Shown here: positions 1 through 64,000 of the stretch, piece by piece | Layout of the letters: each line of letters starts with the position of its first letter | Position numbering within the stretch: the stretch's first letter is position 1 | Assembly (NCBI RefSeq): GCF_004217555.1 | Contig: NZ_SHKW01000003.1 | Coordinates: forward strand, 62,001 to 126,000 | Length of the DNA stretch: 64,000 bases | Direction of reading: 5' to 3' | Origin: Edaphobacter modestus | Lineage (GTDB): Bacteria; Acidobacteriota; Terriglobia; Terriglobales; Acidobacteriaceae | Notes under the pieces: model-generated | The model's database searches: none | The model's input: the letters and a program-made list of their open reading frames with translations, nothing else | Told to the model about the DNA's origin: nothing | Program-made: the position numbers and the translations under genes

Positions 1-287
1 AACAGGAGGAATCGGCATTCAGGGCACAGCTTGTTTAGGCGCATTGCAAGTTCTATGCCCGAAAGCTGCGGCATGGTCACGTCCGTGACCACGATGTGAG
101 GCTGGTAATCGGGTACCATCTTCAAGGCTGTCAAAGGGTTGGTATACGACACCGTGTCGTATCCCTTCTCTCTAAGAATCATTCCGAGTGTGTGTGCGAT
201 AACAGGTTCGTCATCGATCACAACGACCCGGAGGGATCGTCCCGTGGCCTCTTCCTTGTCTCCATCCAGATCTGCTGAAGCGATCAT
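1..287 (-). CDS. Response regulator receiver-domain protein, 3' end outside window
   Basis: Reading the minus strand from an ATG at 287 gives an open frame that runs off the window start (95 complete codons). It has the receiver-domain pattern: VVVIDDEPVIAHTLG supplies the acidic pocket, and VVTDVTMPQLSGIEL supplies the phospho-acceptor Asp and the following turn. No output domain is visible, but the C-terminus is missing. The ATG overlaps the stop of the small upstream gene (ATGA), so translation is probably coupled. With the ECF sigma factor at 758-1381 it forms a module resembling the sigma/receiver pair at 58136-59304. The partner kinase is unknown. Confidence 0.85.
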   Translation of the reverse strand, partial: MIASADLDGDKEEATGRSLRVVVIDDEPVIAHTLGMILREKGYDTVSYTNPLTALKMVPDYQPHIVVTDVTMPQLSGIELAMRLNKLCPECRFLL

Positions 288-481
288 GCGAGTTCTTCCA
301 GGCGGAGAACTGACGCAAAGGTTGGATGGGGCAAGTGACTTCCACACACACACCGGAAGACATGTGACGCATCTTCGCCGCACTCGATAAATCGTTCTGT
401 TTCCCGATAGGCTCTTTCGCATTTAGGATGGCGAGCTTCTGCAGACTCGTTGCGCCATCTATTGGGTGAGGTAGTCATCAT
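284..481 (-). CDS. Small Cys-rich protein, unknown function
   Basis: This is a 65-residue frame starting MMTTSPNRW. A GGAGA lies just upstream of tandem ATGs at 481 and 478. The C-terminal half has four cysteines (KCERAY, FIECG, FRCVCGSH) and a His, a spacing that could bind a metal; that is inference. The frame can be extended to 583, but the extension reads through an inverted repeat that recurs in another frame upstream of the sigma gene, so that DNA looks regulatory and the internal start is preferred. The stop overlaps the start of the response regulator. I do not recognise the family. Confidence 0.45.
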   Translation of the reverse strand: MMTTSPNRWRNESAEARHPKCERAYRETERFIECGEDASHVFRCVCGSHLPHPTFASVLRLEELA

Positions 482-757
482 TCTCCATTCGGCATTTCGA
501 TTGAAATGCTTTGATCGGATCGGTGTTGGCAAACGTATTGCCCCAAACTTGTGCTTTTTGCTCTCCCGGTGTTGCGTTGCCATGCACCTCCTGGATTCAG
601 GTACAGCCCCGTGGGGACTCCTCGATGCACGAGCACTTCGTTATAGCGATAAGCCACTGGTCCACGGTTAGCAAGGCAATTCTTCGCATCATTATTGCCA
701 TCTGAGGTATGCCTCTCGATTGCGTCCCGTGCCCTTCTCCGCAGGTGGCCGTGCCAG
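482..757. other. Gap between ECF sigma gene and small gene; copy 1 of duplicated control region
   Basis: Roughly 485-625 is a diverged copy of 1455-1615, with shared landmarks in the same order: the GCATTTC dyad, a tgctttt/tgctttc tract, CCTGRATTCAGG and cctcgatgcacg/cctcgatacacg. I see no convincing gene in 626-757. Confidence 0.5.
492..509. promoter_or_regulatory. Inverted repeat GCATTTC-N4-GAAATGC, copy 1
   Basis: This is a perfect 7-bp-arm dyad with spacer GATT, placed 11 bp upstream of the preferred ATG (481) of the minus-strand small gene. The same dyad with a different spacer lies at 1467-1484 upstream of the sigma factor. About 80-100 bp further upstream, each copy has a second related palindrome (590-601 here, 1571-1582 there). 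A shared arrangement in different reading frames argues for an operator. Confidence 0.55.
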
Positions 758-1381
758 CTACAAAGTCATATATTCTTCAGGGCACAAGCTTTTGCGTAAA
801 AGCTTTCTGGCGCGCAACAAACGAGACTTAGTCGCGGCAACAGAAATGCCTGCGAGTTCGGCGACTTCCTTTACCGAACGATCATTGGATTGATGAATCT
901 CAACCACAGTTCGCAGAGTGGGCTGTAGACGGCAAATTGCTCGCCTTAAGTGCTCTCCTCTTTCGTGCCTTGCATAAAGCTCTTCAACGTTCTTCGTTTG
1001 ATCTGCAATCTCCCAATGCTGCCAGGTATCACCATCCGTAATGTCCATAGAAGTCTCAGGGCGAGCACGTTTCCTTCGAAGAATCATCAACGACGAATTG
1101 ATCGCAATACGCGTCAGCCAAGTCGAGAATTTTGCCCTGCCATCGAAAGTGTTCAAATGTACATAGGCCTTCATCCACGCGTCCTGAATCGCGTCTTCTG
1201 CATCGTCTCGGCTCCCCGTGATCCGATAAGCCACTTTGAACGCTACATGCGAATGCCGATTCCACAACTCCACAAACGCGGGGTGATCCCTTAACTTGGC
1301 CATCCCCACAAGTACTCCATCGCTTGCGGCAGCCATGAGGAGTTTCACGCTGAATTCTTCTTGCGACCTGCAAATATTCAT
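758..1381 (-). CDS. ECF-family RNA polymerase sigma factor
   Basis: This 207-aa protein has sigma-70 region 2 near residues 40-105 (RITGSRDDAEDAIQDAWMKA, then FSTWLTRIAINSSL) and region 4 at the C-terminus (SVKEVAELAGISVAATKSRL), the layout of extracytoplasmic-function sigma factors. It should redirect RNA polymerase to a dedicated promoter set. No anti-sigma factor is adjacent; the downstream genes are a small Cys-rich protein and a receiver protein. Its start overlaps the end of a 76-codon frame that I judge non-coding. The upstream dyads at 1467-1484 and 1567-1586 could be its control sites. The paralogue at 58136-58750 shares the region 2/4 pattern. Confidence 0.9.
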   Translation of the reverse strand: MNICRSQEEFSVKLLMAAASDGVLVGMAKLRDHPAFVELWNRHSHVAFKVAYRITGSRDDAEDAIQDAWMKAYVHLNTFDGRAKFSTWLTRIAINSSLMILRRKRARPETSMDITDGDTWQHWEIADQTKNVEELYARHERGEHLRRAICRLQPTLRTVVEIHQSNDRSVKEVAELAGISVAATKSRLLRARKLLRKSLCPEEYMTL

Positions 1382-1466
1382 AAGTTCCTTTCTGTAGATC
1401 TGTGCAAATGCAACAAAGAATAAGGGACGGTTGAGGGTCGAATCCCCCGCTCAGCATCCAGCATTC

Positions 1467-1484
1467 GCATTTCTATCGAAATGC
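1467..1484. promoter_or_regulatory. Inverted repeat GCATTTC-N4-GAAATGC, copy 2
   Basis: This perfect 7-bp-arm dyad with spacer TATC lies 86 bp upstream of the ECF sigma start and repeats the dyad at 492-509. Because the two copies would be read in different frames, conservation of the DNA itself points to protein binding. Confidence 0.55.
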
Positions 1485-1566
1485 CATTATCAGAATGCGG
1501 GTTGGAAAGCGGATTGAAAATCCCCAGACTGCCGCATTTTGCTTTCCCTGTTTTGCGCTGTCCTGC

Positions 1567-1586
1567 GATACCTGAATTCAGGTATC
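1567..1586. promoter_or_regulatory. 20-bp perfect palindrome GATACCTGAATTCAGGTATC
   Basis: The 20 bases read identically on both strands. The core recurs as CCTGGATTCAGG at 590-601, with similar distance to the GCATTTC dyad (104 bp here, 98 bp there). It is probably an operator or upstream activator site of the ECF sigma gene; the binding protein is unknown. Confidence 0.5.
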
Positions 1587-1608
1587 GCCCCTGGAATCCT
1601 CGATACAC

Positions 1609-1980
1609 GGTCAGAGCGCCTGCGACCTGTATCTGAAGTAGAGGGTTTCACTCTATGCGCGTTTTCGATCCCATCAGAATTGGCCGCACGTGGATACCTA
1701 CCTAGTTCCGTTGAGTGCGCGCGGCGAACCGCTGGTTATGAGGAGGCCGCGTTAGCTTCGGGCCACGATGCGCCGGAAGTGGTCGAATTTCCGGTCGCGG
1801 GAATGGAACCTGAATGAAGCGGTGGGATGTGAGTTTTGGGTATCCGCCACGTCAAGCTACTTGACAACTGTTGGGGCAGCCGTCAGGCAAGGTAGCTGCG
1901 ACGGCGCCCTGGGCATCTCTGGCTTGGGCGAACACCGAGTCAGCTTATCGCTTTCTTCGGCAACGATCGGATCTTGGCAT
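1609..1980. other. Intergenic, no recognisable gene
   Basis: This stretch lies between the control region of the sigma gene and the 3' end of the NarL-type regulator. Open frames here on either strand lack family motifs. No tRNA, terminator or repeat was recognised. Confidence 0.4.
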
Positions 1981-2610
1981 TCATCGGAGGCGAATGATGC
2001 CACGCTGCGCGGCAACTACTACTGCGCTGGTGCGATCATTTACACCCAGTTTCGAAAGGATATGTTTCATGTGGCCCTGGACGGTCTCTTCGCTGATGGA
2101 GAGGGCGGCGGCGACTTCCTTGTTGCGGTAGCCCCTTGCTACAAGTGACAAGACCTCAACTTCACGAGTGGTGAGGCTGGATTGTGTGAGCCGGTCCGCC
2201 AACTTGCGGGCAATTTCTGGAGGGATCGGTCTGCCGCCAGCATGAACGTCGCGTATTGTCTGCACAAGTTCCTCATCGGGCGTCTCCTTCGTGAGGAAGG
2301 TGACTGCACCATATCGCAGCGCCTGGAAAACGTCCTCGTCACCAGTCACCGCTGAGAAGACAATGATTTTGGCAGTTGGAGATTCTTTGCGGATTTGCCG
2401 GATCGCATCGACTCCGCCGTCGCAACCTTCGAGCGCGAGATCCATCAACGTGATATCCGGGCGTGTTTCCTGCCACATCGCGATTGCCGCCTGACGCGTT
2501 GGGGCGGCCCCGACGATCTCCATATCCGGCTCTGGTTCGAGCGTTGCAATTAGTCCCTTACGGATGGTTGGATGATCGTCCGCGATTAGGATTCGTATAC
2601 GTGTTGGCAT
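1981..2610 (-). CDS. NarL/FixJ-family response regulator
   Basis: The 209-aa protein has an N-terminal receiver (ILIADDHPTIRKGL; DITLMDLALEG with the phospho-acceptor Asp; later Ser and Lys in IVFSA and FLTKET). It ends with a LuxR-type HTH (LTTREVEVLSLVARGYRNKEVAAALSISEETVQGHMKHILSKL split over about residues 145-195). The gene starts 8 nt after the stop of the sensor kinase at 2619-5741, so the two form an operon and almost certainly a cognate pair. The receiver would be phosphorylated by the kinase and the HTH would bind target promoters. Confidence 0.93.
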   Translation of the reverse strand: MPTRIRILIADDHPTIRKGLIATLEPEPDMEIVGAAPTRQAAIAMWQETRPDITLMDLALEGCDGGVDAIRQIRKESPTAKIIVFSAVTGDEDVFQALRYGAVTFLTKETPDEELVQTIRDVHAGGRPIPPEIARKLADRLTQSSLTTREVEVLSLVARGYRNKEVAAALSISEETVQGHMKHILSKLGVNDRTSAVVVAAQRGIIRLR

Positions 2611-2618
2611 TGATGTCC

Positions 2619-5600
2619 TTAGAGGGAAACCTTCACTTCTATGACGGTTCCGTGATTCATTTTGCTTGAAATGGCAATCGTTGCGTTTATTTCTCGTGCC
2701 CGTTCGCGCATCGTGGTGAGACCGAAATGTCCTGAGAGCTCGGCCGCCCTCTGCGTGTCGAAGCCGCGGCCGTCATCCGCGATTCGTAACCGGATCGAGC
2801 TGGCTTCGAAGATCATCTGCACCTCAATCTCACAGGCATGCGCATGACGCACCGCATTGATGATCGCCTCCCGGCCGATGCGTAACAGGTGTTCTTGTAG
2901 CTCCGGGGGCATCGATTGCGCCACCCCCTCAGCCCGAAAGTGGGATCGAACGGGAGTACCAGCTGTGAGTTGTTCCACAGACTCTCGAAGTGCGCTGGCC
3001 AGATCCACGTATTCGGATTCTAGAGAACGGATATTCCAGACCGCCTGGCGAGCCTCGCGGAGGCACTCTTCACCTTGTTGCCTCAGGTCCTTCAGCCGTT
3101 CTCTCGCAGCTTCCGGGGACGTGACCACAACCTTGGAAAGGCCCCCAATCTGCAAGCAAAGTCCCGCGATATTCTGCAGCAGAGTGTCATGGAGATCCTG
3201 CGCGATCCGCGTTCGTTCTCTCATGCGCTCGTTGAATCTCAGGTCGAGTTGATGTGCCAACTGTCCGACCCTGAGATGATAAGCCCATCGGACAGCTAAC
3301 GCGATCAGCAAGACCCATGCCGTCCTGAACCACCAGGTGCTCCACCAGGGTGGAAGGATCACGATGCTGAGTTCAGCACCCTTCTCCGACCAATTCCCGT
3401 GGATGGTTCGACCTTCGACTTGAAACCTATACTTCCCTGGCGCGAGAGAGGTATAGCGTGCGAAGCGTTGCGCGCTCGCAACCTCATTCCACGCCCGTTC
3501 GAGACCCTCGAGTTTGTACCGGTAGCGAGTGCGTTCCGGATCGGCGTAACTGAGGGCCGTGAATTCGAATGACAGGTTGTTCTGGTTGTAGGAAAGCATC
3601 AACGATTTCGTATAAGAAATCGATCTCTTTAGCGGGGAGTTCGCTCCAATTGGCACCGGCTTGTCGGAAATCCGAAATGTGGTGAGAACGACCGCCAGCG
3701 GAGAAGGTCGATTTTCCTCTATGTCTCCAGGTGAGAGGACCGTCAGCCCGCTGTAAGATCCAAAGAGCATTTTTCCGGATCGGCCGCTCCAAGCTCCTGT
3801 GAGGTCGTCGAAGACTCCGTCGGAACGAAAATAGTTAAAGAAGGTCTTCGAGATTTGGCTAAAGTGCGAGAGTCCATAGCTTGTAGTGATCCACAAATCA
3901 CCTCTCATATCTTCGGCGATGCCATTGATGCTGCTGCTGGGAAGACCGTCGCGTTCCATGTAAACCGTGAACTTCCCGGTCGCAACATCCAGGCGGTTGA
4001 GGCCACCCAGCGTTCCAACCCAAATTGTTCCCGACCGATCGACAAGAATCGATGTCACACCATCACTGCTTAGACCGCCAGCTGCCCCGGAATGTCTAAA
4101 ACTTGTGAACTGGCCCGTCGCGGGATCGAAGCGAGACAAGCCGGCATGTCTGGACCCGATCCAAAGCCTTCCCGCGGCATCCTCAGCAAGCGTATCTATC
4201 TCGTTAGAGTTTGGGGCACCGGTCTTATAAATCTCAAATCGATTCTTTGCACGGTCAAACGAACACAAAACAGCGCCCGCTCCGGCCCAGACGGTGCCGT
4301 GATGATCGACAAGAAGTGCCCGAACTTCGTTGTTACCGCATCCCGAGTTGTTCCTCGCATTGTGGCCGTATAATACGGTTTGATGTGTGGCCGGGGCAAA
4401 ACGAAACAGGCCACCGTCAAAGGTACCGAGCCAGAATTGGCCCGAGCGGTCCTTCGCGATCGAAGCAACCTCAGTATTTTCCGCGATCGGCCGCACGGCG
4501 TAGCGACCGGTTTTCAAATCGATCTCGTTGATTGCACCTTTGGTTCCCGCCCAGACCACGCCGGGGCTCTCCTCGTACGCTGAGAGAACATAGTTTGTTC
4601 CGAAAAGCTCACTGACTCCCTTTCCGCGCCGGTAACGCTTGAACGGCAGCGGATGATCCGATACTCGAGCGACGCCAGCGTTGGCAGTACCTACCCAAAT
4701 GCCGCCTTCGCGGTCTTCGAAGAGTGCCAGTACCCAGTCGGCAGGCAAACTGTCGGCATCGGAGGGATCGTTACGGTAGCGGACGAAGTGTTTGCGAGCG
4801 CAGTCAAGTTGAAACAGACCACGATCGGTTCCCACCCAGAGCACTCCGTATCGGTCTTCGATGATAGCCCATGCTCCCGGTTGCGGCTCTGAACCGCTCG
4901 CCAATGAGACAAAAGTAAGTTTCTTGTGCTGAGGATCGATGAAGGCAAGGCCGTCCCGAGGAGACGCGATCCAGACAACGCCCGAATGATCCTCTAAGAG
5001 CCGAACGTATGGATTTCGTGTACTGGCTTGATTCTGGTGTGGGTTACGAAGAGGTAGATGCTCCGTGACTCTACCGGTTCGACGGTCGAAAACATCCACG
5101 CTTTCGTTCGTGGCGACCCAGAATGTGCCGTCTCTTGTTTCGAGGCTCGACCGCACAAAGTTGCTGCTCAAAGTGCCCGCATCATTCTCGTTGTGTAGAA
5201 AGCGCGCCGTCTCTCCATTCACGGGGTTATAGCGGGTCAGTCCTCGGCGGGAGGCCAGCCAGATAATTCCACCCTTGTCCTGACTAACGTTTCTGACCAG
5301 TCCCTGGAGTTTTCCAGAGGGAAGCGGCAGATGGGTGAACCGCTCCGTCTCTGGATCATACTCAGAAATTGATTCATTGGCTCCAATCCAGATTTTGCCG
5401 GCATGGTCCCTATATAAGGCGTAGCGGCAACACTTCTGGACAAAGACTCCGGTGATGGGGTCTTTGGGATCGGGACTGTAGTGCTGAATCTGGTACCCAT
5501 CGTAGCGGTCCAGGCCATCCCGGGTGCTGAACCAGAGGAATCCTTGCTTATCCTCAAGGATCTGTCCCACCCACTCGTGGGATGTTTCCTTTCCTGCCGA

Positions 5601-5741
5601 TATGGGGACAAATACCCGATCGGTAGAATCTTGGATTGGCAGTGTCACGACGTTGGAGGGTGGGGAGTCTGCATACAGAGAAAGGTCTCCCCACAAGGCC
5701 CAGAGCATGAGGGCGATGATCAGCTTTGCGTGGCGAACCAT
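2619..5741 (-). CDS. Two-component sensor kinase with Reg_prop beta-propeller
   Basis: The 1040-aa protein starts with a signal peptide (MVRHAKLIIALMLWALWG). A long periplasmic sensor of repeated Reg_prop motifs (GFLWFSTRDGLDRYDG, GVLWVGTDRGLFQLD, GTIWVGTLGGLNRLD) follows to about residue 680. Then come a Y_Y_Y domain (YRYKLEGLERAWNE, FQVEGRTIHGNWSE), a membrane segment near 775-795 (WVLLIALAVRWAYHL), a HisKA_3 dimerisation domain with DLHDTLLQNIAGL, and a HATPase domain (REAIINAVRHA, DDGRGFD). This is a hybrid of the BT-type, usually tied to glycan sensing but without an attached receiver. The ATG overlaps the end of the broken TonB receptor (TAATG), suggesting that receptor and sensor were once one operon. 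Confidence 0.93.
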   Translation of the reverse strand: MVRHAKLIIALMLWALWGDLSLYADSPPSNVVTLPIQDSTDRVFVPISAGKETSHEWVGQILEDKQGFLWFSTRDGLDRYDGYQIQHYSPDPKDPITGVFVQKCCRYALYRDHAGKIWIGANESISEYDPETERFTHLPLPSGKLQGLVRNVSQDKGGIIWLASRRGLTRYNPVNGETARFLHNENDAGTLSSNFVRSSLETRDGTFWVATNESVDVFDRRTGRVTEHLPLRNPHQNQASTRNPYVRLLEDHSGVVWIASPRDGLAFIDPQHKKLTFVSLASGSEPQPGAWAIIEDRYGVLWVGTDRGLFQLDCARKHFVRYRNDPSDADSLPADWVLALFEDREGGIWVGTANAGVARVSDHPLPFKRYRRGKGVSELFGTNYVLSAYEESPGVVWAGTKGAINEIDLKTGRYAVRPIAENTEVASIAKDRSGQFWLGTFDGGLFRFAPATHQTVLYGHNARNNSGCGNNEVRALLVDHHGTVWAGAGAVLCSFDRAKNRFEIYKTGAPNSNEIDTLAEDAAGRLWIGSRHAGLSRFDPATGQFTSFRHSGAAGGLSSDGVTSILVDRSGTIWVGTLGGLNRLDVATGKFTVYMERDGLPSSSINGIAEDMRGDLWITTSYGLSHFSQISKTFFNYFRSDGVFDDLTGAWSGRSGKMLFGSYSGLTVLSPGDIEENRPSPLAVVLTTFRISDKPVPIGANSPLKRSISYTKSLMLSYNQNNLSFEFTALSYADPERTRYRYKLEGLERAWNEVASAQRFARYTSLAPGKYRFQVEGRTIHGNWSEKGAELSIVILPPWWSTWWFRTAWVLLIALAVRWAYHLRVGQLAHQLDLRFNERMRERTRIAQDLHDTLLQNIAGLCLQIGGLSKVVVTSPEAARERLKDLRQQGEECLREARQAVWNIRSLESEYVDLASALRESVEQLTAGTPVRSHFRAEGVAQSMPPELQEHLLRIGREAIINAVRHAHACEIEVQMIFEASSIRLRIADDGRGFDTQRAAELSGHFGLTTMRERAREINATIAISSKMNHGTVIEVKVSL

Positions 5742-6883
5742 TATCCCGTCACCAGAGAAACTGACAGGTTTCCTGGTGACGCGATCGGCGCTAATGCCTG
5801 CGTAAACAGTTGCACACTCGTCGAAGTGGGTGGAACGAAGTTGACGTGATTCAGAACGTTGAACACCTCAAATCGAAATTGCAGGTGGAAGGCATCGGCA
5901 ACGCGCGAGATGGGAATGTTCTTGAACAGTGAGGTATCCCAATCGACGAGGCCAGGGCCGCGCACGACGTTGCGTCCGGCATCGCTCAATCGTGTGGATG
6001 GAGTGGGTGCAGCAAAGCAGGATAACTCTACGTAGTGCGCAACATTGCCGGGATTCATGGGATGGCTGCAACCAGGCAAATTAAGACGGTCGGGAAAATC
6101 ATAGGGCATGCTGCTGTGTTCTGCCCCAGTCCGCTGGCGCATTACCGGTGATTACGGAAAACTCCTCGATAGCGTCGACACCAAGGCTGACTCCCAAAGC
6201 GCTGCCCGGGGCACCTCCTGAGCAATCGTTGACGTTAATGCCATCGAGCCAATAACGACTCTGTTGCGGCCACGCCCCGCCGATCACCATCATGACCCCG
6301 TTCCCGCGATTCCCTCGGGTGACGTCCAGCCCAGGGGCGTTTTCGGTGCGCACGATCGAGACCCCTGGCTGCAAGGCGGCCAGAGTAGTCCAATCCCGTC
6401 CGTTCAACGGCAGTTCCCGAATGACAAGTCCACTGTCGATACCCCCGGTCTGCGAGGTGACTAGATCAACGCCCTCTAATTGTCTGGCAACCGTGGTCGT
6501 TTCCTCGGACCCGTCGATTGCAAGCCGCACGTCAACCACGTTTTCCGACGCCGCCTGAACGCTCACGCCAGTGCGTTCCCCAGTAGAAAATCCGGGCGCT
6601 TTATCGGTCACCTGTATAGCCCAACCGACAGATTGGGGACGTCATAAAAACCACTGGCGTTGCTCACTAGACGACGGGTCTCGCGGGTGGCGGTCCCTTC
6701 GATCGTGATTTCGGCACCTTTGACGGCTGCGCCGGACGGGTCGGTAACTGTGCCTTGAACCTCTCCGCCGGAGCTTTGTCCAATCATTGCGTTAGGAAGC
6801 AACACTGACATGATGAGCAAAAATCGCCCGTGCGCCGACTTAGGACGATGCTGAATTGTGACCTTATTGAGATCAAACATCAC
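5741..6883 (-). pseudogene. Degenerate TonB-dependent receptor (Oar-like)
   Basis: Three minus-strand pieces belong to one receptor. The first (6608-6883) has a membrane start and a CarboxypepD_reg domain (GTVTDPSGAAVKGAEITIEG ... SGFYDVPNLSVG). The second (6099-6611) continues after a frameshift near 6610 with plug-domain sequence (LPLNGRDWTTLAALQPGV, YWLDGINVND, NAPADWGRTQ). The third (5741-6142) is near-C-terminal barrel (GRNVVRGPGLVDWDTSLFK, FRFEVFNVLNHVNF). Intact family members are around 1000 residues or more; here most of the barrel is missing at a junction near 6110-6125, and the end is abnormal (SLVTG, no terminal aromatic). It cannot make a working outer-membrane receptor. Confidence 0.85.
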
Positions 6884-7167
6884 GACTCAGCAGCCCTCTC
6901 TTACATGGCGAATAGTTATAGTAGCTCCCGCAGCATTGTGCCCATCCTTCCGCTCGTATCTCCGCGCGCGGCACAGAAGATCGGCCTCCGCGTCCAGCAG
7001 CGCCTTCAAGATTTCTTCCTTTGTGCGAACGGAAACGAAAACGCAAGAGATGGCAGCAAGGGCGTTATCTCGATGCACGTAATGATTGAGGCGAGGTATA
7101 GGTTAGTGATCCCAGGCGAGAATAAGTTAGTTGGTCGTCGGTCATGAGATGTTTCTTTCGTGTTCGC
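6884..7167. other. Intergenic with relic of an FAA-hydrolase 3' end
   Basis: Positions 7103-7128 are identical to 10167-10192, the last codons (LILAWDH, stop) of the FAA hydrolase gene. The flanks do not match on either side. This is probably a leftover of a second copy or of a recombination event at the end of the catabolic operon. Nothing else is recognised; a 63-codon minus frame (6887-7078) has no family signature. Confidence 0.5.
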
Positions 7168-8193
7168 TTATGTGGTGCCTTGTAAAGGTGCGAATGATTG
7201 AGATGCTTCATCCATGGAGAGGATGATCTTTCCAAAATTCTCTGAGGCTTCCATGGAACGGTGAGCCTCAGCTGCCCGCTCAAGAGGAAATACGCGGTCA
7301 ACGATTGGCTTTAGTGCGCCATCCACGAAGGCACTGTGCCAGTGTTTCTGGAATCGTGCAGTCATCGCTACTTTTTCTTCAAATGTCCGCGATTTCATGA
7401 CCGTACCGATGATGCGGAGGTGCCGGTGCACTAATAGGTCGATCGGCAAAATGCCTTCCGTACCGCCAAGGATTCCCACCTGAATCAGGCGTCCGCCTGG
7501 AGCAAGTGCGCGCAGATTCCGATCGAGGTATGGCCCTCCTACAAAATCGATCACTACATCGACACCCCGCCCACCGGTAGCCTCCAGCGCAGCAGATAGG
7601 AAATCCTGTTTCCTATAGTCCACTCCCACTGTTCCACCGAGAGCTGTGACACGGGCGATGCGTTCTTCCCCGGAGGCAGTGAAAACAATCTTAGCTCCAA
7701 TGGCGTGCGCTAGGAGGACCGCAGCAGAGCCGACGCCCCCCGCGGCGGCATGAATCAGTACCCAATTCCCGGCCTTCAACTCGCCTAGATGAACTAGAGC
7801 TTCATGCGCAGTGACAGACACCTCTGGAATGGCGGCAGCCTGCGCGTAGCTCAGCACGTCTGGAACGGGCATGCACATGCTACTGTCAACGCGTGCATAT
7901 TCTGCATACCCCCCTCCGCCGACAATGGCCATGACGCGATCACCGATCTTATATCCTTCGGCCTTTGGCCCGACCTCCACGACCTCCCCGGCGATCTCCA
8001 AACCAGGCACAAGCGAATCGCCGAAGTCAGGCCGGGCACCATAGAAGCCCTGACGCTGCAGGATGTCTGCGCGGTTGATGCCGGCAGCGCGAACACGTAC
8101 CAGCAGATCATTCGGTCTGATCTCGGGCATCGGCTCATCCACGAGCCGCAGGACATCAGCATCTCCCGCACCTTCAAACGTAATTGCTTTCAT
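7168..8193 (-). CDS. Quinone oxidoreductase, zinc-independent MDR family
   Basis: The 341-aa protein is a medium-chain dehydrogenase/reductase of the NAD(P)H:quinone oxidoreductase (PIG3/QOR) type. Its N-terminus MKAITFEGAGDADVLRL and AGINRADILQRQG are typical. The Rossmann motif is VLIHAAAGGVGSAAVLLAHA near residue 140-165. It lacks the Cys-rich structural zinc lobe of alcohol dehydrogenases. The role would be reduction of quinones or enones with NADPH. A GAGGGAG ribosome site lies 7 nt before the ATG. It is the last gene of catabolic operon A, 34 nt after the luciferase-like gene. Confidence 0.9.
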   Translation of the reverse strand: MKAITFEGAGDADVLRLVDEPMPEIRPNDLLVRVRAAGINRADILQRQGFYGARPDFGDSLVPGLEIAGEVVEVGPKAEGYKIGDRVMAIVGGGGYAEYARVDSSMCMPVPDVLSYAQAAAIPEVSVTAHEALVHLGELKAGNWVLIHAAAGGVGSAAVLLAHAIGAKIVFTASGEERIARVTALGGTVGVDYRKQDFLSAALEATGGRGVDVVIDFVGGPYLDRNLRALAPGGRLIQVGILGGTEGILPIDLLVHRHLRIIGTVMKSRTFEEKVAMTARFQKHWHSAFVDGALKPIVDRVFPLERAAEAHRSMEASENFGKIILSMDEASQSFAPLQGTT

Positions 8194-8227
8194 CTCTGAA
8201 CTCCCTCGTCAGGTTCAATGAATGTGA

Positions 8228-9259
8228 CTATGTACCAACCAGTCCGAACGCACTGGCTATTAATTGATAGGACCGCTTCCGTGCGGAATGATCGTAGACG
8301 ATGTTCACAATCAGCACTTCGTCCGCGTCGTATTCCGCAGCGATGGCCTCGATACCGCTCTTGACCATCTCGGGAGTACCTACGATGATCCGGCGTTGCA
8401 TGTGCAAACTACCTGGCCGCTTTGCATATTCAACCAGGAATTGAGCCGCTCGCTGCGGAGCAGGAACGGCGATGAGATCGCCACGCTGGAGGCACAGGAT
8501 CAACATTTTAAAACTGGAGGCAAGGACATTAGCCTCCGCATCGGTTTCTGCGCAAATCGCCCAGACAGCGACGGCGGTTTCCGATTTCGGTTGCTTGGCT
8601 CTCGGCGTGAACTGCTCGCGATAATGCTCGGTGACCGCATCTTCGCCGCCATGCGCATTGATGAAGTCGGCAAATGCATAGGAGAGACCGAGATCAGCCG
8701 CCCAGACGGCGCTCTGCGCGGACGATCCAAGAAGCCAAAGGTGAGGGCGTTCGTGCGTAACAAGGTTTGCCGGTGGCATTCCCTGAGCACGCCGCTGCTC
8801 CTCTGTTCCGCAGTAGCTTATCAGTTCAGTTAACTGATCCATGAAGTCGTCAGCGGGAGGCAGTCTCCTGTCCCGCTGGAGGGATAATGCCGTGGCACGG
8901 CCCGTACCTGACGCCCGTCCGACCCCAAGATCGATTCGCCCTGGAAAGAGGCTTGCGAGCATGCTGAAATTCTCGGCTACCTTGAACGGACTGTAATGTG
9001 GGAGCATGACGCCGCCGCTCCAGACGTGGATTCGAGATGTAGCGGCGGCGATCGGCCCAATTAGAATCTCGGGGCTCATGCAACCAAAACCCGGCGAGCC
9101 GTGGTGCTCCGCGACCCAGTAGCGGTGATATCCCAAGGATTCGGCCAAGACGGCAAGATCGATCGAATTCCGCAGTGCTGTGCCGAGCGTCGAGCCCTCG
9201 CTGATCGGCGATTGGTCGAGGACACTCAAACGAAGACGGGACACGGCACTTTTTGTCAT
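8228..9259 (-). CDS. LLM-class flavin-dependent oxidoreductase
   Basis: This is a bacterial-luciferase-like monooxygenase of the MsnO8 type: LSVLDQSPISEG, LAESLGYHRYWVAEHHG and RIDLGVGRASG are the family's TIM-barrel landmarks. It would use FMNH2 from a partner reductase to oxidise an organic substrate; the substrate is unknown. The frame is open to an ATG at 9283, but the ATG at 9259 (MTKSAVSRL) has an AGGAAGAA sequence upstream and is preferred, giving 343 aa. It sits between the ADC-like and quinone oxidoreductase genes of operon A. Confidence 0.88.
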   Translation of the reverse strand: MTKSAVSRLRLSVLDQSPISEGSTLGTALRNSIDLAVLAESLGYHRYWVAEHHGSPGFGCMSPEILIGPIAAATSRIHVWSGGVMLPHYSPFKVAENFSMLASLFPGRIDLGVGRASGTGRATALSLQRDRRLPPADDFMDQLTELISYCGTEEQRRAQGMPPANLVTHERPHLWLLGSSAQSAVWAADLGLSYAFADFINAHGGEDAVTEHYREQFTPRAKQPKSETAVAVWAICAETDAEANVLASSFKMLILCLQRGDLIAVPAPQRAAQFLVEYAKRPGSLHMQRRIIVGTPEMVKSGIEAIAAEYDADEVLIVNIVYDHSARKRSYQLIASAFGLVGT

Positions 9260-9328
9260 GATCTTCTTCCTATCCTGCTCCATTGAAATTAGTGATGGCC
9301 ACCGGCACCCTCTGCTCAGCTTGAGACG

Positions 9329-10105
9329 CTATGACAGGTAGTCGCAAACCACCTTGCCATAGCGCAAAGTGATGTCGCATATCGTATGTGTCACAGAAAC
9401 GATCTCACGTACGGGTAACTCGGCGAGAGGAGCCAGGGCGTGATGAAACAGTTCGAGAGCGCCCGGCCCCGTCCATGCTTCCTTGAGCACAAGATCCCCG
9501 TATTCGAATCTGACAAGCTCGAGGATTCTCGGCTTGCCATCCACATGGGGAATTATTTTTAGGACAACGCCGGGTATGGAGAGAGACTTTCTTGCCTCCT
9601 CCAGATCCATCTCGCGATATTTGTATCCCATGGTCGCTCGGGCAACCAGGCTACCGCTGTATTCGAGCGTCCCCACCAGTGTGTCGTTCTGGACCGTGAG
9701 CAGCGGCGAACCAAATTTCTTCGGTAGGCCCCAAATCTCACGGCCATTCAGGATTGCAGCAACATTACTCGCATACATTGATGGGCGAAAGCTGAGGCGT
9801 TCTCCATTCAAGGAGACCGGCATGGATTGGCTGACCTCATAATAGTCACCCAGACCAGGCGCCACCATAAAGAGAAAGGTCAAACTGACGGTGGGATCTT
9901 CGAGTACAAGAGGTTCAGGAACGAGCGCCCGCGCTTTGTCGAGATCGGTGCGGTATTGGACCGTCAACGCAGGGCGATCAAAGAATCTATCGGGGCCGGG
10001 TGGATAGGCGGGGTTTCCGAAAGGCATTGCGAAGGCACCTTCCAAAATGTCCTTTTTCGTAAGGCCATTCCTAGGTTTCGTGATATCAGAATTGATTCCG
10101 TTCAT
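9329..10105 (-). CDS. Acetoacetate decarboxylase-family protein
   Basis: Starting at the ATG at 10105 (MNGINSDITKPRNGL), preceded by AAAGGAG at good spacing, the protein is 258 aa. The frame is open to 10216, but that extension overlaps the FAA hydrolase gene. The motif GREIWGLPKKFG matches the acetoacetate decarboxylase active site, where the first Lys of the pair forms the Schiff base and the second lowers its pKa. The family decarboxylates beta-keto acids or acts as aldolase-dehydratase, so the true substrate in this operon is uncertain. Confidence 0.88.
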   Translation of the reverse strand: MNGINSDITKPRNGLTKKDILEGAFAMPFGNPAYPPGPDRFFDRPALTVQYRTDLDKARALVPEPLVLEDPTVSLTFLFMVAPGLGDYYEVSQSMPVSLNGERLSFRPSMYASNVAAILNGREIWGLPKKFGSPLLTVQNDTLVGTLEYSGSLVARATMGYKYREMDLEEARKSLSIPGVVLKIIPHVDGKPRILELVRFEYGDLVLKEAWTGPGALELFHHALAPLAELPVREIVSVTHTICDITLRYGKVVCDYLS

Positions 10106-10166
10106 AGAGTTCTCCTTTCCGATCTCTCGATACAAGTGACAGCAAGCAGGATGAGGTTCGCCGGGA

Positions 10167-11015
10167 TTAGTGATCCCAGGCGAGAATAAGTTGACGTTGC
10201 ACCCCGAGATTCTCAACAGCGAGTTCGATTACATTCCCTGGTTTGAGGAATACGGGATTCGGTTTGTGGCCAAGTCCAACGCCCGCAGGCGTGCCGGTAG
10301 CGATCACGTCGCCGGGTTCCAACTCAAAGAACCTGGACACATAGGCGATGATCGTCGGGACGCTGAAAATTAGATTCTTCGTAGTCCCATCCTGATAACG
10401 ATGCCCGTCGACCTCCAACCAAAGTCGGAGATCTCCCGGAAACGGAACCTCGTCCCGAGTCACAAGCCATGGCCCCATGGGGGCAAAACCCGGAAAGCTT
10501 TTTCCTTTCGTCCATTGGCCACCGCGCTCCATCTGATACTCACGTTCGGAAAAGTCGTTAAAGGCGCAATAGCCCGCGACATAAGACAAGGAGTCTTCCT
10601 CCGGTATATAGAGCCCTCGCTTTCCAATCACAACGGCAAGTTCCACTTCCCAATCAGCTTTTTTGGAGCCGGCAGGTAGATAGATGTTGTCGTTCGGCCC
10701 GCTAGGGTGACAACCCTTGAGAAATACCAGAGGCTCCGTCGGCAGAGCGAGGTGTGTCTCTGCCGCATGGTCCTTATAGTTCAGACCGATACAGATGATT
10801 CTCCTGACGTCCGCAACTGGTGGTCCGATGCGGACACGGTCATCTACGAGAGGCAGCTGATCGATATCGATTGCGGCGATCTTTTCGAGCTGTGAGTCGG
10901 AGAGCGACTCAGCTGTAATATCGGCGAGATGCCCCGAGAGATCACGGAATCGGCCCTGGGTGTCAATAAGGGCTGGCTTTTCGCTGCCGGGAATACCGAA
11001 ACGCGCTAACTTCAT
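10167..11015 (-). CDS. Fumarylacetoacetate hydrolase-family protein
   Basis: The 282-aa protein has the FAH fold signature: IICIGLNYKDHAAET, then EPLVFLKG, DWEVELAVVIG with the metal-binding acidic residues, and GDVIATGTPAGVG near the C-terminus. Relatives hydrolyse or decarboxylate acylpyruvate-type ring-cleavage products, for example fumarylpyruvate or homoprotocatechuate intermediates. AGGAGAT lies 6 nt before the ATG. The position between the alpha/beta hydrolase and the ADC-like gene supports C-C bond cleavage late in a ring-degradation route (inference). Its last 26 bases recur at 7103-7128. Confidence 0.92.
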   Translation of the reverse strand: MKLARFGIPGSEKPALIDTQGRFRDLSGHLADITAESLSDSQLEKIAAIDIDQLPLVDDRVRIGPPVADVRRIICIGLNYKDHAAETHLALPTEPLVFLKGCHPSGPNDNIYLPAGSKKADWEVELAVVIGKRGLYIPEEDSLSYVAGYCAFNDFSEREYQMERGGQWTKGKSFPGFAPMGPWLVTRDEVPFPGDLRLWLEVDGHRYQDGTTKNLIFSVPTIIAYVSRFFELEPGDVIATGTPAGVGLGHKPNPVFLKPGNVIELAVENLGVQRQLILAWDH

Positions 11016-11098
11016 GGCCTATCTCCTGAGTCTCGTTTTAGCACTGCATGTGCAATCCCGAACGACGAAAGCGCCCATACAGTGGTTACTGACTGCAA

Positions 11099-11959
11099 TC
11101 AGCCTTTCCAGTCTGCGAGGAAGTTGATCAGAAGGCGATTGATCTCCTCAGGCTTCTCCTCATGAGGGAGATGCCCGCATTCAGGAATGGCATGAGTAAC
11201 AAGATTGCTTGCCATCTCCGCCCACACACGGGGCATATCAAACATTTCGCCGACTAGCTTGAAGTCACGTCCCCAAAGCGACATCACCGGGCAAGCGATC
11301 TTAACGGAAGCATCGGCGTTGTCTTGGGCGACATCGGTGGCGTTGGCACGATAATCTTCCATGGCCCCTCGTATAGCGCCAGGTGCCCGATACGCTTTGA
11401 CATAGGTGTCGAACGCTTCGCCCTGAATGGTCAACGGATCAAAGCACCAATCGGAGAAGTAATAACGCAACCAGATGTGTTCGCGACCTGCGATGAGCGC
11501 TTCTGGAAGATCTGGAACTAAGTGAAAGAGGAAAAACCAATATCCCTTCGCTTTTGCGGCGTCGAGTTCTCGACCAACGATTCGGGTTGGCACATTGTCC
11601 ATCACGACCAGGCGGTCAACAGCCTCCGGATGATCCTTAGCGAAGCGAGTAGCGACACGAGCGCCACGATCATGCCCAACAAGCGCGATCTTCGGTAGAT
11701 TCAATGCCCTCATCAGCTCGCGGAGGTCTGTTGCCATCGTGCGCTTGTCGTAGCCTGATGAAGGTTTGTCGGTTTCTCCATACCCGCGCAGATCGGGTAC
11801 GATTACACGGTATTTTTTTGCAAGTTCTGGAATCTGAAAACGCCATGCGTAACTTGTTTCGGGAAAACCATGCAATAACACAACCGGAGGACCATCTCCT
11901 GCCTCAAGGTAATGTTGGCGTATAGTATTTGCGTGTATTGTCCGACTGGAGATTTTCAT
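11099..11959 (-). CDS. Alpha/beta hydrolase, epoxide hydrolase/haloacetate dehalogenase type
   Basis: The alpha/beta fold shows VVLLHGFPETSYAW (oxyanion region), the nucleophile elbow LVGHDRGARVATRFAKDHP with Asp as nucleophile, and a C-terminal His in IPECGHLPHEEKPEEI. An Asp nucleophile followed by R-G-A-R is typical of fluoroacetate/haloacetate dehalogenases and related epoxide hydrolases. In the cap, GYWFFLFHLVPDLPEALI keeps the Trp but seems to have Tyr where the dehalogenase halide-pocket His is expected, so epoxide or ester hydrolysis is also possible. The ATG at 11959 is chosen; the open frame reaches a TTG at 11986. No strong ribosome site is visible. Confidence 0.88.
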   Translation of the reverse strand: MKISSRTIHANTIRQHYLEAGDGPPVVLLHGFPETSYAWRFQIPELAKKYRVIVPDLRGYGETDKPSSGYDKRTMATDLRELMRALNLPKIALVGHDRGARVATRFAKDHPEAVDRLVVMDNVPTRIVGRELDAAKAKGYWFFLFHLVPDLPEALIAGREHIWLRYYFSDWCFDPLTIQGEAFDTYVKAYRAPGAIRGAMEDYRANATDVAQDNADASVKIACPVMSLWGRDFKLVGEMFDMPRVWAEMASNLVTHAIPECGHLPHEEKPEEINRLLINFLADWKG

Positions 11960-12044
11960 GGCAATGTAGATGGAGATCCGTTGCAAGCAGCAAGTCCGGT
12001 CTCGAATCGTATCCCTTCTTTTAGATAATTACGAAGTTCACCTC

Positions 12045-14993
12045 TCACAGCTGTTCTGCCTTCGGGCGGCGTGTGAGCTCTTCCAGGGTGAACGCGAACG
12101 ACTCATAGGGCTTACCAGTCGCCTGATGCATACCAATCTCGCACGTCCGATTCGCAGATATATATCGCTGCGCTGGGTGGAGGTTGATTTGTACAACAGC
12201 ATCTCGCGTGGCAGAGTGGACCAACTCCGGATGTAGAAGCCCGCGGTCTCCAGCTGTACCGCAGCATGTCGTTCCAATCGGAACTTCAACGTGTTCTGCC
12301 ATCTCTGCTGCAAGTCTCTTCAACGTGTCGTTCAAGCCCAGATGAGTTGTCGAGCATGTCGGATGGATGATGATGCTATCGATTTTGTGAGTGATCGCGA
12401 GATCTGGAAGCAGACCAGCACACCACTGTATCGAATCGAAAATTCGCACTTTTCCGAGCTGCTGTTTGCGGATGTCGTCCAGATGCTCCACCACGTCCTC
12501 CATCATGCCGAGGGTGCAAGAAGCTGCATCGACGACGACGGCCAGCTTGCCTCCGTCACTCCAGCGCCAGAATGCATCGACGACCTGCTCAGCCATGTAG
12601 GTACCGCCCTGCTTGTAGCCTTTGGAACTCCACGGGGTGGAGCAGCAAAGACCACGCACATCGTCCGGGATCCAAAGCGGCTTTCCAGCGCGGGCCGAGA
12701 GAGTGACGAGAACTTCCGGCAGACCTGGGGTCTTAGGAGAACTTACGTCACGACCGAAGATGCGGTTGACACACGCGGGGAAATACGCCGCAGATGCGCC
12801 CTCTCGCACTGTAGAGGGCAACTCCGCTGGCGCAGCGTGCGGCATGGGTCCCGGCACCGACGGTATGAGGTCACTGCTGACCACGCTGCGAGCAATGTCA
12901 GTGACGCCAGTCAGCAATCCAGTGCCGGTCAGTTGCTGAACGACATCCGCAGTGCCGATCGCAAGCCGGGCGACTCTTTCTATCTCGCCCCACTCCTTCG
13001 CAATTTCCAGGGCAGCCTTCTCTATCTCCGGCGTGTGCTCCATTTTCCGGAAGTGCTTCATTAATGCCCCGGTATTGATTTCGATCGGGCAAACATCGGC
13101 GCATGTTCCATCTGCCGCGCAGGTCTCGATCGCCAAGTATTCATATTGCTCGAGCAAGGTCTTGAGTAAAGGCGACCACTCTTCCTGTCTTGCCATCTCG
13201 CGGCGCAGAGCGATCCGTTGGCGGGGAGTGGTCGTTACATTTCTGCTTGGGCAGACGGGTTCACAGAACCCGCATTCTATGCAGTGTGAAGCCTCAGAGA
13301 TGTTCTCGATCTCCGGAGTGGATTTCAACTTCTTGAGATGGATCAGGGGGTCGTCTGAAAGCAGAACGTTTGGCGCCAACACCTTCTCGGGATCGAAGAG
13401 CTTTTTGATGCGCCGCATCACGCCATAGGCCTTTTCTCCCCACTCTCTCTGAACGAACGGCGCCATGTTGATCCCCGTTCCGTGCTCCGCCTTCAGTGAC
13501 CCGTCATATTTGTCCACCACCATTTTGGTCATCTCATCCATGAAGGAGGCATAGCGTTGCTTATCCTCATCCACGCTTAGATTGACCACAAGAGAGAAGT
13601 GCAGATTGCCGTATGCCGCATGGCCGACTATGGCGGGATCGAACTTGTACTTGTTGAGGAGGTCCATCAGGTCCTCCGCAGCGTCTTTTAGCCGGGCTGG
13701 AGGAAAGCAGACATCTTCCGTAAGAATGGCCGTGCCCTTAGGACGTGAGCGGCCCATCAGTCCTAAGAGTCCTTCTCGCACATGCCAAGCCAACTCGATA
13801 CATTTCTCGTCGCGCATGAAGCTCAGAGGCTCCAGCATCTTCGCTCCGGAAAGCTCTCGGCGCACGTTCTCTTCGATCTTGTCGAGTCCCTTTTCGTCGC
13901 TCGCTCCGAATTCAACGAGCAACGCTGCAGCCTGTGGGTCAAGCGTTTTCCAATAGGACGGAGTGCCAGAATAGGACTTCGCTGCGATTGTCAGGGTGGA
14001 TGCGACCATCATCTCCACCGCCTCAGCCCCGAGCGTTACAAGTCCGTTCACCACTGCCACCGCCTCCCCGACGGTCACGAATGGGAGCCATGCAACTGTC
14101 GTCAGGCGCGGGAGCGGAATGGCCTTATATACGACTTCACCAACGAAGCCCAGCGTACCTTCCGAGCCAATCATGATACGACGGAGAATTCCCAGCGGTG
14201 TTTCACCGTCCAGGAAGGAACGGATACCGTAACCGTTCGTGTTCCGGTGTGAGTATCTGCGTTTAATTCGCTCCACAAATTCGGGATCGGCTAATATTTC
14301 ATTTCGCAGGTCCATCAGCCCTTTAGAGAGCGCGGGTTCCTTCTTTGCGAACTCCTCTTCTGCGCCCGGCGCTGCGGTATCGATCACTGTGCCCGATGGA
14401 AGCACAACAGTTATGGACTCCACGGTGTGATAGGAATCGCGGGGAAGGCTACAACGCATGCCTCCCGCATTATTCGACAACACTCCCCCGAGCGTCGCGG
14501 CATGGGCACTGGCTGGATCGGGGCCGAGTCGCATTTGGTAGGCAGCGAGCGCCTCGTTTGCATGCCCGAGGAGCGTTCCCGTATGCGCCTTGAAGCGCTG
14601 GCCTTCATCCAGGACTTCCCACTGGTTCCAATCGTGTCGAACATCGATGAGAATATCGTCGGATTGTGACTGCCCGCAGAGGCTTGTACCACCTCCACGG
14701 AAAGTGGCGTGACGTTTGTGCGTAGTACAGTAGTGGAAAATCTTCTGCACGTCCCCGATATTCTTTGGCCGAACAACTACTTGAGGGATGTAACGATATG
14801 GGCTCGCGTCTGAGGCAAACCTGACTAAATCGATAACCCTGCTCAACACTTGAGTTTCCCCCAGGAGGTCGATGAGATCCGCCTTCAGTGATTCTGGAGT
14901 GCCTTCGCTAAACGAAGGGTCGACCGCGTCTGTTTCGGGAGGAACATCGGGTCTGCCCAAACGTGCGACCTGTGGTGTCAAGAGCTTATGCAT
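12045..14993 (-). CDS. FAD-linked oxidase/Fe-S oxidoreductase fusion (D-2-hydroxyacid dehydrogenase type)
   Basis: The 982-aa protein fuses three parts. The first is an FAD-binding PCMH domain (VVVRPKNIGDVQKIFHYC, FRGGGTSLCGQSQSDD, PASAHAATLGGVLSNNAGGM) with an FAD_oxidase_C domain. Next comes a 4Fe-4S pair (CIECGFCEPVCPSRN and CAADGTCADVCPIEIN). The C-terminal CCG-type domain has CCSTPWSS and TTCCGTAGDRG. This is the architecture of single-chain D-lactate or 2-hydroxyglutarate dehydrogenases that pass electrons to quinone. AGGAG lies 7 nt before the ATG. It is the first gene of operon A, about 285 bp downstream of the paired operator motifs at 15268-15320. Confidence 0.92.
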   Translation of the reverse strand: MHKLLTPQVARLGRPDVPPETDAVDPSFSEGTPESLKADLIDLLGETQVLSRVIDLVRFASDASPYRYIPQVVVRPKNIGDVQKIFHYCTTHKRHATFRGGGTSLCGQSQSDDILIDVRHDWNQWEVLDEGQRFKAHTGTLLGHANEALAAYQMRLGPDPASAHAATLGGVLSNNAGGMRCSLPRDSYHTVESITVVLPSGTVIDTAAPGAEEEFAKKEPALSKGLMDLRNEILADPEFVERIKRRYSHRNTNGYGIRSFLDGETPLGILRRIMIGSEGTLGFVGEVVYKAIPLPRLTTVAWLPFVTVGEAVAVVNGLVTLGAEAVEMMVASTLTIAAKSYSGTPSYWKTLDPQAAALLVEFGASDEKGLDKIEENVRRELSGAKMLEPLSFMRDEKCIELAWHVREGLLGLMGRSRPKGTAILTEDVCFPPARLKDAAEDLMDLLNKYKFDPAIVGHAAYGNLHFSLVVNLSVDEDKQRYASFMDEMTKMVVDKYDGSLKAEHGTGINMAPFVQREWGEKAYGVMRRIKKLFDPEKVLAPNVLLSDDPLIHLKKLKSTPEIENISEASHCIECGFCEPVCPSRNVTTTPRQRIALRREMARQEEWSPLLKTLLEQYEYLAIETCAADGTCADVCPIEINTGALMKHFRKMEHTPEIEKAALEIAKEWGEIERVARLAIGTADVVQQLTGTGLLTGVTDIARSVVSSDLIPSVPGPMPHAAPAELPSTVREGASAAYFPACVNRIFGRDVSSPKTPGLPEVLVTLSARAGKPLWIPDDVRGLCCSTPWSSKGYKQGGTYMAEQVVDAFWRWSDGGKLAVVVDAASCTLGMMEDVVEHLDDIRKQQLGKVRIFDSIQWCAGLLPDLAITHKIDSIIIHPTCSTTHLGLNDTLKRLAAEMAEHVEVPIGTTCCGTAGDRGLLHPELVHSATRDAVVQINLHPAQRYISANRTCEIGMHQATGKPYESFAFTLEELTRRPKAEQL

Positions 14994-15330
14994 AAAGAAC
15001 TCCTACGTTGTGTGTTTTGGCCGATCGTATGCTTGGACGAAGTGTCGAAATGCATCTTCCTTTTGATAAAGCAACTTCATGACCAAATGCATAGAGGTAG
15101 TTAAGTTCTCACTTACGCGGCGAATAAATATTTACGCGTACCTGCGAGAAAGAGGTAAGTTCTTCGCGTGTAGGAGGATTTGAAAAATGGCCCTTCCCAT
15201 TTTTGCCTTTTCATTGAAGTCGAGAATAGGTCTCAGACAGCGCGTAGGTTCCGGTCGAAGCTGACACCACATGGACACCGTATTTGGTGTCCATGTGTGG
15301 CGTCGACGCCGTATTTGGTCCGGGTGCAAA
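14973..15330. repeat. Duplicated control region, copy 1
   Basis: This segment matches 19336-19810 over most of its length, with one insertion of about 100 bp in the other copy. Conservation is strongest over the first codons of the FAD oxidase, its ribosome site and the next 60 bp, and again from about 15220 to 15320, where the operator-like motifs lie. It drives minus-strand operon A by position. No gene is seen in 14994-15389. Confidence 0.8.
15268..15320. promoter_or_regulatory. Tandem operator motifs, copy 1
   Basis: Positions 15268-15297 form a perfect inverted repeat with 12-bp arms (CACATGGACACC and GGTGTCCATGTG) around GTATTT. A second related motif, CGCCGTATTTGGTC, starts at 15307. 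The cores CACCGTATTTGGTG and CGCCGTATTTGGTC begin 31 bp apart, about three helical turns. Copy 2 at 19756-19800 keeps both cores and the same 31-bp distance. A dimeric regulator binding twice on one DNA face is the natural reading; its identity is unknown. Confidence 0.65.
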
Positions 15331-15389
15331 CAGTGAACAGAGGCCTAGTCTAATGAGTTTGCGGTGCTCTCTTGAGACGCGCTTTAGGG

Positions 15390-16919
15390 TTAAAATGGGT
15401 AGTTGCCTTTCTCGTGCCGAACGGTAATCCAGTGGTCCCTTGTAAATTCGTTAATAATCCAATCGCCACCGAAGCGACCGAGACCGCTGTTCTTCTCTCC
15501 TCCAAAAGGACCCGTCGGAGCATCGTCCACACTCGAATCATTGACATGGGTCATTCCGGCCTGAATACCCAACGCGAAACGTACTCCCCGCTCCCGATCA
15601 CGGGTGAACACTGCGCTTGCGAGACCGAACTCAGTGTCGTTGGCAACACGAAGCGCCTCCTCTTCACCGTGGACCTTGATAATGGGAGCAATGGGTCCAA
15701 AAGTCTCCTCCTGCGCGACCTGCATTTCGTTTCGGACATCCACAAATACGTGGGGAGGCAAAACCTGGCCCTGCGGTTCTCCGCCCACGAGTTGCTTAGC
15801 GCCCGCGGCCTTGGCCCCCGCGATGTGAGCCAAATGCGATTTCATCTGTTTCTGATTAATGACGGGACCGATCGACACGCTGGGATCACTCGGGTCGCCG
15901 TACTTGAGACTCTTCACATGTGCCGCGAAGCGATCAACGAACTCATCGTGAATCTTCGCGTCGACGATGATGCGATTTGTGCTCATGCAGATCTGTCCCT
16001 GGTGAAGAAATCTTCCGATAACTGTGGAGCGAACAGCATGATCAATGTCGGCGTCGTCAAGAATCACGGACGGCGCATTACCTCCAAGTTCGAGGGCGAC
16101 ACGCTTCATCGCCGGACCGCTCATGGCAAGCACCCCGATGTGACGACCTACGCGAGTAGATCCGGTGAACGAGATCAGCTTGGGAATCGGATGCAGGGTG
16201 AAGGCGTCACCGATCTGCTCGATCGGGCCGATCACTATATTGAGCAACCCCGGCGGAAGACCAGCCTCCTCATAGATCTTTGCAATCAGCAGGCCGCCCG
16301 TGACTGGCGTGTCCTCTGCAGGCTTGACCACGACCCCATTGCCAAGTGCAAGCGCCGGCCCGATCGAACGGTGGGACAAATACAGAGGAAAATTCCATGG
16401 ACTAATGACGCCAATCACGCCAAGCGGTTGCTTATAGGCCCGGCTTTCTTTGCCCTGCTCGTCGAGTGGCAAGATTTTGCCCTCGATCCGATGAGGGAAC
16501 GACGCAGCTTCGATCGTAATTGAGTGAAGGAACTGCCACTCAATCTCAGCTTTGACGAGAGTGCTACCAGATTCTTTGACAAGCCAATCGATGATCTCGT
16601 CGTGCCGTTGTTCCATGATGGTCGCAGAACGCAACATCACAGCGGCACGCTCTGCCGGGAGTCTCGCTGCCCAACTCAGCTGAGCCTTGGCAGCTGCTTT
16701 ATAGGCTTCGTCCAGATCATTGGTATCTGCCTGAACAATCTCGGTCAAAGTTTGACCGGTGTAGGGATCAGTGTCGATCTCTTTACTGCCTTCCTTACCG
16801 TGACGCCACACTCCTGAGATGTATTGGCCGTCGAACCCGCTATAACGTGTCGGAGTTGAAGAGTAGCTCGTATCTTTTTGGCTTTGTGTCGCATTTGGGG
16901 CACTGCTGACTGCTGTCAT
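15390..16919 (-). CDS. Aldehyde dehydrogenase, NAD(P)-dependent
   Basis: The 509-aa protein has the complete ALDH pattern. VISPWNFPLYLSHRSIGPAL lies in the cofactor domain, FTGSTRVGRHIGV follows, VALELGGNAPSVILDDADID carries the general-base Glu, and GQICMSTNRI carries the catalytic Cys. Similarity of pattern is to benzaldehyde/vanillin dehydrogenases, which fits an aromatic or terpenoid aldehyde as substrate (inference). CGGAGAA precedes the ATG by 8 nt. It is the last gene of operon B, 150 bp after the amidohydrolase. Confidence 0.92.
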   Translation of the reverse strand: MTAVSSAPNATQSQKDTSYSSTPTRYSGFDGQYISGVWRHGKEGSKEIDTDPYTGQTLTEIVQADTNDLDEAYKAAAKAQLSWAARLPAERAAVMLRSATIMEQRHDEIIDWLVKESGSTLVKAEIEWQFLHSITIEAASFPHRIEGKILPLDEQGKESRAYKQPLGVIGVISPWNFPLYLSHRSIGPALALGNGVVVKPAEDTPVTGGLLIAKIYEEAGLPPGLLNIVIGPIEQIGDAFTLHPIPKLISFTGSTRVGRHIGVLAMSGPAMKRVALELGGNAPSVILDDADIDHAVRSTVIGRFLHQGQICMSTNRIIVDAKIHDEFVDRFAAHVKSLKYGDPSDPSVSIGPVINQKQMKSHLAHIAGAKAAGAKQLVGGEPQGQVLPPHVFVDVRNEMQVAQEETFGPIAPIIKVHGEEEALRVANDTEFGLASAVFTRDRERGVRFALGIQAGMTHVNDSSVDDAPTGPFGGEKNSGLGRFGGDWIINEFTRDHWITVRHEKGNYPF

Positions 16920-17069
16920 GACATTTCTCCGTGCGGAAGCTGACGAATGGCTCCCGTGTTCGCTATTGCCGTTGAAGTTGCTGTAATTGGGTCGCCCATC
17001 TCTAAACCTTGGTTCAGTGAATGCCGGGAACCGCTGAGGTTTCGAAGCAATATGGCCATCCCGGAGGAG

Positions 17070-18284
17070 CTATAGATTGAAGACCTTCCGCGCAGTCTCA
17101 CCGAGGATATTGCGCTTTCCCTCATCGCTTAGGAATGGCAGCCATGCCATCCGACCTGGGGTATCGAAGTCCCAGTGAGGCCAGTCAGATGAGTACATCA
17201 ACTGAGTTTCGGCGTTGATTGCCTTGAAGGTGGCCTGCAGCAAGTCAAGATCAGTAGCCTCCATGGGTTGCGAGGTGTAGTACATCTCACGCATGTAGTG
17301 ACTTGGTCTCTTTTTGAGCAAGGGGGCGTCGGACTGGCGCATGAGGTATTCGTGATCGAGCCGCTGCATCATGAAGGGAAGCCACGCGAGGCCGCTTTCA
17401 ACCCAGACCACCTTCAACTTCGGAAAGCGCTCCGGCAGACCGTTGATAACCCAGTTCGTCAGATGAAGCATGTTGCAGGTCACGAACGACATGGCATGAA
17501 TCGACAAAAACTTGTTCATGTGACTGACCATCGAATCCGAAAGTGTTGGGCCAGCGTGGAAGGCCAGGGGCAATCCCAACTCCTCGAGCTTCTTGTAGAT
17601 CGGCATGTAAGCGTTGTTATTAACCGCAATCCTGCGCTGACTGGTCACCATGAAGCCGATGACGCCTGGAAATCCAGCGTACTCATCAATCATGCGGATG
17701 CAGGCCGCCGGGTCTTCGAATGGCAATGCGAGCAATGACCGCAACTTTTCATCTTTAGACAAAATGTTCTTGGTGAACCATTTGTTGTAGGCAAGGGTCA
17801 GTGCGGTTGCAATCTCGGGGCTCGGATGCATGCCAATCTCGAGCATCGGCTGCGGGAACACCACCTGGATGGCGATGTTCATAGTCTCCTTGGCACGTCG
17901 GATCAAAGTTAGATCGCGAACTTCACCGTTGACACTCTCGACTGGCTCCTGCAAAGAAGCCTGATGCAGAATTCTCCCTTGCGCGTCCTGGAACATCAGC
18001 CCAGCAGGCTCGTTGATCAGCCCCTGTTTCTTTGCCGTGGGCCAATTCTTCGAAATCTCTTTACCATTGAACCGGAGCACGGGATCTTCGATGTATTCAA
18101 GGATCTCATCCCACGAATCCGTCTCAACGTGATGCGAATCGACGTCGATGATGAAGTATTTATCAAGCCCATAGGCACCGACGTCGTGTTTTGCGTTGGC
18201 GAGGATTTCGCGTGAGTCCGTCTGGATCGTGATTTCCTGGACCGGATGAAGTTTTACCTTTGGGTCCGTCTTCTTGTCTGCCAT
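17070..18284 (-). CDS. Amidohydrolase-2 family protein (ACMSD-like)
   Basis: The start at 18284 (MADKKTDPKVKLHPVQ) has GGAGGAG 5 nt upstream; the frame is open to 18488 but that overlaps the preceding gene. The 404-aa protein has IIDVDSHHVETDSW at the first strand, where metal-dependent relatives carry an H-x-H pair. It also has FHAGPTLSD, KVVWVESGLAWLPF and the terminal motif YSSDWPHWDFDTPGR with the metal-site Asp. Relatives are metal-dependent decarboxylases or hydrolases of carboxylated aromatics and muconates. The D-x-H-H variant at the first metal motif means the chemistry is not certain. Adjacent to a Rieske protein in operon B. Confidence 0.9.
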   Translation of the reverse strand: MADKKTDPKVKLHPVQEITIQTDSREILANAKHDVGAYGLDKYFIIDVDSHHVETDSWDEILEYIEDPVLRFNGKEISKNWPTAKKQGLINEPAGLMFQDAQGRILHQASLQEPVESVNGEVRDLTLIRRAKETMNIAIQVVFPQPMLEIGMHPSPEIATALTLAYNKWFTKNILSKDEKLRSLLALPFEDPAACIRMIDEYAGFPGVIGFMVTSQRRIAVNNNAYMPIYKKLEELGLPLAFHAGPTLSDSMVSHMNKFLSIHAMSFVTCNMLHLTNWVINGLPERFPKLKVVWVESGLAWLPFMMQRLDHEYLMRQSDAPLLKKRPSHYMREMYYTSQPMEATDLDLLQATFKAINAETQLMYSSDWPHWDFDTPGRMAWLPFLSDEGKRNILGETARKVFNL

Positions 18285-18321
18285 CTTTCTCCTCCTGCCA
18301 CAATGTCGGCGTCCCGCTGGA

Positions 18322-18669
18322 TTAGCGGGGTAGGTTGTTGCTGTGAGTCGCGCGCGAAAACCAGAGCGCGAGATCAAACGGGTTAAGATCCTGCGCGCGT
18401 AGCAGCGCGCAGGCAAGCATGACCACCTCAGTTGGCGTTGCTTCTTGTGTGACAGGGGTGATCTCCCGCCCAGCAGCCTCGCAAGCAACTGCGTACAGCT
18501 TGGTAAGTGGTGTGAGGAGTTCAGTAAACGGCAATGATTCCCAGTTCGGAGGAATGTCGCTGTTGATTGCCGCAGTCACGATCAATTCGAGTCTCAGCCC
18601 GATGTCTGCAAGCTCACTTTCCGGGGATTGCGCGGCGTCGATGAAGGCCACATTGCTAGACCTCGACAT
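18322..18669 (-). CDS. Unknown 115-aa protein of catabolic operon B
   Basis: An ATG at 18669 (MSRSSNVAFIDAAQSPESEL) with AAGGAGAG 5 nt upstream starts inside the last codons of the Rieske gene (14-nt overlap), so translation is coupled. The protein looks mainly helical (ELADIGLRLELIVTAAIN, LTKLYAVACEAAGREI, TEVVMLACALLRAQDLNPF) and has no catalytic motif I recognise. Its place between a Rieske protein and an amidohydrolase suggests an accessory or small subunit (inference). Confidence 0.75.
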   Translation of the reverse strand: MSRSSNVAFIDAAQSPESELADIGLRLELIVTAAINSDIPPNWESLPFTELLTPLTKLYAVACEAAGREITPVTQEATPTEVVMLACALLRAQDLNPFDLALWFSRATHSNNLPR

Positions 18670-19090
18670 AGATCTCTCCTTCAGCTTCGTGCACAGGAAA
18701 GGAACGGAGGTGAATCTTGCCGTCTCCTGCGTGCCGACCGGTCTTGATGCTGTACTCGAAGCCGTGCCACGGACAAACGATGTGCATATCCGATTCGTCC
18801 CAGTTCTGGCCACGAATCTGTTTTGTGCTGTCCATTACTTCGACGACACGTGGCAAAATGCGACCCTGGCAGATCGGACCACCGGAGTGAGCGCAGGTGT
18901 TTTCATAGGCGTATAGTTCGTTGTCCAATCGAAAGATGCCGATCGTGATCTTCTCGTCGATATCCACGACGAGGCGTCCGCCATTAGGCAGCGAATCGCT
19001 CCGGCCGATGAGCACCTTTCGAACTCCGGATGTTGATACAGGGATTCGCTCCTGATCTTGCTGACCTTTTAGTGGGTGGGTTGTTGCCAT
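18656..19090 (-). CDS. Rieske [2Fe-2S] protein
   Basis: The 144-aa protein carries both cluster motifs: CAHSGGPICQG (C-x-H) and CPWHGFEYSIKTG (C-x-x-H). It is short and has no oxygenase catalytic domain, so it is a Rieske-type ferredoxin or an electron-transfer/regulatory subunit. AAAGGAG lies 5 nt before the ATG. It is the first gene of operon B. The nearest upstream control DNA is the duplicated region at 19336-19810. Confidence 0.9.
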   Translation of the reverse strand: MATTHPLKGQQDQERIPVSTSGVRKVLIGRSDSLPNGGRLVVDIDEKITIGIFRLDNELYAYENTCAHSGGPICQGRILPRVVEVMDSTKQIRGQNWDESDMHIVCPWHGFEYSIKTGRHAGDGKIHLRSFPVHEAEGEIYVEV

Positions 19091-19335
19091 GTGATCTCCT
19101 TTGAATTTGGAACATTAGTAAATCTGTCTCACTGCAAGTCGCCGCCGCTGCCGCCGCCCCCTCGAGTGGTTTGCGAAGAAGCTAGATCAGATTCGATCCG
19201 ACTTCGCGTGATAAGAAACGTCCCTGAGCAGGAAGAAATGAACACTTGAAAGGAAGCAAGTCGAAGAACCAACATTCGGGAGGTTAGAGTTCGAGATGAA
19301 GCTCAACGACATTGAGATTGCACACTCCATGCGGG

Positions 19336-19810
19336 CGACCAGTGGTGTCAAAGCTTATGTATACGGAACTCCTACGTTGTGTGTTTTAAACGATCGTATG
19401 CTTGGACGAAGCGTCGAAACGCGCCTAGTGAGTGATGAATAACTTCATTGGAGATCCGAGAGCGCCCGTCGCCGACCTGCCCAAGTTGACCCTCTTCTCA
19501 CGGCGTCTATCTTGATCTCGCTCTTCATATCCTCCCTCTAAGTGAGCAACTTAATGACCAAATGCATGGAAGTGATAGATTCTCGCTTCCGCGGTGAATA
19601 GATGTTTCCATCGCGCCGTGCAAGAAAGAGGTGGATTCCTTGCGCGTAAAGAGGTCTTGACGAATACCACATCGCATCCATCGACTTTTCATTGCCCTCG
19701 AGAGCACATCTCAGACCGCGCATAGGCTCCGGTCAAAGCCTGGCCATACACAAAAACACCGTATTTGGTGTCCATTGTTGGCGCTGACGCCATATTTGGC
19801 CTTGTTGTGT
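19336..19810. repeat. Duplicated control region, copy 2, with relic FAD-oxidase start
   Basis: This is a diverged copy of 14973-15330. It retains the ribosome site and first codons of the FAD oxidase gene, but the start codon is ATA (19360-19362) and a one-base loss gives an immediate TGA, so it is a dead gene start. A roughly 100-bp insertion lies in the middle relative to copy 1. The operator motifs at 19756-19800 are kept. It now lies about 250-700 bp upstream of the Rieske gene. Confidence 0.8.
19756..19800. promoter_or_regulatory. Tandem operator motifs, copy 2
   Basis: Core 1 is CACCGTATTTGGTG from 19757 (ACACC/GGTGT arms at 19756-19771). Core 2 is CGCCATATTTGGCC from 19788, with arms GCC/GGC around ATATTT. 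The start-to-start distance is 31 bp, the same as in copy 1. The outer arms of core 1 have decayed relative to copy 1, while the RCC-RTATTT-GGY core persists. Confidence 0.6.
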
Positions 19811-20199
19811 ATCAGTTCAATTTGGCGTTCTCTATCCTCGCGCCAGCGATGGCTGGATGGAAGAGTGGTGTTGATTGGGGAGAGAAGAATCCTAGAAGAC
19901 TTCACAAAAGCGCTGTCCGGATGGAGGAGCGTACGGTCGTCTCGGCATACGGATTGCACTTCCCGAGAATTACACGTAACCGCTCCTGTGTTGCGGTCGC
20001 AATCCACCTTGGCGTCTACCTGGACGCAATTGTGCCTAGGTGCACTTCGTTGTTTGCTTCAAGTCGAACTGAGCACAGACAAGATGACGATCGCCATCGT
20101 CAGGCACCCCTGGATCCAATCACGAGCAAGAAAAGCGTCAGGGAACCGCAGTAGCAAGAAGCGAGAGGGCCGCAAGCAAGGCGGGGAGCCCGTAATTAC

Positions 20200-20310
20200 G
20201 ACTCCCCGTGAATGATGAAGCCGATGACTCACATTACGTCCGCTTGCAACCGCTACGGCGATCGTCTCCGCATGGACATCCAAACCTAAAAATCGTAAAT
20301 TCTCCTTCAT
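20200..20310 (-). pseudogene. IS110-family transposase N-terminal relic
   Basis: Minus-strand translation from 20310 begins MKENLRFLGLDVHAETIAVAVA, the start of IS110/IS1111 DEDD transposases including the first Asp (GLDVH). Homology is lost after about 30 codons and the rest is absent. No second motif or element ends were found in the surrounding 19810-20507, which otherwise holds nothing recognisable. Confidence 0.65.
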
Positions 20311-20507
20311 GACCGGCTGCCCTTCCTAACCTACGGTCGGCGCATCGGCACCGGTCACTCCATACTGACTCTTATCGCCAATTGAAACCGTGATCGGCCA
20401 ACAGGAGCCGACGACTTATGAGGACTATTGTGTGCGAGAACCTGCGCCCGCCCCTGCCATCAGGCAGTGGGCGAGCTAGAGCAGATTCATGATCATGCGA
20501 TAACCGG

Positions 20508-21503
<996 letters not shown>

Positions 21504-21655
21504 TCACTCCTCACTTCAACCCTAGCGACCTCCGATGCATCTGCGGTAGCCCGATTCTTTCGAATCATTGCCTATTCGTCCGGTCGTTATGATTTTGTGG
21601 TGCGGCTGGTGCTAACCCGTCGGTTATGCTTAGGAGAGGGGAGGGGGCTTCGAAG

Positions 21656-22606
21656 ATGCTGCAACATAGGAAAATTGGCGATGCAAATGCATCCACGCTC
21701 TCTCACCTTCTAACCGAGCTAGCGAAGAAGATTGGCAATTCACTTGGTAATCCGGGCGAACGTGCAACGGAGGTGCCGGGACTGATGCTTTATCGTCGCA
21801 CTGTTCCGACCGTTCCGAATCCGTCTACCTACGAGCCAAGCCTTCTCGTCATTGCGCAAGGAAGGATTCGAGTGGACCTCGGTAAAGCGAGCTACGTCTT
21901 CGGCCAATCGAGATTTCTCCTTACGTCTCTGGAACTGCCGGTTGTGAGCCAGGTGATTACGGCCAGCAAACAGGCACCCTACCTTGCCTTCTTCCTGAAA
22001 CTGGATATGTCGATTCTTCGGGACATTCTGAACACAGAAGAAGTCCATGTGCCTGAGAAGTCCTCTGGCGCCTGCGGAATGGCGATCGGGAAGACCACAG
22101 TTGAACTGGTCAACTCATGTTCTCGGATGATCGATCTGCTGGACGCTCCACGCGACATTTCATTCTTTGCCAAACTCATTCAACGCGAGATCATTTATCG
22201 CTTACTCCAGGGAAGTCTGGGAGCACGCCTTCGCGCGATTGCGACGTTCGAGACCAAATGCCACCGGACGGCGAAGGCGGTTGCCTGGTTGCGTTCAAAC
22301 TACGGGAAGCCTCTGCGTGTAGAGCACCTGGCAGAGATTGCAGGCATGAGTCGATCCACGCTGCACCACCATTTTCGCGCCCTTACGGCGATGAGTCCGC
22401 TGCAATTTCAAAAGCAGCTTCGTCTGCATGCCGCGCGGCAACGCATGCTCACGGGTGAACTGGATGCGGCAAGTGCGGCGTTCGAGGTCGGCTACGAAAG
22501 CCCGAGCCAATTCAATCGCGAGTACAGGCGATTCTTTGGCCAGCCCCCAATGCGCGATATCAAGGCCCTGCGAGACGGCAATGTCGTGGCGATCACTACT
22601 GCTTAA
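21656..22606 (+). CDS. AraC-family transcriptional regulator (YqhC-like)
   Basis: The 316-aa protein has the AraC_N domain (YEPSLLVIAQGRIRVDLG, FLLTSLELPVVSQVI) and a C-terminal double HTH (LRVEHLAEIAGMSRSTLHHH and AASAAFEVGYESPSQFNREY). The frame opens at 21626, but the ATG at 21656 follows GGAGGGGG and is preferred. Family members sense aldehydes or electrophiles and activate neighbouring reductases. The divergent aldo/keto reductase is the likely target. Confidence 0.9.
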   Translation: MLQHRKIGDANASTLSHLLTELAKKIGNSLGNPGERATEVPGLMLYRRTVPTVPNPSTYEPSLLVIAQGRIRVDLGKASYVFGQSRFLLTSLELPVVSQVITASKQAPYLAFFLKLDMSILRDILNTEEVHVPEKSSGACGMAIGKTTVELVNSCSRMIDLLDAPRDISFFAKLIQREIIYRLLQGSLGARLRAIATFETKCHRTAKAVAWLRSNYGKPLRVEHLAEIAGMSRSTLHHHFRALTAMSPLQFQKQLRLHAARQRMLTGELDAASAAFEVGYESPSQFNREYRRFFGQPPMRDIKALRDGNVVAITTA

Positions 22607-22723
22607 GGCTGAATTGTTGGGTTACCATGGGGCAGCTTGTTCTCGACTGTCGCAAACAGGCCTTAAGGCCTTAGCGCTCATTGAGTCATTGAGGACGATT
22701 TAGACAGAATCAGCAAGATTGGT

Positions 22724-22800
22724 CCTGAAAAGATGGAAAAGTATAAGGATCTTCCATCGCCCTTCAAGGACATCCAGGGCCTCTTCTAACTCCTGAGTCG
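22724..22800 (-). pseudogene. HxlR regulator 5' relic
   Basis: The minus strand reads ELEEALDVLEGRWKILILFH, nearly identical to residues of the intact HxlR protein at 23485-23874, and is then lost. With the operator copy at 22840-22855 it shows that a 5' piece of the hxlR gene and its promoter was duplicated. The rest of 22607-22931 holds no gene; an AGGCCTTAAGGCCT palindrome occurs near 22660. Confidence 0.7.
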
Positions 22801-22839
22801 ACCCGGCTGGATCGGAAGTTGGTCCGGTTGTTCCGTGGT

Positions 22840-22855
22840 TACTTATTGGTGAGTA
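22840..22855. promoter_or_regulatory. HxlR operator-like dyad, copy 1
   Basis: TACTTATTGGTGAGTA resembles TACTTACAGGTTAGTA at 23878-23893, and the shared context (gtggttactta ... gtattacactt) extends beyond it. It lies 77 bp upstream of the SnoaL-like gene, which may be repressed by the HxlR protein encoded at 23485-23874. Confidence 0.5.
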
Positions 22856-22931
22856 TTACACTTTTAAGTAAGTTCTTGCGTTCCGGGTACCAACTCGTTA
22901 GTCTTTAGAAAAGCAAGAGGGAGGCAGGACG

Positions 22932-23444
22932 ATGCGAAGCGAAGAGGTTTCAAGTGCGGATGTTGCCAACATGATGCAAGGGTTGCTGGATCGGCAGGCC
23001 ATTCAGGACATCATTTCCTGCTACTCGTTAGGACAGGACTCTCATCAGGGTGAGGACTCGGCCATTTTGCAGCAATGGGAAGAGACCTTCTCTGAGACCG
23101 GCACCGTGGATTATAGTGCGGCAGGGGGTACGGTCGGCTCCTATCGCGATTTGGCGAAATGGATGCGCGGCGACGAGAACACCAAGGGCAGCATGAGCCG
23201 CTTCTCCAACTGGCAGCACATGCTGAGCCTCCCGTTGGTCTCAATTGCAGGTGACACTGCTCACGCGCGGACGGACTTTTTCGCTACCCATCGAGGCCGT
23301 GCGGACCAGGGATGGAACGTGCACTACAATGCCACCGGCGCCTTTCACGATGATCTGGTAAGGACACCCGAAGGCTGGCGCATTCAATTCAGGCGACTCG
23401 AGGTCTACTTTGGAGATCCCTTGGAGATTGCCAAGACCGCTTGA
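22932..23444 (+). CDS. SnoaL/NTF2-like protein
   Basis: The 170-aa protein has the NTF2-like pattern of SnoaL_4 members: LLDRQAIQDIISCYSLGQD at the start, WEETFSETGTVDYSAAGGTV, then DTAHARTDFFATHRG and a C-terminal GWRIQFRRLEVYFGDP. The fold covers dehydratases, isomerases and small hydrolases, so the reaction is unknown. GGGAGG lies upstream of the ATG. It is flanked by an HxlR operator copy. Confidence 0.82.
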   Translation: MRSEEVSSADVANMMQGLLDRQAIQDIISCYSLGQDSHQGEDSAILQQWEETFSETGTVDYSAAGGTVGSYRDLAKWMRGDENTKGSMSRFSNWQHMLSLPLVSIAGDTAHARTDFFATHRGRADQGWNVHYNATGAFHDDLVRTPEGWRIQFRRLEVYFGDPLEIAKTA

Positions 23445-23484
23445 GTGGTGGTGTCCTCATCTCTATTCGCGATCGGATGGTCGA

Positions 23485-23874
23485 CTACCGGACAGAACCT
23501 CTTTTGCAGGCCAATGCAGGCTTTTTCTTTACCGAAGCAGGTATTTTTCGCGATTCTGCCCAGAACTTAAGCGCCTTGAGCGCCGGACGAAGGGCGACCC
23601 CGTCTTTCGTCAGCATGTATTCCACCTTGGGTGGCACTTCCGGATATACCTTGCGGTGAACCACGCCATCTTTTTCCAAGTCACGTAGTTGCTGAATCAG
23701 CATCTTCTGAGATATCCCGGACACTGCGCGGCGCAATTCCGAGAACCGTAGTACCGGTGCACTGAAGAGATGGAAGAGAATGAGTATCTTCCATCGCCCT
23801 TCCAGCACTTTGAGCGCTTCTTCCAGTTCCACGGTGGAACATGTTTGCGTTATTGTTTGTTTTTGTCTTTTCAT
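23485..23874 (-). CDS. HxlR-family transcriptional regulator
   Basis: The 129-aa protein has the HxlR winged helix: ALKVLEGRWKILILFHLF, RFSELRRAVSGISQKMLIQQ and VVHRKVYPEVPPKVEYMLT. A single Cys near residue 12 (TQTCSTVEL) is where redox- or electrophile-sensing HxlR proteins carry their sensor Cys. The operator dyad ends only 3 bp before its ATG, leaving no room for a ribosome site, so autoregulation and leaderless translation are possible. It is divergent from the SDR at 24016. Confidence 0.92.
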   Translation of the reverse strand: MKRQKQTITQTCSTVELEEALKVLEGRWKILILFHLFSAPVLRFSELRRAVSGISQKMLIQQLRDLEKDGVVHRKVYPEVPPKVEYMLTKDGVALRPALKALKFWAESRKIPASVKKKPALACKRGSVR

Positions 23875-23877
23875 GGT

Positions 23878-23893
23878 TACTTACAGGTTAGTA
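23878..23893. promoter_or_regulatory. HxlR operator-like dyad, copy 2
   Basis: TACTTACAGGTTAGTA is an imperfect dyad (TACTTAC/GTTAGTA) directly upstream of hxlR and within the divergent promoter region of the SDR gene (start 24016). It matches copy 1 at 22840-22855. Confidence 0.55.
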
Positions 23894-24015
23894 TTACACT
23901 TCTTTGGGCGTTCTTGCATGTTATAAACCGAAGAGGTAGCCTTTCTTCAAGGCAGTAAATCAGCTTCGGCGGCAGGAAGAAGCCAGCCTTACTCTAACGG
24001 ATGTAAAGAGGTTTT

Positions 24016-24864
24016 ATGGATGTGATAGCAGTAGTGACTGGAGCGAGTCGAGGCGCGGGAAAGGGTATAGCCATTGCGTTAGGTGAGACCGGGGCGACCG
24101 TATATGTCACGGGCCGCAGCACTGCGGACGGCGACTCTCCTTATGGCGGCACAGTAACCGAAACCGCTGACCTGATCACGCAGGCCGGGGGGAAGGGCGT
24201 TGCCATCGCCCTTGATCACACCGATGACGACGCAGTCGCGGCGCTATTTGCCCGCGTGAAGGCGGAGCATGGTCGCCTCGACATCCTGGTAAACAATGCC
24301 GCCAATGCGGTCGAAAGCACAACGATGCCCGGCGGCTTCTGGGAAAAACCGCTGGAGGCGGTCGATCTCATTACCGTCGGCTTGCGTTCGCATTTCGTGT
24401 CCGCTTATTATGCTGCTCCCCTCTTGATCGCTAACGGCCGCGGCCTTATTGTCCACACCGGCCATTATGGTGCTGTTGCCTATTACCACGGCCCCGCCTA
24501 TGGGGCGCAGAAGGCTGGCGCGGACAAGATGGCAGCCGATTTCGCGAAGGAGTTGCGACCACACAGCATCGCGGCAGTTTCGATCTGGATGGGCGGACTC
24601 GATACCGAACGTGCGCGCGCCTATCTTGCCAGCATGCCCGATGAATCGCGGCCAAAGAGGAAACGGGAATCGCCGCAATTCACTGGAAAGGTGATCGCCG
24701 CACTCTATGAGTCCAATCTGAGGATGGAACTATCGGGGCGTGCCCTGATCGGCGCGGAACTGGGTGCGAAGCTCGGCGTGAGCGACATCGACGGCAGCGC
24801 ACCGAAGTCCTACCGGTATGAATTAGGCGGACCGCCGGAGCTACAGGCGACCCTCACATCCTGA
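24016..24864 (+). CDS. Short-chain dehydrogenase/reductase
   Basis: The 282-aa protein has the SDR cofactor motif VTGASRGAGKGIAIAL (T-G-x3-G-x-G variant), the NNAAN element, and the catalytic Y-x3-K in GPAYGAQKAGADKMA. The C-terminus (SGRALIGAELGAKLGVSDID) is typical of DHRS1-like SDRs. AAAGAGG precedes the ATG. Its promoter region contains the HxlR dyad, so it is probably part of the HxlR regulon. Confidence 0.92.
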   Translation: MDVIAVVTGASRGAGKGIAIALGETGATVYVTGRSTADGDSPYGGTVTETADLITQAGGKGVAIALDHTDDDAVAALFARVKAEHGRLDILVNNAANAVESTTMPGGFWEKPLEAVDLITVGLRSHFVSAYYAAPLLIANGRGLIVHTGHYGAVAYYHGPAYGAQKAGADKMAADFAKELRPHSIAAVSIWMGGLDTERARAYLASMPDESRPKRKRESPQFTGKVIAALYESNLRMELSGRALIGAELGAKLGVSDIDGSAPKSYRYELGGPPELQATLTS

Positions 24865-25113
24865 TGGTCATCTTTATCCCTACAGAGAAAATCCATGTGG
24901 CCGTAATGCATGGTCCGTCGCACGAACAAGGGGATAATTAGACCGAGAGAATTGATTTCAATCCCGTTATCACTTAATGGCCGCGACCATGCCCGATCCA
25001 TCGGCCCGTTTGACCTTCCCAGCAGCGGATCGGATGGTAGATCTTCTCGCTCCGTATACAAAGCGCAACACTACAGCCGTAATTACGCTTCGGCGACACC
25101 AAGGAGGAACGCA

Positions 25114-26217
25114 ATGACAGAACAACGCTTCAGAGTTGGTATCGTTGGATTGGAGCCGGGCAGGGGTTGGGCGGCTCGCGCCCATGTACCAGCGCTGCGT
25201 GCGCTGTCCGATAGCTACGAGATCGTTGGCGTCGCCAACACCAGCTTGGCCAGTGCCCAAAGGGCGGCGGCCGCGCTCGGACTTCCGCGAGCCTTCAAGG
25301 ATGTTGCTGAACTGGTATCCGCGCCGGAGGTAGACATCGTTACCGTCACGGTGAAGGTTCCTCATCATCTGGAGGTCGTGAAGGCTGCGATTGAAGCGGG
25401 TAAACACGTGTACTGCGAGTGGCCCCTTGGCAACGGTCTCGCGGAGGCGGAGGAACTTGCGGAGCTTGCGAAAGCTAAGAGCCTCTTGGGAGTGGTGGGA
25501 ACCCAGGCGCGCGTAAGTCCTGAAATCGAATATCTCAAACAGCTGATCACGGACGGCTTCGTTGGCGAGGTTCTATCGACGACCATCGTCGCGCGAGGCG
25601 GCGGCTGGGGCGGGTCCATAGCCCAGAAGAAGAGTGATGCATACATGCTGGATCGCGCTGCCGGCGCCACCATGCTGACGATCCCGGTGGGCCATACGTT
25701 GGCGGCGCTCACCGACGTGCTCGGCGAGGTCGTTCAATTGTCATCGGTGCTCGCCACACGACGAAGCACCGCTCTCGCGGTCGATACGGGCGAAAGATTG
25801 CCCATGTCCGCCCCCGACCAAGTGCTGGTCAGCGGGATTCTTTCCGGCGGCGCGCCCGTTTCCATCCATTACCGCGGCGGCATGGCACGGGACGGCGACG
25901 GCTTCTTCTGGGAGATCAACGGAACGGCAGGAGACATTCGGGTATCAGGACCCTTCGGCCACACTCAATTCGTGTCGCTTTCCCTCAAAGGAGCGCGCGG
26001 AGACGAAAAGACGTTCCAGCCCTTGGAGGTCCCCGCATCCTACCGTACCGGCTGGCCTGAAGACATGGCGCCGGGGAATGTTGCTCGCATCTATGGGCGG
26101 ATGGCACACGACCTGCGCGAGGGTACCCGTACCGCGCCGAGCTTTGAAGATGCCGTAGGCGTGCATCGCGTTATCGCTTCGATTGAGCGAGCGGCCGAAC
26201 ACGTGAGCCGAACTTGA
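25114..26217 (+). CDS. Gfo/Idh/MocA-family oxidoreductase, Gal80-like
   Basis: The ATG at 25114 follows AAGGAGG at 7 nt; the frame is open to 24910 but the extension has no family sequence. The 367-aa protein has a Rossmann start (FRVGIVGLEPGRGWAARAHV). Where most family members have E-K-P it has KHVYCEWPLG, a substitution of the conserved Lys seen in Gal80-like members. A catalytic role is therefore unsure; it may be a dehydrogenase with altered chemistry or an NAD-binding regulator. Confidence 0.88.
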   Translation: MTEQRFRVGIVGLEPGRGWAARAHVPALRALSDSYEIVGVANTSLASAQRAAAALGLPRAFKDVAELVSAPEVDIVTVTVKVPHHLEVVKAAIEAGKHVYCEWPLGNGLAEAEELAELAKAKSLLGVVGTQARVSPEIEYLKQLITDGFVGEVLSTTIVARGGGWGGSIAQKKSDAYMLDRAAGATMLTIPVGHTLAALTDVLGEVVQLSSVLATRRSTALAVDTGERLPMSAPDQVLVSGILSGGAPVSIHYRGGMARDGDGFFWEINGTAGDIRVSGPFGHTQFVSLSLKGARGDEKTFQPLEVPASYRTGWPEDMAPGNVARIYGRMAHDLREGTRTAPSFEDAVGVHRVIASIERAAEHVSRT

Positions 26218-26590
26218 CGATCAAACGAAGCACGAAGTGAGACTAGTCGCGGATGATTTCGGGAGCAAAAGCATGACTGGAATTGATATCTCCTAACACT
26301 TCTATGTTCCGCGCATGTCGCTCCCGGAGTCGAAGCCATAGCAGCGTCCCCAAAGATTGTCGGCCATTCGAAAGTTAGGAGCACGATCATCCTTGGTTGC
26401 TTCCCGAATCGGCGTTCTCGTTAGCGCGGCGATCAGCGAACTTCTTCGAGAACGTTGCTGGCAATCATCTTTGTCTTGTGTCCTCCGAACAGTCTTTGGC
26501 GACTGCAGAGTCCAAATTATTCCCGCACTTTCGGGTACACGTTCGGGTACGGACATCAGTTCGGCTTACTTACGCACAATTACGCTAAAC
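26218..26590. other. Degenerate sequence left of the att site
   Basis: There is no intact gene. One plus-strand reading has PKIVGHSKVRSTI near 26350-26390, faintly like the G-H-S segment of tyrosine recombinases, which would fit an integrase relic beside an att site; this is weak. A direct-repeat unit beginning TTCGGGTAC is at 26530-26550. Confidence 0.3.
26530..26550. repeat. Direct repeat flanking att core, left
   Basis: The unit TTCGGGTAC...GGTAC is matched by 26735-26755 in the same orientation, one on each side of the tRNA-Leu fragment. This layout resembles integrase arm-type sites. Confidence 0.4.
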
Positions 26591-26600
26591 CCATGGGAAA

Positions 26601-26656
26601 CTCAAAATCCGTCGGAGGCAACCTCCATGGGGGTTCAACTCCCCCTCCCGGCACCA
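26601..26656 (+). other. 3' half of a tRNA-Leu(CAA): probable attachment site
   Basis: The sequence runs from an anticodon-loop-like CTCAAAATCC through a long variable arm (GGAGG CAA CCTCC), a T arm (GGGGG TTCAACT CCCCC) and an acceptor strand ending GGCACCA. The 5' half (expected to begin near GCCGGGA) is absent, so this is not a working tRNA gene. Tyrosine recombinases often integrate in the anticodon loop and leave the tRNA 3' half at the far end. The plus orientation puts the former element on the low-coordinate side (inference). Confidence 0.72.
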
Positions 26657-26734
26657 TCTAGTATCTCCCTAAGCCATTTCCTATTAGCGACTTATGTCCG
26701 TCTCGAATGCGCCGCAGAGTGATCGCGCGCCGAT

Positions 26735-26755
26735 TTCGGGTACAAATTTAGGTAC
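26735..26755. repeat. Direct repeat flanking att core, right
   Basis: This is the partner of 26530-26550: TTCGGGTAC at the start and AGGTAC at the end are conserved. Confidence 0.4.
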
Positions 26756-26756
26756 A

Positions 26757-27238
26757 GTGCACATCCCCTTCACTTTGAATGAGTTAATAGGTTAATAGAC
26801 TTCCATAGCGGCGCGGAGATGCGCTCAGTTTCTGCTATTTACGCTCGATTACGGAGTGCGCAGCGGATAATCGGTCCGCCCCAGGCGGCACAGACTCGTG
26901 GTCATTTCCTTCGCTGTCCCTCTCGGAGATCCGAACGAACGGCATTCGTCAATCTGTGACACGTGTGCTCGAACGCATTCCATCATCGGGCGATATCCCG
27001 ATCTACCTGGACTTCGACTGATGGCAAAGCAGGACATGCGTGCCGCGTATTTTCCGCATATCGACGGGTTGAGGCTGGGGCGATTGTGCAGAGTTGCTCC
27101 GCCCCACTGTGGACGACCCGCGCGGGTTCGGCTGATCGAGATCAGCGAGTATGCCTCATTGCGCGATCTCGACCGCACTTATGTTCGAGTTCTCCTTACT
27201 CAGCTAACCGAGACGTTGGCCTGAGGCGGTTCCAGCTT
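26757..27238. other. No recognisable gene
   Basis: Open frames exist on both strands (for example plus 26898-27224) but show no family motif or good ribosome site. Given the relics on both sides, this is probably decayed sequence. Confidence 0.3.
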
Positions 27239-27555
27239 CTAACTGAGTGGCGGGAGGATGCGCCGTTCTCGCAAGTCGGCGAAGAAGTTTGTGAACATGT
27301 CTTCTGTGTCGATGCAGTCGTGAAAACACGCGCGACGCGCTTTGATGGTGCTCGTAATATTATCGAATTCGCTGTTAAAAATAAAATCTCCGAAAGCCCA
27401 TGAGGCAATCTGTTCATACGGAATCGCTTGCAAGTTGTATTTGCGCACGATTGCATCCCAATTCCGCCGAATGAAGTACCCGAATTGGTCGATTTTTCCA
27501 TGGTTTTTCGCCTTATTGGGATCCATTTGGGGACCCGCGATACATGCCTTTTCAA
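27239..27555 (-). pseudogene. PRISE-type SDR C-terminal fragment
   Basis: The minus frame includes WDAIVRKYNLQAIPYEQIAS, FGDFIFNSEFDNITSTIKAR and DTEDMFTNFFADLRERRI. These match the C-terminal domain of progesterone-5-beta-reductase/iridoid-synthase-like SDRs. The N-terminal Rossmann part (about 250 residues) is missing upstream. Confidence 0.6.
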
Positions 27556-27742
27556 CTCGCGATTTGGTCCCCCATTTTATCTGTTGCTGGCTCGACGATT
27601 CCTGCCAACGGGAGGATCATGAAACCGTTCCGATTCTCGGCCAAATTTCGACTTCATATTAAACTGTGCACCTCGAAAGCCGAGTCTTAAGGCAGGCAAA
27701 GGTCTTGATATCGCCATCAGCTATAACAATCGCTGTCAGCTC

Positions 27743-27961
27743 TTGCGGGCATCCCACTTAGTTCCTTGGGCCGAGTGTGAAACTGATGCTTTGCGCCTCG
27801 ATGTCCACAATGGATTGTTACTATCAACGCTATGGGATGCGGTGCTTGGTTCGAGGCTTTCGAGTTTCGCTGACGACGGGACGATCTTAGTGTCGAAGGC
27901 ATTGAGTTCTGCGGCAGTTGAGGCGCTCGGCTCCAGACGACAAGACGTCTCCAGGGCTTAA
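27743..27961 (+). pseudogene. HNH endonuclease C-terminal fragment
   Basis: The frame (first codon TTG) reads LRASHLVPWAECETDALRLD, then HNGLLLSTLWDAVLGSRLSS and DDGTILVSKALSSAAVEALG. This is the C-terminal half of HNH nucleases of restriction-associated type (ASH.KPW, NGLLL, DDG.I). The preceding codons YNNRCQL still fit the family, but the N-terminal domain is gone. Confidence 0.65.
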
Positions 27962-27981
27962 CCGATTCGCATCTTCTGAAC

Positions 27982-28377
27982 ATGGCTCGGCATCGGGCTG
28001 TATCGTTGGAGCAGCGTGTTGCTGAGGATCATCCGTTGCGGGCGGTTTGTTTGATTCCACGCGTTTCCATCATGGGCTTTGACGATCTGGATCGTCGGTC
28101 TCCCAGTCAGAGCTACCAGCTTGGTACAACGGCTACCCGATTATTGCTTGACCGCAAGGAAGGTGACACAAGTCCTGGGAAACACATCGTTTTCCAACGC
28201 CTGGTGGTGGAAGACTCTCTGACGGGAGTACTTTCTGCCAAGCATGCAGGATGCTGCGTTTCGGCCCTGACTCGAACCTTCCCAGGCCATGAATTGCTCG
28301 GTGTGGGGGCGGATTTCATCTTCGAAGACTTTCAATCGCTAAAAAGGTCTGCTGAGATCGAGAAGTACTGCCGTTAG
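27982..28377 (+). pseudogene. Chimeric frame: transposase start joined to LacI-family C-terminus
   Basis: One open frame begins MARHRAVSLEQRVAEDHPLR, like the start of IS1182/IS5-group transposases (SLEERVPADHPLR). After about 25 codons it becomes LacI-family effector domain (VSIMGFDDL, then QLGTTATRLLLDRKEG and IVFQRLVVEDSLTG), with residues missing inside the LacI part. The tail after about 28245 is unrecognised. It is almost certainly a junction of two gene relics. Confidence 0.55.
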
Positions 28378-28475
28378 GATAGAAGGGTTGCGAGCTTAGG
28401 CTTATTGCTGCGTACAATCGAAGTAAGGTCTATGCGCTCAACGCGAGCTCACTTTGAACCCTAGGAACACTCTGA

Positions 28476-29738
28476 ATGCCTGGCCACAACGAGGTTACAT
28501 CAAATGCCGCTCTGGCTCGCGAGCAATTGAACCGCCTCCTCGCGCACCCCTTGTTCACAAATAGCAAGCGATATCCGGTCTTGCTCGCGTATACGGTAGA
28601 ACAAGCATTGCTGGGCAACGCCGGCGAATTAAAAGAGAGAACAATTGGCGTCGAGGCCTTCGGACGTGAACCAAACTACGATGTGAATCTCGACCCTGTA
28701 GTTCGCACGACCGCGGCTGAGGTTCGAAAGAGGCTTATTCAGTACTATTACAGCCCCGACCATGCGGGAGAGCTGATCATCGAGTTGCCGGTCGGCTCGT
28801 ATGCTCCGCTATTTCGAGAGCCTTCGCCTCATGCCGCCGTTCAAACCGGTACTCAGTTGGTCTATGAGTCACCAGAGGCATTCCCTCAAGGCCGGGTAGA
28901 GCCGGGAGCTCGCCTGGCAGATTCCCCTGAAGGATCTGCAGGTCGTACCGTTTATGTCTGGATACCGATTGCTCTGCTTGTTGCCGGGCTCCTGGGGTTC
29001 GGTATTGGCCGGGTAAGATTCCCGGGACAGACCGCACGCCCCAGCGGTCCCACAAATCCCAGCGGTCTGTCAAATATGGACCGCTTTTGGGAGCCAATTA
29101 CCGCAACGTCAAGCCGAGTTACGTACTGCCTGGGCGTGCCGACTGACGCTGTCGATCTTCAAAGCAGGACGACCCCCGTGTTCCCCGCTGGCGAGAGCGG
29201 CAGTCTGAACGTCTACGATGTCATCACACTTGCGCGCTCCATCGCGCCTCTTGTGCCGAAGAATGGCGAATTTCGTGTCTTAGCCGCGTCTGATACTGGC
29301 TTTGCTCAATTGCGTGAAGGCCCATCCGTCATGATTGGCGCTTTTGACAATCCCTGGACGATGCGAATAACACAGGATCTGCCGATTGGATTCGAATTTG
29401 ACAATCACGTACGCAAGGTGGTGGATCGCAAGAGCTCTCCCAAGGGAATCTGGACGCTTCAATGGCAGGTTCCTATGAAAAGTCTTGCACGGGACTACGC
29501 CGTTGTCGCCCGAATTCATGACCAGGTATCGGGACAGCCGGTGATCATCCTGGCAGGTATTCTGGGCGAAGGAACTGAGGCGGCAAGCGAGGTCGTGTCG
29601 AATCCTGCCTATCTGGACGCAATGTTGCAGAAGGCTCCGAAGAACTGGGACCAGATGAATCTGGAGGCCGTCATAGAAGCGAATGTGATTGAAGGCCACC
29701 CCGGACCGCCAGCGGTTGTTGCTGTGGAGACGTGGTAA
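28476..29738 (+). CDS. Winged-helix-like membrane protein, acidobacterial type
   Basis: In the 420-aa protein, the first 120 residues (LLAHPLFTNSKRYPVLLAYT, KERTIGVEAFGREPNYDVNL, DPVVRTTAAEVRKRLIQYY) match an N-terminal region common in acidobacterial membrane proteins and adenylate-cyclase-like regulators. One membrane helix (WIPIALLVAGLLGFGIG, about residues 160-178) follows. The C-terminal half is probably extracytoplasmic and has no catalytic motif I can name. It is probably a membrane-bound transcription factor or sensor; the target is unknown. Confidence 0.8.
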   Translation: MPGHNEVTSNAALAREQLNRLLAHPLFTNSKRYPVLLAYTVEQALLGNAGELKERTIGVEAFGREPNYDVNLDPVVRTTAAEVRKRLIQYYYSPDHAGELIIELPVGSYAPLFREPSPHAAVQTGTQLVYESPEAFPQGRVEPGARLADSPEGSAGRTVYVWIPIALLVAGLLGFGIGRVRFPGQTARPSGPTNPSGLSNMDRFWEPITATSSRVTYCLGVPTDAVDLQSRTTPVFPAGESGSLNVYDVITLARSIAPLVPKNGEFRVLAASDTGFAQLREGPSVMIGAFDNPWTMRITQDLPIGFEFDNHVRKVVDRKSSPKGIWTLQWQVPMKSLARDYAVVARIHDQVSGQPVIILAGILGEGTEAASEVVSNPAYLDAMLQKAPKNWDQMNLEAVIEANVIEGHPGPPAVVAVETW

Positions 29739-29959
29739 GACGTTTCCATACCGAAAAAGCTGTATCATACATCCCTCAAAACCGCGCCCCCGTTTCTTCC
29801 TTATTTGACTGAAAATACGACACTTATACATGCTCCCGCACCGTCTAATGCACGATGCAGCTTATAAAAACAATCGGCTCTCCCTAATCTGAGTGTGTTC
29901 CAGAGTTCTCCGAAGGATCCGGCAGGATCCCTCGACGAATTGAAGGGGACATTGTTTGT

Positions 29960-30310
29960 ATGAGACGCATTCTAGGATTCGCCCTCTTGTCGATTCTGTT
30001 TACGGCCAGTGCAATGGCTGCCCAGAACTCTCAGACGTTCTATCTTGCCACCGCTGCCCGAGCAGGGAACATTCAGCTTCCTCGTGGAATATACGAGGTC
30101 ACTTGGAGCACGCCCTCTAAATCTCGAGTGACGTTGACCATCAAGACGGAAGACGAAAAGACATTCAAGATTCCGTCGCGCGTGATTGAGGGAAAGCAGG
30201 ACCGAACCGGCGTGGTCATATCCGTCGTGGACGGAGTTTCGTACCTGCAGGAGATTCACACCAGCAAATCCAGATTCATACTTGAAAACAGGATAGAAGG
30301 GGCCAAATGA
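29960..30310 (+). CDS. Secreted 116-aa protein, unknown function
   Basis: A clear signal peptide (MRRILGFALLSILFTASAMAAQ) precedes a short beta-rich domain (GNIQLPRGIYEVTWSTP, RVTLTIKTEDEKTFKIPSRV, VDGVSYLQEIHTSKSRFILE). The stop overlaps the ATG of the GH3 glycosidase (ATGA), so the two are translated together. It may assist the secreted glycosidase or the envelope. No named family recognised. Confidence 0.78.
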   Translation: MRRILGFALLSILFTASAMAAQNSQTFYLATAARAGNIQLPRGIYEVTWSTPSKSRVTLTIKTEDEKTFKIPSRVIEGKQDRTGVVISVVDGVSYLQEIHTSKSRFILENRIEGAK

Positions 30311-32568
30311 GTCCCGTCGGAAGACAAATGCAGAATCGCAGGTTTGGTTTTTACCTTCTTTACACCGTCATCGCAGCCTTGGGAATGATCATCGCAACCT
30401 CCGTAGCCGCCGCTCAGGTCGCAGACGGGCCGTGGATGAATTCCAAACTCTCCCCAGAAGAACGTGCCGATATGGTTCTGAAGCAGCTCACTCTCGACGA
30501 GAAGCTGGCTTTATTGCACGGGAACGGGATGGCTCACGTGCCTCAGTGGCAGATGCCCCTGTCACAACTTACCAACGGCGGTGCGGGATACGTTGAGGGC
30601 GTCAAGCGCTTGGGAATTCCTCCCCTGGTAATTTCCGATGCGGGCTATGGAGTGAGAGACAGCGGGGCGAATGGAAGGTATTCGACAGCTATGCCTTCGA
30701 GCCTAGGTGCTGCGGCAAGTTGGGATCAAGACTCCGCTTGCGAATTCGGCACTGTGATTGGCCAGGAACTCCGAGCGCAAGGGTTCAACATGACGTTGGG
30801 AGGCGGGGTAGATTTAGCCCGCGAGCCACGGAATGGACGCAGCTTCGAGTATGCGGGTGAAGATCCACTCCTCGCGGGCACCGTCGTCGGCAACCTCATG
30901 AAGTGTGAACAGGCGCAACATGTGGTCGGCGACATCAAGCACTATGTGATGAATGATCAGGAGACGGGGCGTTTCTTTGTGAACTCCGTCATCTCCAAGC
31001 GCGCGATGCAGGAATCTGATTTGCTAGCATTTCATATCGCCATTTCCATCGCGAATCCCGGTGCAGTGATGTGTTCCTACAACCGGATCAATGGCGACTT
31101 CGGTTGTGAAAACTCCTACACGCTGCGCGATGTGCTCGAGCAGGAATGGGGCTTCAGGGGATTTGTCATTTCCGACTGGGGTGGGACACACAGTACAGAA
31201 AAGGCATCCGCAGCAGGTCTTGATCAGGAACAGCCTATGGCCGACTTCTTTGGTCCAAAGCTGAAAGAAGCAGTGGAAGCCGGAAGAGTGCCAATGTCAG
31301 AAATTGACGACCATGCGCGGAGAGTTCTCTACGCTGAATTTCTGTCTGGCATCGTCGACGACCCGCCTCAGAAGAGCGTCGTCGATGTGGAGAAGGGCTT
31401 CGAAGTCGCGCAGCGTGTAGAGGAAAAGAGCATCGTTCTGCTGAAGAACAGCCCGACGGTGCTTCCGATCAATCCATCCAGGGTCCACACCATCGCGATG
31501 ATTGGCGGGCATGCCGACGTCGGGATGATCTCCGGTGGAGGATCGGCACAAGTCGATCCTCCCGGCGGCAATGCCATCATGCCTCCTGGCAAAGGCGCGA
31601 CGATCTGGCAGAAGCCCGTTTGGTTCCCAACTTCTCCCTTAGAGGCGCTTCAGACGGTGCTGCCGAACGCAAAGATTGATTTCGATCCGGGAACAGATCC
31701 GAAGTCGGCTGCGAACCTCGCCAAGTCTGCTGATCTTGCGATTGTCTTTGCATATCAGTGCCTGGCAGAAGACATGGACGTGCCGAGCCTTTCTCTTCCG
31801 GATAACCAGGATGCATTGATCGAGCAGGTGGCGGCAGCGAATCCTCACACCATCGTCGTGCTCGAAACTGGCACCGCCGTCACGATGCCCTGGATCGACA
31901 AAGTAGCGGGCGTCGTCGAGGCTTGGTACGCCGGAAGTTCAGGACACAAGGCGCTGGCAAACGTGTTCGTTGGAGACGTCAATCCGGCGGGCAAGCTCCC
32001 GCTGTCTTTCCCGAAAAGCGAAGCAGATCTTCCGCATCCCGATGCGCCTAAGATTCCATCCGAGAGCCGACACGCTGGAGATGTTGCCGACAGCGGTGCG
32101 CCTACAGCGGATGCTTCGGCTCACGCTGGTTACGCTGTTCACTACGATGAGGGGCCAGAGGTTGGCTACAAGTGGTATGAAGCACAGAATAAGAAGCCAC
32201 TGTTTCCCTTCGGATTCGGTTTGTCTTACACCACCTACGCATACTCCGGCCTGTCTGTCGATTCAACCGCCAGGACTGCGCGCTTCACTGTCAAGAACAC
32301 CGGCAAGCGAACCGGTACCGAGATTGCTCAGGTCTATGGGCGGCTTCCGAAAGGTTCAGACGAATCTTTCAAGCGCCTTGCCGGGTGGAAGCGAATCACA
32401 CTTGCTCCTGGCGAATCTCAGATCGTTACGATTGCGATCGATGACCGGGTGTTGAAGACCTTTGATGAAGAGAAGAACGCCTGGAACCTGCGCCCGGGCA
32501 AATATCAAGTGCTGGCGGGGAGTTCTTCGGACAACACGCCTCTGATCGCAAGTCTTGCGGTTCGCTGA
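30307..32568 (+). CDS. Glycoside hydrolase family 3 (beta-glucosidase-like), secreted
   Basis: The 753-aa protein has an N-terminal signal (FGFYLLYTVIAALGMIIATS...AAAQ), the GH3 TIM barrel, and the nucleophile Asp at residue 290 in FRGFVISDWGGTHSTEKA. The GH3_C alpha/beta sandwich follows (KSIVLLKNSPTVLPI, TIAMIGGHADV), and a C-terminal fibronectin-III-like domain (FTVKNTGKRTGTEIAQVY). Members release glucose or xylose from beta-linked oligosaccharides in the periplasm. It is coupled to the preceding small secreted protein. Confidence 0.94.
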   Translation: MSPVGRQMQNRRFGFYLLYTVIAALGMIIATSVAAAQVADGPWMNSKLSPEERADMVLKQLTLDEKLALLHGNGMAHVPQWQMPLSQLTNGGAGYVEGVKRLGIPPLVISDAGYGVRDSGANGRYSTAMPSSLGAAASWDQDSACEFGTVIGQELRAQGFNMTLGGGVDLAREPRNGRSFEYAGEDPLLAGTVVGNLMKCEQAQHVVGDIKHYVMNDQETGRFFVNSVISKRAMQESDLLAFHIAISIANPGAVMCSYNRINGDFGCENSYTLRDVLEQEWGFRGFVISDWGGTHSTEKASAAGLDQEQPMADFFGPKLKEAVEAGRVPMSEIDDHARRVLYAEFLSGIVDDPPQKSVVDVEKGFEVAQRVEEKSIVLLKNSPTVLPINPSRVHTIAMIGGHADVGMISGGGSAQVDPPGGNAIMPPGKGATIWQKPVWFPTSPLEALQTVLPNAKIDFDPGTDPKSAANLAKSADLAIVFAYQCLAEDMDVPSLSLPDNQDALIEQVAAANPHTIVVLETGTAVTMPWIDKVAGVVEAWYAGSSGHKALANVFVGDVNPAGKLPLSFPKSEADLPHPDAPKIPSESRHAGDVADSGAPTADASAHAGYAVHYDEGPEVGYKWYEAQNKKPLFPFGFGLSYTTYAYSGLSVDSTARTARFTVKNTGKRTGTEIAQVYGRLPKGSDESFKRLAGWKRITLAPGESQIVTIAIDDRVLKTFDEEKNAWNLRPGKYQVLAGSSSDNTPLIASLAVR

Positions 32569-32633
32569 AACACCCGTCGCTGCAAAACGCGCATAGAAAA
32601 AGGCGCGGAGCTTGAATTGTGGAGAACTGTCCG

Positions 32634-33773
32634 ATGAATGTTGCCATTACTGCCGGCCGTACGAGTGATGGAAAAGAACACTTTGAAGTGCTGGATGGCT
32701 TGAGAGGAAGCGCGGCCTTTCTGATCGTGCTCTTTCACATATTCAACTACCCATTTGGCTTTAGGCCTCCTCTTCACTTAATGCACCACGCCTATTTGGC
32801 AGTTGATTTTTTCTTCGGGTTGTCCGGCTTTGTGGTCGCGTATGCATACGACGATCGCTGGACACGGATGACGATGCTTCAATTCTTCCGCATCCGTCTC
32901 ATCCGGCTTCACCCTCTGGTTCTCATCGGAGCCACTCTGGGCCTGCTGGGTTACATCTTCGATCCCTTCAGCAAGGCGATGAATCATACTACCGCTCCGA
33001 TGCTGCTGCTCGCATATATCACCTCATTGCTCCTGCTGCCGTCACCTCTGGTTGGGGGGAGATTACACGAGACTCAGGCACTCAATGGGCCTGCCTGGTC
33101 ACTGATGCAGGAGTACCTCGGGAACATCGCATATGCTCTGATTCTTCGCAGGCTGCGCACAATCACTCTGGCGATCATCTTTGCATTGTCAGGGCTGCTT
33201 CTCATTTGGACCGCGAATACGAAAGGATCGCTTGACGGAGGTTGGGGTTATCCGGAGATCTGGATGGCGCCGCTACGCCTCACGGTCTCCTTCGTGATGG
33301 GTCTCTGGCTTTATCGAATTCATGACCGCATGCGGTTCCCCAGGATTGGGCTGCTCCCGCTTTCGATTGCTCTTGTGGTGTGCTTTCAGATGACACAGTT
33401 CTCGAAAGTGAGCGGTCTCTCGTTCAACGGTCTTTATGACGCGGCATGCGTGCTCTTCTTGTTCCCGCTCGTCATCCTTTGTGGGGCGCACTCGAATGCA
33501 GGCACAGGCATGATCAGGCTCTGCAAGTTCAGCGGCCGACTTTCCTATCCCCTCTATATCACTCACATTCCGTTCGTATATGTCATTGCAGGTTACTCGT
33601 CAACGAGGCATCCGAGCACGGATGTGAAGCTGATATGGATTTTCCTGCTTATTCCATTTGTTATCTTTGTGGCTTGGATTGCTCTGAAGTACTTCGACGA
33701 GCCCGTTCGCGCTTGGCTGACCCGTCGTTACGGTCTCAAGCGGAGTTCCAGCATCAAACCAGTGACCGCTTAA
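32634..33773 (+). CDS. Acyltransferase family 3 membrane protein (OafA/YrhL-like)
   Basis: The 379-aa protein begins FEVLDGLRGSAAFLIVLFHI, with the conserved His of acyltransferase-3 proteins, and has about ten hydrophobic segments. FFRIRLIRLHPLVLIG and FSGRLSYPLYITHIPFVYVI are family landmarks. It would transfer acyl groups from the cytoplasm to envelope sugars. The ATG at 32634 with GGAGA upstream is preferred over the GTG at 32619. It lies 66 bp after the GH3 gene on the same strand. Confidence 0.88.
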   Translation: MNVAITAGRTSDGKEHFEVLDGLRGSAAFLIVLFHIFNYPFGFRPPLHLMHHAYLAVDFFFGLSGFVVAYAYDDRWTRMTMLQFFRIRLIRLHPLVLIGATLGLLGYIFDPFSKAMNHTTAPMLLLAYITSLLLLPSPLVGGRLHETQALNGPAWSLMQEYLGNIAYALILRRLRTITLAIIFALSGLLLIWTANTKGSLDGGWGYPEIWMAPLRLTVSFVMGLWLYRIHDRMRFPRIGLLPLSIALVVCFQMTQFSKVSGLSFNGLYDAACVLFLFPLVILCGAHSNAGTGMIRLCKFSGRLSYPLYITHIPFVYVIAGYSSTRHPSTDVKLIWIFLLIPFVIFVAWIALKYFDEPVRAWLTRRYGLKRSSSIKPVTA

Positions 33774-34100
33774 TCACAGGACAGAGCGGCAATTGGAAAA
33801 CACGATTGGTCGGACTTCAAAAGAACTCGATACTTTGCCGGGCGGATCCTGATGCTTGTCTTGGCGTTCCGGTTCCACTTTTCGCACAGGAACAGAGCAC
33901 CTCCGCTCTATGGCGTGGTCTTGTGAAAAACGGCGCCTGAACTCCGATCAACTGAGCCATTCGTACTTCTGCGCGAACGGAGGTGCGGAGGATGTAGCTC
34001 GACGATGCGGCGTACGAGGCGATACGAAGCATTGATCACTAACTAATATGAATACACGAGGACTGCATTTACTATAAGAACAATTGGCTCAGGGCCCGAT
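33774..34100. other. Intergenic, nothing recognised
   Basis: This lies between the acyltransferase and the duplicated fragment of the giant signalling gene. I see no coding family, RNA or strong hairpin with a T-run. Confidence 0.35.
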
Positions 34101-34325
34101 ATGACTACCTCGCCACTCGAATTTCCACTCTCGCAAGACGCGCCGAATTCAGGGGCTGTAACCGTGGCGATGGGGATGCCTTCCGGAGCAGAGGCTACTG
34201 GGTACCTGCTCGTGCCCATCCGGAAAGGTGCGGATTTCACCCTTTATCGCGGCCGACAGCGTGGCAACTCATCATCTGTGCTGGTACTGGCACCGATTGG
34301 ACAACCCAGGTTGGAAACGCGCTAG
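34101..34325 (+). pseudogene. Duplicated 5' fragment of the 2112-aa signalling gene
   Basis: The frame reads MTTSPLEFPLSQDAPNSGAV, then ATGYLLVPIRKGADFTLYRG. It matches residues about 33-95 of the protein at 39768-46106 (SSGYVLVPLREGADFTLYRG), and the DNA is closely similar over about 200 bp. Similarity stops near 34300 and the frame ends within the upstream part of the histidine kinase gene. It is a partial copy, not a working gene, though its promoter may drive the kinase. Confidence 0.7.
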
Positions 34326-34338
34326 CGTTGAGGCATCT

Positions 34339-37300
34339 ATGGAATTACAGAGCGATCGCTCCTCTGACATGATGCACGCGGGCGCTATCGCGAAGCCGAT
34401 TTTCCGGCTTCTGATATGTATCGTGGCTCTCTTCGTGGCCGCCGCCGTGCTCGATACAGTTTCTCTTCGTGATCGGGCCTTATCCGCAGTCCTGATTTTT
34501 CTCTTTCTCGTGTTGATTGTCTCCTACCTCTGGGGTTTTCGTTACGCGCTCTTCGTCTCATTACTCGCAGCCCTGGAGTTTGCTTGGTTCCTCCCGCCAG
34601 TCGGCAGTCTTCGGCTTAGTGATTCGCGTGACATCTTTGCACTCGCCGCATTCCTCATCATCGGGATCACTACCAGCCATCTTTCAAACCGCGCCCGCAG
34701 AGAGGCTCTGAGCGCCAAGCGGGCAGAAGACGCCGCCCGCCGAAGTGAAGAGGGGCTTCGTGAGGTCATCGAAACGATGCCGGCGATGGCGTGGAGTGCG
34801 CTGCCCGATGGCTCCAACGCATTCGTAAACAGGCAATGGGCAGAATATACGGGTTTATCGGGAGAACAAACTGTAGATTCAGGTTGGCGGAGTACGGTTC
34901 ACCCCGACGACGCTAGCGAACATATGGAGAAGTGGCACCAATCCTTGGCCACGGGCCAGCCGTTCGAGCATGAGGTGCGTCTGCGACGTACTGCTGATGG
35001 ACAATATCGCTGGTTTTTAGTTCGCGGTATGCCGTTGCGTGATGGGCACGACGAGATACTCAAATGGTATGGAATCGCGACGGATATTGAAGATCGCAAG
35101 CGGGCTGAGGAAGCTCTGCGGGCGAGCGAACACAATCTTAACCTGATCGTCAATACGACCCTTGCACTGTCATGGTCGGCTCGTCCAGACGGCTCGGCAG
35201 ATTTCTTCAACCAGCGCTACCTTGACTTTGTGGGTTTGTCCGCGGAACAGACGCAGGATTGGGGCTGGACGGTTGCGGTTCATCCCGAAGACCTTAACGG
35301 CTTGGCTGGTTCGTGGCAATCCATCATGGCTTCCGGTACGGCAGGAGAGGCCGAAGCGCGACTGCGACGATTCGACGGAGAGTACCGCTGGTTTCTGTTC
35401 CGGGCTAACCCCTTGCGCGATGAGTCCGGCAACATCGTCAAATGGTTCGGGATAAATGCTGACATCACAGAGCGGAAACGTGCCGAAGACTTACTCACTA
35501 GAGAGAAGCGGATTCTTGAGATGGTGGCCAAAGGGGACCCTCTTCCGCAGATACTTGATGGCGTGTGCCGTTTCGTGGAGGCTCAAGCCAGCGGTTTCCT
35601 GGCGTCGATCTTATTAGTTGACGGGAACCGCTTGCGGCATGGCGGTGCTCCCAGCCTTCCAAAGACTTACACTGATGCCATCGATGGAATTGTGATCGGG
35701 CCTTCTACGGGTTCTTGCGGGACAGCCGCATTCCGCGGAGAACAAGTGATCGTGGTGGACATTGCAAACGACTCACTTTGGACGAATTACCGCGAGGCGG
35801 CTCAGCACCATTCTCTACGCGCCTGTTGGTCCACTCCGGTCGTTTCTTCCCAGGGCAAAGTAATCGCAACGTTCGCCATGTATTATCGCGAGCCGCGCAG
35901 CCCGAGCCCGAGAGACCTGGAGACCATCGAACAGATCACTCATCTGGCGGGAGTTGCAATTGAACGAAAGCTGACACAGGAAGCTCTACAGCAAAGTGAA
36001 ACTTATTTAGCCGAAGCGCAGAGGCTGGCTCACACCGGCAGTTGGGCGTGGAACTTGCGTACCGGCACTAGCTTCTGGTCGCAAGAGACCTATCGCATAT
36101 TTGACTACGACCCCGAGAAAGTGACGCCCGCTTGGGATTCCATCCTCGAGAGGGCGCACCCCGAAGATCTACCCGAGATTGAGCGGAGAGCAAAAATAGT
36201 CTACACACAAAACAGGTGGGTAAATCCTGAGCTTGACTTTCGAATCGTGCTTGCAGATGGAACGATAAAGCACCTCCACTCTATCGCTCACCCTGCGATG
36301 GATGAGTCAGGCGAAATCATCAACGTTGTAGGCACAATCATGGATGTGACGGAGCGCCAACGTGCTGAGGAGAAGGTGCGCCGCAGTGAAGAATCTCTTC
36401 TTGAAGCCCAAAGGCTAAGCCATATGGGCAGTTGGAGACATGATGTTGCGTCTGGGACAGTCATTGTGTCGCCTGAGATCTACCGAATATTCGGAGTTCA
36501 ACCCGATGAAGATACTTCGAGCGCTGAATTTTGGTTTAGCAGAAATCATCCTGATGACCAACAGCGCATCCAGGAGCTTTTTGAAAGATGTGAAAGCCAG
36601 AAAACGGAGTACGAATCGGACTACAGGATTGTCCTCAACGATGGAACCATCAAGCACTTGCACGCAATCGGCTATCCTGTTGTGAGCCAATCGGGCGAGC
36701 TCATTGAAATGATGGGAACGATCATGGATGTCACGGAGCACAAGCGTGCGGAAGAGGAGCGTGAGAGGCTGCGCCAGTTAGAGACAGAGCTCGCGCACAT
36801 AAACCGGGTGACCATGCTTGGTGAGCTGGCCAGCTCCCTTGCCCATGAACTCAATCAACCCATTGCTGCTGCAACCACAAGCGCCAATGCCTGCTTGCGA
36901 TGGCTTGCGCACAATCCCCCGGATCTGGAAAGAGCCCGCGCGGCCGCAACGAGAATTGAGAACGACGGAAACCGTGCTGCCGAAATCATCCAACGTCTGC
37001 GGGCGTTCTACAAGACAGGTGCTCCACCGAAGCGTGAGTTGGTCGATCTTAACCAGGTCGCCGAGGAAATACTTGCGCTGTTGCGTGACGAGGCCGACCG
37101 GCACTCAATCTCGCTGCGCACGGAGCTTGCCCCCCATCTGCCGCAAATCATGGCAGATCGCGTGCAACTGCAACAGGTATTGATGAACCTGTTACTGAAT
37201 GGTATTGAGGCCATGACGGACAGGACCGGCGAGCTCATTATCCGGTCCCAGAGCACTGAAGACGGCCTCTTGCTCATCTCCGTTAGCGATACCGGCGTCG

Positions 37301-37488
37301 GCCTTCCCAGCGAAAAACTAGACCGGCTTTTCAGTGCGTTCTATACGACTAAACCTCAAGGCACGGGTATGGGCCTAGCTATTAGCCGTTCCCTTATTGA
37401 AGCACACGGTGGCCGCTTGTGGGCCACCGCTAATGCGGAACGCGGTGCGACATTTCATTTCACCTTGCCTGCGGAGTTGCAGCAATGA
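34339..37488 (+). CDS. Membrane-anchored PAS/GAF sensor histidine kinase
   Basis: The 1049-aa protein starts at the ATG at 34339 with GAGG upstream; the open frame from 34228 overlaps the relic. The order is: four membrane helices of KdpD/DUF4118 type (residues about 18-115), two PAS domains (WSALPDGSNAFVNRQWAEYT; WSARPDGSADFFNQRYLDFV), a GAF domain (GTAAFRGEQVIVVDIAND), two more PAS domains (LAHTGSWAWNLRTG; LSHMGSWRHDVASG), a dimerisation domain with H836 in SLAHELNQPIAA, and a HATPase (LLNGIEAM, DTGVGLP, GTGMGLAISRS). This is the FixL/DctB-type catalytic class. The stop overlaps the start of the FixJ-type regulator, its likely partner. Confidence 0.93.
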   Translation: MELQSDRSSDMMHAGAIAKPIFRLLICIVALFVAAAVLDTVSLRDRALSAVLIFLFLVLIVSYLWGFRYALFVSLLAALEFAWFLPPVGSLRLSDSRDIFALAAFLIIGITTSHLSNRARREALSAKRAEDAARRSEEGLREVIETMPAMAWSALPDGSNAFVNRQWAEYTGLSGEQTVDSGWRSTVHPDDASEHMEKWHQSLATGQPFEHEVRLRRTADGQYRWFLVRGMPLRDGHDEILKWYGIATDIEDRKRAEEALRASEHNLNLIVNTTLALSWSARPDGSADFFNQRYLDFVGLSAEQTQDWGWTVAVHPEDLNGLAGSWQSIMASGTAGEAEARLRRFDGEYRWFLFRANPLRDESGNIVKWFGINADITERKRAEDLLTREKRILEMVAKGDPLPQILDGVCRFVEAQASGFLASILLVDGNRLRHGGAPSLPKTYTDAIDGIVIGPSTGSCGTAAFRGEQVIVVDIANDSLWTNYREAAQHHSLRACWSTPVVSSQGKVIATFAMYYREPRSPSPRDLETIEQITHLAGVAIERKLTQEALQQSETYLAEAQRLAHTGSWAWNLRTGTSFWSQETYRIFDYDPEKVTPAWDSILERAHPEDLPEIERRAKIVYTQNRWVNPELDFRIVLADGTIKHLHSIAHPAMDESGEIINVVGTIMDVTERQRAEEKVRRSEESLLEAQRLSHMGSWRHDVASGTVIVSPEIYRIFGVQPDEDTSSAEFWFSRNHPDDQQRIQELFERCESQKTEYESDYRIVLNDGTIKHLHAIGYPVVSQSGELIEMMGTIMDVTEHKRAEEERERLRQLETELAHINRVTMLGELASSLAHELNQPIAAATTSANACLRWLAHNPPDLERARAAATRIENDGNRAAEIIQRLRAFYKTGAPPKRELVDLNQVAEEILALLRDEADRHSISLRTELAPHLPQIMADRVQLQQVLMNLLLNGIEAMTDRTGELIIRSQSTEDGLLLISVSDTGVGLPSEKLDRLFSAFYTTKPQGTGMGLAISRSLIEAHGGRLWATANAERGATFHFTLPAELQQ

Positions 37489-38111
37489 GCATTGGAGATG
37501 TGCCCACCGTATTCATCGTTGATGATGATGCAGGCGTGCGTGAATCAATTCACGATTTAGTGGAGTCGGTGAGCCTGCACTCTGAGTCCTTCGCCACAGC
37601 GCAAGGGTTCTTGTCGAGCGAGCGGCGAGACGGCCCTAGCTGCCTGGTTTTGGACGTAAGACTTCCCGACGCTAGCGGTTTGGACCTTCAGCAGGAATTG
37701 AGCAGGGCGGGAGTTAGAATTCCCATCATATTTATCACCGGCCACGCGGACATTCCGATGACCGTGAGAGCCATGAAGTCTGGTGCCGTTGAGTTTCTGA
37801 CGAAGCCATTCAGGGAGCAAGACCTCCTCGATGTGATTCATCGTGCACTCAGGCGCGACCGAGGAGTCCGCGAAAAGCAGAAGCAACTAGCTGAACTGCA
37901 GAAACGCTATAGCACGCTGAGCGCTCGCGAGTATGAAGTCATGAGTCTGGTCGTCTCCGGGTTGCTCAACAAGCAGATTGCAGCGGAACTCGGGGCCAGT
38001 GAAACTACAATAAAAATCCACCGCGGGCGCGTGATGCAAAAGATGCAGGCTAAGTCTTTGCCCGACCTGGTCAGAATGGCGGACAAGCTCAAGATGTCAA
38101 CTCACCGCTGA
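37485..38111 (+). CDS. FixJ-family response regulator
   Basis: The 208-aa protein has a receiver (VFIVDDDAGVRESIHDLVES, phospho-acceptor Asp in CLVLDVRLPD, FITGHAD, FLTKPF) and a LuxR-type HTH (LSAREYEVMSLVVSGLLNKQ, TTIKIHRGRVMQKMQAKSL). ATGA overlap with the preceding kinase gene indicates a cognate pair. The FixJ type usually activates transcription on phosphorylation. Confidence 0.94.
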   Translation: MSIGDVPTVFIVDDDAGVRESIHDLVESVSLHSESFATAQGFLSSERRDGPSCLVLDVRLPDASGLDLQQELSRAGVRIPIIFITGHADIPMTVRAMKSGAVEFLTKPFREQDLLDVIHRALRRDRGVREKQKQLAELQKRYSTLSAREYEVMSLVVSGLLNKQIAAELGASETTIKIHRGRVMQKMQAKSLPDLVRMADKLKMSTHR

Positions 38112-38238
38112 TACCCGCCACTTCCGCTTCGGGAATTCCAAGCTCAATCTCTAGCGGAAGGCGTGCCTTGACCAAAGTTTTATTGCTCCGTCCTAAAGTC
38201 TGATTGTTTTCGGTTCATCGTCGCGTTACGGTGTTGGA

Positions 38239-38616
38239 ATGACGAGCGACCAGAGCATCAAGTTCGTTGCAATCGTAGATGACGATGAATCAGTCCAAAG
38301 CGCACTCCAGGACCTGATGGAAGCGGATGGGCTTTCGGCTCGGTGCTTTGGATCTGCGGAAGAATTCCTCGAATCCGGCCTGCAGCATAGAGCCGCGTGT
38401 CTGATAGTTGATATCCGAATGCCGGGAATGTCAGGCCTGGAACTGCAGGCAAGGCTTAAGGCTGATCGATTTAACACCCCGATCATCTTCATCACCGCAC
38501 ACGGAGATGCGAGAGTGCGAATGCAAGCAATGAGGGAAGGGGCAGCCGAGTTCCTGGTGAAACCGTTCGACGATCAGGTCTTACTCAACAGAGTGCGAGC
38601 CGCACTCGATATGTGA
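38239..38616 (+). CDS. Single-domain response regulator (FixJ-type receiver)
   Basis: The 125-aa protein is a receiver only: FVAIVDDDESVQSALQDLME, CLIVDIRMPGMSGLELQARL, FITAHGD and FLVKPFDDQ. It lacks an HTH, so it probably relays phosphate or competes with the neighbouring FixJ-type regulator. It could be served by the kinase at 34339 or 38778. Confidence 0.9.
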   Translation: MTSDQSIKFVAIVDDDESVQSALQDLMEADGLSARCFGSAEEFLESGLQHRAACLIVDIRMPGMSGLELQARLKADRFNTPIIFITAHGDARVRMQAMREGAAEFLVKPFDDQVLLNRVRAALDM

Positions 38617-38668
38617 GCAACCGACAGGTGGCACGGGAAACCCTGCGGCTTTGTTGAGGAGGTCTTAT

Positions 38669-38812
38669 GTGAACAGTGGCGAAGCATTTGTGTACGCTGA
38701 GCGGAACCAAGCCGAACGCGCATTCGAACAGATACTCGGGATAGCCCTATCTGCTGATAAACCAAAGGATTCGATCTATGAGTCAGTTCATGTCAATCGA
38801 CGAAGACACTAG
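38669..38812 (+). CDS. Candidate 47-aa small protein, GTG start
   Basis: AGGAGG followed by a GTG at 38669 opens a frame beginning MNSGEAFVYAERNQAERAFE and ending NRRRH. It overlaps the start of the next kinase gene by 35 bases. The good ribosome site is the only support; an ATG one base out of frame beside it stops at once. No family recognised. Confidence 0.3.
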   Translation: MNSGEAFVYAERNQAERAFEQILGIALSADKPKDSIYESVHVNRRRH

Positions 38813-39665
38813 CCTCGACACAGAGAGCGTTCTTGCCTCCCCAGGGGGGGCGCAGGGAAGCGGGATGCAACTTAATCGAAGCCGTCTCAATGGGGGGCGC
38901 TGTGAGTCATTGGCAACGTCGATAGCGTCGTTACTGTCACACGACATTCGACATCATCTATCAGCCGTCTATTGCAATGCTGAATTCATGAGCGAACCGG
39001 CAACTCTGGCAACTGACCGTAAACAGCTCTTTGAAGAAGTTAAGCTGGCCATCGAAGATATAACGAAAACGCTCGACTTTATACTCCTCAATGCTAAAAG
39101 CGAGCTCCCATCGCCGGATGTCATAGAGTCATTCAACGATCTCATTGAGCGAACAGTGGCCGCGATTCGGCCCCATCCGCATGCAACAGGAGTAAGTATC
39201 ACCGCTGAAGAGTCTCCGTCGATCTCCGCCCTCTTCAATAAAACAATCGTCAGCAGTGCCGTCTACAATCTGCTGCTAAATGCCTGTTTCGCCGCGCAGC
39301 GGGCAACTGAACCGGGGAAAGTTGAAATCTCACTTCACGATGATCATTCATTCGTTTGCATTCGCGTGAAAGACAATGGTTTGGGCGTTCCTGCTGGTGT
39401 GAGGCAAAATCTGTCTCAACCGTTTGTGACATCGGATAAACAGGGCGGGATCGGCCTCGGCATTACTATCGCAGATTATGTAGCACGTGAGTACGGTGGC
39501 AGCCTGCAGATTGAAAGCAGTTGTTCCGGTTCCACAATATTTGCTTTAAGGCTCGCAAAACCGACACTCCAGATTGTCGAACATGCCCTTGTTCGCCCCC
39601 CAGGAAGAAAAGCCATCAATCGAAGATCGTTTAACTATATCCGTCACAGTCATAGCCTTAAATAG
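38778..39665 (+). CDS. Soluble sensor histidine kinase
   Basis: The 295-aa protein has an H-box-like segment SLLSHDIRHHLSAVYCNAEF near residue 55 and a HATPase domain (AVYNLLLNACFAAQ with the N-box Asn, VKDNGLGVPAGV, GGIGLGITIADYV). It has no membrane segment or recognised sensor domain at its short N-terminus, so it may take its signal from a partner. It lies between the lone receiver and the 2112-aa protein on the same strand. Confidence 0.88.
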   Translation: MSQFMSIDEDTSLDTESVLASPGGAQGSGMQLNRSRLNGGRCESLATSIASLLSHDIRHHLSAVYCNAEFMSEPATLATDRKQLFEEVKLAIEDITKTLDFILLNAKSELPSPDVIESFNDLIERTVAAIRPHPHATGVSITAEESPSISALFNKTIVSSAVYNLLLNACFAAQRATEPGKVEISLHDDHSFVCIRVKDNGLGVPAGVRQNLSQPFVTSDKQGGIGLGITIADYVAREYGGSLQIESSCSGSTIFALRLAKPTLQIVEHALVRPPGRKAINRRSFNYIRHSHSLK

Positions 39666-39767
39666 ATGTCTGCAGGAGCATTATGACGGCCACGCGACAT
39701 CAGCACGTTCCCGGAAGGATCGGGAGGGGATTTTCGGCAGTCAACGGATGAAGGTCGGTGACGAAGG

Positions 39768-42700
39768 ATGAAAGACGTTGGGACGCCCACCACTGATGAG
39801 CAAGGGGCGATCGAAAACAGAGAGCCTATTTCAATCTTGTCAGGAGACTGCGATCAGGAATCAAACTTGACTACCTCGTCACTTGGAACTCCATTCTTGC
39901 AAGACGTGCCGTATCCGGGGCCTGCAGCCGTGGCGTCGGGGATACTTTCCGGAGCAGAGTCTTCTGGGTACGTGCTCGTGCCCCTCCGGGAAGGTGCGGA
40001 CTTCACCCTTTATCGCGGTCGGCAGCACGGCAACCCATCGCCTGTCCTGGTAGTGGCACTAACCAGGGAGCAACCGTCGCCTCAGAGTCTCAGGCGGTTG
40101 GAGCACGAATACTCACTCGCCGCCGAACTCGATCCCGCTTGGGCAGCCCGGCCTCTGGCTCTCAGTCGTCACGAAGGGCGAACGATTCTCGTACTCAAAG
40201 ATCCTGGCGGTGAACCACTGGATCAGATTCTTCATCTACACCAGGGGCAACCGCTCGATCTGAGACGCGCACTGCGCATCGCCATCGGGTTAACGAGAGC
40301 ACTCGGACAAATCCATCGGCGCGGACTGATACATAAGGACATCAAGCCTGGAAATGTGCTCGTTGACGATGCCGACAGCGTCTGGCTGACCGGCTTTGGA
40401 ATTGCGTCACGGCTGCCGCGTGACCGCCAGGCACCTGCGCCGCCGGAGATCAATGCCGGCACACTGGCCTACATGGCGCCTGAACAGACCGGACGCATGA
40501 ATCGCTCGATTGATACCCCTAGCGATTTCTACTCTTTCGGTGTGACCTTGTACCAGATGCTCACCGGGCGTCTGCCGTTTGCTGCGGCTGATGCCATGGA
40601 ATGGGTCCACTGCCACATCGCTCGCCAACCGGCTCCGCCCGACAGTCTTTGCGATCTCCCGACGCCGGTCTCGGATATCGTCATGCGCCTCATGGCTAAG
40701 ACCGCAGAGGAGCGCTATCAGACCACCGAGGGTCTCGAAGCCGACCTTCGGCATTGCCTGTCTGAGTTGGAAACGCGGGGTCGCATCGATCCATTCCCGT
40801 TGGGCGCCCATGACATCGCGGATCGATTGCTGATCCCAGAGAAACTGTATGGGCGGGAGCGCGAGATAAACGCTATGCTGGAGGCCTTCGATCGGGTCGT
40901 GGCAAACGGCACCCCTGAGCTCGTGCTTGTATCCGGCTATGCCGGCGTCGGCAAATCCTCTGTGGTGCACGAATTGCAAAAAGCGTTGATTGCACCGCAA
41001 GGACTTTTCGCGGCGGGCAAGTTTGATCAATATAAGCGCGACATACCGTATGAAACATTGGCCCAAGCCTTCCAGACCCTAATCCGTCAGATCCTCACCA
41101 AGAAGGAAGCAGAGGTGGATCAATGGCGAGAAGCTCTGGCACAGGCGGTGGGACCGAATGGTCAACTTATCATTGATCTCGTCCCCGAGTTGGAGTTCAT
41201 CCTTGGGAAACAGCCGCCCATTCCCGACCTTCCACCGCAGGATGCCCAAAACCGCTTCCAGAGGGTGTTCCGGAGTTTCCTGAATGCGTTCGCCACACGG
41301 GAGCACCCGCTTGTGCTGTTCGTTGACGATTTGCAATGGTTAGATGAGGCGACGCTCGACCTCTTCGTCCATCTGTTCAGTCACTCTGAAGTCAAGTACC
41401 TTTTGCTGATCGGAGCTTACCGAGACAACGAGGTCGACGCCTCTCATCAGCTGTGTCAAACCCTTGAGGCGATCCGTGACACCGATGCGAAGATGCTGGA
41501 GATCGTGCTTACCCCGCTCGAACTTGACGATGTGAACCGCCTCGTCTCCGAGGCGCTGCATTGCGCGCGGCTTACCGCGCATCCTCTGGCCGAACTCGTA
41601 CACCAGAAGACCGGTGGGAATCCCTTCTTTGTCATTCAGTTTCTGACTGTATTAGTCGATGAAGAGTTGCTCTCGCTCGACCAGGTTGCGCGGGTCTGGC
41701 AGTGGGACATGAATCGCATCCGCTCCAAGGGCTACACCGACAGCGTGGTAGACCTCATGGTCGGAAGGATAAAGCGGCTGTCTGCCGAAGCTCAGAAAGC
41801 GCTGAAAGAACTCGCTTGCCTGGGCAGTGTCGTCGAGGTTTCGACCCTGGCTCTGGTTCACGAGGGAGCAGAGGAGACGATGCATGCGGCGCTGTCTGAA
41901 GCCGTGGGTGCAGGGCTCATCTATCCCGACGGCAGCTCGTATAGCTTTCTGCACGACCGAATCCAGCAGGCCGCTTATAGCCTCATTCCCCAGGAAGATT
42001 GTGCAGGAGTCCACTTGACGGTAGGCCGTGCTCTCCTGGCAAAGATGGCGACGGAAAAACTCGCCGAACATCTGTTCGATGTCGCGAACCACTTCAATCG
42101 CGGCGCTGCACTGCTGGTGCAGGACGAAGAAAGAATACGGGTAGCAACGATCAATCTACGTGCCGGGCGAAAGGCAAACGCATCGGCGGCCTATGCGTCA
42201 GCGAGGGCCCATTTTTCGGATGGTGCGGCATTACTCGACGAAGGGGCTTGGGTCAGCCACTACGAATTGATATCTAGTCTGTCGCTCGAATGGGCGCGGG
42301 CTGAGTTGCTGACCGGTAACTCAGAAAAATGCGGGCAATTAGTTGAGGATTTGTTGCAGCGCCGACTATCGAGGGTTGACAGGGCTGCGGCCTACCAACT
42401 CAAGGTCCAGTCCCATTTTCTAAAGGCAGAATACAGTGAAGCTGTAGCCAGCGCCCTCACCGGCCTAGGCACTTTCGGCATTGACATACCGGCCCATCCA
42501 ACCTGGGAGGATGTTCAGGCTGCATTTGAAGCAGTTTGGCAAAGCCTCGATGGACGCCCGATCGAAAGTCTGATTGATCTATCGCTGATGTCCGATCCGG
42601 AACTGCAAGCCGGCATACAGGTCTTATCGGCGCTCACGCCTTCCGCCTTCTTTACGGACCTCCGTTTGTGGTGCTTGCTGGTGAGCCGTATGGTGAAAAT

Positions 42701-45700
42701 CGGGATAGAGCACGGCACGAGCGGTGCTTCCGCGCACGCCTTCGCCGATTGGAGCTTTGTGCTTGGACATGTCTCTTGCCGTTTCGGCGATGCGGACCGT
42801 TTCGCCAAACTCGCCTGTAACCTGGTCGAGAAACACGGATTTATCGCCTATCGTACGAAGGTTCACAGCACCAAGGGAGCCATCGGTCTGTTTACGCAGC
42901 CGATCAAGACTGCGCTCGATTCCATGCGGACGGCAATTCGCACCGGGGTTGAGACTGGCGATCTGAGCTTCGCTTGCTTCGGCCAGCAGCAATGTATAGC
43001 CGCTCTCCTGTTGCGGAACGATCCGCTCGATGTGGTTTGGGGCGAGTCGGAGAAGGCCTTGCGTTTCGTCTGTGAAGCCAAATATAGGGATTTTACAGAC
43101 ATTGTCGAGGGTCAACGGCGCTTCATCGCAACCATGCAGGGGCGGACCGCGAGCTTTTCCACGTTTAACGACGCACAGTTCGATGAGAAGACGTATGAGG
43201 CACAGCTTACCGGGAAGCGACTGCCTATGATGATCTGCTGGTACTGGATCTTCAAACTGAAGGCTCGATTTTTGTCAGGCGACTATCCGGAGGCTCTGGC
43301 GGCCGCAGACAAGGCGCAATCCCTACTTGCTGCGTCTACCGGTCTCATCCAGTTGCTCGACTACTTTTATTATTTCGCGCTAACGGTGGCCGCATGCTAT
43401 GAGAATGCCTCCGCCGATCAGCAGCAAGTGTGGCATGACCTGCTTTTGACGCATGTTGAACAACTGCGCGCATGGGCCGAAATCAATCCATCGACGTTCG
43501 CCGACAAGCACGCGCTGGTGTCGGCTGAGATCGGCCGCCTCGAACGGCGGGACTCCGACGCAATGCGTCTCTATGAGCAAGCAATCACCCTGGCGCGTGA
43601 GAATGGCTTCATCCAGAATGAGGCGCTGGCCTATGAGATCGCCGCGCGATTCTATGCGGAGCGCGGCGTAGAGACAGTCGCTCACGCATTTCTCCGCAGC
43701 GCCCGGAACTCCTATGACGGTTGGGGTGCACATGGCAAGGTCGGACAGTTGGACGCTCAGCATCCTCACTTACGCGAGGAGCGGGCTCGAGGCGCCCTTG
43801 CGACTACAACCGGCACGCAGGTCGAGCAGTTGGATGTCGAAGCTGTATTCAAAGCATCGAAAGCATTGTCGAGCGAGATTTTGCTGCCCAGGCTGATCGA
43901 GAAACTTATGCGACTCGCGGTTGAGCATGCAGGCGCCGAGCGGGGTCTCCTCATCCTCCTCCGAGACGATGAACCACAGATCGAGGCGGAGGCTGTCACC
44001 GGCCACGAAAGGGCTGCGGTCACAGTTCGGCGGATGGCCGTCACTTCATCTGATCTCCCCCAATCCGCGCTTCATTATGTCATTCGGACTCGGGAGCGTG
44101 TGTTGCTTGATGATGCTTCGGTCGAGAACTTGTATTCGCAGGACGAGTATCTGCGCAGGAAGCACCCCAGGTCCGTGCTATGCGTGCCCATAGTCAAGCA
44201 ATCAAAATTCGTCGGCGTACTCTACCTGGAGAATAATTTGACGCCACGCGCGTTCACGTCGGACCGGGTCGCGGTGTTGGAGTTGCTGGCTTCGCAGGCC
44301 GCGATATCGCTCGAAAATGCTGGCCTCTATTCGGATCTGCAACGCGGCGAAACTTTCCTGGCTGAAGCGCAGAGCCTAAGCCACACCGGCAGCTTCGGCT
44401 GGAGTGTTGCCAACGGAGAAATCTACTGGTCGGTGGAAACCTACAATATCTTTGAATACGATCGAAAAGCAAGGCCTACGTTGGAGATGGGAGTGCGACG
44501 AACTCATCCCGACGACAGAGAGCTCGTGCAACAGGCTCGCGACCGGGCGTCTGAGGCAAGAGCCGACTTTGAGCTCGAACACCGTTTGCTGATGCCGAAC
44601 GGTTCAGTCAAGCACCTACACGTTTCCGCTCGCGCGTTGACAAACTCATCTGGGGATCTTGAATTTGTGGGTGCCGTGACGGATGTGACCGCAGCAAAAC
44701 AGGCAGAGGAAAAGCGACGGCAAGATGAACACGAGCTCCGCCGCATTACCGATGCCATACCGCAATTGATCGTCGTCTTGAATCCCGATGGCCGGACGGT
44801 CTATGTCAATCGAGTGGCACTTGAATATACCGGTTTGTCGATTGAGGAGGTACAGGCGGATACTTTCCGCGATCGCGTCATTCATCCCGAGGACCTTGAG
44901 AGGTTCCGAGAAGTTCGGCAAAGCGAGCTGCCAAAGGGTGTTCCGTTTGAGACCGAACGGCAAATTCTCGGAAAAGACGGCAAGTATCGTTGGTATCTCC
45001 TTCGTTATAACCCTTTCCGCGACGAGCAGGGGCGGGTCGTGCGCTGGTATGCAACGGGAACAGACATCGAGGATCGCAAAGTGGCTGAGCAACGCCTCCA
45101 AAACGAGAACGTTTCGCTGCGCGAAGACGTCGATCGCTTCTCAATGTTTGAGGAGATTGTCGGTTCTTGCGAACCCATGCGTCAGGTGTTGAAGCAAGTG
45201 ACAAAAGTTGCATCGTCGGCTTCGACCGTGCTCATCTTGGGCGAAACCGGAACGGGTAAAGAACTGATTGCTCGCGCACTTCATCGGCGATCGAACCGCG
45301 CGTCCAGAGCCTTCGTCCGCGTGAACTGCGCCGCCATCCCCCAATCGCTGATTGCTTCTGAGCTTTTCGGGCACGAGAAAGGCGCCTTCACGGGCGCTCT
45401 GCAGAGACGTATAGGGAGGTTTGAATCCGCTGACGGAGGGACACTCTTCCTTGATGAGATCGGCGATCTCCCCATGGAAACCCAGATCGCACTCCTGCGT
45501 GTGCTTCAGGAGCGTGAGTTTGAGCGAGTAGGAAGCAATCATCCGATCTCAGTAGACGTTCGGCTAATCGCGGCCACAAATGGAGATCTGCCTACTGCCG
45601 TCGCTGCCGGAACCTTCCGCCAGGATCTTTTCTACAGACTCAATGTTGTTCCGATTGTCATTCCACCGCTCCGCGAGCGAGCGGAAGATATTCCCCTGCT

Positions 45701-46106
45701 CGTCGAATATTTCGTTGGGCGCTACGCCAAAGTGGCAGGCAAAACGATCCGACATATCTGTAAGCAAACGCTGGAGCGGTTAACGGTCTATGACTGGCCG
45801 GGAAATATCCGTGAATTACAGAACGTCGTGGAACGTGCGGTCATTCTCAGTGAAACGGACACGTTCTTCGTTGATGAGAGCTGGCTGAAACTCGAATCCA
45901 CACAGTCCCGGCAGCCGCGCGAAGGACTTTCGACGTTGTCAGATTGTGAAGTGGAGATCATCGAAGCTGCTCTGGCTGAGTGCCAAGGTCGCATCGCCGG
46001 ACCTTCAGGCGCGGCTGCCAAGCTCGGGATTCCCCGGTCGACGCTCGAATCGAAAATCAGGCGTTTGGGGATTAGCAAGTACGAGTACAAACGCCAAACC
46101 TCCTAA
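39768..46106 (+). CDS. Giant fusion: pseudokinase–STAND-like ATPase–GAF–PAS–PAS–sigma-54 AAA+–Fis HTH
   Basis: The 2112-aa protein begins like trifunctional Ser/Thr-kinase/ATPase/sensor-kinase proteins. A protein-kinase fold lies at about 60-330 (HKDIKPGNVLV near 190). The DFG motif reads TGFGIAS, and no VAIK-type Lys is seen (PSPVLVVALTR), so catalysis is doubtful. An AAA_16/STAND-like ATPase follows (Walker A SGYAGVGKSS near 388, Walker B LVLFVDDLQWLDE near 517), then a long helical region. A GAF domain is at about 1370-1525 and two PAS domains at about 1525-1770. The usual C-terminal histidine kinase is replaced by a sigma-54 activator: [13 protein letters not shown] near 1823, GAFTGA near 1871, [10 protein letters not shown], and a Fis-type HTH from about 2057. 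One polypeptide could therefore carry signal input through to transcription. Confidence 0.9.
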   Translation: MKDVGTPTTDEQGAIENREPISILSGDCDQESNLTTSSLGTPFLQDVPYPGPAAVASGILSGAESSGYVLVPLREGADFTLYRGRQHGNPSPVLVVALTREQPSPQSLRRLEHEYSLAAELDPAWAARPLALSRHEGRTILVLKDPGGEPLDQILHLHQGQPLDLRRALRIAIGLTRALGQIHRRGLIHKDIKPGNVLVDDADSVWLTGFGIASRLPRDRQAPAPPEINAGTLAYMAPEQTGRMNRSIDTPSDFYSFGVTLYQMLTGRLPFAAADAMEWVHCHIARQPAPPDSLCDLPTPVSDIVMRLMAKTAEERYQTTEGLEADLRHCLSELETRGRIDPFPLGAHDIADRLLIPEKLYGREREINAMLEAFDRVVANGTPELVLVSGYAGVGKSSVVHELQKALIAPQGLFAAGKFDQYKRDIPYETLAQAFQTLIRQILTKKEAEVDQWREALAQAVGPNGQLIIDLVPELEFILGKQPPIPDLPPQDAQNRFQRVFRSFLNAFATREHPLVLFVDDLQWLDEATLDLFVHLFSHSEVKYLLLIGAYRDNEVDASHQLCQTLEAIRDTDAKMLEIVLTPLELDDVNRLVSEALHCARLTAHPLAELVHQKTGGNPFFVIQFLTVLVDEELLSLDQVARVWQWDMNRIRSKGYTDSVVDLMVGRIKRLSAEAQKALKELACLGSVVEVSTLALVHEGAEETMHAALSEAVGAGLIYPDGSSYSFLHDRIQQAAYSLIPQEDCAGVHLTVGRALLAKMATEKLAEHLFDVANHFNRGAALLVQDEERIRVATINLRAGRKANASAAYASARAHFSDGAALLDEGAWVSHYELISSLSLEWARAELLTGNSEKCGQLVEDLLQRRLSRVDRAAAYQLKVQSHFLKAEYSEAVASALTGLGTFGIDIPAHPTWEDVQAAFEAVWQSLDGRPIESLIDLSLMSDPELQAGIQVLSALTPSAFFTDLRLWCLLVSRMVKIGIEHGTSGASAHAFADWSFVLGHVSCRFGDADRFAKLACNLVEKHGFIAYRTKVHSTKGAIGLFTQPIKTALDSMRTAIRTGVETGDLSFACFGQQQCIAALLLRNDPLDVVWGESEKALRFVCEAKYRDFTDIVEGQRRFIATMQGRTASFSTFNDAQFDEKTYEAQLTGKRLPMMICWYWIFKLKARFLSGDYPEALAAADKAQSLLAASTGLIQLLDYFYYFALTVAACYENASADQQQVWHDLLLTHVEQLRAWAEINPSTFADKHALVSAEIGRLERRDSDAMRLYEQAITLARENGFIQNEALAYEIAARFYAERGVETVAHAFLRSARNSYDGWGAHGKVGQLDAQHPHLREERARGALATTTGTQVEQLDVEAVFKASKALSSEILLPRLIEKLMRLAVEHAGAERGLLILLRDDEPQIEAEAVTGHERAAVTVRRMAVTSSDLPQSALHYVIRTRERVLLDDASVENLYSQDEYLRRKHPRSVLCVPIVKQSKFVGVLYLENNLTPRAFTSDRVAVLELLASQAAISLENAGLYSDLQRGETFLAEAQSLSHTGSFGWSVANGEIYWSVETYNIFEYDRKARPTLEMGVRRTHPDDRELVQQARDRASEARADFELEHRLLMPNGSVKHLHVSARALTNSSGDLEFVGAVTDVTAAKQAEEKRRQDEHELRRITDAIPQLIVVLNPDGRTVYVNRVALEYTGLSIEEVQADTFRDRVIHPEDLERFREVRQSELPKGVPFETERQILGKDGKYRWYLLRYNPFRDEQGRVVRWYATGTDIEDRKVAEQRLQNENVSLREDVDRFSMFEEIVGSCEPMRQVLKQVTKVASSASTVLILGETGTGKELIARALHRRSNRASRAFVRVNCAAIPQSLIASELFGHEKGAFTGALQRRIGRFESADGGTLFLDEIGDLPMETQIALLRVLQEREFERVGSNHPISVDVRLIAATNGDLPTAVAAGTFRQDLFYRLNVVPIVIPPLRERAEDIPLLVEYFVGRYAKVAGKTIRHICKQTLERLTVYDWPGNIRELQNVVERAVILSETDTFFVDESWLKLESTQSRQPREGLSTLSDCEVEIIEAALAECQGRIAGPSGAAAKLGIPRSTLESKIRRLGISKYEYKRQTS

Positions 46107-46176
46107 TGGCGATACCATTTCGCTCTCGTGGAGCAGTTCCTTCCATCAGGCGCTCCTTTCCCTCGTTGTAAGGCAA
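46107..46176. other. Gap after the giant gene
   Basis: This is short non-coding DNA between convergent sequences. No T-rich terminator hairpin is seen. Confidence 0.3.
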
Positions 46177-46530
46177 TTATTTGACAGGCTGGTTGTTGGT
46201 GAACAGGTCAAGTTGACTTTGAGGCGCGTTGTTGCCGAAACACAGCTTGAAGTTCCGATCCGCCTCCACAGCAGCAGATGCGCTGTGAGGAAACAGATTC
46301 CTTTTACGCGCTGGGAGAGGGGCTTCGGTATCACCGAGGCTTGCGGCGATGGCCTTACCCGGTTCAGCGCCGTCGTACATTACGAGGTTGGCGCCTTCTC
46401 CAGCGAAGGGCAACGCCAGGTGTGCTGCATCACTGGACATCAATTAAGAATACAGCCGGCGCCCACTTCATCGGCGGCCCCATAAATCACCAAATCGGTT
46501 TCGACACAACGTAGACATCGACCCGCACAA
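46177..46530 (-). pseudogene. FAD-dependent monooxygenase (TetX-like) relic
   Basis: The minus strand encodes DAAHLALPFAGEGANLVMYD, then GKAIAASLGDTEAPL and LCFGNNAPQSQLDLFTN. This is the C-terminal FAD-binding part of TetX-like monooxygenases (GDAAHL.PPFAGEGAN). Just upstream (about 46470-46530) a piece reading VETDLVIYGAAD resembles their TDLVIGADG segment after a stop codon. The middle and N-terminus are missing. Confidence 0.6.
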
Positions 46531-46943
46531 GACCACGCACGACGTGTTGGAGTTCGCCTTCGCGGAAATTGCCTGCTCTCCGAACGCTTCGGCAATGTGC
46601 AGTCATCAACAGCCGGTCCCGGGCTCGGCAGGCGATTCGACTGGTTGAGATCTCGTCATTTGTCGAAAATGCACCACTGAAAATCCGAGGTCATCCATTT
46701 TGCTTCAGTGACTTACGTATGGCACTCGCCATGCATATTATCCAGATACCGCAGGAACGTGGATTCTCAAATTCAGCAACCGATGATGAGTTGCCAAAGA
46801 AGCACAACGAATGGCCCTGTATCTTCCAATCCATCCTACTGGCGCATTCACTGAGATTGGCGCTGTTTATGCGACCGCTTTCCTTAGCGGTCCATGATCT
46901 TGTGTCGGTATCTTGCGATTGCGCTGAAAGGAATGGCCCACCA
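46531..46943. other. Leader region of STAS gene with weak sigma-54-like site
   Basis: There is no convincing gene. A plus frame from 46569 runs into the STAS gene, but its upstream 125 codons look random. A -24/-12-like element, TGGCGC-N5-ATGC, lies at 46858-46872, 72 bp before the ATG. Confidence 0.35.
46858..46872 (+). promoter_or_regulatory. Weak sigma-54-like promoter
   Basis: TGGCGC, five bases, then ATGC: the GG and GC doublets have the correct spacing, with two departures from TGGCAC-N5-TTGC. It lies upstream of the STAS gene at 46944. Confidence 0.3.
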
Positions 46944-47231
46944 ATGTTGAGGATTGAAAAAGAGTTGGACGGACACACTACAACCTTGCGGCTCATTGGC
47001 CGAATTCAATCGGCCGATATCGGCAGCATACAGGCTCAAATGGATGATGACAGTGTTCACGTCCTCTTTGACCTGGGTGAGGTCACTCTAGTGAACGTCG
47101 AGGTTATACGATTCCTGAGCGATTGCGAGGACGAGGGGGTTGTATTGATTCACTGTCCTCCCTATGTCCGCGAGTGGATTCTTCGCGAGCGAGATGAACG
47201 GTCAGGGCCGCGAATTCCGGATGGCACCTGA
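46944..47231 (+). CDS. STAS-like domain protein
   Basis: The ATG at 46944 has AAAGGA upstream. The 95-aa protein (MLRIEKELDGHTTTLRLIGR, then VHVLFDLGEVTLVNVEVIRF and GVVLIHCPPYVREWI) has the anti-sigma-antagonist-like alternating fold. The usual phospho-Ser position is not obvious. Such proteins may regulate by protein-protein contact. It is placed between two sigma-54 activator genes. Confidence 0.72.
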   Translation: MLRIEKELDGHTTTLRLIGRIQSADIGSIQAQMDDDSVHVLFDLGEVTLVNVEVIRFLSDCEDEGVVLIHCPPYVREWILRERDERSGPRIPDGT

Positions 47232-47273
47232 TTCGTTTGCGTGGGTTCAGACAATTGAACACGCCTAATCTTT

Positions 47274-47300
47274 GAGGTGAGACGCTACACGCCTCACCTC
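47274..47300. repeat. Inverted repeat GAGGTGAG-N11-CTCACCTC
   Basis: Perfect 8-bp arms start 43 bp after the STAS stop. There is no T-run, so an activator-binding site or weak terminator are both possible. Confidence 0.4.
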
Positions 47301-47481
47301 GAACCGCTCTTGCCATCAAAATGCCTTTCCGCCCGTCGAAACAAGCGCACCTCGAAAGGGACTCCATCCGTTGTCGGGCCAGTTCTTGATTCCAATCAGT
47401 TCTGCCGAGAGTTCGCCATTTGTCGAGCGTGTGCAACATGAATCTGGCTATGACGTCGTTTGTTTTCAATGTCTTAGCGGT

Positions 47482-47496
47482 TGGCATGTCACCTGC
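47482..47496 (+). promoter_or_regulatory. Sigma-54-like promoter upstream of activator gene
   Basis: TGGCAT-N5-CTGC has correct -24/-12 spacing and one mismatch in the TTGC half. It lies about 100-130 bp before the activator start, so autoregulation is possible. Confidence 0.4.
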
Positions 47497-47578
47497 TTGT
47501 CTAAGAGATTAGGAAGCGCAGGAGGCAGATTGTTATCAAGATGGCACGCTGCGAGAGAGGTCGGGTAATGGCTCAACC

Positions 47579-48655
47579 ATGCACCATCGGTGGAAATCTG
47601 AGGTGGTACTTATGGCAACCTCGTTAACTTTCAGATCCCGTGACTCGGGCATGGGAGAGCGCAGCCTGGAACAGATCATAGGGAGCAGCGCCGCACTGGG
47701 CGCTGTGCTTGCGAAAGTCGATCTCGTGGCTCCGACCGACTCCACCGTGCTGGTCCTGGGAGAGACGGGCACGGGTAAAGAGTTGGTTGCCCGCGCCGTT
47801 CATAATCTCAGCCGCCGTGCCGGACGCCCATTTGTAAAGGTGAATTGTGCGGCCATTCCCTTCGACCTGCTGGAAAGCGAGCTCTTTGGTCACGAGAGAG
47901 GAGCCTTCACCGGAGCTATTGCGCAGAAGATTGGCCGCTTCGAAATGGCAGATACGGGCAGCCTGTTTCTGGACGAAATCGGGGACATACCCCTGGCGTT
48001 GCAGTCGAAGCTGCTCCGGGTTCTGCAAGAACAGGAGTTCGAGCGGCTGGGGAGCGGCCGAACTCATCGGATCAACGTTCGCCTCATTGCGGCCACACAT
48101 CGCGATTTGGCCGGCATGATTGCACGGAGCGAATTCCGAAGCGACCTGTACTACCGGCTGAATGTCTTTCCCGTCGTGCTACCGCCATTACGCAACCGAA
48201 AGAGCGATATCCCAGAGCTGGTTTCTTATTTTGTTCGGATTCTTTCTCAACGCATGGGCAAGCCGATTCAGCAAGTACCACCGGAAACAATGGCAGCGTT
48301 TGCTTCCTATACCTGGCCGGGGAACGTACGCGAACTACAGAACCTGGTCGAACGTGCCGTGATCCTTTCCTGCGATGGAGTGCTTCCTAACCCACTACCG
48401 ATAAACCATCAAGACACGGTAGCTGTAATTTGCAACTCGACTAACTTGAAGGAGGTCGACCGGGCGCTAATTTTGCAAGCATTGGAAGCGGCGGACTGGG
48501 TGATAGGCGGCCCAGTCGGTGCAGCCGCTAAGCTGGGACTCAATCGTACGACGTTAGCTTACAAAATGAATAAACTTGGACTTGTCCGCCCCATCCGAAT
48601 GCGCAGCGCAGTACCGCCAGAGGGAATCGACCACGCTGAGTCAACAGCAACCTAA
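47579..48655 (+). CDS. Sigma-54-dependent transcriptional activator, Fis family
   Basis: The 358-aa protein consists of an AAA+ domain ([56 protein letters not shown]-finger region [18 protein letters not shown]) and a C-terminal HTH ([34 protein letters not shown]). No receiver, GAF or PAS input domain is present, so it should be controlled in trans, as in PspF-like activators. The start could also be the ATG at 47612. It lies 326 bp upstream of the efflux operon, whose leader has sigma-54 promoter matches. Confidence 0.93.
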
Positions 48656-48681
48656 TACAAGCTTCAGCTCCACTCGATTGC

Positions 48682-48696
48682 TGGCAGCATACTTGC
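48682..48696 (+). promoter_or_regulatory. Sigma-54 promoter candidate, distal
   Basis: TGGCAG-CATAC-TTGC matches the -24/-12 consensus except for one base. It overlaps an imperfect dyad, so it may instead be part of an activator site. Confidence 0.45.
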
Positions 48697-48893
48697 GATA
48701 CAAGCATGGTTGTTCCTGAATCGTACCTCGTCTTTACTTCGATCTGATCTTCCATTCTTTGACAACGCTGCGGCCGCGAACCGGCAATCGGCATTCTGTC
48801 TTGGCGCCAAAGATTGGACGAAAACCAAAGCGCTCTCACGCTGGTCATTTCTCAAGTCATTTGAATTCCGTCATTTCCAATGTGCTTGTGCCT

Positions 48894-48908
48894 TGGCAAG
48901 GAGATTGC
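48894..48908 (+). promoter_or_regulatory. Sigma-54 promoter candidate, proximal
   Basis: TGGCAA-GGAGA-TTGC followed by T fits the -24/-12 consensus with correct spacing. The expected transcript start near 48920 gives a leader of about 60 nt before the tolC-like ATG at 48982. Confidence 0.6.
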
Positions 48909-48981
48909 TGTTGTAAGTAGCCGAGCTCATCTTTTAGACCGGCACTTTCGTGGCATGAGAAGAGGAGGAAGGAAGCAAAGC

Positions 48982-50436
48982 ATGTGCGACCATAAAATGC
49001 AGCGTGAGTACCCGGGTGCGATAAAGCCGCGGAAGTTTGTTATTTCGCCTCCTCTATTGCTCTCGCTAATCATGAGCCTCATGGCCTCAGCGGTGTCGGG
49101 ACAGGGGGTACAAGTGCCTCTAACATCGCCTTCTGTCTCCGTAACATCGATCCAGACCGGCTCGAAAAGCCAACCTGATATCGCTCCTAATCAGGACACG
49201 GTTTCGCTGACGATGCATGAGGCCGTGAAGATTGCACTTAAGCAGAACCCTCGCTTGTTGGCTGCTCGAATCGAAGCTCTCGAGGTTAAACAGAGCGCGA
49301 AAGTTGCAAGGTCCGTGTACTTGCCTAAGGCTACGTTGGGGCTTGAAGAGCAAATGCAGCGACTCAATCTTGCGACAAACTTCGGTCAGGAATCTGCTCC
49401 TTACTCGGTTGGTCCATATAGTAATGTGCAGCTCGGGGCTACCTTCGATGTGCCAATCATTGCGGTGTCGGCGTGGAGCAGCTACCAGGCGGAAAAGCGC
49501 AGAGCAGAATCTTCGCAGGAGCAGGCCGCAGATGTTCAGGAATCGATTGCGAGCATCGTCGTCGCCCAGTATCTGTCATTGTTGCGGTCGAAGGCGACGG
49601 AACAGGCCGTTCAGAGTCGTATCGATCTGGCGACTGTCCTGCTGCGCCTTGCCAACGACCAGTTGGCACAGGGTACCGGAACCACCACAGATGCGCTGCG
49701 AGCAAACGTCGAGCTACACGTAGAGAAAGAAAATCTTGTTCGGGCGCAATCTCACACGAGAGCTTACGGCTATGGCCTCGCACGGGTTCTGGGGTTGAAG
49801 GAGAACCAGCAGGTACTTGCGGCAGAAAGTCTCACTGCAGCCGACGAACAGGTTCCTGATGAACAGCAGTCGCTCGCCGAAGCATTCAACACACGCCCGG
49901 ATCTTCTGGCTGCTGAAGCCCAACATCAGGCTGCAAAGTATGACAGCAAAGCGGCGGCGGAACAACGATTGCCCGAGTTTCACTTCGATGGCTATTGGGC
50001 TCAAAGTGGACGAAACCCCGCAGGAGCTCTTCCGATATACATCTATCAGGGAGAGATGAGGCTTCCGATCTTTACCGGCGGCAGAATTACCGCTGAATCC
50101 AAACGTGCAAGATTGGCTGCTGATCGTTCCCAACAAACCGTTACGGAGCGCCAGGACGTAATAACGCAGGAGGTCCGTACTGCATTGTCGACGCTCGATG
50201 CTGCACGTCAGGAGTTGCAGCTCTCGACAGAGGCATTGAGGCTTTCAACGCGTGAACTAACGGAGTCGCGCGATCGCTTTGCGGCGGGAATCACAAACAA
50301 TATTGAAGTCATCACGGCCCAAAACTCACTTGCTCAGGCGACAGATAGCCAGATAGGAGCGATGTTCGACTTGCAACAAGCAAAGGCAGATTTGTCCCAT
50401 TCACGCGGGCGCATCGCTGAGGAATATGGAAATTAA
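48982..50436 (+). CDS. TolC-family outer-membrane efflux protein
   Basis: The 484-aa protein from the ATG at 48982 follows a GGAGGAAGGA stretch and has a signal-like segment (PPLLLSLIMSLMASAVSGQG). The OEP repeats show LTMHEAVKIALKQNPRLLAA and DEQQSLAEAFNTRPDLLAAE, and the C-terminal helix has FAAGITNNIEVITAQNSLAQ. It forms the trimeric outer-membrane duct for the adaptor and MFS pump that follow 11 and about 50 nt downstream. Confidence 0.92.
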   Translation: MCDHKMQREYPGAIKPRKFVISPPLLLSLIMSLMASAVSGQGVQVPLTSPSVSVTSIQTGSKSQPDIAPNQDTVSLTMHEAVKIALKQNPRLLAARIEALEVKQSAKVARSVYLPKATLGLEEQMQRLNLATNFGQESAPYSVGPYSNVQLGATFDVPIIAVSAWSSYQAEKRRAESSQEQAADVQESIASIVVAQYLSLLRSKATEQAVQSRIDLATVLLRLANDQLAQGTGTTTDALRANVELHVEKENLVRAQSHTRAYGYGLARVLGLKENQQVLAAESLTAADEQVPDEQQSLAEAFNTRPDLLAAEAQHQAAKYDSKAAAEQRLPEFHFDGYWAQSGRNPAGALPIYIYQGEMRLPIFTGGRITAESKRARLAADRSQQTVTERQDVITQEVRTALSTLDAARQELQLSTEALRLSTRELTESRDRFAAGITNNIEVITAQNSLAQATDSQIGAMFDLQQAKADLSHSRGRIAEEYGN

Positions 50437-50447
50437 GGAGTGCCCAC

Positions 50448-51761
50448 ATGATTGAGACCAACACGCAATCCGGTTCCCCAGTAGCGTCACCGGCATCGAG
50501 TGAGCAATCAACCCTGGTAGTTCGTGCTCGTAATGCGGCAGCGTGGGCCGCCAGGAATAAGCTTTACGTCCTTCTCGCGGTCATTGTCCTCGCCGTCGGT
50601 CTTTTTTGGGTTTTCACCGAGGACCTGAATCCCGGCACGGATGATGCGCAGGTCGATGGCCACTCGATTGTTATCTCCCCCCGTGTGCCCGGCTATGTCC
50701 AGAAGATGTTGATCGACGACAACACACGCGTGAAACAGGGCGACCTGATGATCCAGCTTGATCCTGCCGACTATCAGGCGAAAGTTGATGAGGCCCGCGC
50801 GGCTTTACAAGTTGCGGAGGCCCGAGCTGCAGCCCTCAAAATCACGGTTCCGTTCACGATAGGAACGACTAGCAGTGCGACGGTTGCAGCGTCAGCGCAA
50901 GTCGAAGCGGAACGTTCGGAGCTTGCTAGCGCAGAGGCGACTTATCAACGTCTCTCGACCTCTGAGCTCAAGTTTGCTGAGGCCAACATCGCTGCAAGAA
51001 AGGCCGAGTTGGATAAGGCTGACTCCGACGTGAAGAGAACGCGGACACTCGCTGAACTATCCGAAATCTCCCGGCAGCAATTCGATGCTTATCTGGCGAC
51101 CGATGAGGTGGCACGTAACGAATGGCTGGCGGCGCAGCAGAAGCTAGACGCTACGAAACGCGAGGCCGAGGCAGCTAAGGCCGCCCAGGATACAGCGCAT
51201 GCACGAATAGCCCAGGGCGAGGCCGAGGTGCGACAGAGCAAGGCACAGCAGTTGGAGTCCGGAGTAAGAAAAGCCGATTACCAGTCCGCGCTTGCAGATG
51301 TGGAGCAAGCGAAGGCGACCTTGAACCAGGCGCTGTTGAACCTCAGCTATACCCAACTACGCGCTCCCATGTACGCGACTGTAACGAAGCGCACTGTCGA
51401 ACAAGGTCAGCAGTTTGCCGTTGGACAGGCAATGTTCGATCTCGTGCCACTCGATGAGATTTGGATAACGGCGAATCTGAAAGAGACGCAGATGGCGCAC
51501 GTTCGTCCCGGAGAAAAGGTCAAGATTGACGTCGACACCTACGGGCACAAAACCTTCTACGGCGTAGTGGACTCGATTGCCAGCTCAACCGGTTCAAGGC
51601 AAGCCCTGCTTCCTCCGGAAAACGCCACGGGCAACTTTGTAAAAGTAGTGCAGCGTATTCCTGTAAAAATTCTCGTCCATCAGGCTTCTAACGACGGTGA
51701 CGTGCTCCGTCCTGGGATGAACGTCGAGGTCAAAGTTAAAACCAGTTGGTGGATGTTTTAA
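50448..51761 (+). CDS. HlyD/EmrA-family membrane fusion protein
   Basis: The 437-aa protein has one N-terminal membrane helix (KLYVLLAVIVLAVGLFWVFT). The lipoyl-like halves follow (TDDAQVDGHSIVISPRVPGYV; LRAPMYATVTKRTVEQGQQF) around a long alpha-hairpin rich in Ala, Glu and Lys. The GTDDAQV motif is typical of EmrA adaptors. AAGGAG precedes the ATG. It links the MFS pump to the TolC-like protein. Confidence 0.93.
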   Translation: MIETNTQSGSPVASPASSEQSTLVVRARNAAAWAARNKLYVLLAVIVLAVGLFWVFTEDLNPGTDDAQVDGHSIVISPRVPGYVQKMLIDDNTRVKQGDLMIQLDPADYQAKVDEARAALQVAEARAAALKITVPFTIGTTSSATVAASAQVEAERSELASAEATYQRLSTSELKFAEANIAARKAELDKADSDVKRTRTLAELSEISRQQFDAYLATDEVARNEWLAAQQKLDATKREAEAAKAAQDTAHARIAQGEAEVRQSKAQQLESGVRKADYQSALADVEQAKATLNQALLNLSYTQLRAPMYATVTKRTVEQGQQFAVGQAMFDLVPLDEIWITANLKETQMAHVRPGEKVKIDVDTYGHKTFYGVVDSIASSTGSRQALLPPENATGNFVKVVQRIPVKILVHQASNDGDVLRPGMNVEVKVKTSWWMF

Positions 51762-51812
51762 GCTCGCTCGACGCAGCCATGCGTCTTGTCGCCGAATAAG
51801 AAGAGGAATTTG

Positions 51813-53465
51813 ATGCAGGAACAGATAATTCATCCACAGCCACCTCCAGCCAGCTCGCCCACAGAACTGTCGCCCAACCAGAGCAAATATCTCCTTCTCG
51901 GTCTTGCTCTTGCAACGGCGATGGAGTTTTATACCTTCGAGAGCATGAATATGGTTCTTCCCGATATCACTGGATCGCTGGGCGTCTCCTTCGACGAAGC
52001 AAGCTGGATACTGACGGTCTACAGTTCTTTTCTTTTTCTTGGCGTTCCATTGTCCTTCTGGTTGGCCGGCCATTTCGGCTACAAACGTTTTCTGATGTGG
52101 AATACGGCTCTGTTTGCCATGATGTCCGTGGGTGCCGATTTGTCGCCTACGCTAGGGACCATGCTTATTTTCCGTGCTATCCAAGGACTGGCTGGAGCTG
52201 GTCTCACAGTGTGGTGGCTCGCTGGAATCTACATGATCATACCGAAAGAGAAATGGGGTTCGTCCATGATGACGACTACGGTGAGGCTGTATTTTGCGAA
52301 CATGGCGGGCCTCATTCTCAGCGGCTTTCTTACCGATCACCTCAACTGGCGATTGATCTGCGTGCCAAACATGATTCTGGCCTTTGCAGCCATTCGGCTT
52401 CTGAAGATCAATTTTCCTGTGTTGCCGAAAGCGGGTTCACTGCGATTGCGGCACACAGACTACCCAGGACTGATCCTTGCAGCCATTGGGTTTCTCTCCT
52501 TGCAGGTTATCCTGAGCCGCGGGCACGTTGATGATTGGTTCGGGTCGCCCCATATCCGCCTGCTTGCTTTGATCAGCGTTACGGCCATCATAGCTTTCGT
52601 GTACTGGGAGCGCCGTCCGGGCAATCATTTTCCATTGATGGACATGTCGCTCCTTTCCAATCGTTACACGCTGGCAGCGGTGTTTATCGGCATCTTCGCG
52701 GGGATGATCCTCTCCGGTAGCTTGTTCGTACTTCCTCAGTTTCTGCGTCTCGTCGATACCCAAACTCACAGCGCAACACAGACGGGCTGCCTGATTGCCT
52801 TCTACACATTGGCCTACGCAGTACTGCGTCCAATCATGTCGAAGGTTCTATCGAAGATTGGCCCAAGAAAAACGACAGCCCTGGCCTTCTGCTTGTTGAT
52901 AGTCGCGATGCTCCTTTTCTACCGCTGCATCACTACCTCAACACCGGACGCATACTTCCTGCTGCCGTTGGCCCTTTATGCAGGGTGTCTCACGACGGTG
53001 CTACCTGCAATTGGTCAAGGTGCAGTTGGGAAATTGGATCCGGGCAGACAGCTCGATGGTTTGCAGATTTATTTGACTTTTCGGCAGCTTGGAGCATCGC
53101 TCGGAGTCGCATTCCTAACCATCCTTCTGGAGCGGCGTGAGACGCTCCACTCCTCCCGTCTATACGAACACCTGAACGCGGCAAACGAAACAACCTCAAC
53201 TGCGTTGAGTTCAATGTCCAATTTCCTCTACACAAACAGCGGCGCAAGCCCCACCGGAACCAGGTTAATGTCCGTCGGTTTACTTGCACGAGGCGGGGCG
53301 CAACAGGTTGCAAGTCTGAGCTACGCCGATTGCTTCCTCTTTATGGCAATGATCGGAGGTCTCGCATTTTGTTTTATTCCTCTACTGCCGCCATTTGTCG
53401 CCGCTCCGAAGCAAGCCGAACAACTTCTTCCGAGTCGGATCGAGAAGGAAACGCCGCGGACTTGA
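51813..53465 (+). CDS. MFS drug/H+ antiporter, DHA2 (EmrB-like)
   Basis: The 550-aa protein has about fourteen membrane helices. Motif A-like WLAGHFGYKRFLMWN follows helix 2, and FDEASWILTVYSSFLFLGVP is typical of EmrB. The ATG at 51813 follows AGAGGAA; the open frame extends to a TTG at 51786. With the adaptor and TolC-like protein it forms a tripartite export pump; the substrate is unknown. Confidence 0.92.
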   Translation: MQEQIIHPQPPPASSPTELSPNQSKYLLLGLALATAMEFYTFESMNMVLPDITGSLGVSFDEASWILTVYSSFLFLGVPLSFWLAGHFGYKRFLMWNTALFAMMSVGADLSPTLGTMLIFRAIQGLAGAGLTVWWLAGIYMIIPKEKWGSSMMTTTVRLYFANMAGLILSGFLTDHLNWRLICVPNMILAFAAIRLLKINFPVLPKAGSLRLRHTDYPGLILAAIGFLSLQVILSRGHVDDWFGSPHIRLLALISVTAIIAFVYWERRPGNHFPLMDMSLLSNRYTLAAVFIGIFAGMILSGSLFVLPQFLRLVDTQTHSATQTGCLIAFYTLAYAVLRPIMSKVLSKIGPRKTTALAFCLLIVAMLLFYRCITTSTPDAYFLLPLALYAGCLTTVLPAIGQGAVGKLDPGRQLDGLQIYLTFRQLGASLGVAFLTILLERRETLHSSRLYEHLNAANETTSTALSSMSNFLYTNSGASPTGTRLMSVGLLARGGAQQVASLSYADCFLFMAMIGGLAFCFIPLLPPFVAAPKQAEQLLPSRIEKETPRT

Positions 53466-53571
53466 AGGGAAATGCACACCCAAGCGCTTCATTTGGGGAA
53501 TTGATGCCGGCATTGGGCAGGCATTGGCATACATATCGTTCTAACACCTTTGTGATGCAAGGAGAATTGCG

Positions 53572-55221
53572 ATGGCGACGTTCGAAGGGTTGGCTGGCAT
53601 GCAGACGCTCTCTGTTCCGTCCGGCGCTTACGTGAAGATGTCCCCGGACCAACTGGCGAGGGCCGCGCGATATGGGATTCAGCGAAACCATTGCACCATT
53701 ACGCGGTTATACCGCCAGGGGGAACGTGCGGTCGATTTTTACATCGTGCTGGAAGGGACAGTACAGGCATTCTGGTCGGATGCGATCGACGGTGAAGAGC
53801 ATTTCTTCTCGCTCGAGCCTGGTGAGTTCGGTGGAGAGCTCAATCTGTTGAATCAAAGGGAGACGCTGGTCGCAGCTCGGGCGTTGGAGGGGAGCAGCGT
53901 GCTGCGAATCCCCAGAGAGCGTTTCCGGGAGTTCCTCATTGCAGAGCCTGATATCGGCGAACTTGTCGTCAGAACCATTGGACAACGACGGCAATGGCTC
54001 GTGCAGATCGGAGCCGGTGGTCTTGTGCTGATTGCTGATGGAAATAGCAGCGATGCGGAGAAGCTCGCGCGTTTTCTCGAGGCCAATTCATATCCGTTTC
54101 GGTCGCTCGATACGAAGCGCTCTTCCGAAGCTCAAGCAATTGCGCAGGAGAGAGGTTTGCAGGATGCTGATCTTCCTGCGGTAATCTCCGGAAAGTGGAT
54201 GTTGAAGCGTCCCGAACTACGTGCTCTTGCAAGCAAGCTTGGCATATTGGAGGATGTGCGTGAGGGAATTACGTGGGATGTTCTCGTCGTAGGAGCGGGA
54301 CCGGCAGGTCTCGCCACTGCTGTATACGCCGCGTCGGAAGGTCTTCGCACGCTCGTGCTGGATAACTATGCGGCCGGAGGCCAAGCCGGAACGAGTTCGA
54401 GAATCGAGAACTACCTCGGATTCTCCAATGGTATTTCGGGCGCTGAGCTCGCGAAACAAGCCCAGGTACAGGCTGAGAAGTTTGGAGCAACGGTCGCTAT
54501 TTGTAGAACGGCGACAAGTATCGACTGTTCTGAGGAACCGTTTCTAGTAAGCCTGGATGATGATAGTACCGTTGCAGCAAGATCTGTGGTGATCGCGACG
54601 GGCGCGAGGTATCGCAAGCTGAATGTTGCAAGCCTGGAACGCTTCGAAGGAGCTGGCGTTCACTATTCGGTAACCCCAATCGATGTTCATCCCTGCTTAG
54701 GTCTTCCGGTGGTGATGGTCGGGGGAGGAAACTCCGCGGGACAGGCGGCGATGTTCCTCTCCGCAAAGGGGAGCCATGTCCATATGCTGATCCGCGGGCC
54801 GCACCTCTCCAGCACCATGTCAGACTATTTAGTGCAGCGTATTCATGCCTCGAAGTCGATCACATTGCATACCTGTTCCGAGGTGGTGAGCCTGGAAGGG
54901 GCTAATCATCTGAGTCACGTAACCTGGAAGTCAGTGGTTACTGGCGAAAAGACTCGCTTCGAAGCAGAACATCTGTTCGTGATGATCGGGGCAGACCCAT
55001 GTACGACTTGGCTGAGGGATTGTGTGGATCTCGATGCGAATGGTTTCGTGCGAACATCTTTCGGATCTGAGGTGCGAGGGTTATTTGAGACGTCGGTGCG
55101 CGGCATCTTTGCGGTTGGGGACGTCCGGTCCGGTTCGGTCAAGCGCGTGGCGTCTGCTGTTGGCGAAGGGTCTGTTGTGGTCGCGGCTATTCATCGCCAT
55201 TTGGGTACTCTTGGGGCGTAG
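53572..55221 (+). CDS. cNMP-binding domain fused to thioredoxin-reductase-like flavoprotein
   Basis: In the 549-aa protein, residues about 25-145 form a cyclic-nucleotide-binding-type domain (FYIVLEGTVQAFWSD, GEFGGELNLLNQRET). A linker follows, then a thioredoxin-reductase fold: FAD motif VLVVGAGPAGLATAVYAASE, GGQAGTSSRIENYLGF, NADPH motif VVMVGGGNSAGQAAMFLS, and FAVGDVRSGSVKRVASAVGE. The redox C-x-x-C of true thioredoxin reductases is absent (GVHYSVTPIDVHPC), so it acts on another substrate. AAGGAG precedes the ATG. It follows the efflux operon by about 100 bp. Confidence 0.9.
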   Translation: MATFEGLAGMQTLSVPSGAYVKMSPDQLARAARYGIQRNHCTITRLYRQGERAVDFYIVLEGTVQAFWSDAIDGEEHFFSLEPGEFGGELNLLNQRETLVAARALEGSSVLRIPRERFREFLIAEPDIGELVVRTIGQRRQWLVQIGAGGLVLIADGNSSDAEKLARFLEANSYPFRSLDTKRSSEAQAIAQERGLQDADLPAVISGKWMLKRPELRALASKLGILEDVREGITWDVLVVGAGPAGLATAVYAASEGLRTLVLDNYAAGGQAGTSSRIENYLGFSNGISGAELAKQAQVQAEKFGATVAICRTATSIDCSEEPFLVSLDDDSTVAARSVVIATGARYRKLNVASLERFEGAGVHYSVTPIDVHPCLGLPVVMVGGGNSAGQAAMFLSAKGSHVHMLIRGPHLSSTMSDYLVQRIHASKSITLHTCSEVVSLEGANHLSHVTWKSVVTGEKTRFEAEHLFVMIGADPCTTWLRDCVDLDANGFVRTSFGSEVRGLFETSVRGIFAVGDVRSGSVKRVASAVGEGSVVVAAIHRHLGTLGA

Positions 55222-55429
55222 CGTTATAGGTGTATTTAGATTTCCTGGGTGCTAATACCGTGCCGTCCGTGTCGTAGGCCGCATCAGCCTCTTCCTGGAG
55301 AACCTGCTTCCAAACTCAGGACCGCACATTGCCGGATCTGGTTATGAAAGCTTCGAGCAATGATGATGACTGAAGTGACTCGCAACACCTCAACAGTCTG
55401 CTTTACTCAAAGCGGACTGTTGAGGGTGG
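55222..55429. other. Gap with long hairpin
   Basis: There is no gene. It lies between the flavoprotein (plus) and the AbiEii relic (minus) and contains the inverted repeat at 55388-55425. Confidence 0.4.
55388..55425. repeat. Long inverted repeat, 17-bp stem
   Basis: CCTCAACAGTC and GACTGTTGAGG form perfect outer arms. After one wobble pair, GCTTT/AAAGC extends the stem around the loop ACTC. There is no T-run. It could be a bidirectional terminator between converging units or the remnant of an element end. Confidence 0.5.
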
Positions 55430-55760
55430 TTTACTCAGGAAAGCCTGCTTGACGAAGCTCACGCCGCAGGGTGCGAAGGCCTCATCGTATTCGGGCAATG
55501 CCTCCATCTGATGTCCAAGGCGACTGCCCCACAGCGTCTTTAGGCGAGCTTCTTTTGCGAGGATGCGGGCTTCGATGCCAGTAATATCTTTATTCCGAAA
55601 GCGGATTTTTCCGTAATGGCTCCGATGAGGTGACCGATTTCGACACCTGCGTGAGAGGTGAGGAGCCAGAGATCGTATAGATCGCGTGGCTCGTTGCGCG
55701 CTCGGTCCTGGAGAGCTACTACGTTTACGGAAGCAATTTAGTTCAGACTGTACACCGAGA
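55430..55760 (-). pseudogene. AbiEii/AbiGii-type nucleotidyltransferase toxin relic
   Basis: One minus frame reads RNEPRDLYDLWLLTSHAGVE, the R-x-x-D-x-Y-D-L-W segment of AbiEii toxins, then hits a stop. The neighbouring frame continues with GIEARILAKEARLKTLWGSR and EALPEYDEAF, like the C-terminus of the family. At least one frameshift and a missing N-terminus mark it as dead. No antitoxin is recognised. Confidence 0.6.
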
Positions 55761-56219
55761 TTGGGCAATCTTCGGTATGTCCTCAAACTCTGGGTAGGTG
55801 CGTAGAACCGGAAGCTGCTCCAACGGAAAAAGTAGAATCTCCGCGTTCCGGCCTTACCAAACTAGGGCACATTGCCCAGCTTCCTAAATCTTATGAACAT
55901 TGAACTCCGAGTTATCCGCTCAGAACTTGGTGTTAGTTGCTCTTTGTCTTGGCGCCAGAGGTTTGGCGCGCAACCAGGCAGTTCGACAGTCGCTATCTTA
56001 CAAGCCACTTGTTTTATGCAATATAAGCAATCCTTGGGGTGCGTGCGTTGTGGTGCACGACGTGCTCTTGTAAAGAGCGAAGGCGAGGGAATGACATGCA
56101 GAGTGGTACGACTTGCCGAGCGTGATCATTGAGTTCTCCTTCAGATAAGCGGACATCTTCGGCAAGCGCACGTGAGCATGATCGAAGAGCTTATTGCCCA
56201 ATTGCGAAAGGAGAAAGAA
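55761..56219. other. No recognisable gene
   Basis: The frame 55872-56132 has no family motif. The stretch lies between toxin and CMD relics and is probably decayed. Confidence 0.3.
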
Positions 56220-56323
56220 ATGTCGGAAACCTCAGATTTTGGTCCGTTCGGTCGTTACACCGAGCTTCCCAGTCGATCAGATGACCCCACCACTGGGGGG
56301 AATTGAAGAAGAAAAAGGAGAAC
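56220..56323 (+). pseudogene. Carboxymuconolactone decarboxylase-family 5' relic
   Basis: AAAGGAGAAAGAA precedes an ATG at 56220 opening MSETSDFGPFGRYTELPSRS. FGRYTELP is the start of CMD-family proteins. The next frame continues VDQMTPPLGGIEEE, so a frameshift lies near 56270. The frame starting at 56220 stops at 56306. The first residues MSETS recur in the intact CMD gene at 57349. Confidence 0.55.
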
Positions 56324-56326
56324 GTT

Positions 56327-56410
56327 ATGGCTACGAAAGTAAGACGCATCGTGACCGGTCAGGCAAGCGGCCAGACCATGCAACCGATGCCGGGAGGAGG
56401 CGCAAGATGA
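56327..56410 (+). CDS. 27-aa frame, probably a cupin-gene 5' relic
   Basis: AAAAAGGAGAACGTT precedes ATG at 56327. The peptide begins MATKVRRIVTGQASGQTMQP, like the first residues of cupin proteins (KVRRIVTGHD), and then ends. Its stop overlaps the ATG of the lactonase gene (ATGA), so whatever its origin it now acts as a translated leader for that gene. Confidence 0.45.
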   Translation: MATKVRRIVTGQASGQTMQPMPGGGAR

Positions 56411-57246
56411 TCAAAGTCACTGTAATTCAAACCGGCACTGTCCAAATCAAGTCTGCTCAGGTCACTGGCAAGCCTGGTCGATCCGCCCTGGGTCGGAAAA
56501 TCGATATCTTCAAAGATCCCGTGTGGCTTCCCCCGCTGCCGATCACCGCTTTTCTGATTGAACATCCCGAAGGCTTATTCCTGATTGATACCGGTGACAC
56601 AGCACAAAACTCAACACCAGGCTACTTGCCACGATGGCATCCCTTCTTTCGCTATGAGGTCTCCGTCAATGTAGCTCCTGACGAGGAGATTGGAGTGCAA
56701 CTCGACCGCCTCGGAATCGACAGTAAGAAGGACCTAAAAGCGGTGGTCTTGACACACATGCACCATGATCACGCTGGCGGCTTGCACCACTTCCCGCATA
56801 ACCGGATTATGGTGCCACGCGAGAATTGGCGTTTTGCCGATGGGTTTAAAGGCAAACTAGCTGCATGCCTGCCTCAACGCTGGCCGGTGTGGCTAAAGCC
56901 TGAGCTTTTTGATGTGAAAGGCCCCGCAGTGGGTCCCTTCACGAGCAGCTTTCCCCTCACAAGCGATAAGCGGGTCTTTCTCGTACCAACACCGGGCCAT
57001 ATCCCTGGCCACGTATCAGTCATCGTTAGAGGTGACGATATGACTTATCTGATTGCCGCAGATGCCACCTACAAAGAAGACAACATAAGAAACGAACTCG
57101 TTGACGGGATTACCGCCGACCCTGCACTCTCTTTGAGAACTTTGCAGGCGTTGAAGAAATTTGCATCTTCGCAACCAACGATTGTTCTTCCGTCGCATGA
57201 TCCAGACGGAGCCACGCGACTAATGAACCGGCGCACATTCTTGTAG
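56407..57246 (+). CDS. Metallo-beta-lactamase-fold hydrolase (lactonase-like)
   Basis: The ATG at 56407 follows GGGAGGAGG; the open frame extends to 56194 through the relics. The 279-aa protein has LIDTGDTAQ, the dinuclear-metal motif THMHHDHAGG (H-x-H-x-D-H), a downstream His in PTPGHIPGHVSV, Asp in IAADATYKED and a final His in PSHDPDG. The pattern is like AHL-lactonase/AttM-type enzymes. It could open a lactone ring, consistent with the adjacent CMD protein. It may also quench quorum signals. Confidence 0.88.
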   Translation: MIKVTVIQTGTVQIKSAQVTGKPGRSALGRKIDIFKDPVWLPPLPITAFLIEHPEGLFLIDTGDTAQNSTPGYLPRWHPFFRYEVSVNVAPDEEIGVQLDRLGIDSKKDLKAVVLTHMHHDHAGGLHHFPHNRIMVPRENWRFADGFKGKLAACLPQRWPVWLKPELFDVKGPAVGPFTSSFPLTSDKRVFLVPTPGHIPGHVSVIVRGDDMTYLIAADATYKEDNIRNELVDGITADPALSLRTLQALKKFASSQPTIVLPSHDPDGATRLMNRRTFL

Positions 57247-57348
57247 ATCGTCCTGAACTCGTCAGGGTCTGAACGGTACAACACCAATGATCAAACTCAA
57301 ACGCGCAACATGCGCCACTCGCAGAACTATTAAAAGGAGAACACGACA

Positions 57349-57969
57349 ATGAGCGAAACATCAGAACTGGTAGGCGGACGGCTGGCTGTCCTCGAGCCCA
57401 AGAACTTAGAAACGGAACAAAGGAGCTTGTATGATTTTATCGATCAAAAGTTCGTCCCGTGGTCCCAGAAGGCGAAGTTTGCTATCAAGATTGATGACGG
57501 GCGTTTGGTAGGGCCTTTCAATACTTTCCTCTACTCGCCACAAGTGAGTACGGCGTTCCTTGAGTTCATGGAGGCCGAGACGCAGTTCAGTACGCTGACT
57601 GCGCGAGTGCGCGAAGTCGTCACCCTCACTTGTGGTGCATTCTGGAATGCTAAGTACGAACTCTATGCCCACTCAGCGCTAGCTCGCAAAGCTGGCCTTT
57701 CGGAACAGACCATCCGAGCTTTAGCCACCGGGCAGCCACCAGAGGCACTAAGCGTTGACGAGACGCTCGCATACGACTTTACACGGCAGCTCATCACGGA
57801 ACACCGCGTGAGCGAGGACCTTTACAGCCGAGCCGAGGCCGCCTTCGGAAAGACCGAACTGGTCAACATGACATTTTTGATTGGTCATTACCTTCTAACC
57901 TCGGCCCTGCTCAATACGTTTGAGACGCCGGCGCCTGATCAGCAGGCAGATATCACAAAGAAGGGATAA
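57349..57969 (+). CDS. Carboxymuconolactone decarboxylase-family protein
   Basis: The 206-aa protein has a CMD/AhpD-like core around residues 75-140: TARVREVVTLTCGAFWNAKY followed by ELYAHSALARKAGLSEQTI. The Cys pair of AhpD is absent, but the Tyr/His/Glu face is present. It resembles decarboxylases or lyases acting on ring-cleavage lactones. AAAAGGAG precedes the ATG. It is co-directional with the lactonase about 100 bp upstream, so a two-step lactone pathway is plausible. Confidence 0.85.
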   Translation: MSETSELVGGRLAVLEPKNLETEQRSLYDFIDQKFVPWSQKAKFAIKIDDGRLVGPFNTFLYSPQVSTAFLEFMEAETQFSTLTARVREVVTLTCGAFWNAKYELYAHSALARKAGLSEQTIRALATGQPPEALSVDETLAYDFTRQLITEHRVSEDLYSRAEAAFGKTELVNMTFLIGHYLLTSALLNTFETPAPDQQADITKKG

Positions 57970-57985
57970 ACCATCATGGGAGCAA

Positions 57986-58035
57986 CCACACTGAACCGGA
58001 AAACTGCGTTTGGCAAGTTTTCCGGTTCAGTGTGG
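57986..58035. repeat. Perfect 20-bp inverted repeat with 10-nt loop
   Basis: CCACACTGAACCGGAAAACT (57986-58005) is the exact reverse complement of 58016-58035, around GCGTTTGGCA. It begins 16 bp after the CMD stop. It could be a rho-independent-like hairpin without a T-run or a fold-back insertion-element end; the following TGTGGCAG repeats (58031 and 58055 region) hint at the latter. Confidence 0.6.
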
Positions 58036-58135
58036 CAGTTAACTTTGGCCCACCTGTGGCAGCTTGTTGGACAGTGTCGTGGGATGGAGATGAGCTGGGC
58101 TTCGGGCTGAAGCGTAGCGTACCGGAGCCAAAACT

Positions 58136-58750
58136 ATGCACATACGGACTTACGCTGCAAAAGAGTCGCCTATCGAAATCACAACTGGCATCAGCGACTT
58201 GTATTTGGTTGCCGCTGCCAAAGACGGAGATCATCAGGCATACGCAGAGTTGTGCCGCCGGCATTCAAAACAGATTCTTCGAACGGTTCTACGGATTACA
58301 CGCGACGTTGCGGATGCTGAAGACACCTTACAGGAGGCGTTGCTGAAGGCATACATTCACATTGGAGGATTTGAAGGAAGGAGCGCCTTCTCTTCGTGGC
58401 TGACTCGAATCGCAATTAATTCCGCGTTGATGTTATCGCGGAAGAAGAAACGATCTCCACCTGTGTACAGCTTTGAAAGCGGTTCTGACGTGGATGATTT
58501 CAAGTTGCCTGAACCTATGGATACCTCCTATAACCCAGAAGAGTCCTACATTCAAAACGCTTTGGAAAATAAACTCGACCATGCCATTCGATATCTATCC
58601 CCTACTCTTCGGGCTGTAGTGCAGATTCGGTATCGAGAAGACGCCTCAGTATCGGAGATCGCGAAGATATTGGGCATCTCCGAATCAGCCGTGAAATCGC
58701 GTCTCTTGAGGGCCAGATCGAAGCTTCGGAGACATCTTGGCGAAAATTAG
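58136..58750 (+). CDS. ECF-family RNA polymerase sigma factor
   Basis: The 204-aa protein has sigma region 2 (LRITRDVADAEDTLQEALLK, then FSSWLTRIAINSALML) and region 4 (SVSEIAKILGISESAVKSRL). It is closely patterned on the sigma factor at 758-1381, so the two are paralogues. No anti-sigma gene is adjacent. The start is weakly supported (CGGAG 9 nt upstream). A receiver protein follows 101 bp downstream. Confidence 0.9.
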   Translation: MHIRTYAAKESPIEITTGISDLYLVAAAKDGDHQAYAELCRRHSKQILRTVLRITRDVADAEDTLQEALLKAYIHIGGFEGRSAFSSWLTRIAINSALMLSRKKKRSPPVYSFESGSDVDDFKLPEPMDTSYNPEESYIQNALENKLDHAIRYLSPTLRAVVQIRYREDASVSEIAKILGISESAVKSRLLRARSKLRRHLGEN

Positions 58751-58851
58751 TGTTTGCGTTGTGAAATTGACTCGAGGACGCCGGTTGCCTTACGGCTACT
58801 GTTGGCGTCGCAATACCCAAAGCGGACTTACAAGAGAACTAGGGAACACAG

Positions 58852-59304
58852 ATGAGTTCAAATCAGCTGCCTCAGCCGCTCCCAAAATACTGCATTCTCT
58901 GTGTCGACGATGAGCACATTGGCCTTGGAGTGCGCACCGCTCTGCTCGAAGACGAGGGATACTTTGTGACCGCCGTTAGCTGTCCGTTGATGGCTCTGGA
59001 GTATGACGTGTCACAGTTCCACTTGGCAATACTAGATTTTGACATGCCCGGTCTTAACGGATTTCAGCTCTTACTGCGTCTACGCGCTGCACACGCCTCT
59101 TTCCCGATCGTGTTGCTCAGCGGTATGAGTCGGGAGTTACCGAACGACATACGCGCTATGTTCTCAAGCTGCCTCGACAAAGGAGAACCGATACATATTT
59201 TGCTGAATACCATACGTTCCTATCTGACTCCGATCCCGGACCCAGCAGAGTGCCGGGTAATGGGCAGAGATGCACATCCTCTGTATGGACGGCATCAGCT
59301 CTAG
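58852..59304 (+). CDS. Receiver-domain response regulator
   Basis: The 150-aa protein is a receiver: YCILCVDDEHIGLGVRTALL, phospho-acceptor Asp in LAILDFDMPGLNGFQLLLRL, and VLLSGMSRELP. The conserved Lys appears as CLDKGEPI. There is no output domain. It resembles the partial receiver at 1-287 and, like it, accompanies an ECF sigma gene. A role in partner switching with the sigma factor is inference. Confidence 0.85.
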   Translation: MSSNQLPQPLPKYCILCVDDEHIGLGVRTALLEDEGYFVTAVSCPLMALEYDVSQFHLAILDFDMPGLNGFQLLLRLRAAHASFPIVLLSGMSRELPNDIRAMFSSCLDKGEPIHILLNTIRSYLTPIPDPAECRVMGRDAHPLYGRHQL

Positions 59305-59383
59305 CGGTTGTACTCTACCCGAATTCTGACCCTGCCCCGAGTAGTCAATTGATTGGCGCACGCGGCCTACGAGGAAAATTTCC

Positions 59384-62300
59384 ATGTGGATTGTTCGCAT
59401 TGCATTAGATCGTCCGTATACGTTCATTGTTTTAGCTCTGTTGATCCTGATCTTGAGTCCGGTAGTGATCTTGCGCACGCCGACGGACATCTTTCCCAGT
59501 ATCAATATCCCTGTTGTCGCCGTCGCCTGGACGTATACCGGTCTCAACCCTGAGGAGATGGAGGGGCGGGTTACCACTGTCTATGAGCGTGTTCTTACGA
59601 CGCTGGTCGATAACATTGAGCACATCGAGTCCACGACCGTGAACGGCACTGCGATCGTAAAGGTCTATCTTCAGCCGAATGCCAGTATTGACCGTGCGAA
59701 TGCGGAGATTACGGCCGCCTCTCAGACGATTCTTAAACAATTGCCTGCCGGGTCGCTCCCTCCCTTGATCGTCAACTACAACGCTTCCACCGTCCCCATT
59801 CTTCAGCTCAGTCTCTCCGGGAATGGTCTAACGGAGCCTCAGTTGAACGACCTTGCGCAGAACTTTCTGCGTACGCAACTGGTCACTATTCCTGGCGCTG
59901 CGGTTCCGCTTCCTTACGGAGGCAAGACGCGTCAGGTGATGGTGAATCTCAATCCGCAACTGATGCAGGCCAAGGGGCTTTCGCCAAACGACGTGCTGAC
60001 GGCGCTTGGCCATGAGCAGCTCATTTTGCCGGGCGGCACAGCCAAGATAGGTCAGTTCGAGTATGACGTCGACGTCAACGCAGACCTGAAGAATGTGTCG
60101 GAATTCAACGAACTTCCGATCAAGAGGGTGGGCAATACCATCATCTATCTTCGCGATGTAGCCACGGCAAGCGATGGCTTTGCGCCGCAGACGAATATCG
60201 TTCGGCAAGATAGCAAACGCGGCGCCCTGATCACCGTTCTCAAGGCAGGGGACGCATCCACCATCGACGTCGTCAAAGGTGTGCGGCAGCTCCTTCCAAG
60301 AGTCGCTCAGACCCTGCCTCCCGCACTCAGGATTCAGCCCCTTGCCGATCAATCCATCTTCGTGCGCGGATCAATCAATGGGGTGGTTCGTGAGGCTGTT
60401 ATCGCCGCGGCGCTCACCGGTCTGATGATTCTCATCTTCCTCGGCAGCTGGCGCAGCACCGTGATCATCGCTATCTCCATCCCGTTATCGATTCTGACCT
60501 CGGTTATCGTATTGGGCTTTCTGCACCAAACCATCAACACTATGACGCTGGGCGGACTGGCTCTAGCTGTTGGCATTCTCGTCGACGATGCAACGGTAAC
60601 CATCGAAAACATCGAACGGCACCTGGAAGAGGGCGCTGAACTGCACGAAGGCATCCTGGAAGGCGCATCGCAGATCGCCACTCCTGCTCTTGTTTCGACG
60701 ATGTGCATCTGTATCGTCTTTTTGCCGATGTTCTTTCTGAGCGGTGTCGCGGGATACCTCTTTGCCCCACTCGCCGAAGCGGTCATCTTCGCCATGATCG
60801 CTTCCTATATTTTGTCCCGCACGCTGGTGCCCACGCTCGCGATGTACCTGCTGAAAGCCCACAAGGACGGAAAGCCCCTGTCGCAGAGCGTGTTTGCCCG
60901 TTTCCAGCGGGGTTTCGAGCGTCTATTCGAGAAGATCCGTTCCACCTACTCGTCTCTGCTGGCACAGCTTGTTTCGATTCGGCTCGCCTTCGTTCCATGC
61001 TTCCTGGTCGTCTGCGTCATTGCGTTCGCTCTCGTTCCGTTTCTTGGCCAGGATTTTTTCCCGGATACCGACAGCGGCCAGTTTATTTTGCATGTGCGCG
61101 CGAAGACAGGAACCCGTATTGAGGAAACCGCGCGCTTGGTGGATCTGGTTGAGGGCAGCATTCGCCAAACGATTCCATCCTCCGAAATGGACAATGTCCT
61201 CGATACGATTGGTCTCCCCTACAGCAATATCAACTACATCTATAGCCGCTCAGGGCTGACCGGAGCAGCGGATGCAGACGTCCTGGTTTCACTCAAAGAG
61301 AAGCACCACGCTACCGCCGATTATGTCCGCACTCTTCGTGACAAACTGCCACAGGAATATCCTGGGGCAACCTTCTACTTCCTCCCCGCCGACATTGTCA
61401 CCCAGACTTTAAACTTCGGGTTGCCGGCGCCGATCGATATCCAAATTGACGGTGCGGACACCACTGCAAATGCCAAGGTTGCCGACAAGATGCTCAAAGA
61501 GCTCAGCCATGTCCGCGGCATCGCCGACCTGCGCATTCAACAACAGGGTGATTATCCAAAACTTCACATTGCTGTCGACCGCACGAAGGCACTGGAAGCC
61601 GGATATACAGAGCAGGACGTTGCCGATAGCGCGCTGGTCTCATTGAGTGGGAGTTTCCAGGTGACGCCTATGTTCTATCTCAACCCGAAGAACGGTGTGC
61701 AATACAACCTTGTGACCCAAACGCCTCAATACGACATTCAGTCTGGCCAGGATCTGCAGAATATTCCGTTGACCGGCGCCAATCAAAGGCAGCCTGGGAT
61801 TCTTGCTAACGTCGCGTCGATCCAGCGGACCAGTGAGCCGGTCTCTATCAACCACTACAACATCCGGCGTGTCGTTGACATCTACGCGTCGGTTCAGGGC
61901 AGGGATTTGGGCGCCGTGGGACGTGAGGTGAGCAGCATCGTCGACGCTAACCGCAAGCTACTTCCGCGCGGCAGCTTCGTTACCCTTCGCGGTCAATACG
62001 GTACGATGCGGACCTCCTATGTAGGACTGATTGGCGGTCTGGGTTTTGCGATCGTCCTTGTGTATTTGCTGATCGTCGTAAATTTCCAATCGTGGCTCGA
62101 CCCATTCGTCATCATCACCGCGTTGCCTGCCGCCCTTGCCGGAATCATCTTGTTTCTTTTCATTACGCATACGACTCTGAGCGTCCCCGCATTGATGGGA
62201 GCCATTATGTGTATGGGTGTAGCAACGGCTAACAGCATCCTGGTTGTTTCCTTTGCCAAAGAACGGCTGCTCCATCACGGCGATGCTGTGATCGCTGCGC

Positions 62301-62563
62301 TTGAAGCCGGTACTACCCGTTTTCGCCCAGTCATCATGACTGCGCTGGCGATGATCATCGGCATGATTCCGATGGCACTGGGTCTGGGCGACGGCGGCGA
62401 ACAGAATGCACCTCTGGGAAGAGCTGTGATCGGAGGACTCCTTTGCGCAACTGTCGCCACTCTGGTTTTTGTACCTTCAGTTTTTGCTCTCCTGCACGGC
62501 CGGTCTCGACATGCAGATTCGCAACTAGCCGGGACAGCAGAAGATGCACCAATTCACGCGTAG
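59384..62563 (+). CDS. RND-family efflux permease
   Basis: The 1059-aa protein has twelve membrane helices in the RND plan with two large periplasmic loops. The TM4 proton-relay motif is present (LGGLALAVGILVDDATVTIE, with paired Asp). The start MWIVRIALDRPYTFIVLALL and the end segment IIGMIPMALGLGDGGEQNAP are typical of the HAE-type or related AcrB/MdtB group. GAGGAAAA precedes the ATG. It is the first gene of an efflux operon with an adaptor and an outer-membrane lipoprotein. Confidence 0.94.
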   Translation: MWIVRIALDRPYTFIVLALLILILSPVVILRTPTDIFPSINIPVVAVAWTYTGLNPEEMEGRVTTVYERVLTTLVDNIEHIESTTVNGTAIVKVYLQPNASIDRANAEITAASQTILKQLPAGSLPPLIVNYNASTVPILQLSLSGNGLTEPQLNDLAQNFLRTQLVTIPGAAVPLPYGGKTRQVMVNLNPQLMQAKGLSPNDVLTALGHEQLILPGGTAKIGQFEYDVDVNADLKNVSEFNELPIKRVGNTIIYLRDVATASDGFAPQTNIVRQDSKRGALITVLKAGDASTIDVVKGVRQLLPRVAQTLPPALRIQPLADQSIFVRGSINGVVREAVIAAALTGLMILIFLGSWRSTVIIAISIPLSILTSVIVLGFLHQTINTMTLGGLALAVGILVDDATVTIENIERHLEEGAELHEGILEGASQIATPALVSTMCICIVFLPMFFLSGVAGYLFAPLAEAVIFAMIASYILSRTLVPTLAMYLLKAHKDGKPLSQSVFARFQRGFERLFEKIRSTYSSLLAQLVSIRLAFVPCFLVVCVIAFALVPFLGQDFFPDTDSGQFILHVRAKTGTRIEETARLVDLVEGSIRQTIPSSEMDNVLDTIGLPYSNINYIYSRSGLTGAADADVLVSLKEKHHATADYVRTLRDKLPQEYPGATFYFLPADIVTQTLNFGLPAPIDIQIDGADTTANAKVADKMLKELSHVRGIADLRIQQQGDYPKLHIAVDRTKALEAGYTEQDVADSALVSLSGSFQVTPMFYLNPKNGVQYNLVTQTPQYDIQSGQDLQNIPLTGANQRQPGILANVASIQRTSEPVSINHYNIRRVVDIYASVQGRDLGAVGREVSSIVDANRKLLPRGSFVTLRGQYGTMRTSYVGLIGGLGFAIVLVYLLIVVNFQSWLDPFVIITALPAALAGIILFLFITHTTLSVPALMGAIMCMGVATANSILVVSFAKERLLHHGDAVIAALEAGTTRFRPVIMTALAMIIGMIPMALGLGDGGEQNAPLGRAVIGGLLCATVATLVFVPSVFALLHGRSRHADSQLAGTAEDAPIHA

Positions 62564-62590
62564 TCGTGGTCACAGCCAAGGAGGCAAGTA

Positions 62591-63838
62591 ATGAGCAACG
62601 CTGAAAGCGATTTGAATCAAGCTTCGCAAAACAATTCCGGCCAACGCCCCCCGAACGAGAGACAACCGCTATCCCGCTCTCTGTTTGTCGGATTGGGCGT
62701 TGCAGCCCTGTTGCTTGGCGTAGTTATCTACTCAGGCATTCACCAGCGTGCAATGGCAGCAAGCAATCTTGGAGCTGCAACGGAACACGCTGCCATTGCG
62801 GCTGTAAACGTGGTCGAGCCCAATTCTGGAACTGCGCTCCAGGAGCTTGTTCTACCGGGCACCACGCAAGCGTTCATCGATACCCCAATCTTTGCTCGTA
62901 CCAGTGGCTATCTCAAACAGTGGTACTTCGACATCGGCACGCATGTGGAGAAGGGGAAGTTGCTCGCCGTGATCGAAACTCCTGAGCTGGATCAGCAATT
63001 GGGCCAGGCACAGGCAAATTTGAAAAGCGCGCAGGCAAACGAGAAACTCGCTGAGATCACGGCGACACGCTGGCAGAACTTGCTGAAGACAGATAGCGTC
63101 TCCAAACAGGAGACCGACAAGGCCGTCCAGGATCTAAGCGCGAGACAAGCGACTGTGGAGTCGATGATTGCCGACGTTCAACGTTTGGAACAATTGCAGT
63201 CCTATGAGAAGGTGTACGCTCCTTTTTCAGGCGTGATCACGGCGAGAAATACGGACATCGGCGCACTCATTAACGCGGGGTCTGGCGGTGCGCAGGGGAT
63301 GGCGACGGTGCCTCAGGAACTGTTCCATATGGCGGCTGTGAATCGCCTGCGCATCTTTGTCTCTGTACCGGAAATTGACTCCGCGGCGGCGCAGAATGGC
63401 GCCAAAGCGCCGCTGACGCTGGATGAATTTCCGGGAGAGAAATTTGAGGGCACGATTGTGCGCAACTCCGACGCCATCGATCTCAACTCGAGAACGTTGA
63501 ACGTCGAAATCGATATCGACAATCGCGGTGGTCGCATCAAGCCAGGCGCCTATGTTTTCGTGCATCTCAAGCTGCCCGACAATTCAAAGAAAGCAACGTC
63601 CTCACTGATCGTCCCTGCAAACACTCTGCTATTCCGGTCGGAAGGACTTCGCGTTGGAGTTGTTCGCGGTGATCATGCTGAACTCGTGCCGATAAAGATT
63701 GGACGTGACTACGGCTCGACTGTCGAGGTGGTCGATGGACTCAAGCCAGCGGATCAGGTCATCGTCAATCCCTCGGATTCGATCACCACCGGAACCCCGG
63801 TTCGAATCGATGCCCCACAAGCAGGAGGTTCGAAATGA
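62591..63838 (+). CDS. RND efflux periplasmic adaptor
   Basis: The 415-aa protein has an N-terminal membrane anchor (LFVGLGVAALLLGVVIYSGI). The barrel-sandwich halves follow (TSGYLKQWYFDIGTHVEKGK; KVYAPFSGVITARNTDIGAL), around a helical hairpin (AQANLKSAQANEKLAEITAT), then beta-barrel and membrane-proximal domains. AAGGAGG precedes the ATG by 6 nt. It lies 27 bp after the permease gene. Confidence 0.94.
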   Translation: MSNAESDLNQASQNNSGQRPPNERQPLSRSLFVGLGVAALLLGVVIYSGIHQRAMAASNLGAATEHAAIAAVNVVEPNSGTALQELVLPGTTQAFIDTPIFARTSGYLKQWYFDIGTHVEKGKLLAVIETPELDQQLGQAQANLKSAQANEKLAEITATRWQNLLKTDSVSKQETDKAVQDLSARQATVESMIADVQRLEQLQSYEKVYAPFSGVITARNTDIGALINAGSGGAQGMATVPQELFHMAAVNRLRIFVSVPEIDSAAAQNGAKAPLTLDEFPGEKFEGTIVRNSDAIDLNSRTLNVEIDIDNRGGRIKPGAYVFVHLKLPDNSKKATSSLIVPANTLLFRSEGLRVGVVRGDHAELVPIKIGRDYGSTVEVVDGLKPADQVIVNPSDSITTGTPVRIDAPQAGGSK

Positions 63839-64000
63839 AAACAAGGCTGATTCCGTCTCTGTTGTCGCTCGCTACTATCCTTTTCACTGGCTGTATGGTC
63901 GGGCCTAACTATGTGAAACCGTCAACGCCAATGGCGACATCCTTCAAAGAACAAGCACCCAATTTGTCTCAGGCGAATGACGGTTGGAAGCTTGCTCAGC
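63835..64000 (+). CDS. RND outer-membrane efflux lipoprotein (NodT-type), 3' end outside window
   Basis: The ATG at 63835 overlaps the adaptor stop (ATGA). The first residues are a lipoprotein signal (MKTRLIPSLLSLATILFTGC, with the lipobox Cys) followed by MVGPNYVKPSTP, the usual start of NodT/OprM-type outer-membrane factors. Only 55 codons are inside the window. Confidence 0.88.
   Translation, partial: MKTRLIPSLLSLATILFTGCMVGPNYVKPSTPMATSFKEQAPNLSQANDGWKLAQ

What the first reader, a model, noticed from the sequence alone, without database searches (positions are those of the whole stretch)
39768..46106. Pseudokinase–STAND-like ATPase–GAF–PAS protein that ends in a sigma-54 activator instead of a histidine kinase
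The familiar architecture beginning with a Ser/Thr-kinase fold and an AAA_16 ATPase normally ends in a histidine kinase. Here the last 330 residues are a complete sigma-54 AAA+ domain (Walker A, GAFTGA, Walker B) with a Fis-type HTH. The kinase part has TGFG in place of DFG and no visible VAIK Lys, so it is probably a binding module. Input, NTP-driven switch and promoter remodelling would then sit in one 2112-aa chain, with two different AAA-type motors.
Basis: partly seen in the sequence, partly recalled or inferred. Interest (0 to 1): 0.85.

Follow-up and report, generated by a model that had tools for sequence, protein, structure and literature searches.

The report
Giant sensor with swapped output domain
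A very large soil-bacterium sensor protein, from a family that usually ends in a histidine kinase, here ends in a machine that switches genes on directly, and relatives show that this swap of endings has happened repeatedly.

Summary
One uninterrupted 2112-codon frame encodes degenerate Ser/Thr kinase, AAA_16/TPR module, GAF, two PAS, complete sigma-54 AAA+ domain and Fis-type HTH. The junction is not an artefact: co-linear relatives occur in other assemblies, two of the same genus. The AAA_16/TPR model matches STAND ATPases.

It is not unique. Of 114 relatives with the same front, 13 end in sigma-54 and 80 in histidine kinase; the 13 lie in the window's phylum or named Acidobacteriota. Two deeper relatives end in SpoIIE. 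On a front-half tree the ending changes at least 8 times, and one origin is rejected. Fused sigma-54 domains interleave with stand-alone regulators. The window gene is mosaic: its TPR resembles L120, L011 and L002, its output two congeneric proteins with another TPR. Response-regulator genes lie near 30 of 63 histidine-kinase forms, 1 of 12 sigma-54 forms. -24/-12-like sites precede efflux operons beside both giant genes of this contig.

Verdict: recurrent conversion of a two-component STAND sensor into a direct sigma-54 activator; new variant of a known kind. Function is inferred.

The parts
39768..46106 (+). giant receptor-activator gene, 2112 aa (alternative TTG start at 39867, 2079 aa)
39948..40787 (+). 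protein-kinase fold: HKD catalytic loop kept, TGFG for DFG, Thr at the VAIK Lys column
   Evidence: AlphaFold model pLDDT 86.4, best PDB match PknB 1mru, TM 0.77
40842..41411 (+). AAA_16 NTPase (Walker A GYAGVGKS; LFVDD as Walker B)
   Evidence: together with the adjoining helical region matches STAND ATPases 6mfv, Apaf-1 and MalT
41628..43817 (+). helical repeat (TPR-type) region, approximate limits
   Evidence: TPR_CHK1 hit at 1156-1283, 26.8 bits, just under its cut-off of 27; helices in the model of residues 341-920
43890..44312 (+). GAF domain
44343..44732 (+). first PAS domain (approximate limits)
   Evidence: PAS_3 has two stretches; limits by alignment
44799..45056 (+). second PAS domain
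   Evidence: 69-85% identical in four sigma-54-ended relatives compared
45156..45656 (+). sigma-54 activator AAA+ domain with Walker A, GAFTGA, Walker B
   Evidence: ZraR 1ojl E 3e-90
45672..45896 (+). AAA+ lid
   Evidence: AAA_lid_14
45936..46064 (+). Fis-type HTH
   Evidence: HTH_8
46944..47231 (+). small ORF of 95 codons (STAS-like by eye only); segment 46573-47261 also lies beside the G900 and G865 giant genes, 77-78% DNA identity
   Evidence: no Pfam match over cut-off
47579..48655 (+). small solo sigma-54 AAA+ regulator without a recognised input domain
48894..48909 (+). -24/-12 sigma-54 promoter-like site TGGCAAGGAGATTGCT (1 mismatch), the best in the window
48880..53465 (+). tripartite efflux operon: outer-membrane efflux protein, HlyD-type adaptor, MFS pump; presumed target
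34228..38111 (+). separate DUF4118-PAS-GAF histidine kinase and LuxR-type response regulator, overlapping by 4 bases
38778..39665 (+). small HATPase_c protein 102 bases upstream of the giant gene

Best explanation
A STAND-type receptor whose usual histidine-kinase output has been replaced by a sigma-54 activator. Shown by sequence: the domain order, intact sigma-54 motifs, an RpoN gene in the same genome, and repeated exchange of the output module among relatives. Inferred: ligand or partner binding to the pseudokinase, TPR, GAF and PAS parts, with nucleotide exchange in the STAND module, releases or assembles the C-terminal AAA+ ring. The ring binds an enhancer through its HTH and remodels RNA polymerase-sigma-54 at the promoter upstream of the neighbouring efflux operon, possibly together with the small solo sigma-54 regulator. 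The phosphorelay (histidine kinase and LuxR/FixJ-type regulator) used by the other relatives is thus bypassed.
For: Complete sigma-54 AAA+, lid and HTH. RpoN in the own genome. Front-half folds: PknB-like kinase, STAND/Apaf-1/MalT-like. Endings HK, sigma-54 and SpoIIE on the same front. The ending changes at least 8 times on supported branches; single origin rejected, p-AU 9e-12. Fused sigma-54 domains are not one clade, p-AU 7e-6. Sharp identity loss after GAF or first PAS in close HK/sigma-54 pairs. Mosaic of the window gene against G900, G865, L002, L120 and L011. Regulator genes near 30 of 63 HK-ended and 1 of 12 sigma-54-ended genes, Fisher p 0.012. -24/-12 sites: the only site with at most 1 mismatch in 64 kb lies before the window's efflux operon, and one of six perfect sites in the genome lies before the paralogue's operon.
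Against: No experiment. Among the 13 sigma-54-ended loci, sites with at most 1 mismatch were found at only 2, one of the further ones inside a pump gene (L100:9439); in the two congeneric loci G900 and G865 such a site precedes a hydrolase-like gene, not efflux. A looser pattern gave 15 matches in the window against 9.9 expected (4 of 100 shuffles reach 15) and 4 against 2.9 in L099. Efflux genes near sigma-54-ended genes are not enriched over HK-ended ones (3 of 12 against 9 of 63, p 0.39), although the marker proteins came from the sigma-54-ended loci. The HK-ended set is mostly Pseudomonadota (57 of 80), so the regulator contrast is mixed with phylogeny. The solo regulator next door could be the real activator of the operon. 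No convincing shared enhancer dyad with G900/G865 (one 2-mismatch pair, with G865 only).
Confidence: 0.62

Rival explanations
1. The neighbouring efflux operon is activated by the solo sigma-54 regulator 47579-48655, itself controlled through the PAS histidine kinase and response regulator at 34228-38111. The giant protein regulates other, distant genes and is only a neighbour.
For: In G108 a HK-ended giant gene, two receiver genes, a solo sigma-54 regulator and an efflux operon stand together; solo sigma-54 regulators also stand beside receiver genes in L206 and L207. The G900 and G865 orthologues have 77-81% identical HTH but other neighbours.
Against: A giant gene and a solo regulator stand within about 1.6 kb of each other at three loci (window, L099, L020), and a perfect -24/-12 match lies before the paralogue's operon, where no response regulator was found within 6 kb of the giant gene.
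Confidence: 0.25
2. The kinase domain is still a working Ser/Thr kinase and phosphorylation is the switch.
For: HxD aspartate and DxKPxN are intact in the window protein. Deep relatives keep more: L105 has VIIK, HKD and DFS, L196 has VILK, HKD and DFG.
Against: In this protein the DFG Asp is Gly and the VAIK Lys column is Thr; Gly at DFG in 10 of 12 sigma-54-ended and 79 of 80 HK-ended relatives aligned, Lys at VAIK in 1 of 12 and 1 of 80 (L106 was too short to be included).
Confidence: 0.08
3. Assembly join or frameshift that fused two genes.
For: None found; read coverage was not available.
Against: Co-linear homologues in other assemblies, two congeneric ones at 94% over the AAA+ domain.
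Confidence: 0.01

Closest known systems
'Trifunctional serine/threonine-protein kinase/ATP-binding protein/sensor histidine kinase' family, including cyanobacterial dual kinases cbSTKIII such as HstK
   Same: Kinase fold, AAA_16, TPR, GAF and often PAS in the same order. The annotation name was seen cut off after 'ATP-binding'; the rest of it is recalled. Cyanobacterial STK-GAF-HisKA proteins and domain shuffling among them are described in PMC2176072 (passages read); that these belong to the same family was not tested here.
   Different: C-terminal histidine kinase instead of sigma-54 AAA+ and HTH; cyanobacterial STKs as a whole keep the DFG Asp in 97.2%.
Fungal CHK1/Mak2/Mak3 histidine kinases
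   Same: Ser/Thr-kinase and GAF parts (passages of PMC5383687); Pfam TPR_CHK1 hit just under its cut-off.
   Different: Histidine kinase plus receiver output; eukaryotic.
Bacterial enhancer-binding proteins with GAF or PAS input (NifA, NorR, FhlA, DmpR types)
   Same: Output domains, GAFTGA and HTH; ligand-type input (table seen in PMC7175178 passages).
   Different: No STAND ATPase or kinase fold in any group of that table. Among the 25 of 59 NCBIfam matches shown, no curated cut-off is reached.
Stand-alone PAS-sigma-54 regulators of the same phylum
   Same: 59-67% identity over the C-terminal part for the best seven of the own genome, L004-L010; fused and stand-alone forms interleave.
   Different: No kinase-STAND-TPR front.
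MalT and other STAND transcription activators
   Same: STAND ATPase plus helical repeats controlling a DNA-binding output; fold match 8bob.
   Different: MalT ends in a LuxR-type HTH without a second ATPase (recalled).

Membership tests
Sigma-54 enhancer-binding proteins | Sigma54_activat AAA+ domain with intact GAFTGA, Walker A and Walker B | tested here: met
Sigma-54 enhancer-binding proteins | C-terminal Fis-type HTH | tested here: met
   HTH_8
Sigma-54 enhancer-binding proteins | sigma-54 present in the genome | tested here: met
   PF04552 hit over cut-off at C1:5383832
Sigma-54 enhancer-binding proteins | ATP-dependent activation at a -24/-12 promoter | not testable with these tools
   only sequence matches to the consensus
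Trifunctional kinase/ATPase/histidine kinase family | kinase-AAA_16-TPR-GAF front | tested here: met
Trifunctional kinase/ATPase/histidine kinase family | C-terminal histidine kinase | tested here: not met
STAND NTPases | STAND-type ATPase module followed by helical repeats | tested here: met
   fold matches 6mfv, 1z6t, 3sfz, 8bob with TM 0.41-0.52 and rmsd 8.6-12.6; Pfam nSTAND1 E 4e-5, under its cut-off
STAND NTPases | nucleotide-switched oligomerisation | not testable with these tools
   none
Active Hanks-type Ser/Thr kinases | VAIK Lys, HRD Asp, DFG Asp | tested here: not met
   Lys column Thr, DFG Asp replaced by Gly; HRD Asp kept

The most novel reading that the evidence does not exclude
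The STAND module works as an inducible oligomerisation wheel, as in Apaf-1 or MalT, that templates assembly of the sigma-54 AAA+ ring: a promoter-remodelling motor nucleated by an apoptosome-like platform. The C-terminal output is a portable cassette exchanged among histidine kinase, SpoIIE phosphatase and sigma-54 forms, so a lineage rewires the same sensor from phosphorelay to direct transcription in one recombination step.
Probability: 0.3. Interest if true: 0.8.

Novelty: new variant of a known kind. Interest (0 to 1): 0.6.

Why it matters
It gives a natural, repeated experiment in which one class of giant receptor is coupled to three different outputs, and so tests how modular bacterial signalling proteins are and what the linker at the PAS/output boundary must provide. 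It also puts a STAND ATPase and a sigma-54 AAA+ ATPase in one chain, which makes the question whether one ring can template another directly testable with purified protein.

Tried and rejected
Assembly artefact: rejected on the strength of co-linear homologues. Rarity: rejected, the order recurs in the phylum. Kinase degeneration as a trait of the sigma-54 form: rejected, it is shared with the HK-ended forms. Efflux association as a trait of the sigma-54 form: not significant (L002 is not counted there because its HlyD and pump genes lie beyond 6 kb). Shared enhancer dyad: none convincing. Reading the ending from match ranges alone: abandoned, because proteins with one PAS split into two matches.

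Limits. The plasmid search listed 30 of 213 records; none of the 30 reached past query residue 1851. The front-half tree used 57 of 114 proteins: all 13 sigma-54-ended, 44 of 80 HK-ended (9 picked as Acidobacteriota or same-phylum, then every second of the rest); the 21 contig-cut or otherwise ended ones were left out. One search counted fragments of fused genes as stand-alone; one search mends this for all but L138 and L107, which may be cut fused genes and were dropped. Each surveyed genome had at most its best 2 to 4 candidates scored. Neighbour tests left out 17 of 80 HK-ended and 1 of 13 sigma-54-ended genes with under 6 kb of flank. Classes and phyla other than those were not surveyed by whole genome. 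Trees are 'quick' ones; the front-half tree used a single-matrix model. Gene names at L100, L099, L165 and L205 are by eye or by similarity to window proteins, not by Pfam.
Full report
What is there. The frame 39768..46106 (+) is 2112 codons without a stop. Pfam finds Pkinase, AAA_16, GAF, PAS twice, Sigma54_activat, AAA_lid_14 and HTH_8 in that order. Walker A, GAFTGA, Walker B and the lid motif WPGNIRELQN are intact, and the C-terminal part matches ZraR and NifA structures by sequence. The kinase part aligns with PknB, with Gly at the DFG Asp; its predicted model (pLDDT 86.4) matches PknB best (TM 0.77). The model of residues 341-920 (pLDDT 86.8) has a STAND-TPR protein, Apaf-1 and MalT among its eight best matches, so 'STAND-like' is supported by fold, though with moderate scores (TM 0.41-0.52, rmsd 8.6-12.6) over a flexible multi-domain chain.

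Not an artefact. The paralogue L002 on the same contig has the same order at 63% identity. Other assemblies hold further co-linear genes. Two genomes of the same genus, G900 and G865, carry a 2077-aa form with 94% identity over the AAA+ domain and 81% and 77% over the HTH. GC by codon position shows no break along the frame. The true start may be TTG at 39867, where the G900 protein begins with ATG.

How common. Own genome: two sigma-54-ended giants, on contig 3, and one HK-ended, on contig 1. With a strict cut-off, 8 of 150 genomes of the same family and 6 of 297 of the phylum hold a relative; with a looser cut-off and the front part alone, 16 of 297; the own genome is counted in each. In two other groups, centred on Mesorhizobium (class) and on a verrucomicrobial MAG (phylum), 2 of 289 and 2 of 145 hold one, the centre included in both. 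Of the two non-centre ones, G863 is HK-ended and G678 is cut by its contig end. Over loci L001-L133, 114 distinct proteins have the front: 80 HK-ended, 13 sigma-54-ended, 14 contig- or locus-cut, 7 other. Among the 16 genomes, sigma-54 endings were seen in G000 (two), G173, G196, G261, G370 and G421; SpoIIE endings by Pfam in G238 and G335 and by similar tails in G304 and G264; HK endings in G196 (second gene), G154 and G206; G325, G232, G215 and G333 were cut, broken or unclear. The window's assembly is unnamed. That its phylum is Acidobacteriota is inferred: the named sigma-54-ended relatives are Bryobacterales, 'Acidobacteria gp2' and Ca. Sulfotelmatobacter.

Repeated swap. On a tree of 57 front halves (13 sigma-54, 44 HK) the ending changes at least 8 times on supported branches; holding the 13 together costs 2437 log units, p-AU 9e-12. 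Supported sister pairs differ in ending: L076/L019, L079/L097, L012/L055. Identity in three close pairs falls to about 20% after the GAF (L076/L019: 69, 38, 19% per 100 residues) or after the first PAS (L079/L097: 59 then 20%; L110/L011: 57 then 25%). Trees of the sigma-54 domain mix fused and stand-alone forms: at least 7 changes forced by supported branches, 8 minimum changes after two doubtful rows were dropped, single origin p-AU 7e-6. The window protein is mosaic: its TPR region is 54-68% identical to L002, L120 and the HK-ended L011 but 33-48% to G900, whereas its HTH is 50-53% identical to L002 and L120 but 81% to G900. The kinase part does not follow this split (76% to G900, 74% to L011, 70% to L120), so more than one exchange may be involved. 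The G900 TPR resembles that of the HK-ended L003 (52-60%). I read this as output cassettes moving between receptors.

Neighbourhood and mechanism. Within 6 kb, LuxR-type regulators lie near 30 of 63 HK-ended genes and 1 of 12 sigma-54-ended ones (p 0.012); the one is the window, where the regulator overlaps a separate histidine kinase. This fits loss of the phosphorelay step, with the caveat that 57 of the 80 HK-ended proteins are from Pseudomonadota. In G108 a HK-ended giant gene overlaps a regulator gene and is followed by a second receiver, a solo sigma-54 regulator and a divergent efflux operon. In the window the sigma-54 giant is followed by a solo sigma-54 regulator and an efflux operon. 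A solo regulator also follows the giant gene at L099 and, after one other ORF, at L020.

Promoter-like sites. With the full consensus TGGCACG-N4-TTGCW, the only site with at most one mismatch in 64 kb (0.56 expected from shuffles) is at 48894, about 90 bases before the likely efflux start near 49000; a looser pattern gives 15 sites against 9.9 expected. Beside the paralogue, a perfect site, one of six in 7.4 Mb (reversed-pattern control: one), lies about 90 bases before a TPP-enzyme-like and efflux-like gene set. In L165 a 2-mismatch site, which is at chance level, and an RND-like efflux set follow the giant gene. At the remaining sigma-54-ended loci there was no site with at most one mismatch. 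In G900 and G865 a conserved 1-mismatch site follows the giant gene, before a hydrolase-like gene. Efflux genes are not enriched over the HK-ended set. The consensus is recalled, not taken from a call.

Known work. Domain shuffling and dual Ser/Thr-His kinases are described for cyanobacteria (PMC2176072, passages; also PMC1262709, passages), and the fungal CHK1 type has Ser/Thr-kinase and GAF parts with a histidine kinase (PMC5383687, passages). A review of sigma-54 activators lists receiver, PRD, PAS, V4R, ACT and GAF inputs (PMC7175178, passages); one survey mentions about 136 architectures (PMC3162934, passages), so this order may be counted somewhere without comment. The main text of PMC12316311 has no word beginning 'acidobacteri'. 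The listings of searches show no paper on this fusion; supplements were not readable and several listings were capped.

Verdict. A real, recurrent, clade-centred variant: a STAND receptor with exchangeable outputs, here a sigma-54 activator. The signal, the target and the ring-assembly step remain inference.

Noticed in passing
L099:3965-9954 and L076:8063-13454: A YcaC-like hydrolase, an amidohydrolase and an alginate-export-like porin (names by eye) lie beside sigma-54-ended giants in two genomes at 79-81% identity; amidohydrolase and YcaC relatives (45-58%) also lie in the loci of HK-ended giants L021 and L082. A possible shared target with either output.
   Followed up: partly
46573-47261: Leader plus 95-codon ORF conserved (77-78% DNA) next to the giant gene in G900 and G865, but on its other side; no Pfam family over cut-off.
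   Followed up: partly
L196:3810-9176 and L200:3262-8427: The same front ends in a SpoIIE-type phosphatase domain, and in L196 the kinase motifs VILK, HKD and DFG are present.
   Followed up: partly
38266-38603: Receiver-like stretch between the response regulator and the small HATPase protein, matching receiver genes beside solo sigma-54 regulators in L206 and L207.
   Followed up: no
L015 (G072), L107 (G325): Family members with broken frames: L015 is split in the AAA_16 part; L107 ends in or after the TPR part, with a sigma-54 frame on the same strand further on.
   Followed up: no
L213:16943, L214:16559: A second sigma-54-like site on the other side of the giant gene in the congeneric genomes (2 and 1 mismatches), close in sequence to the downstream one.
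   Followed up: no
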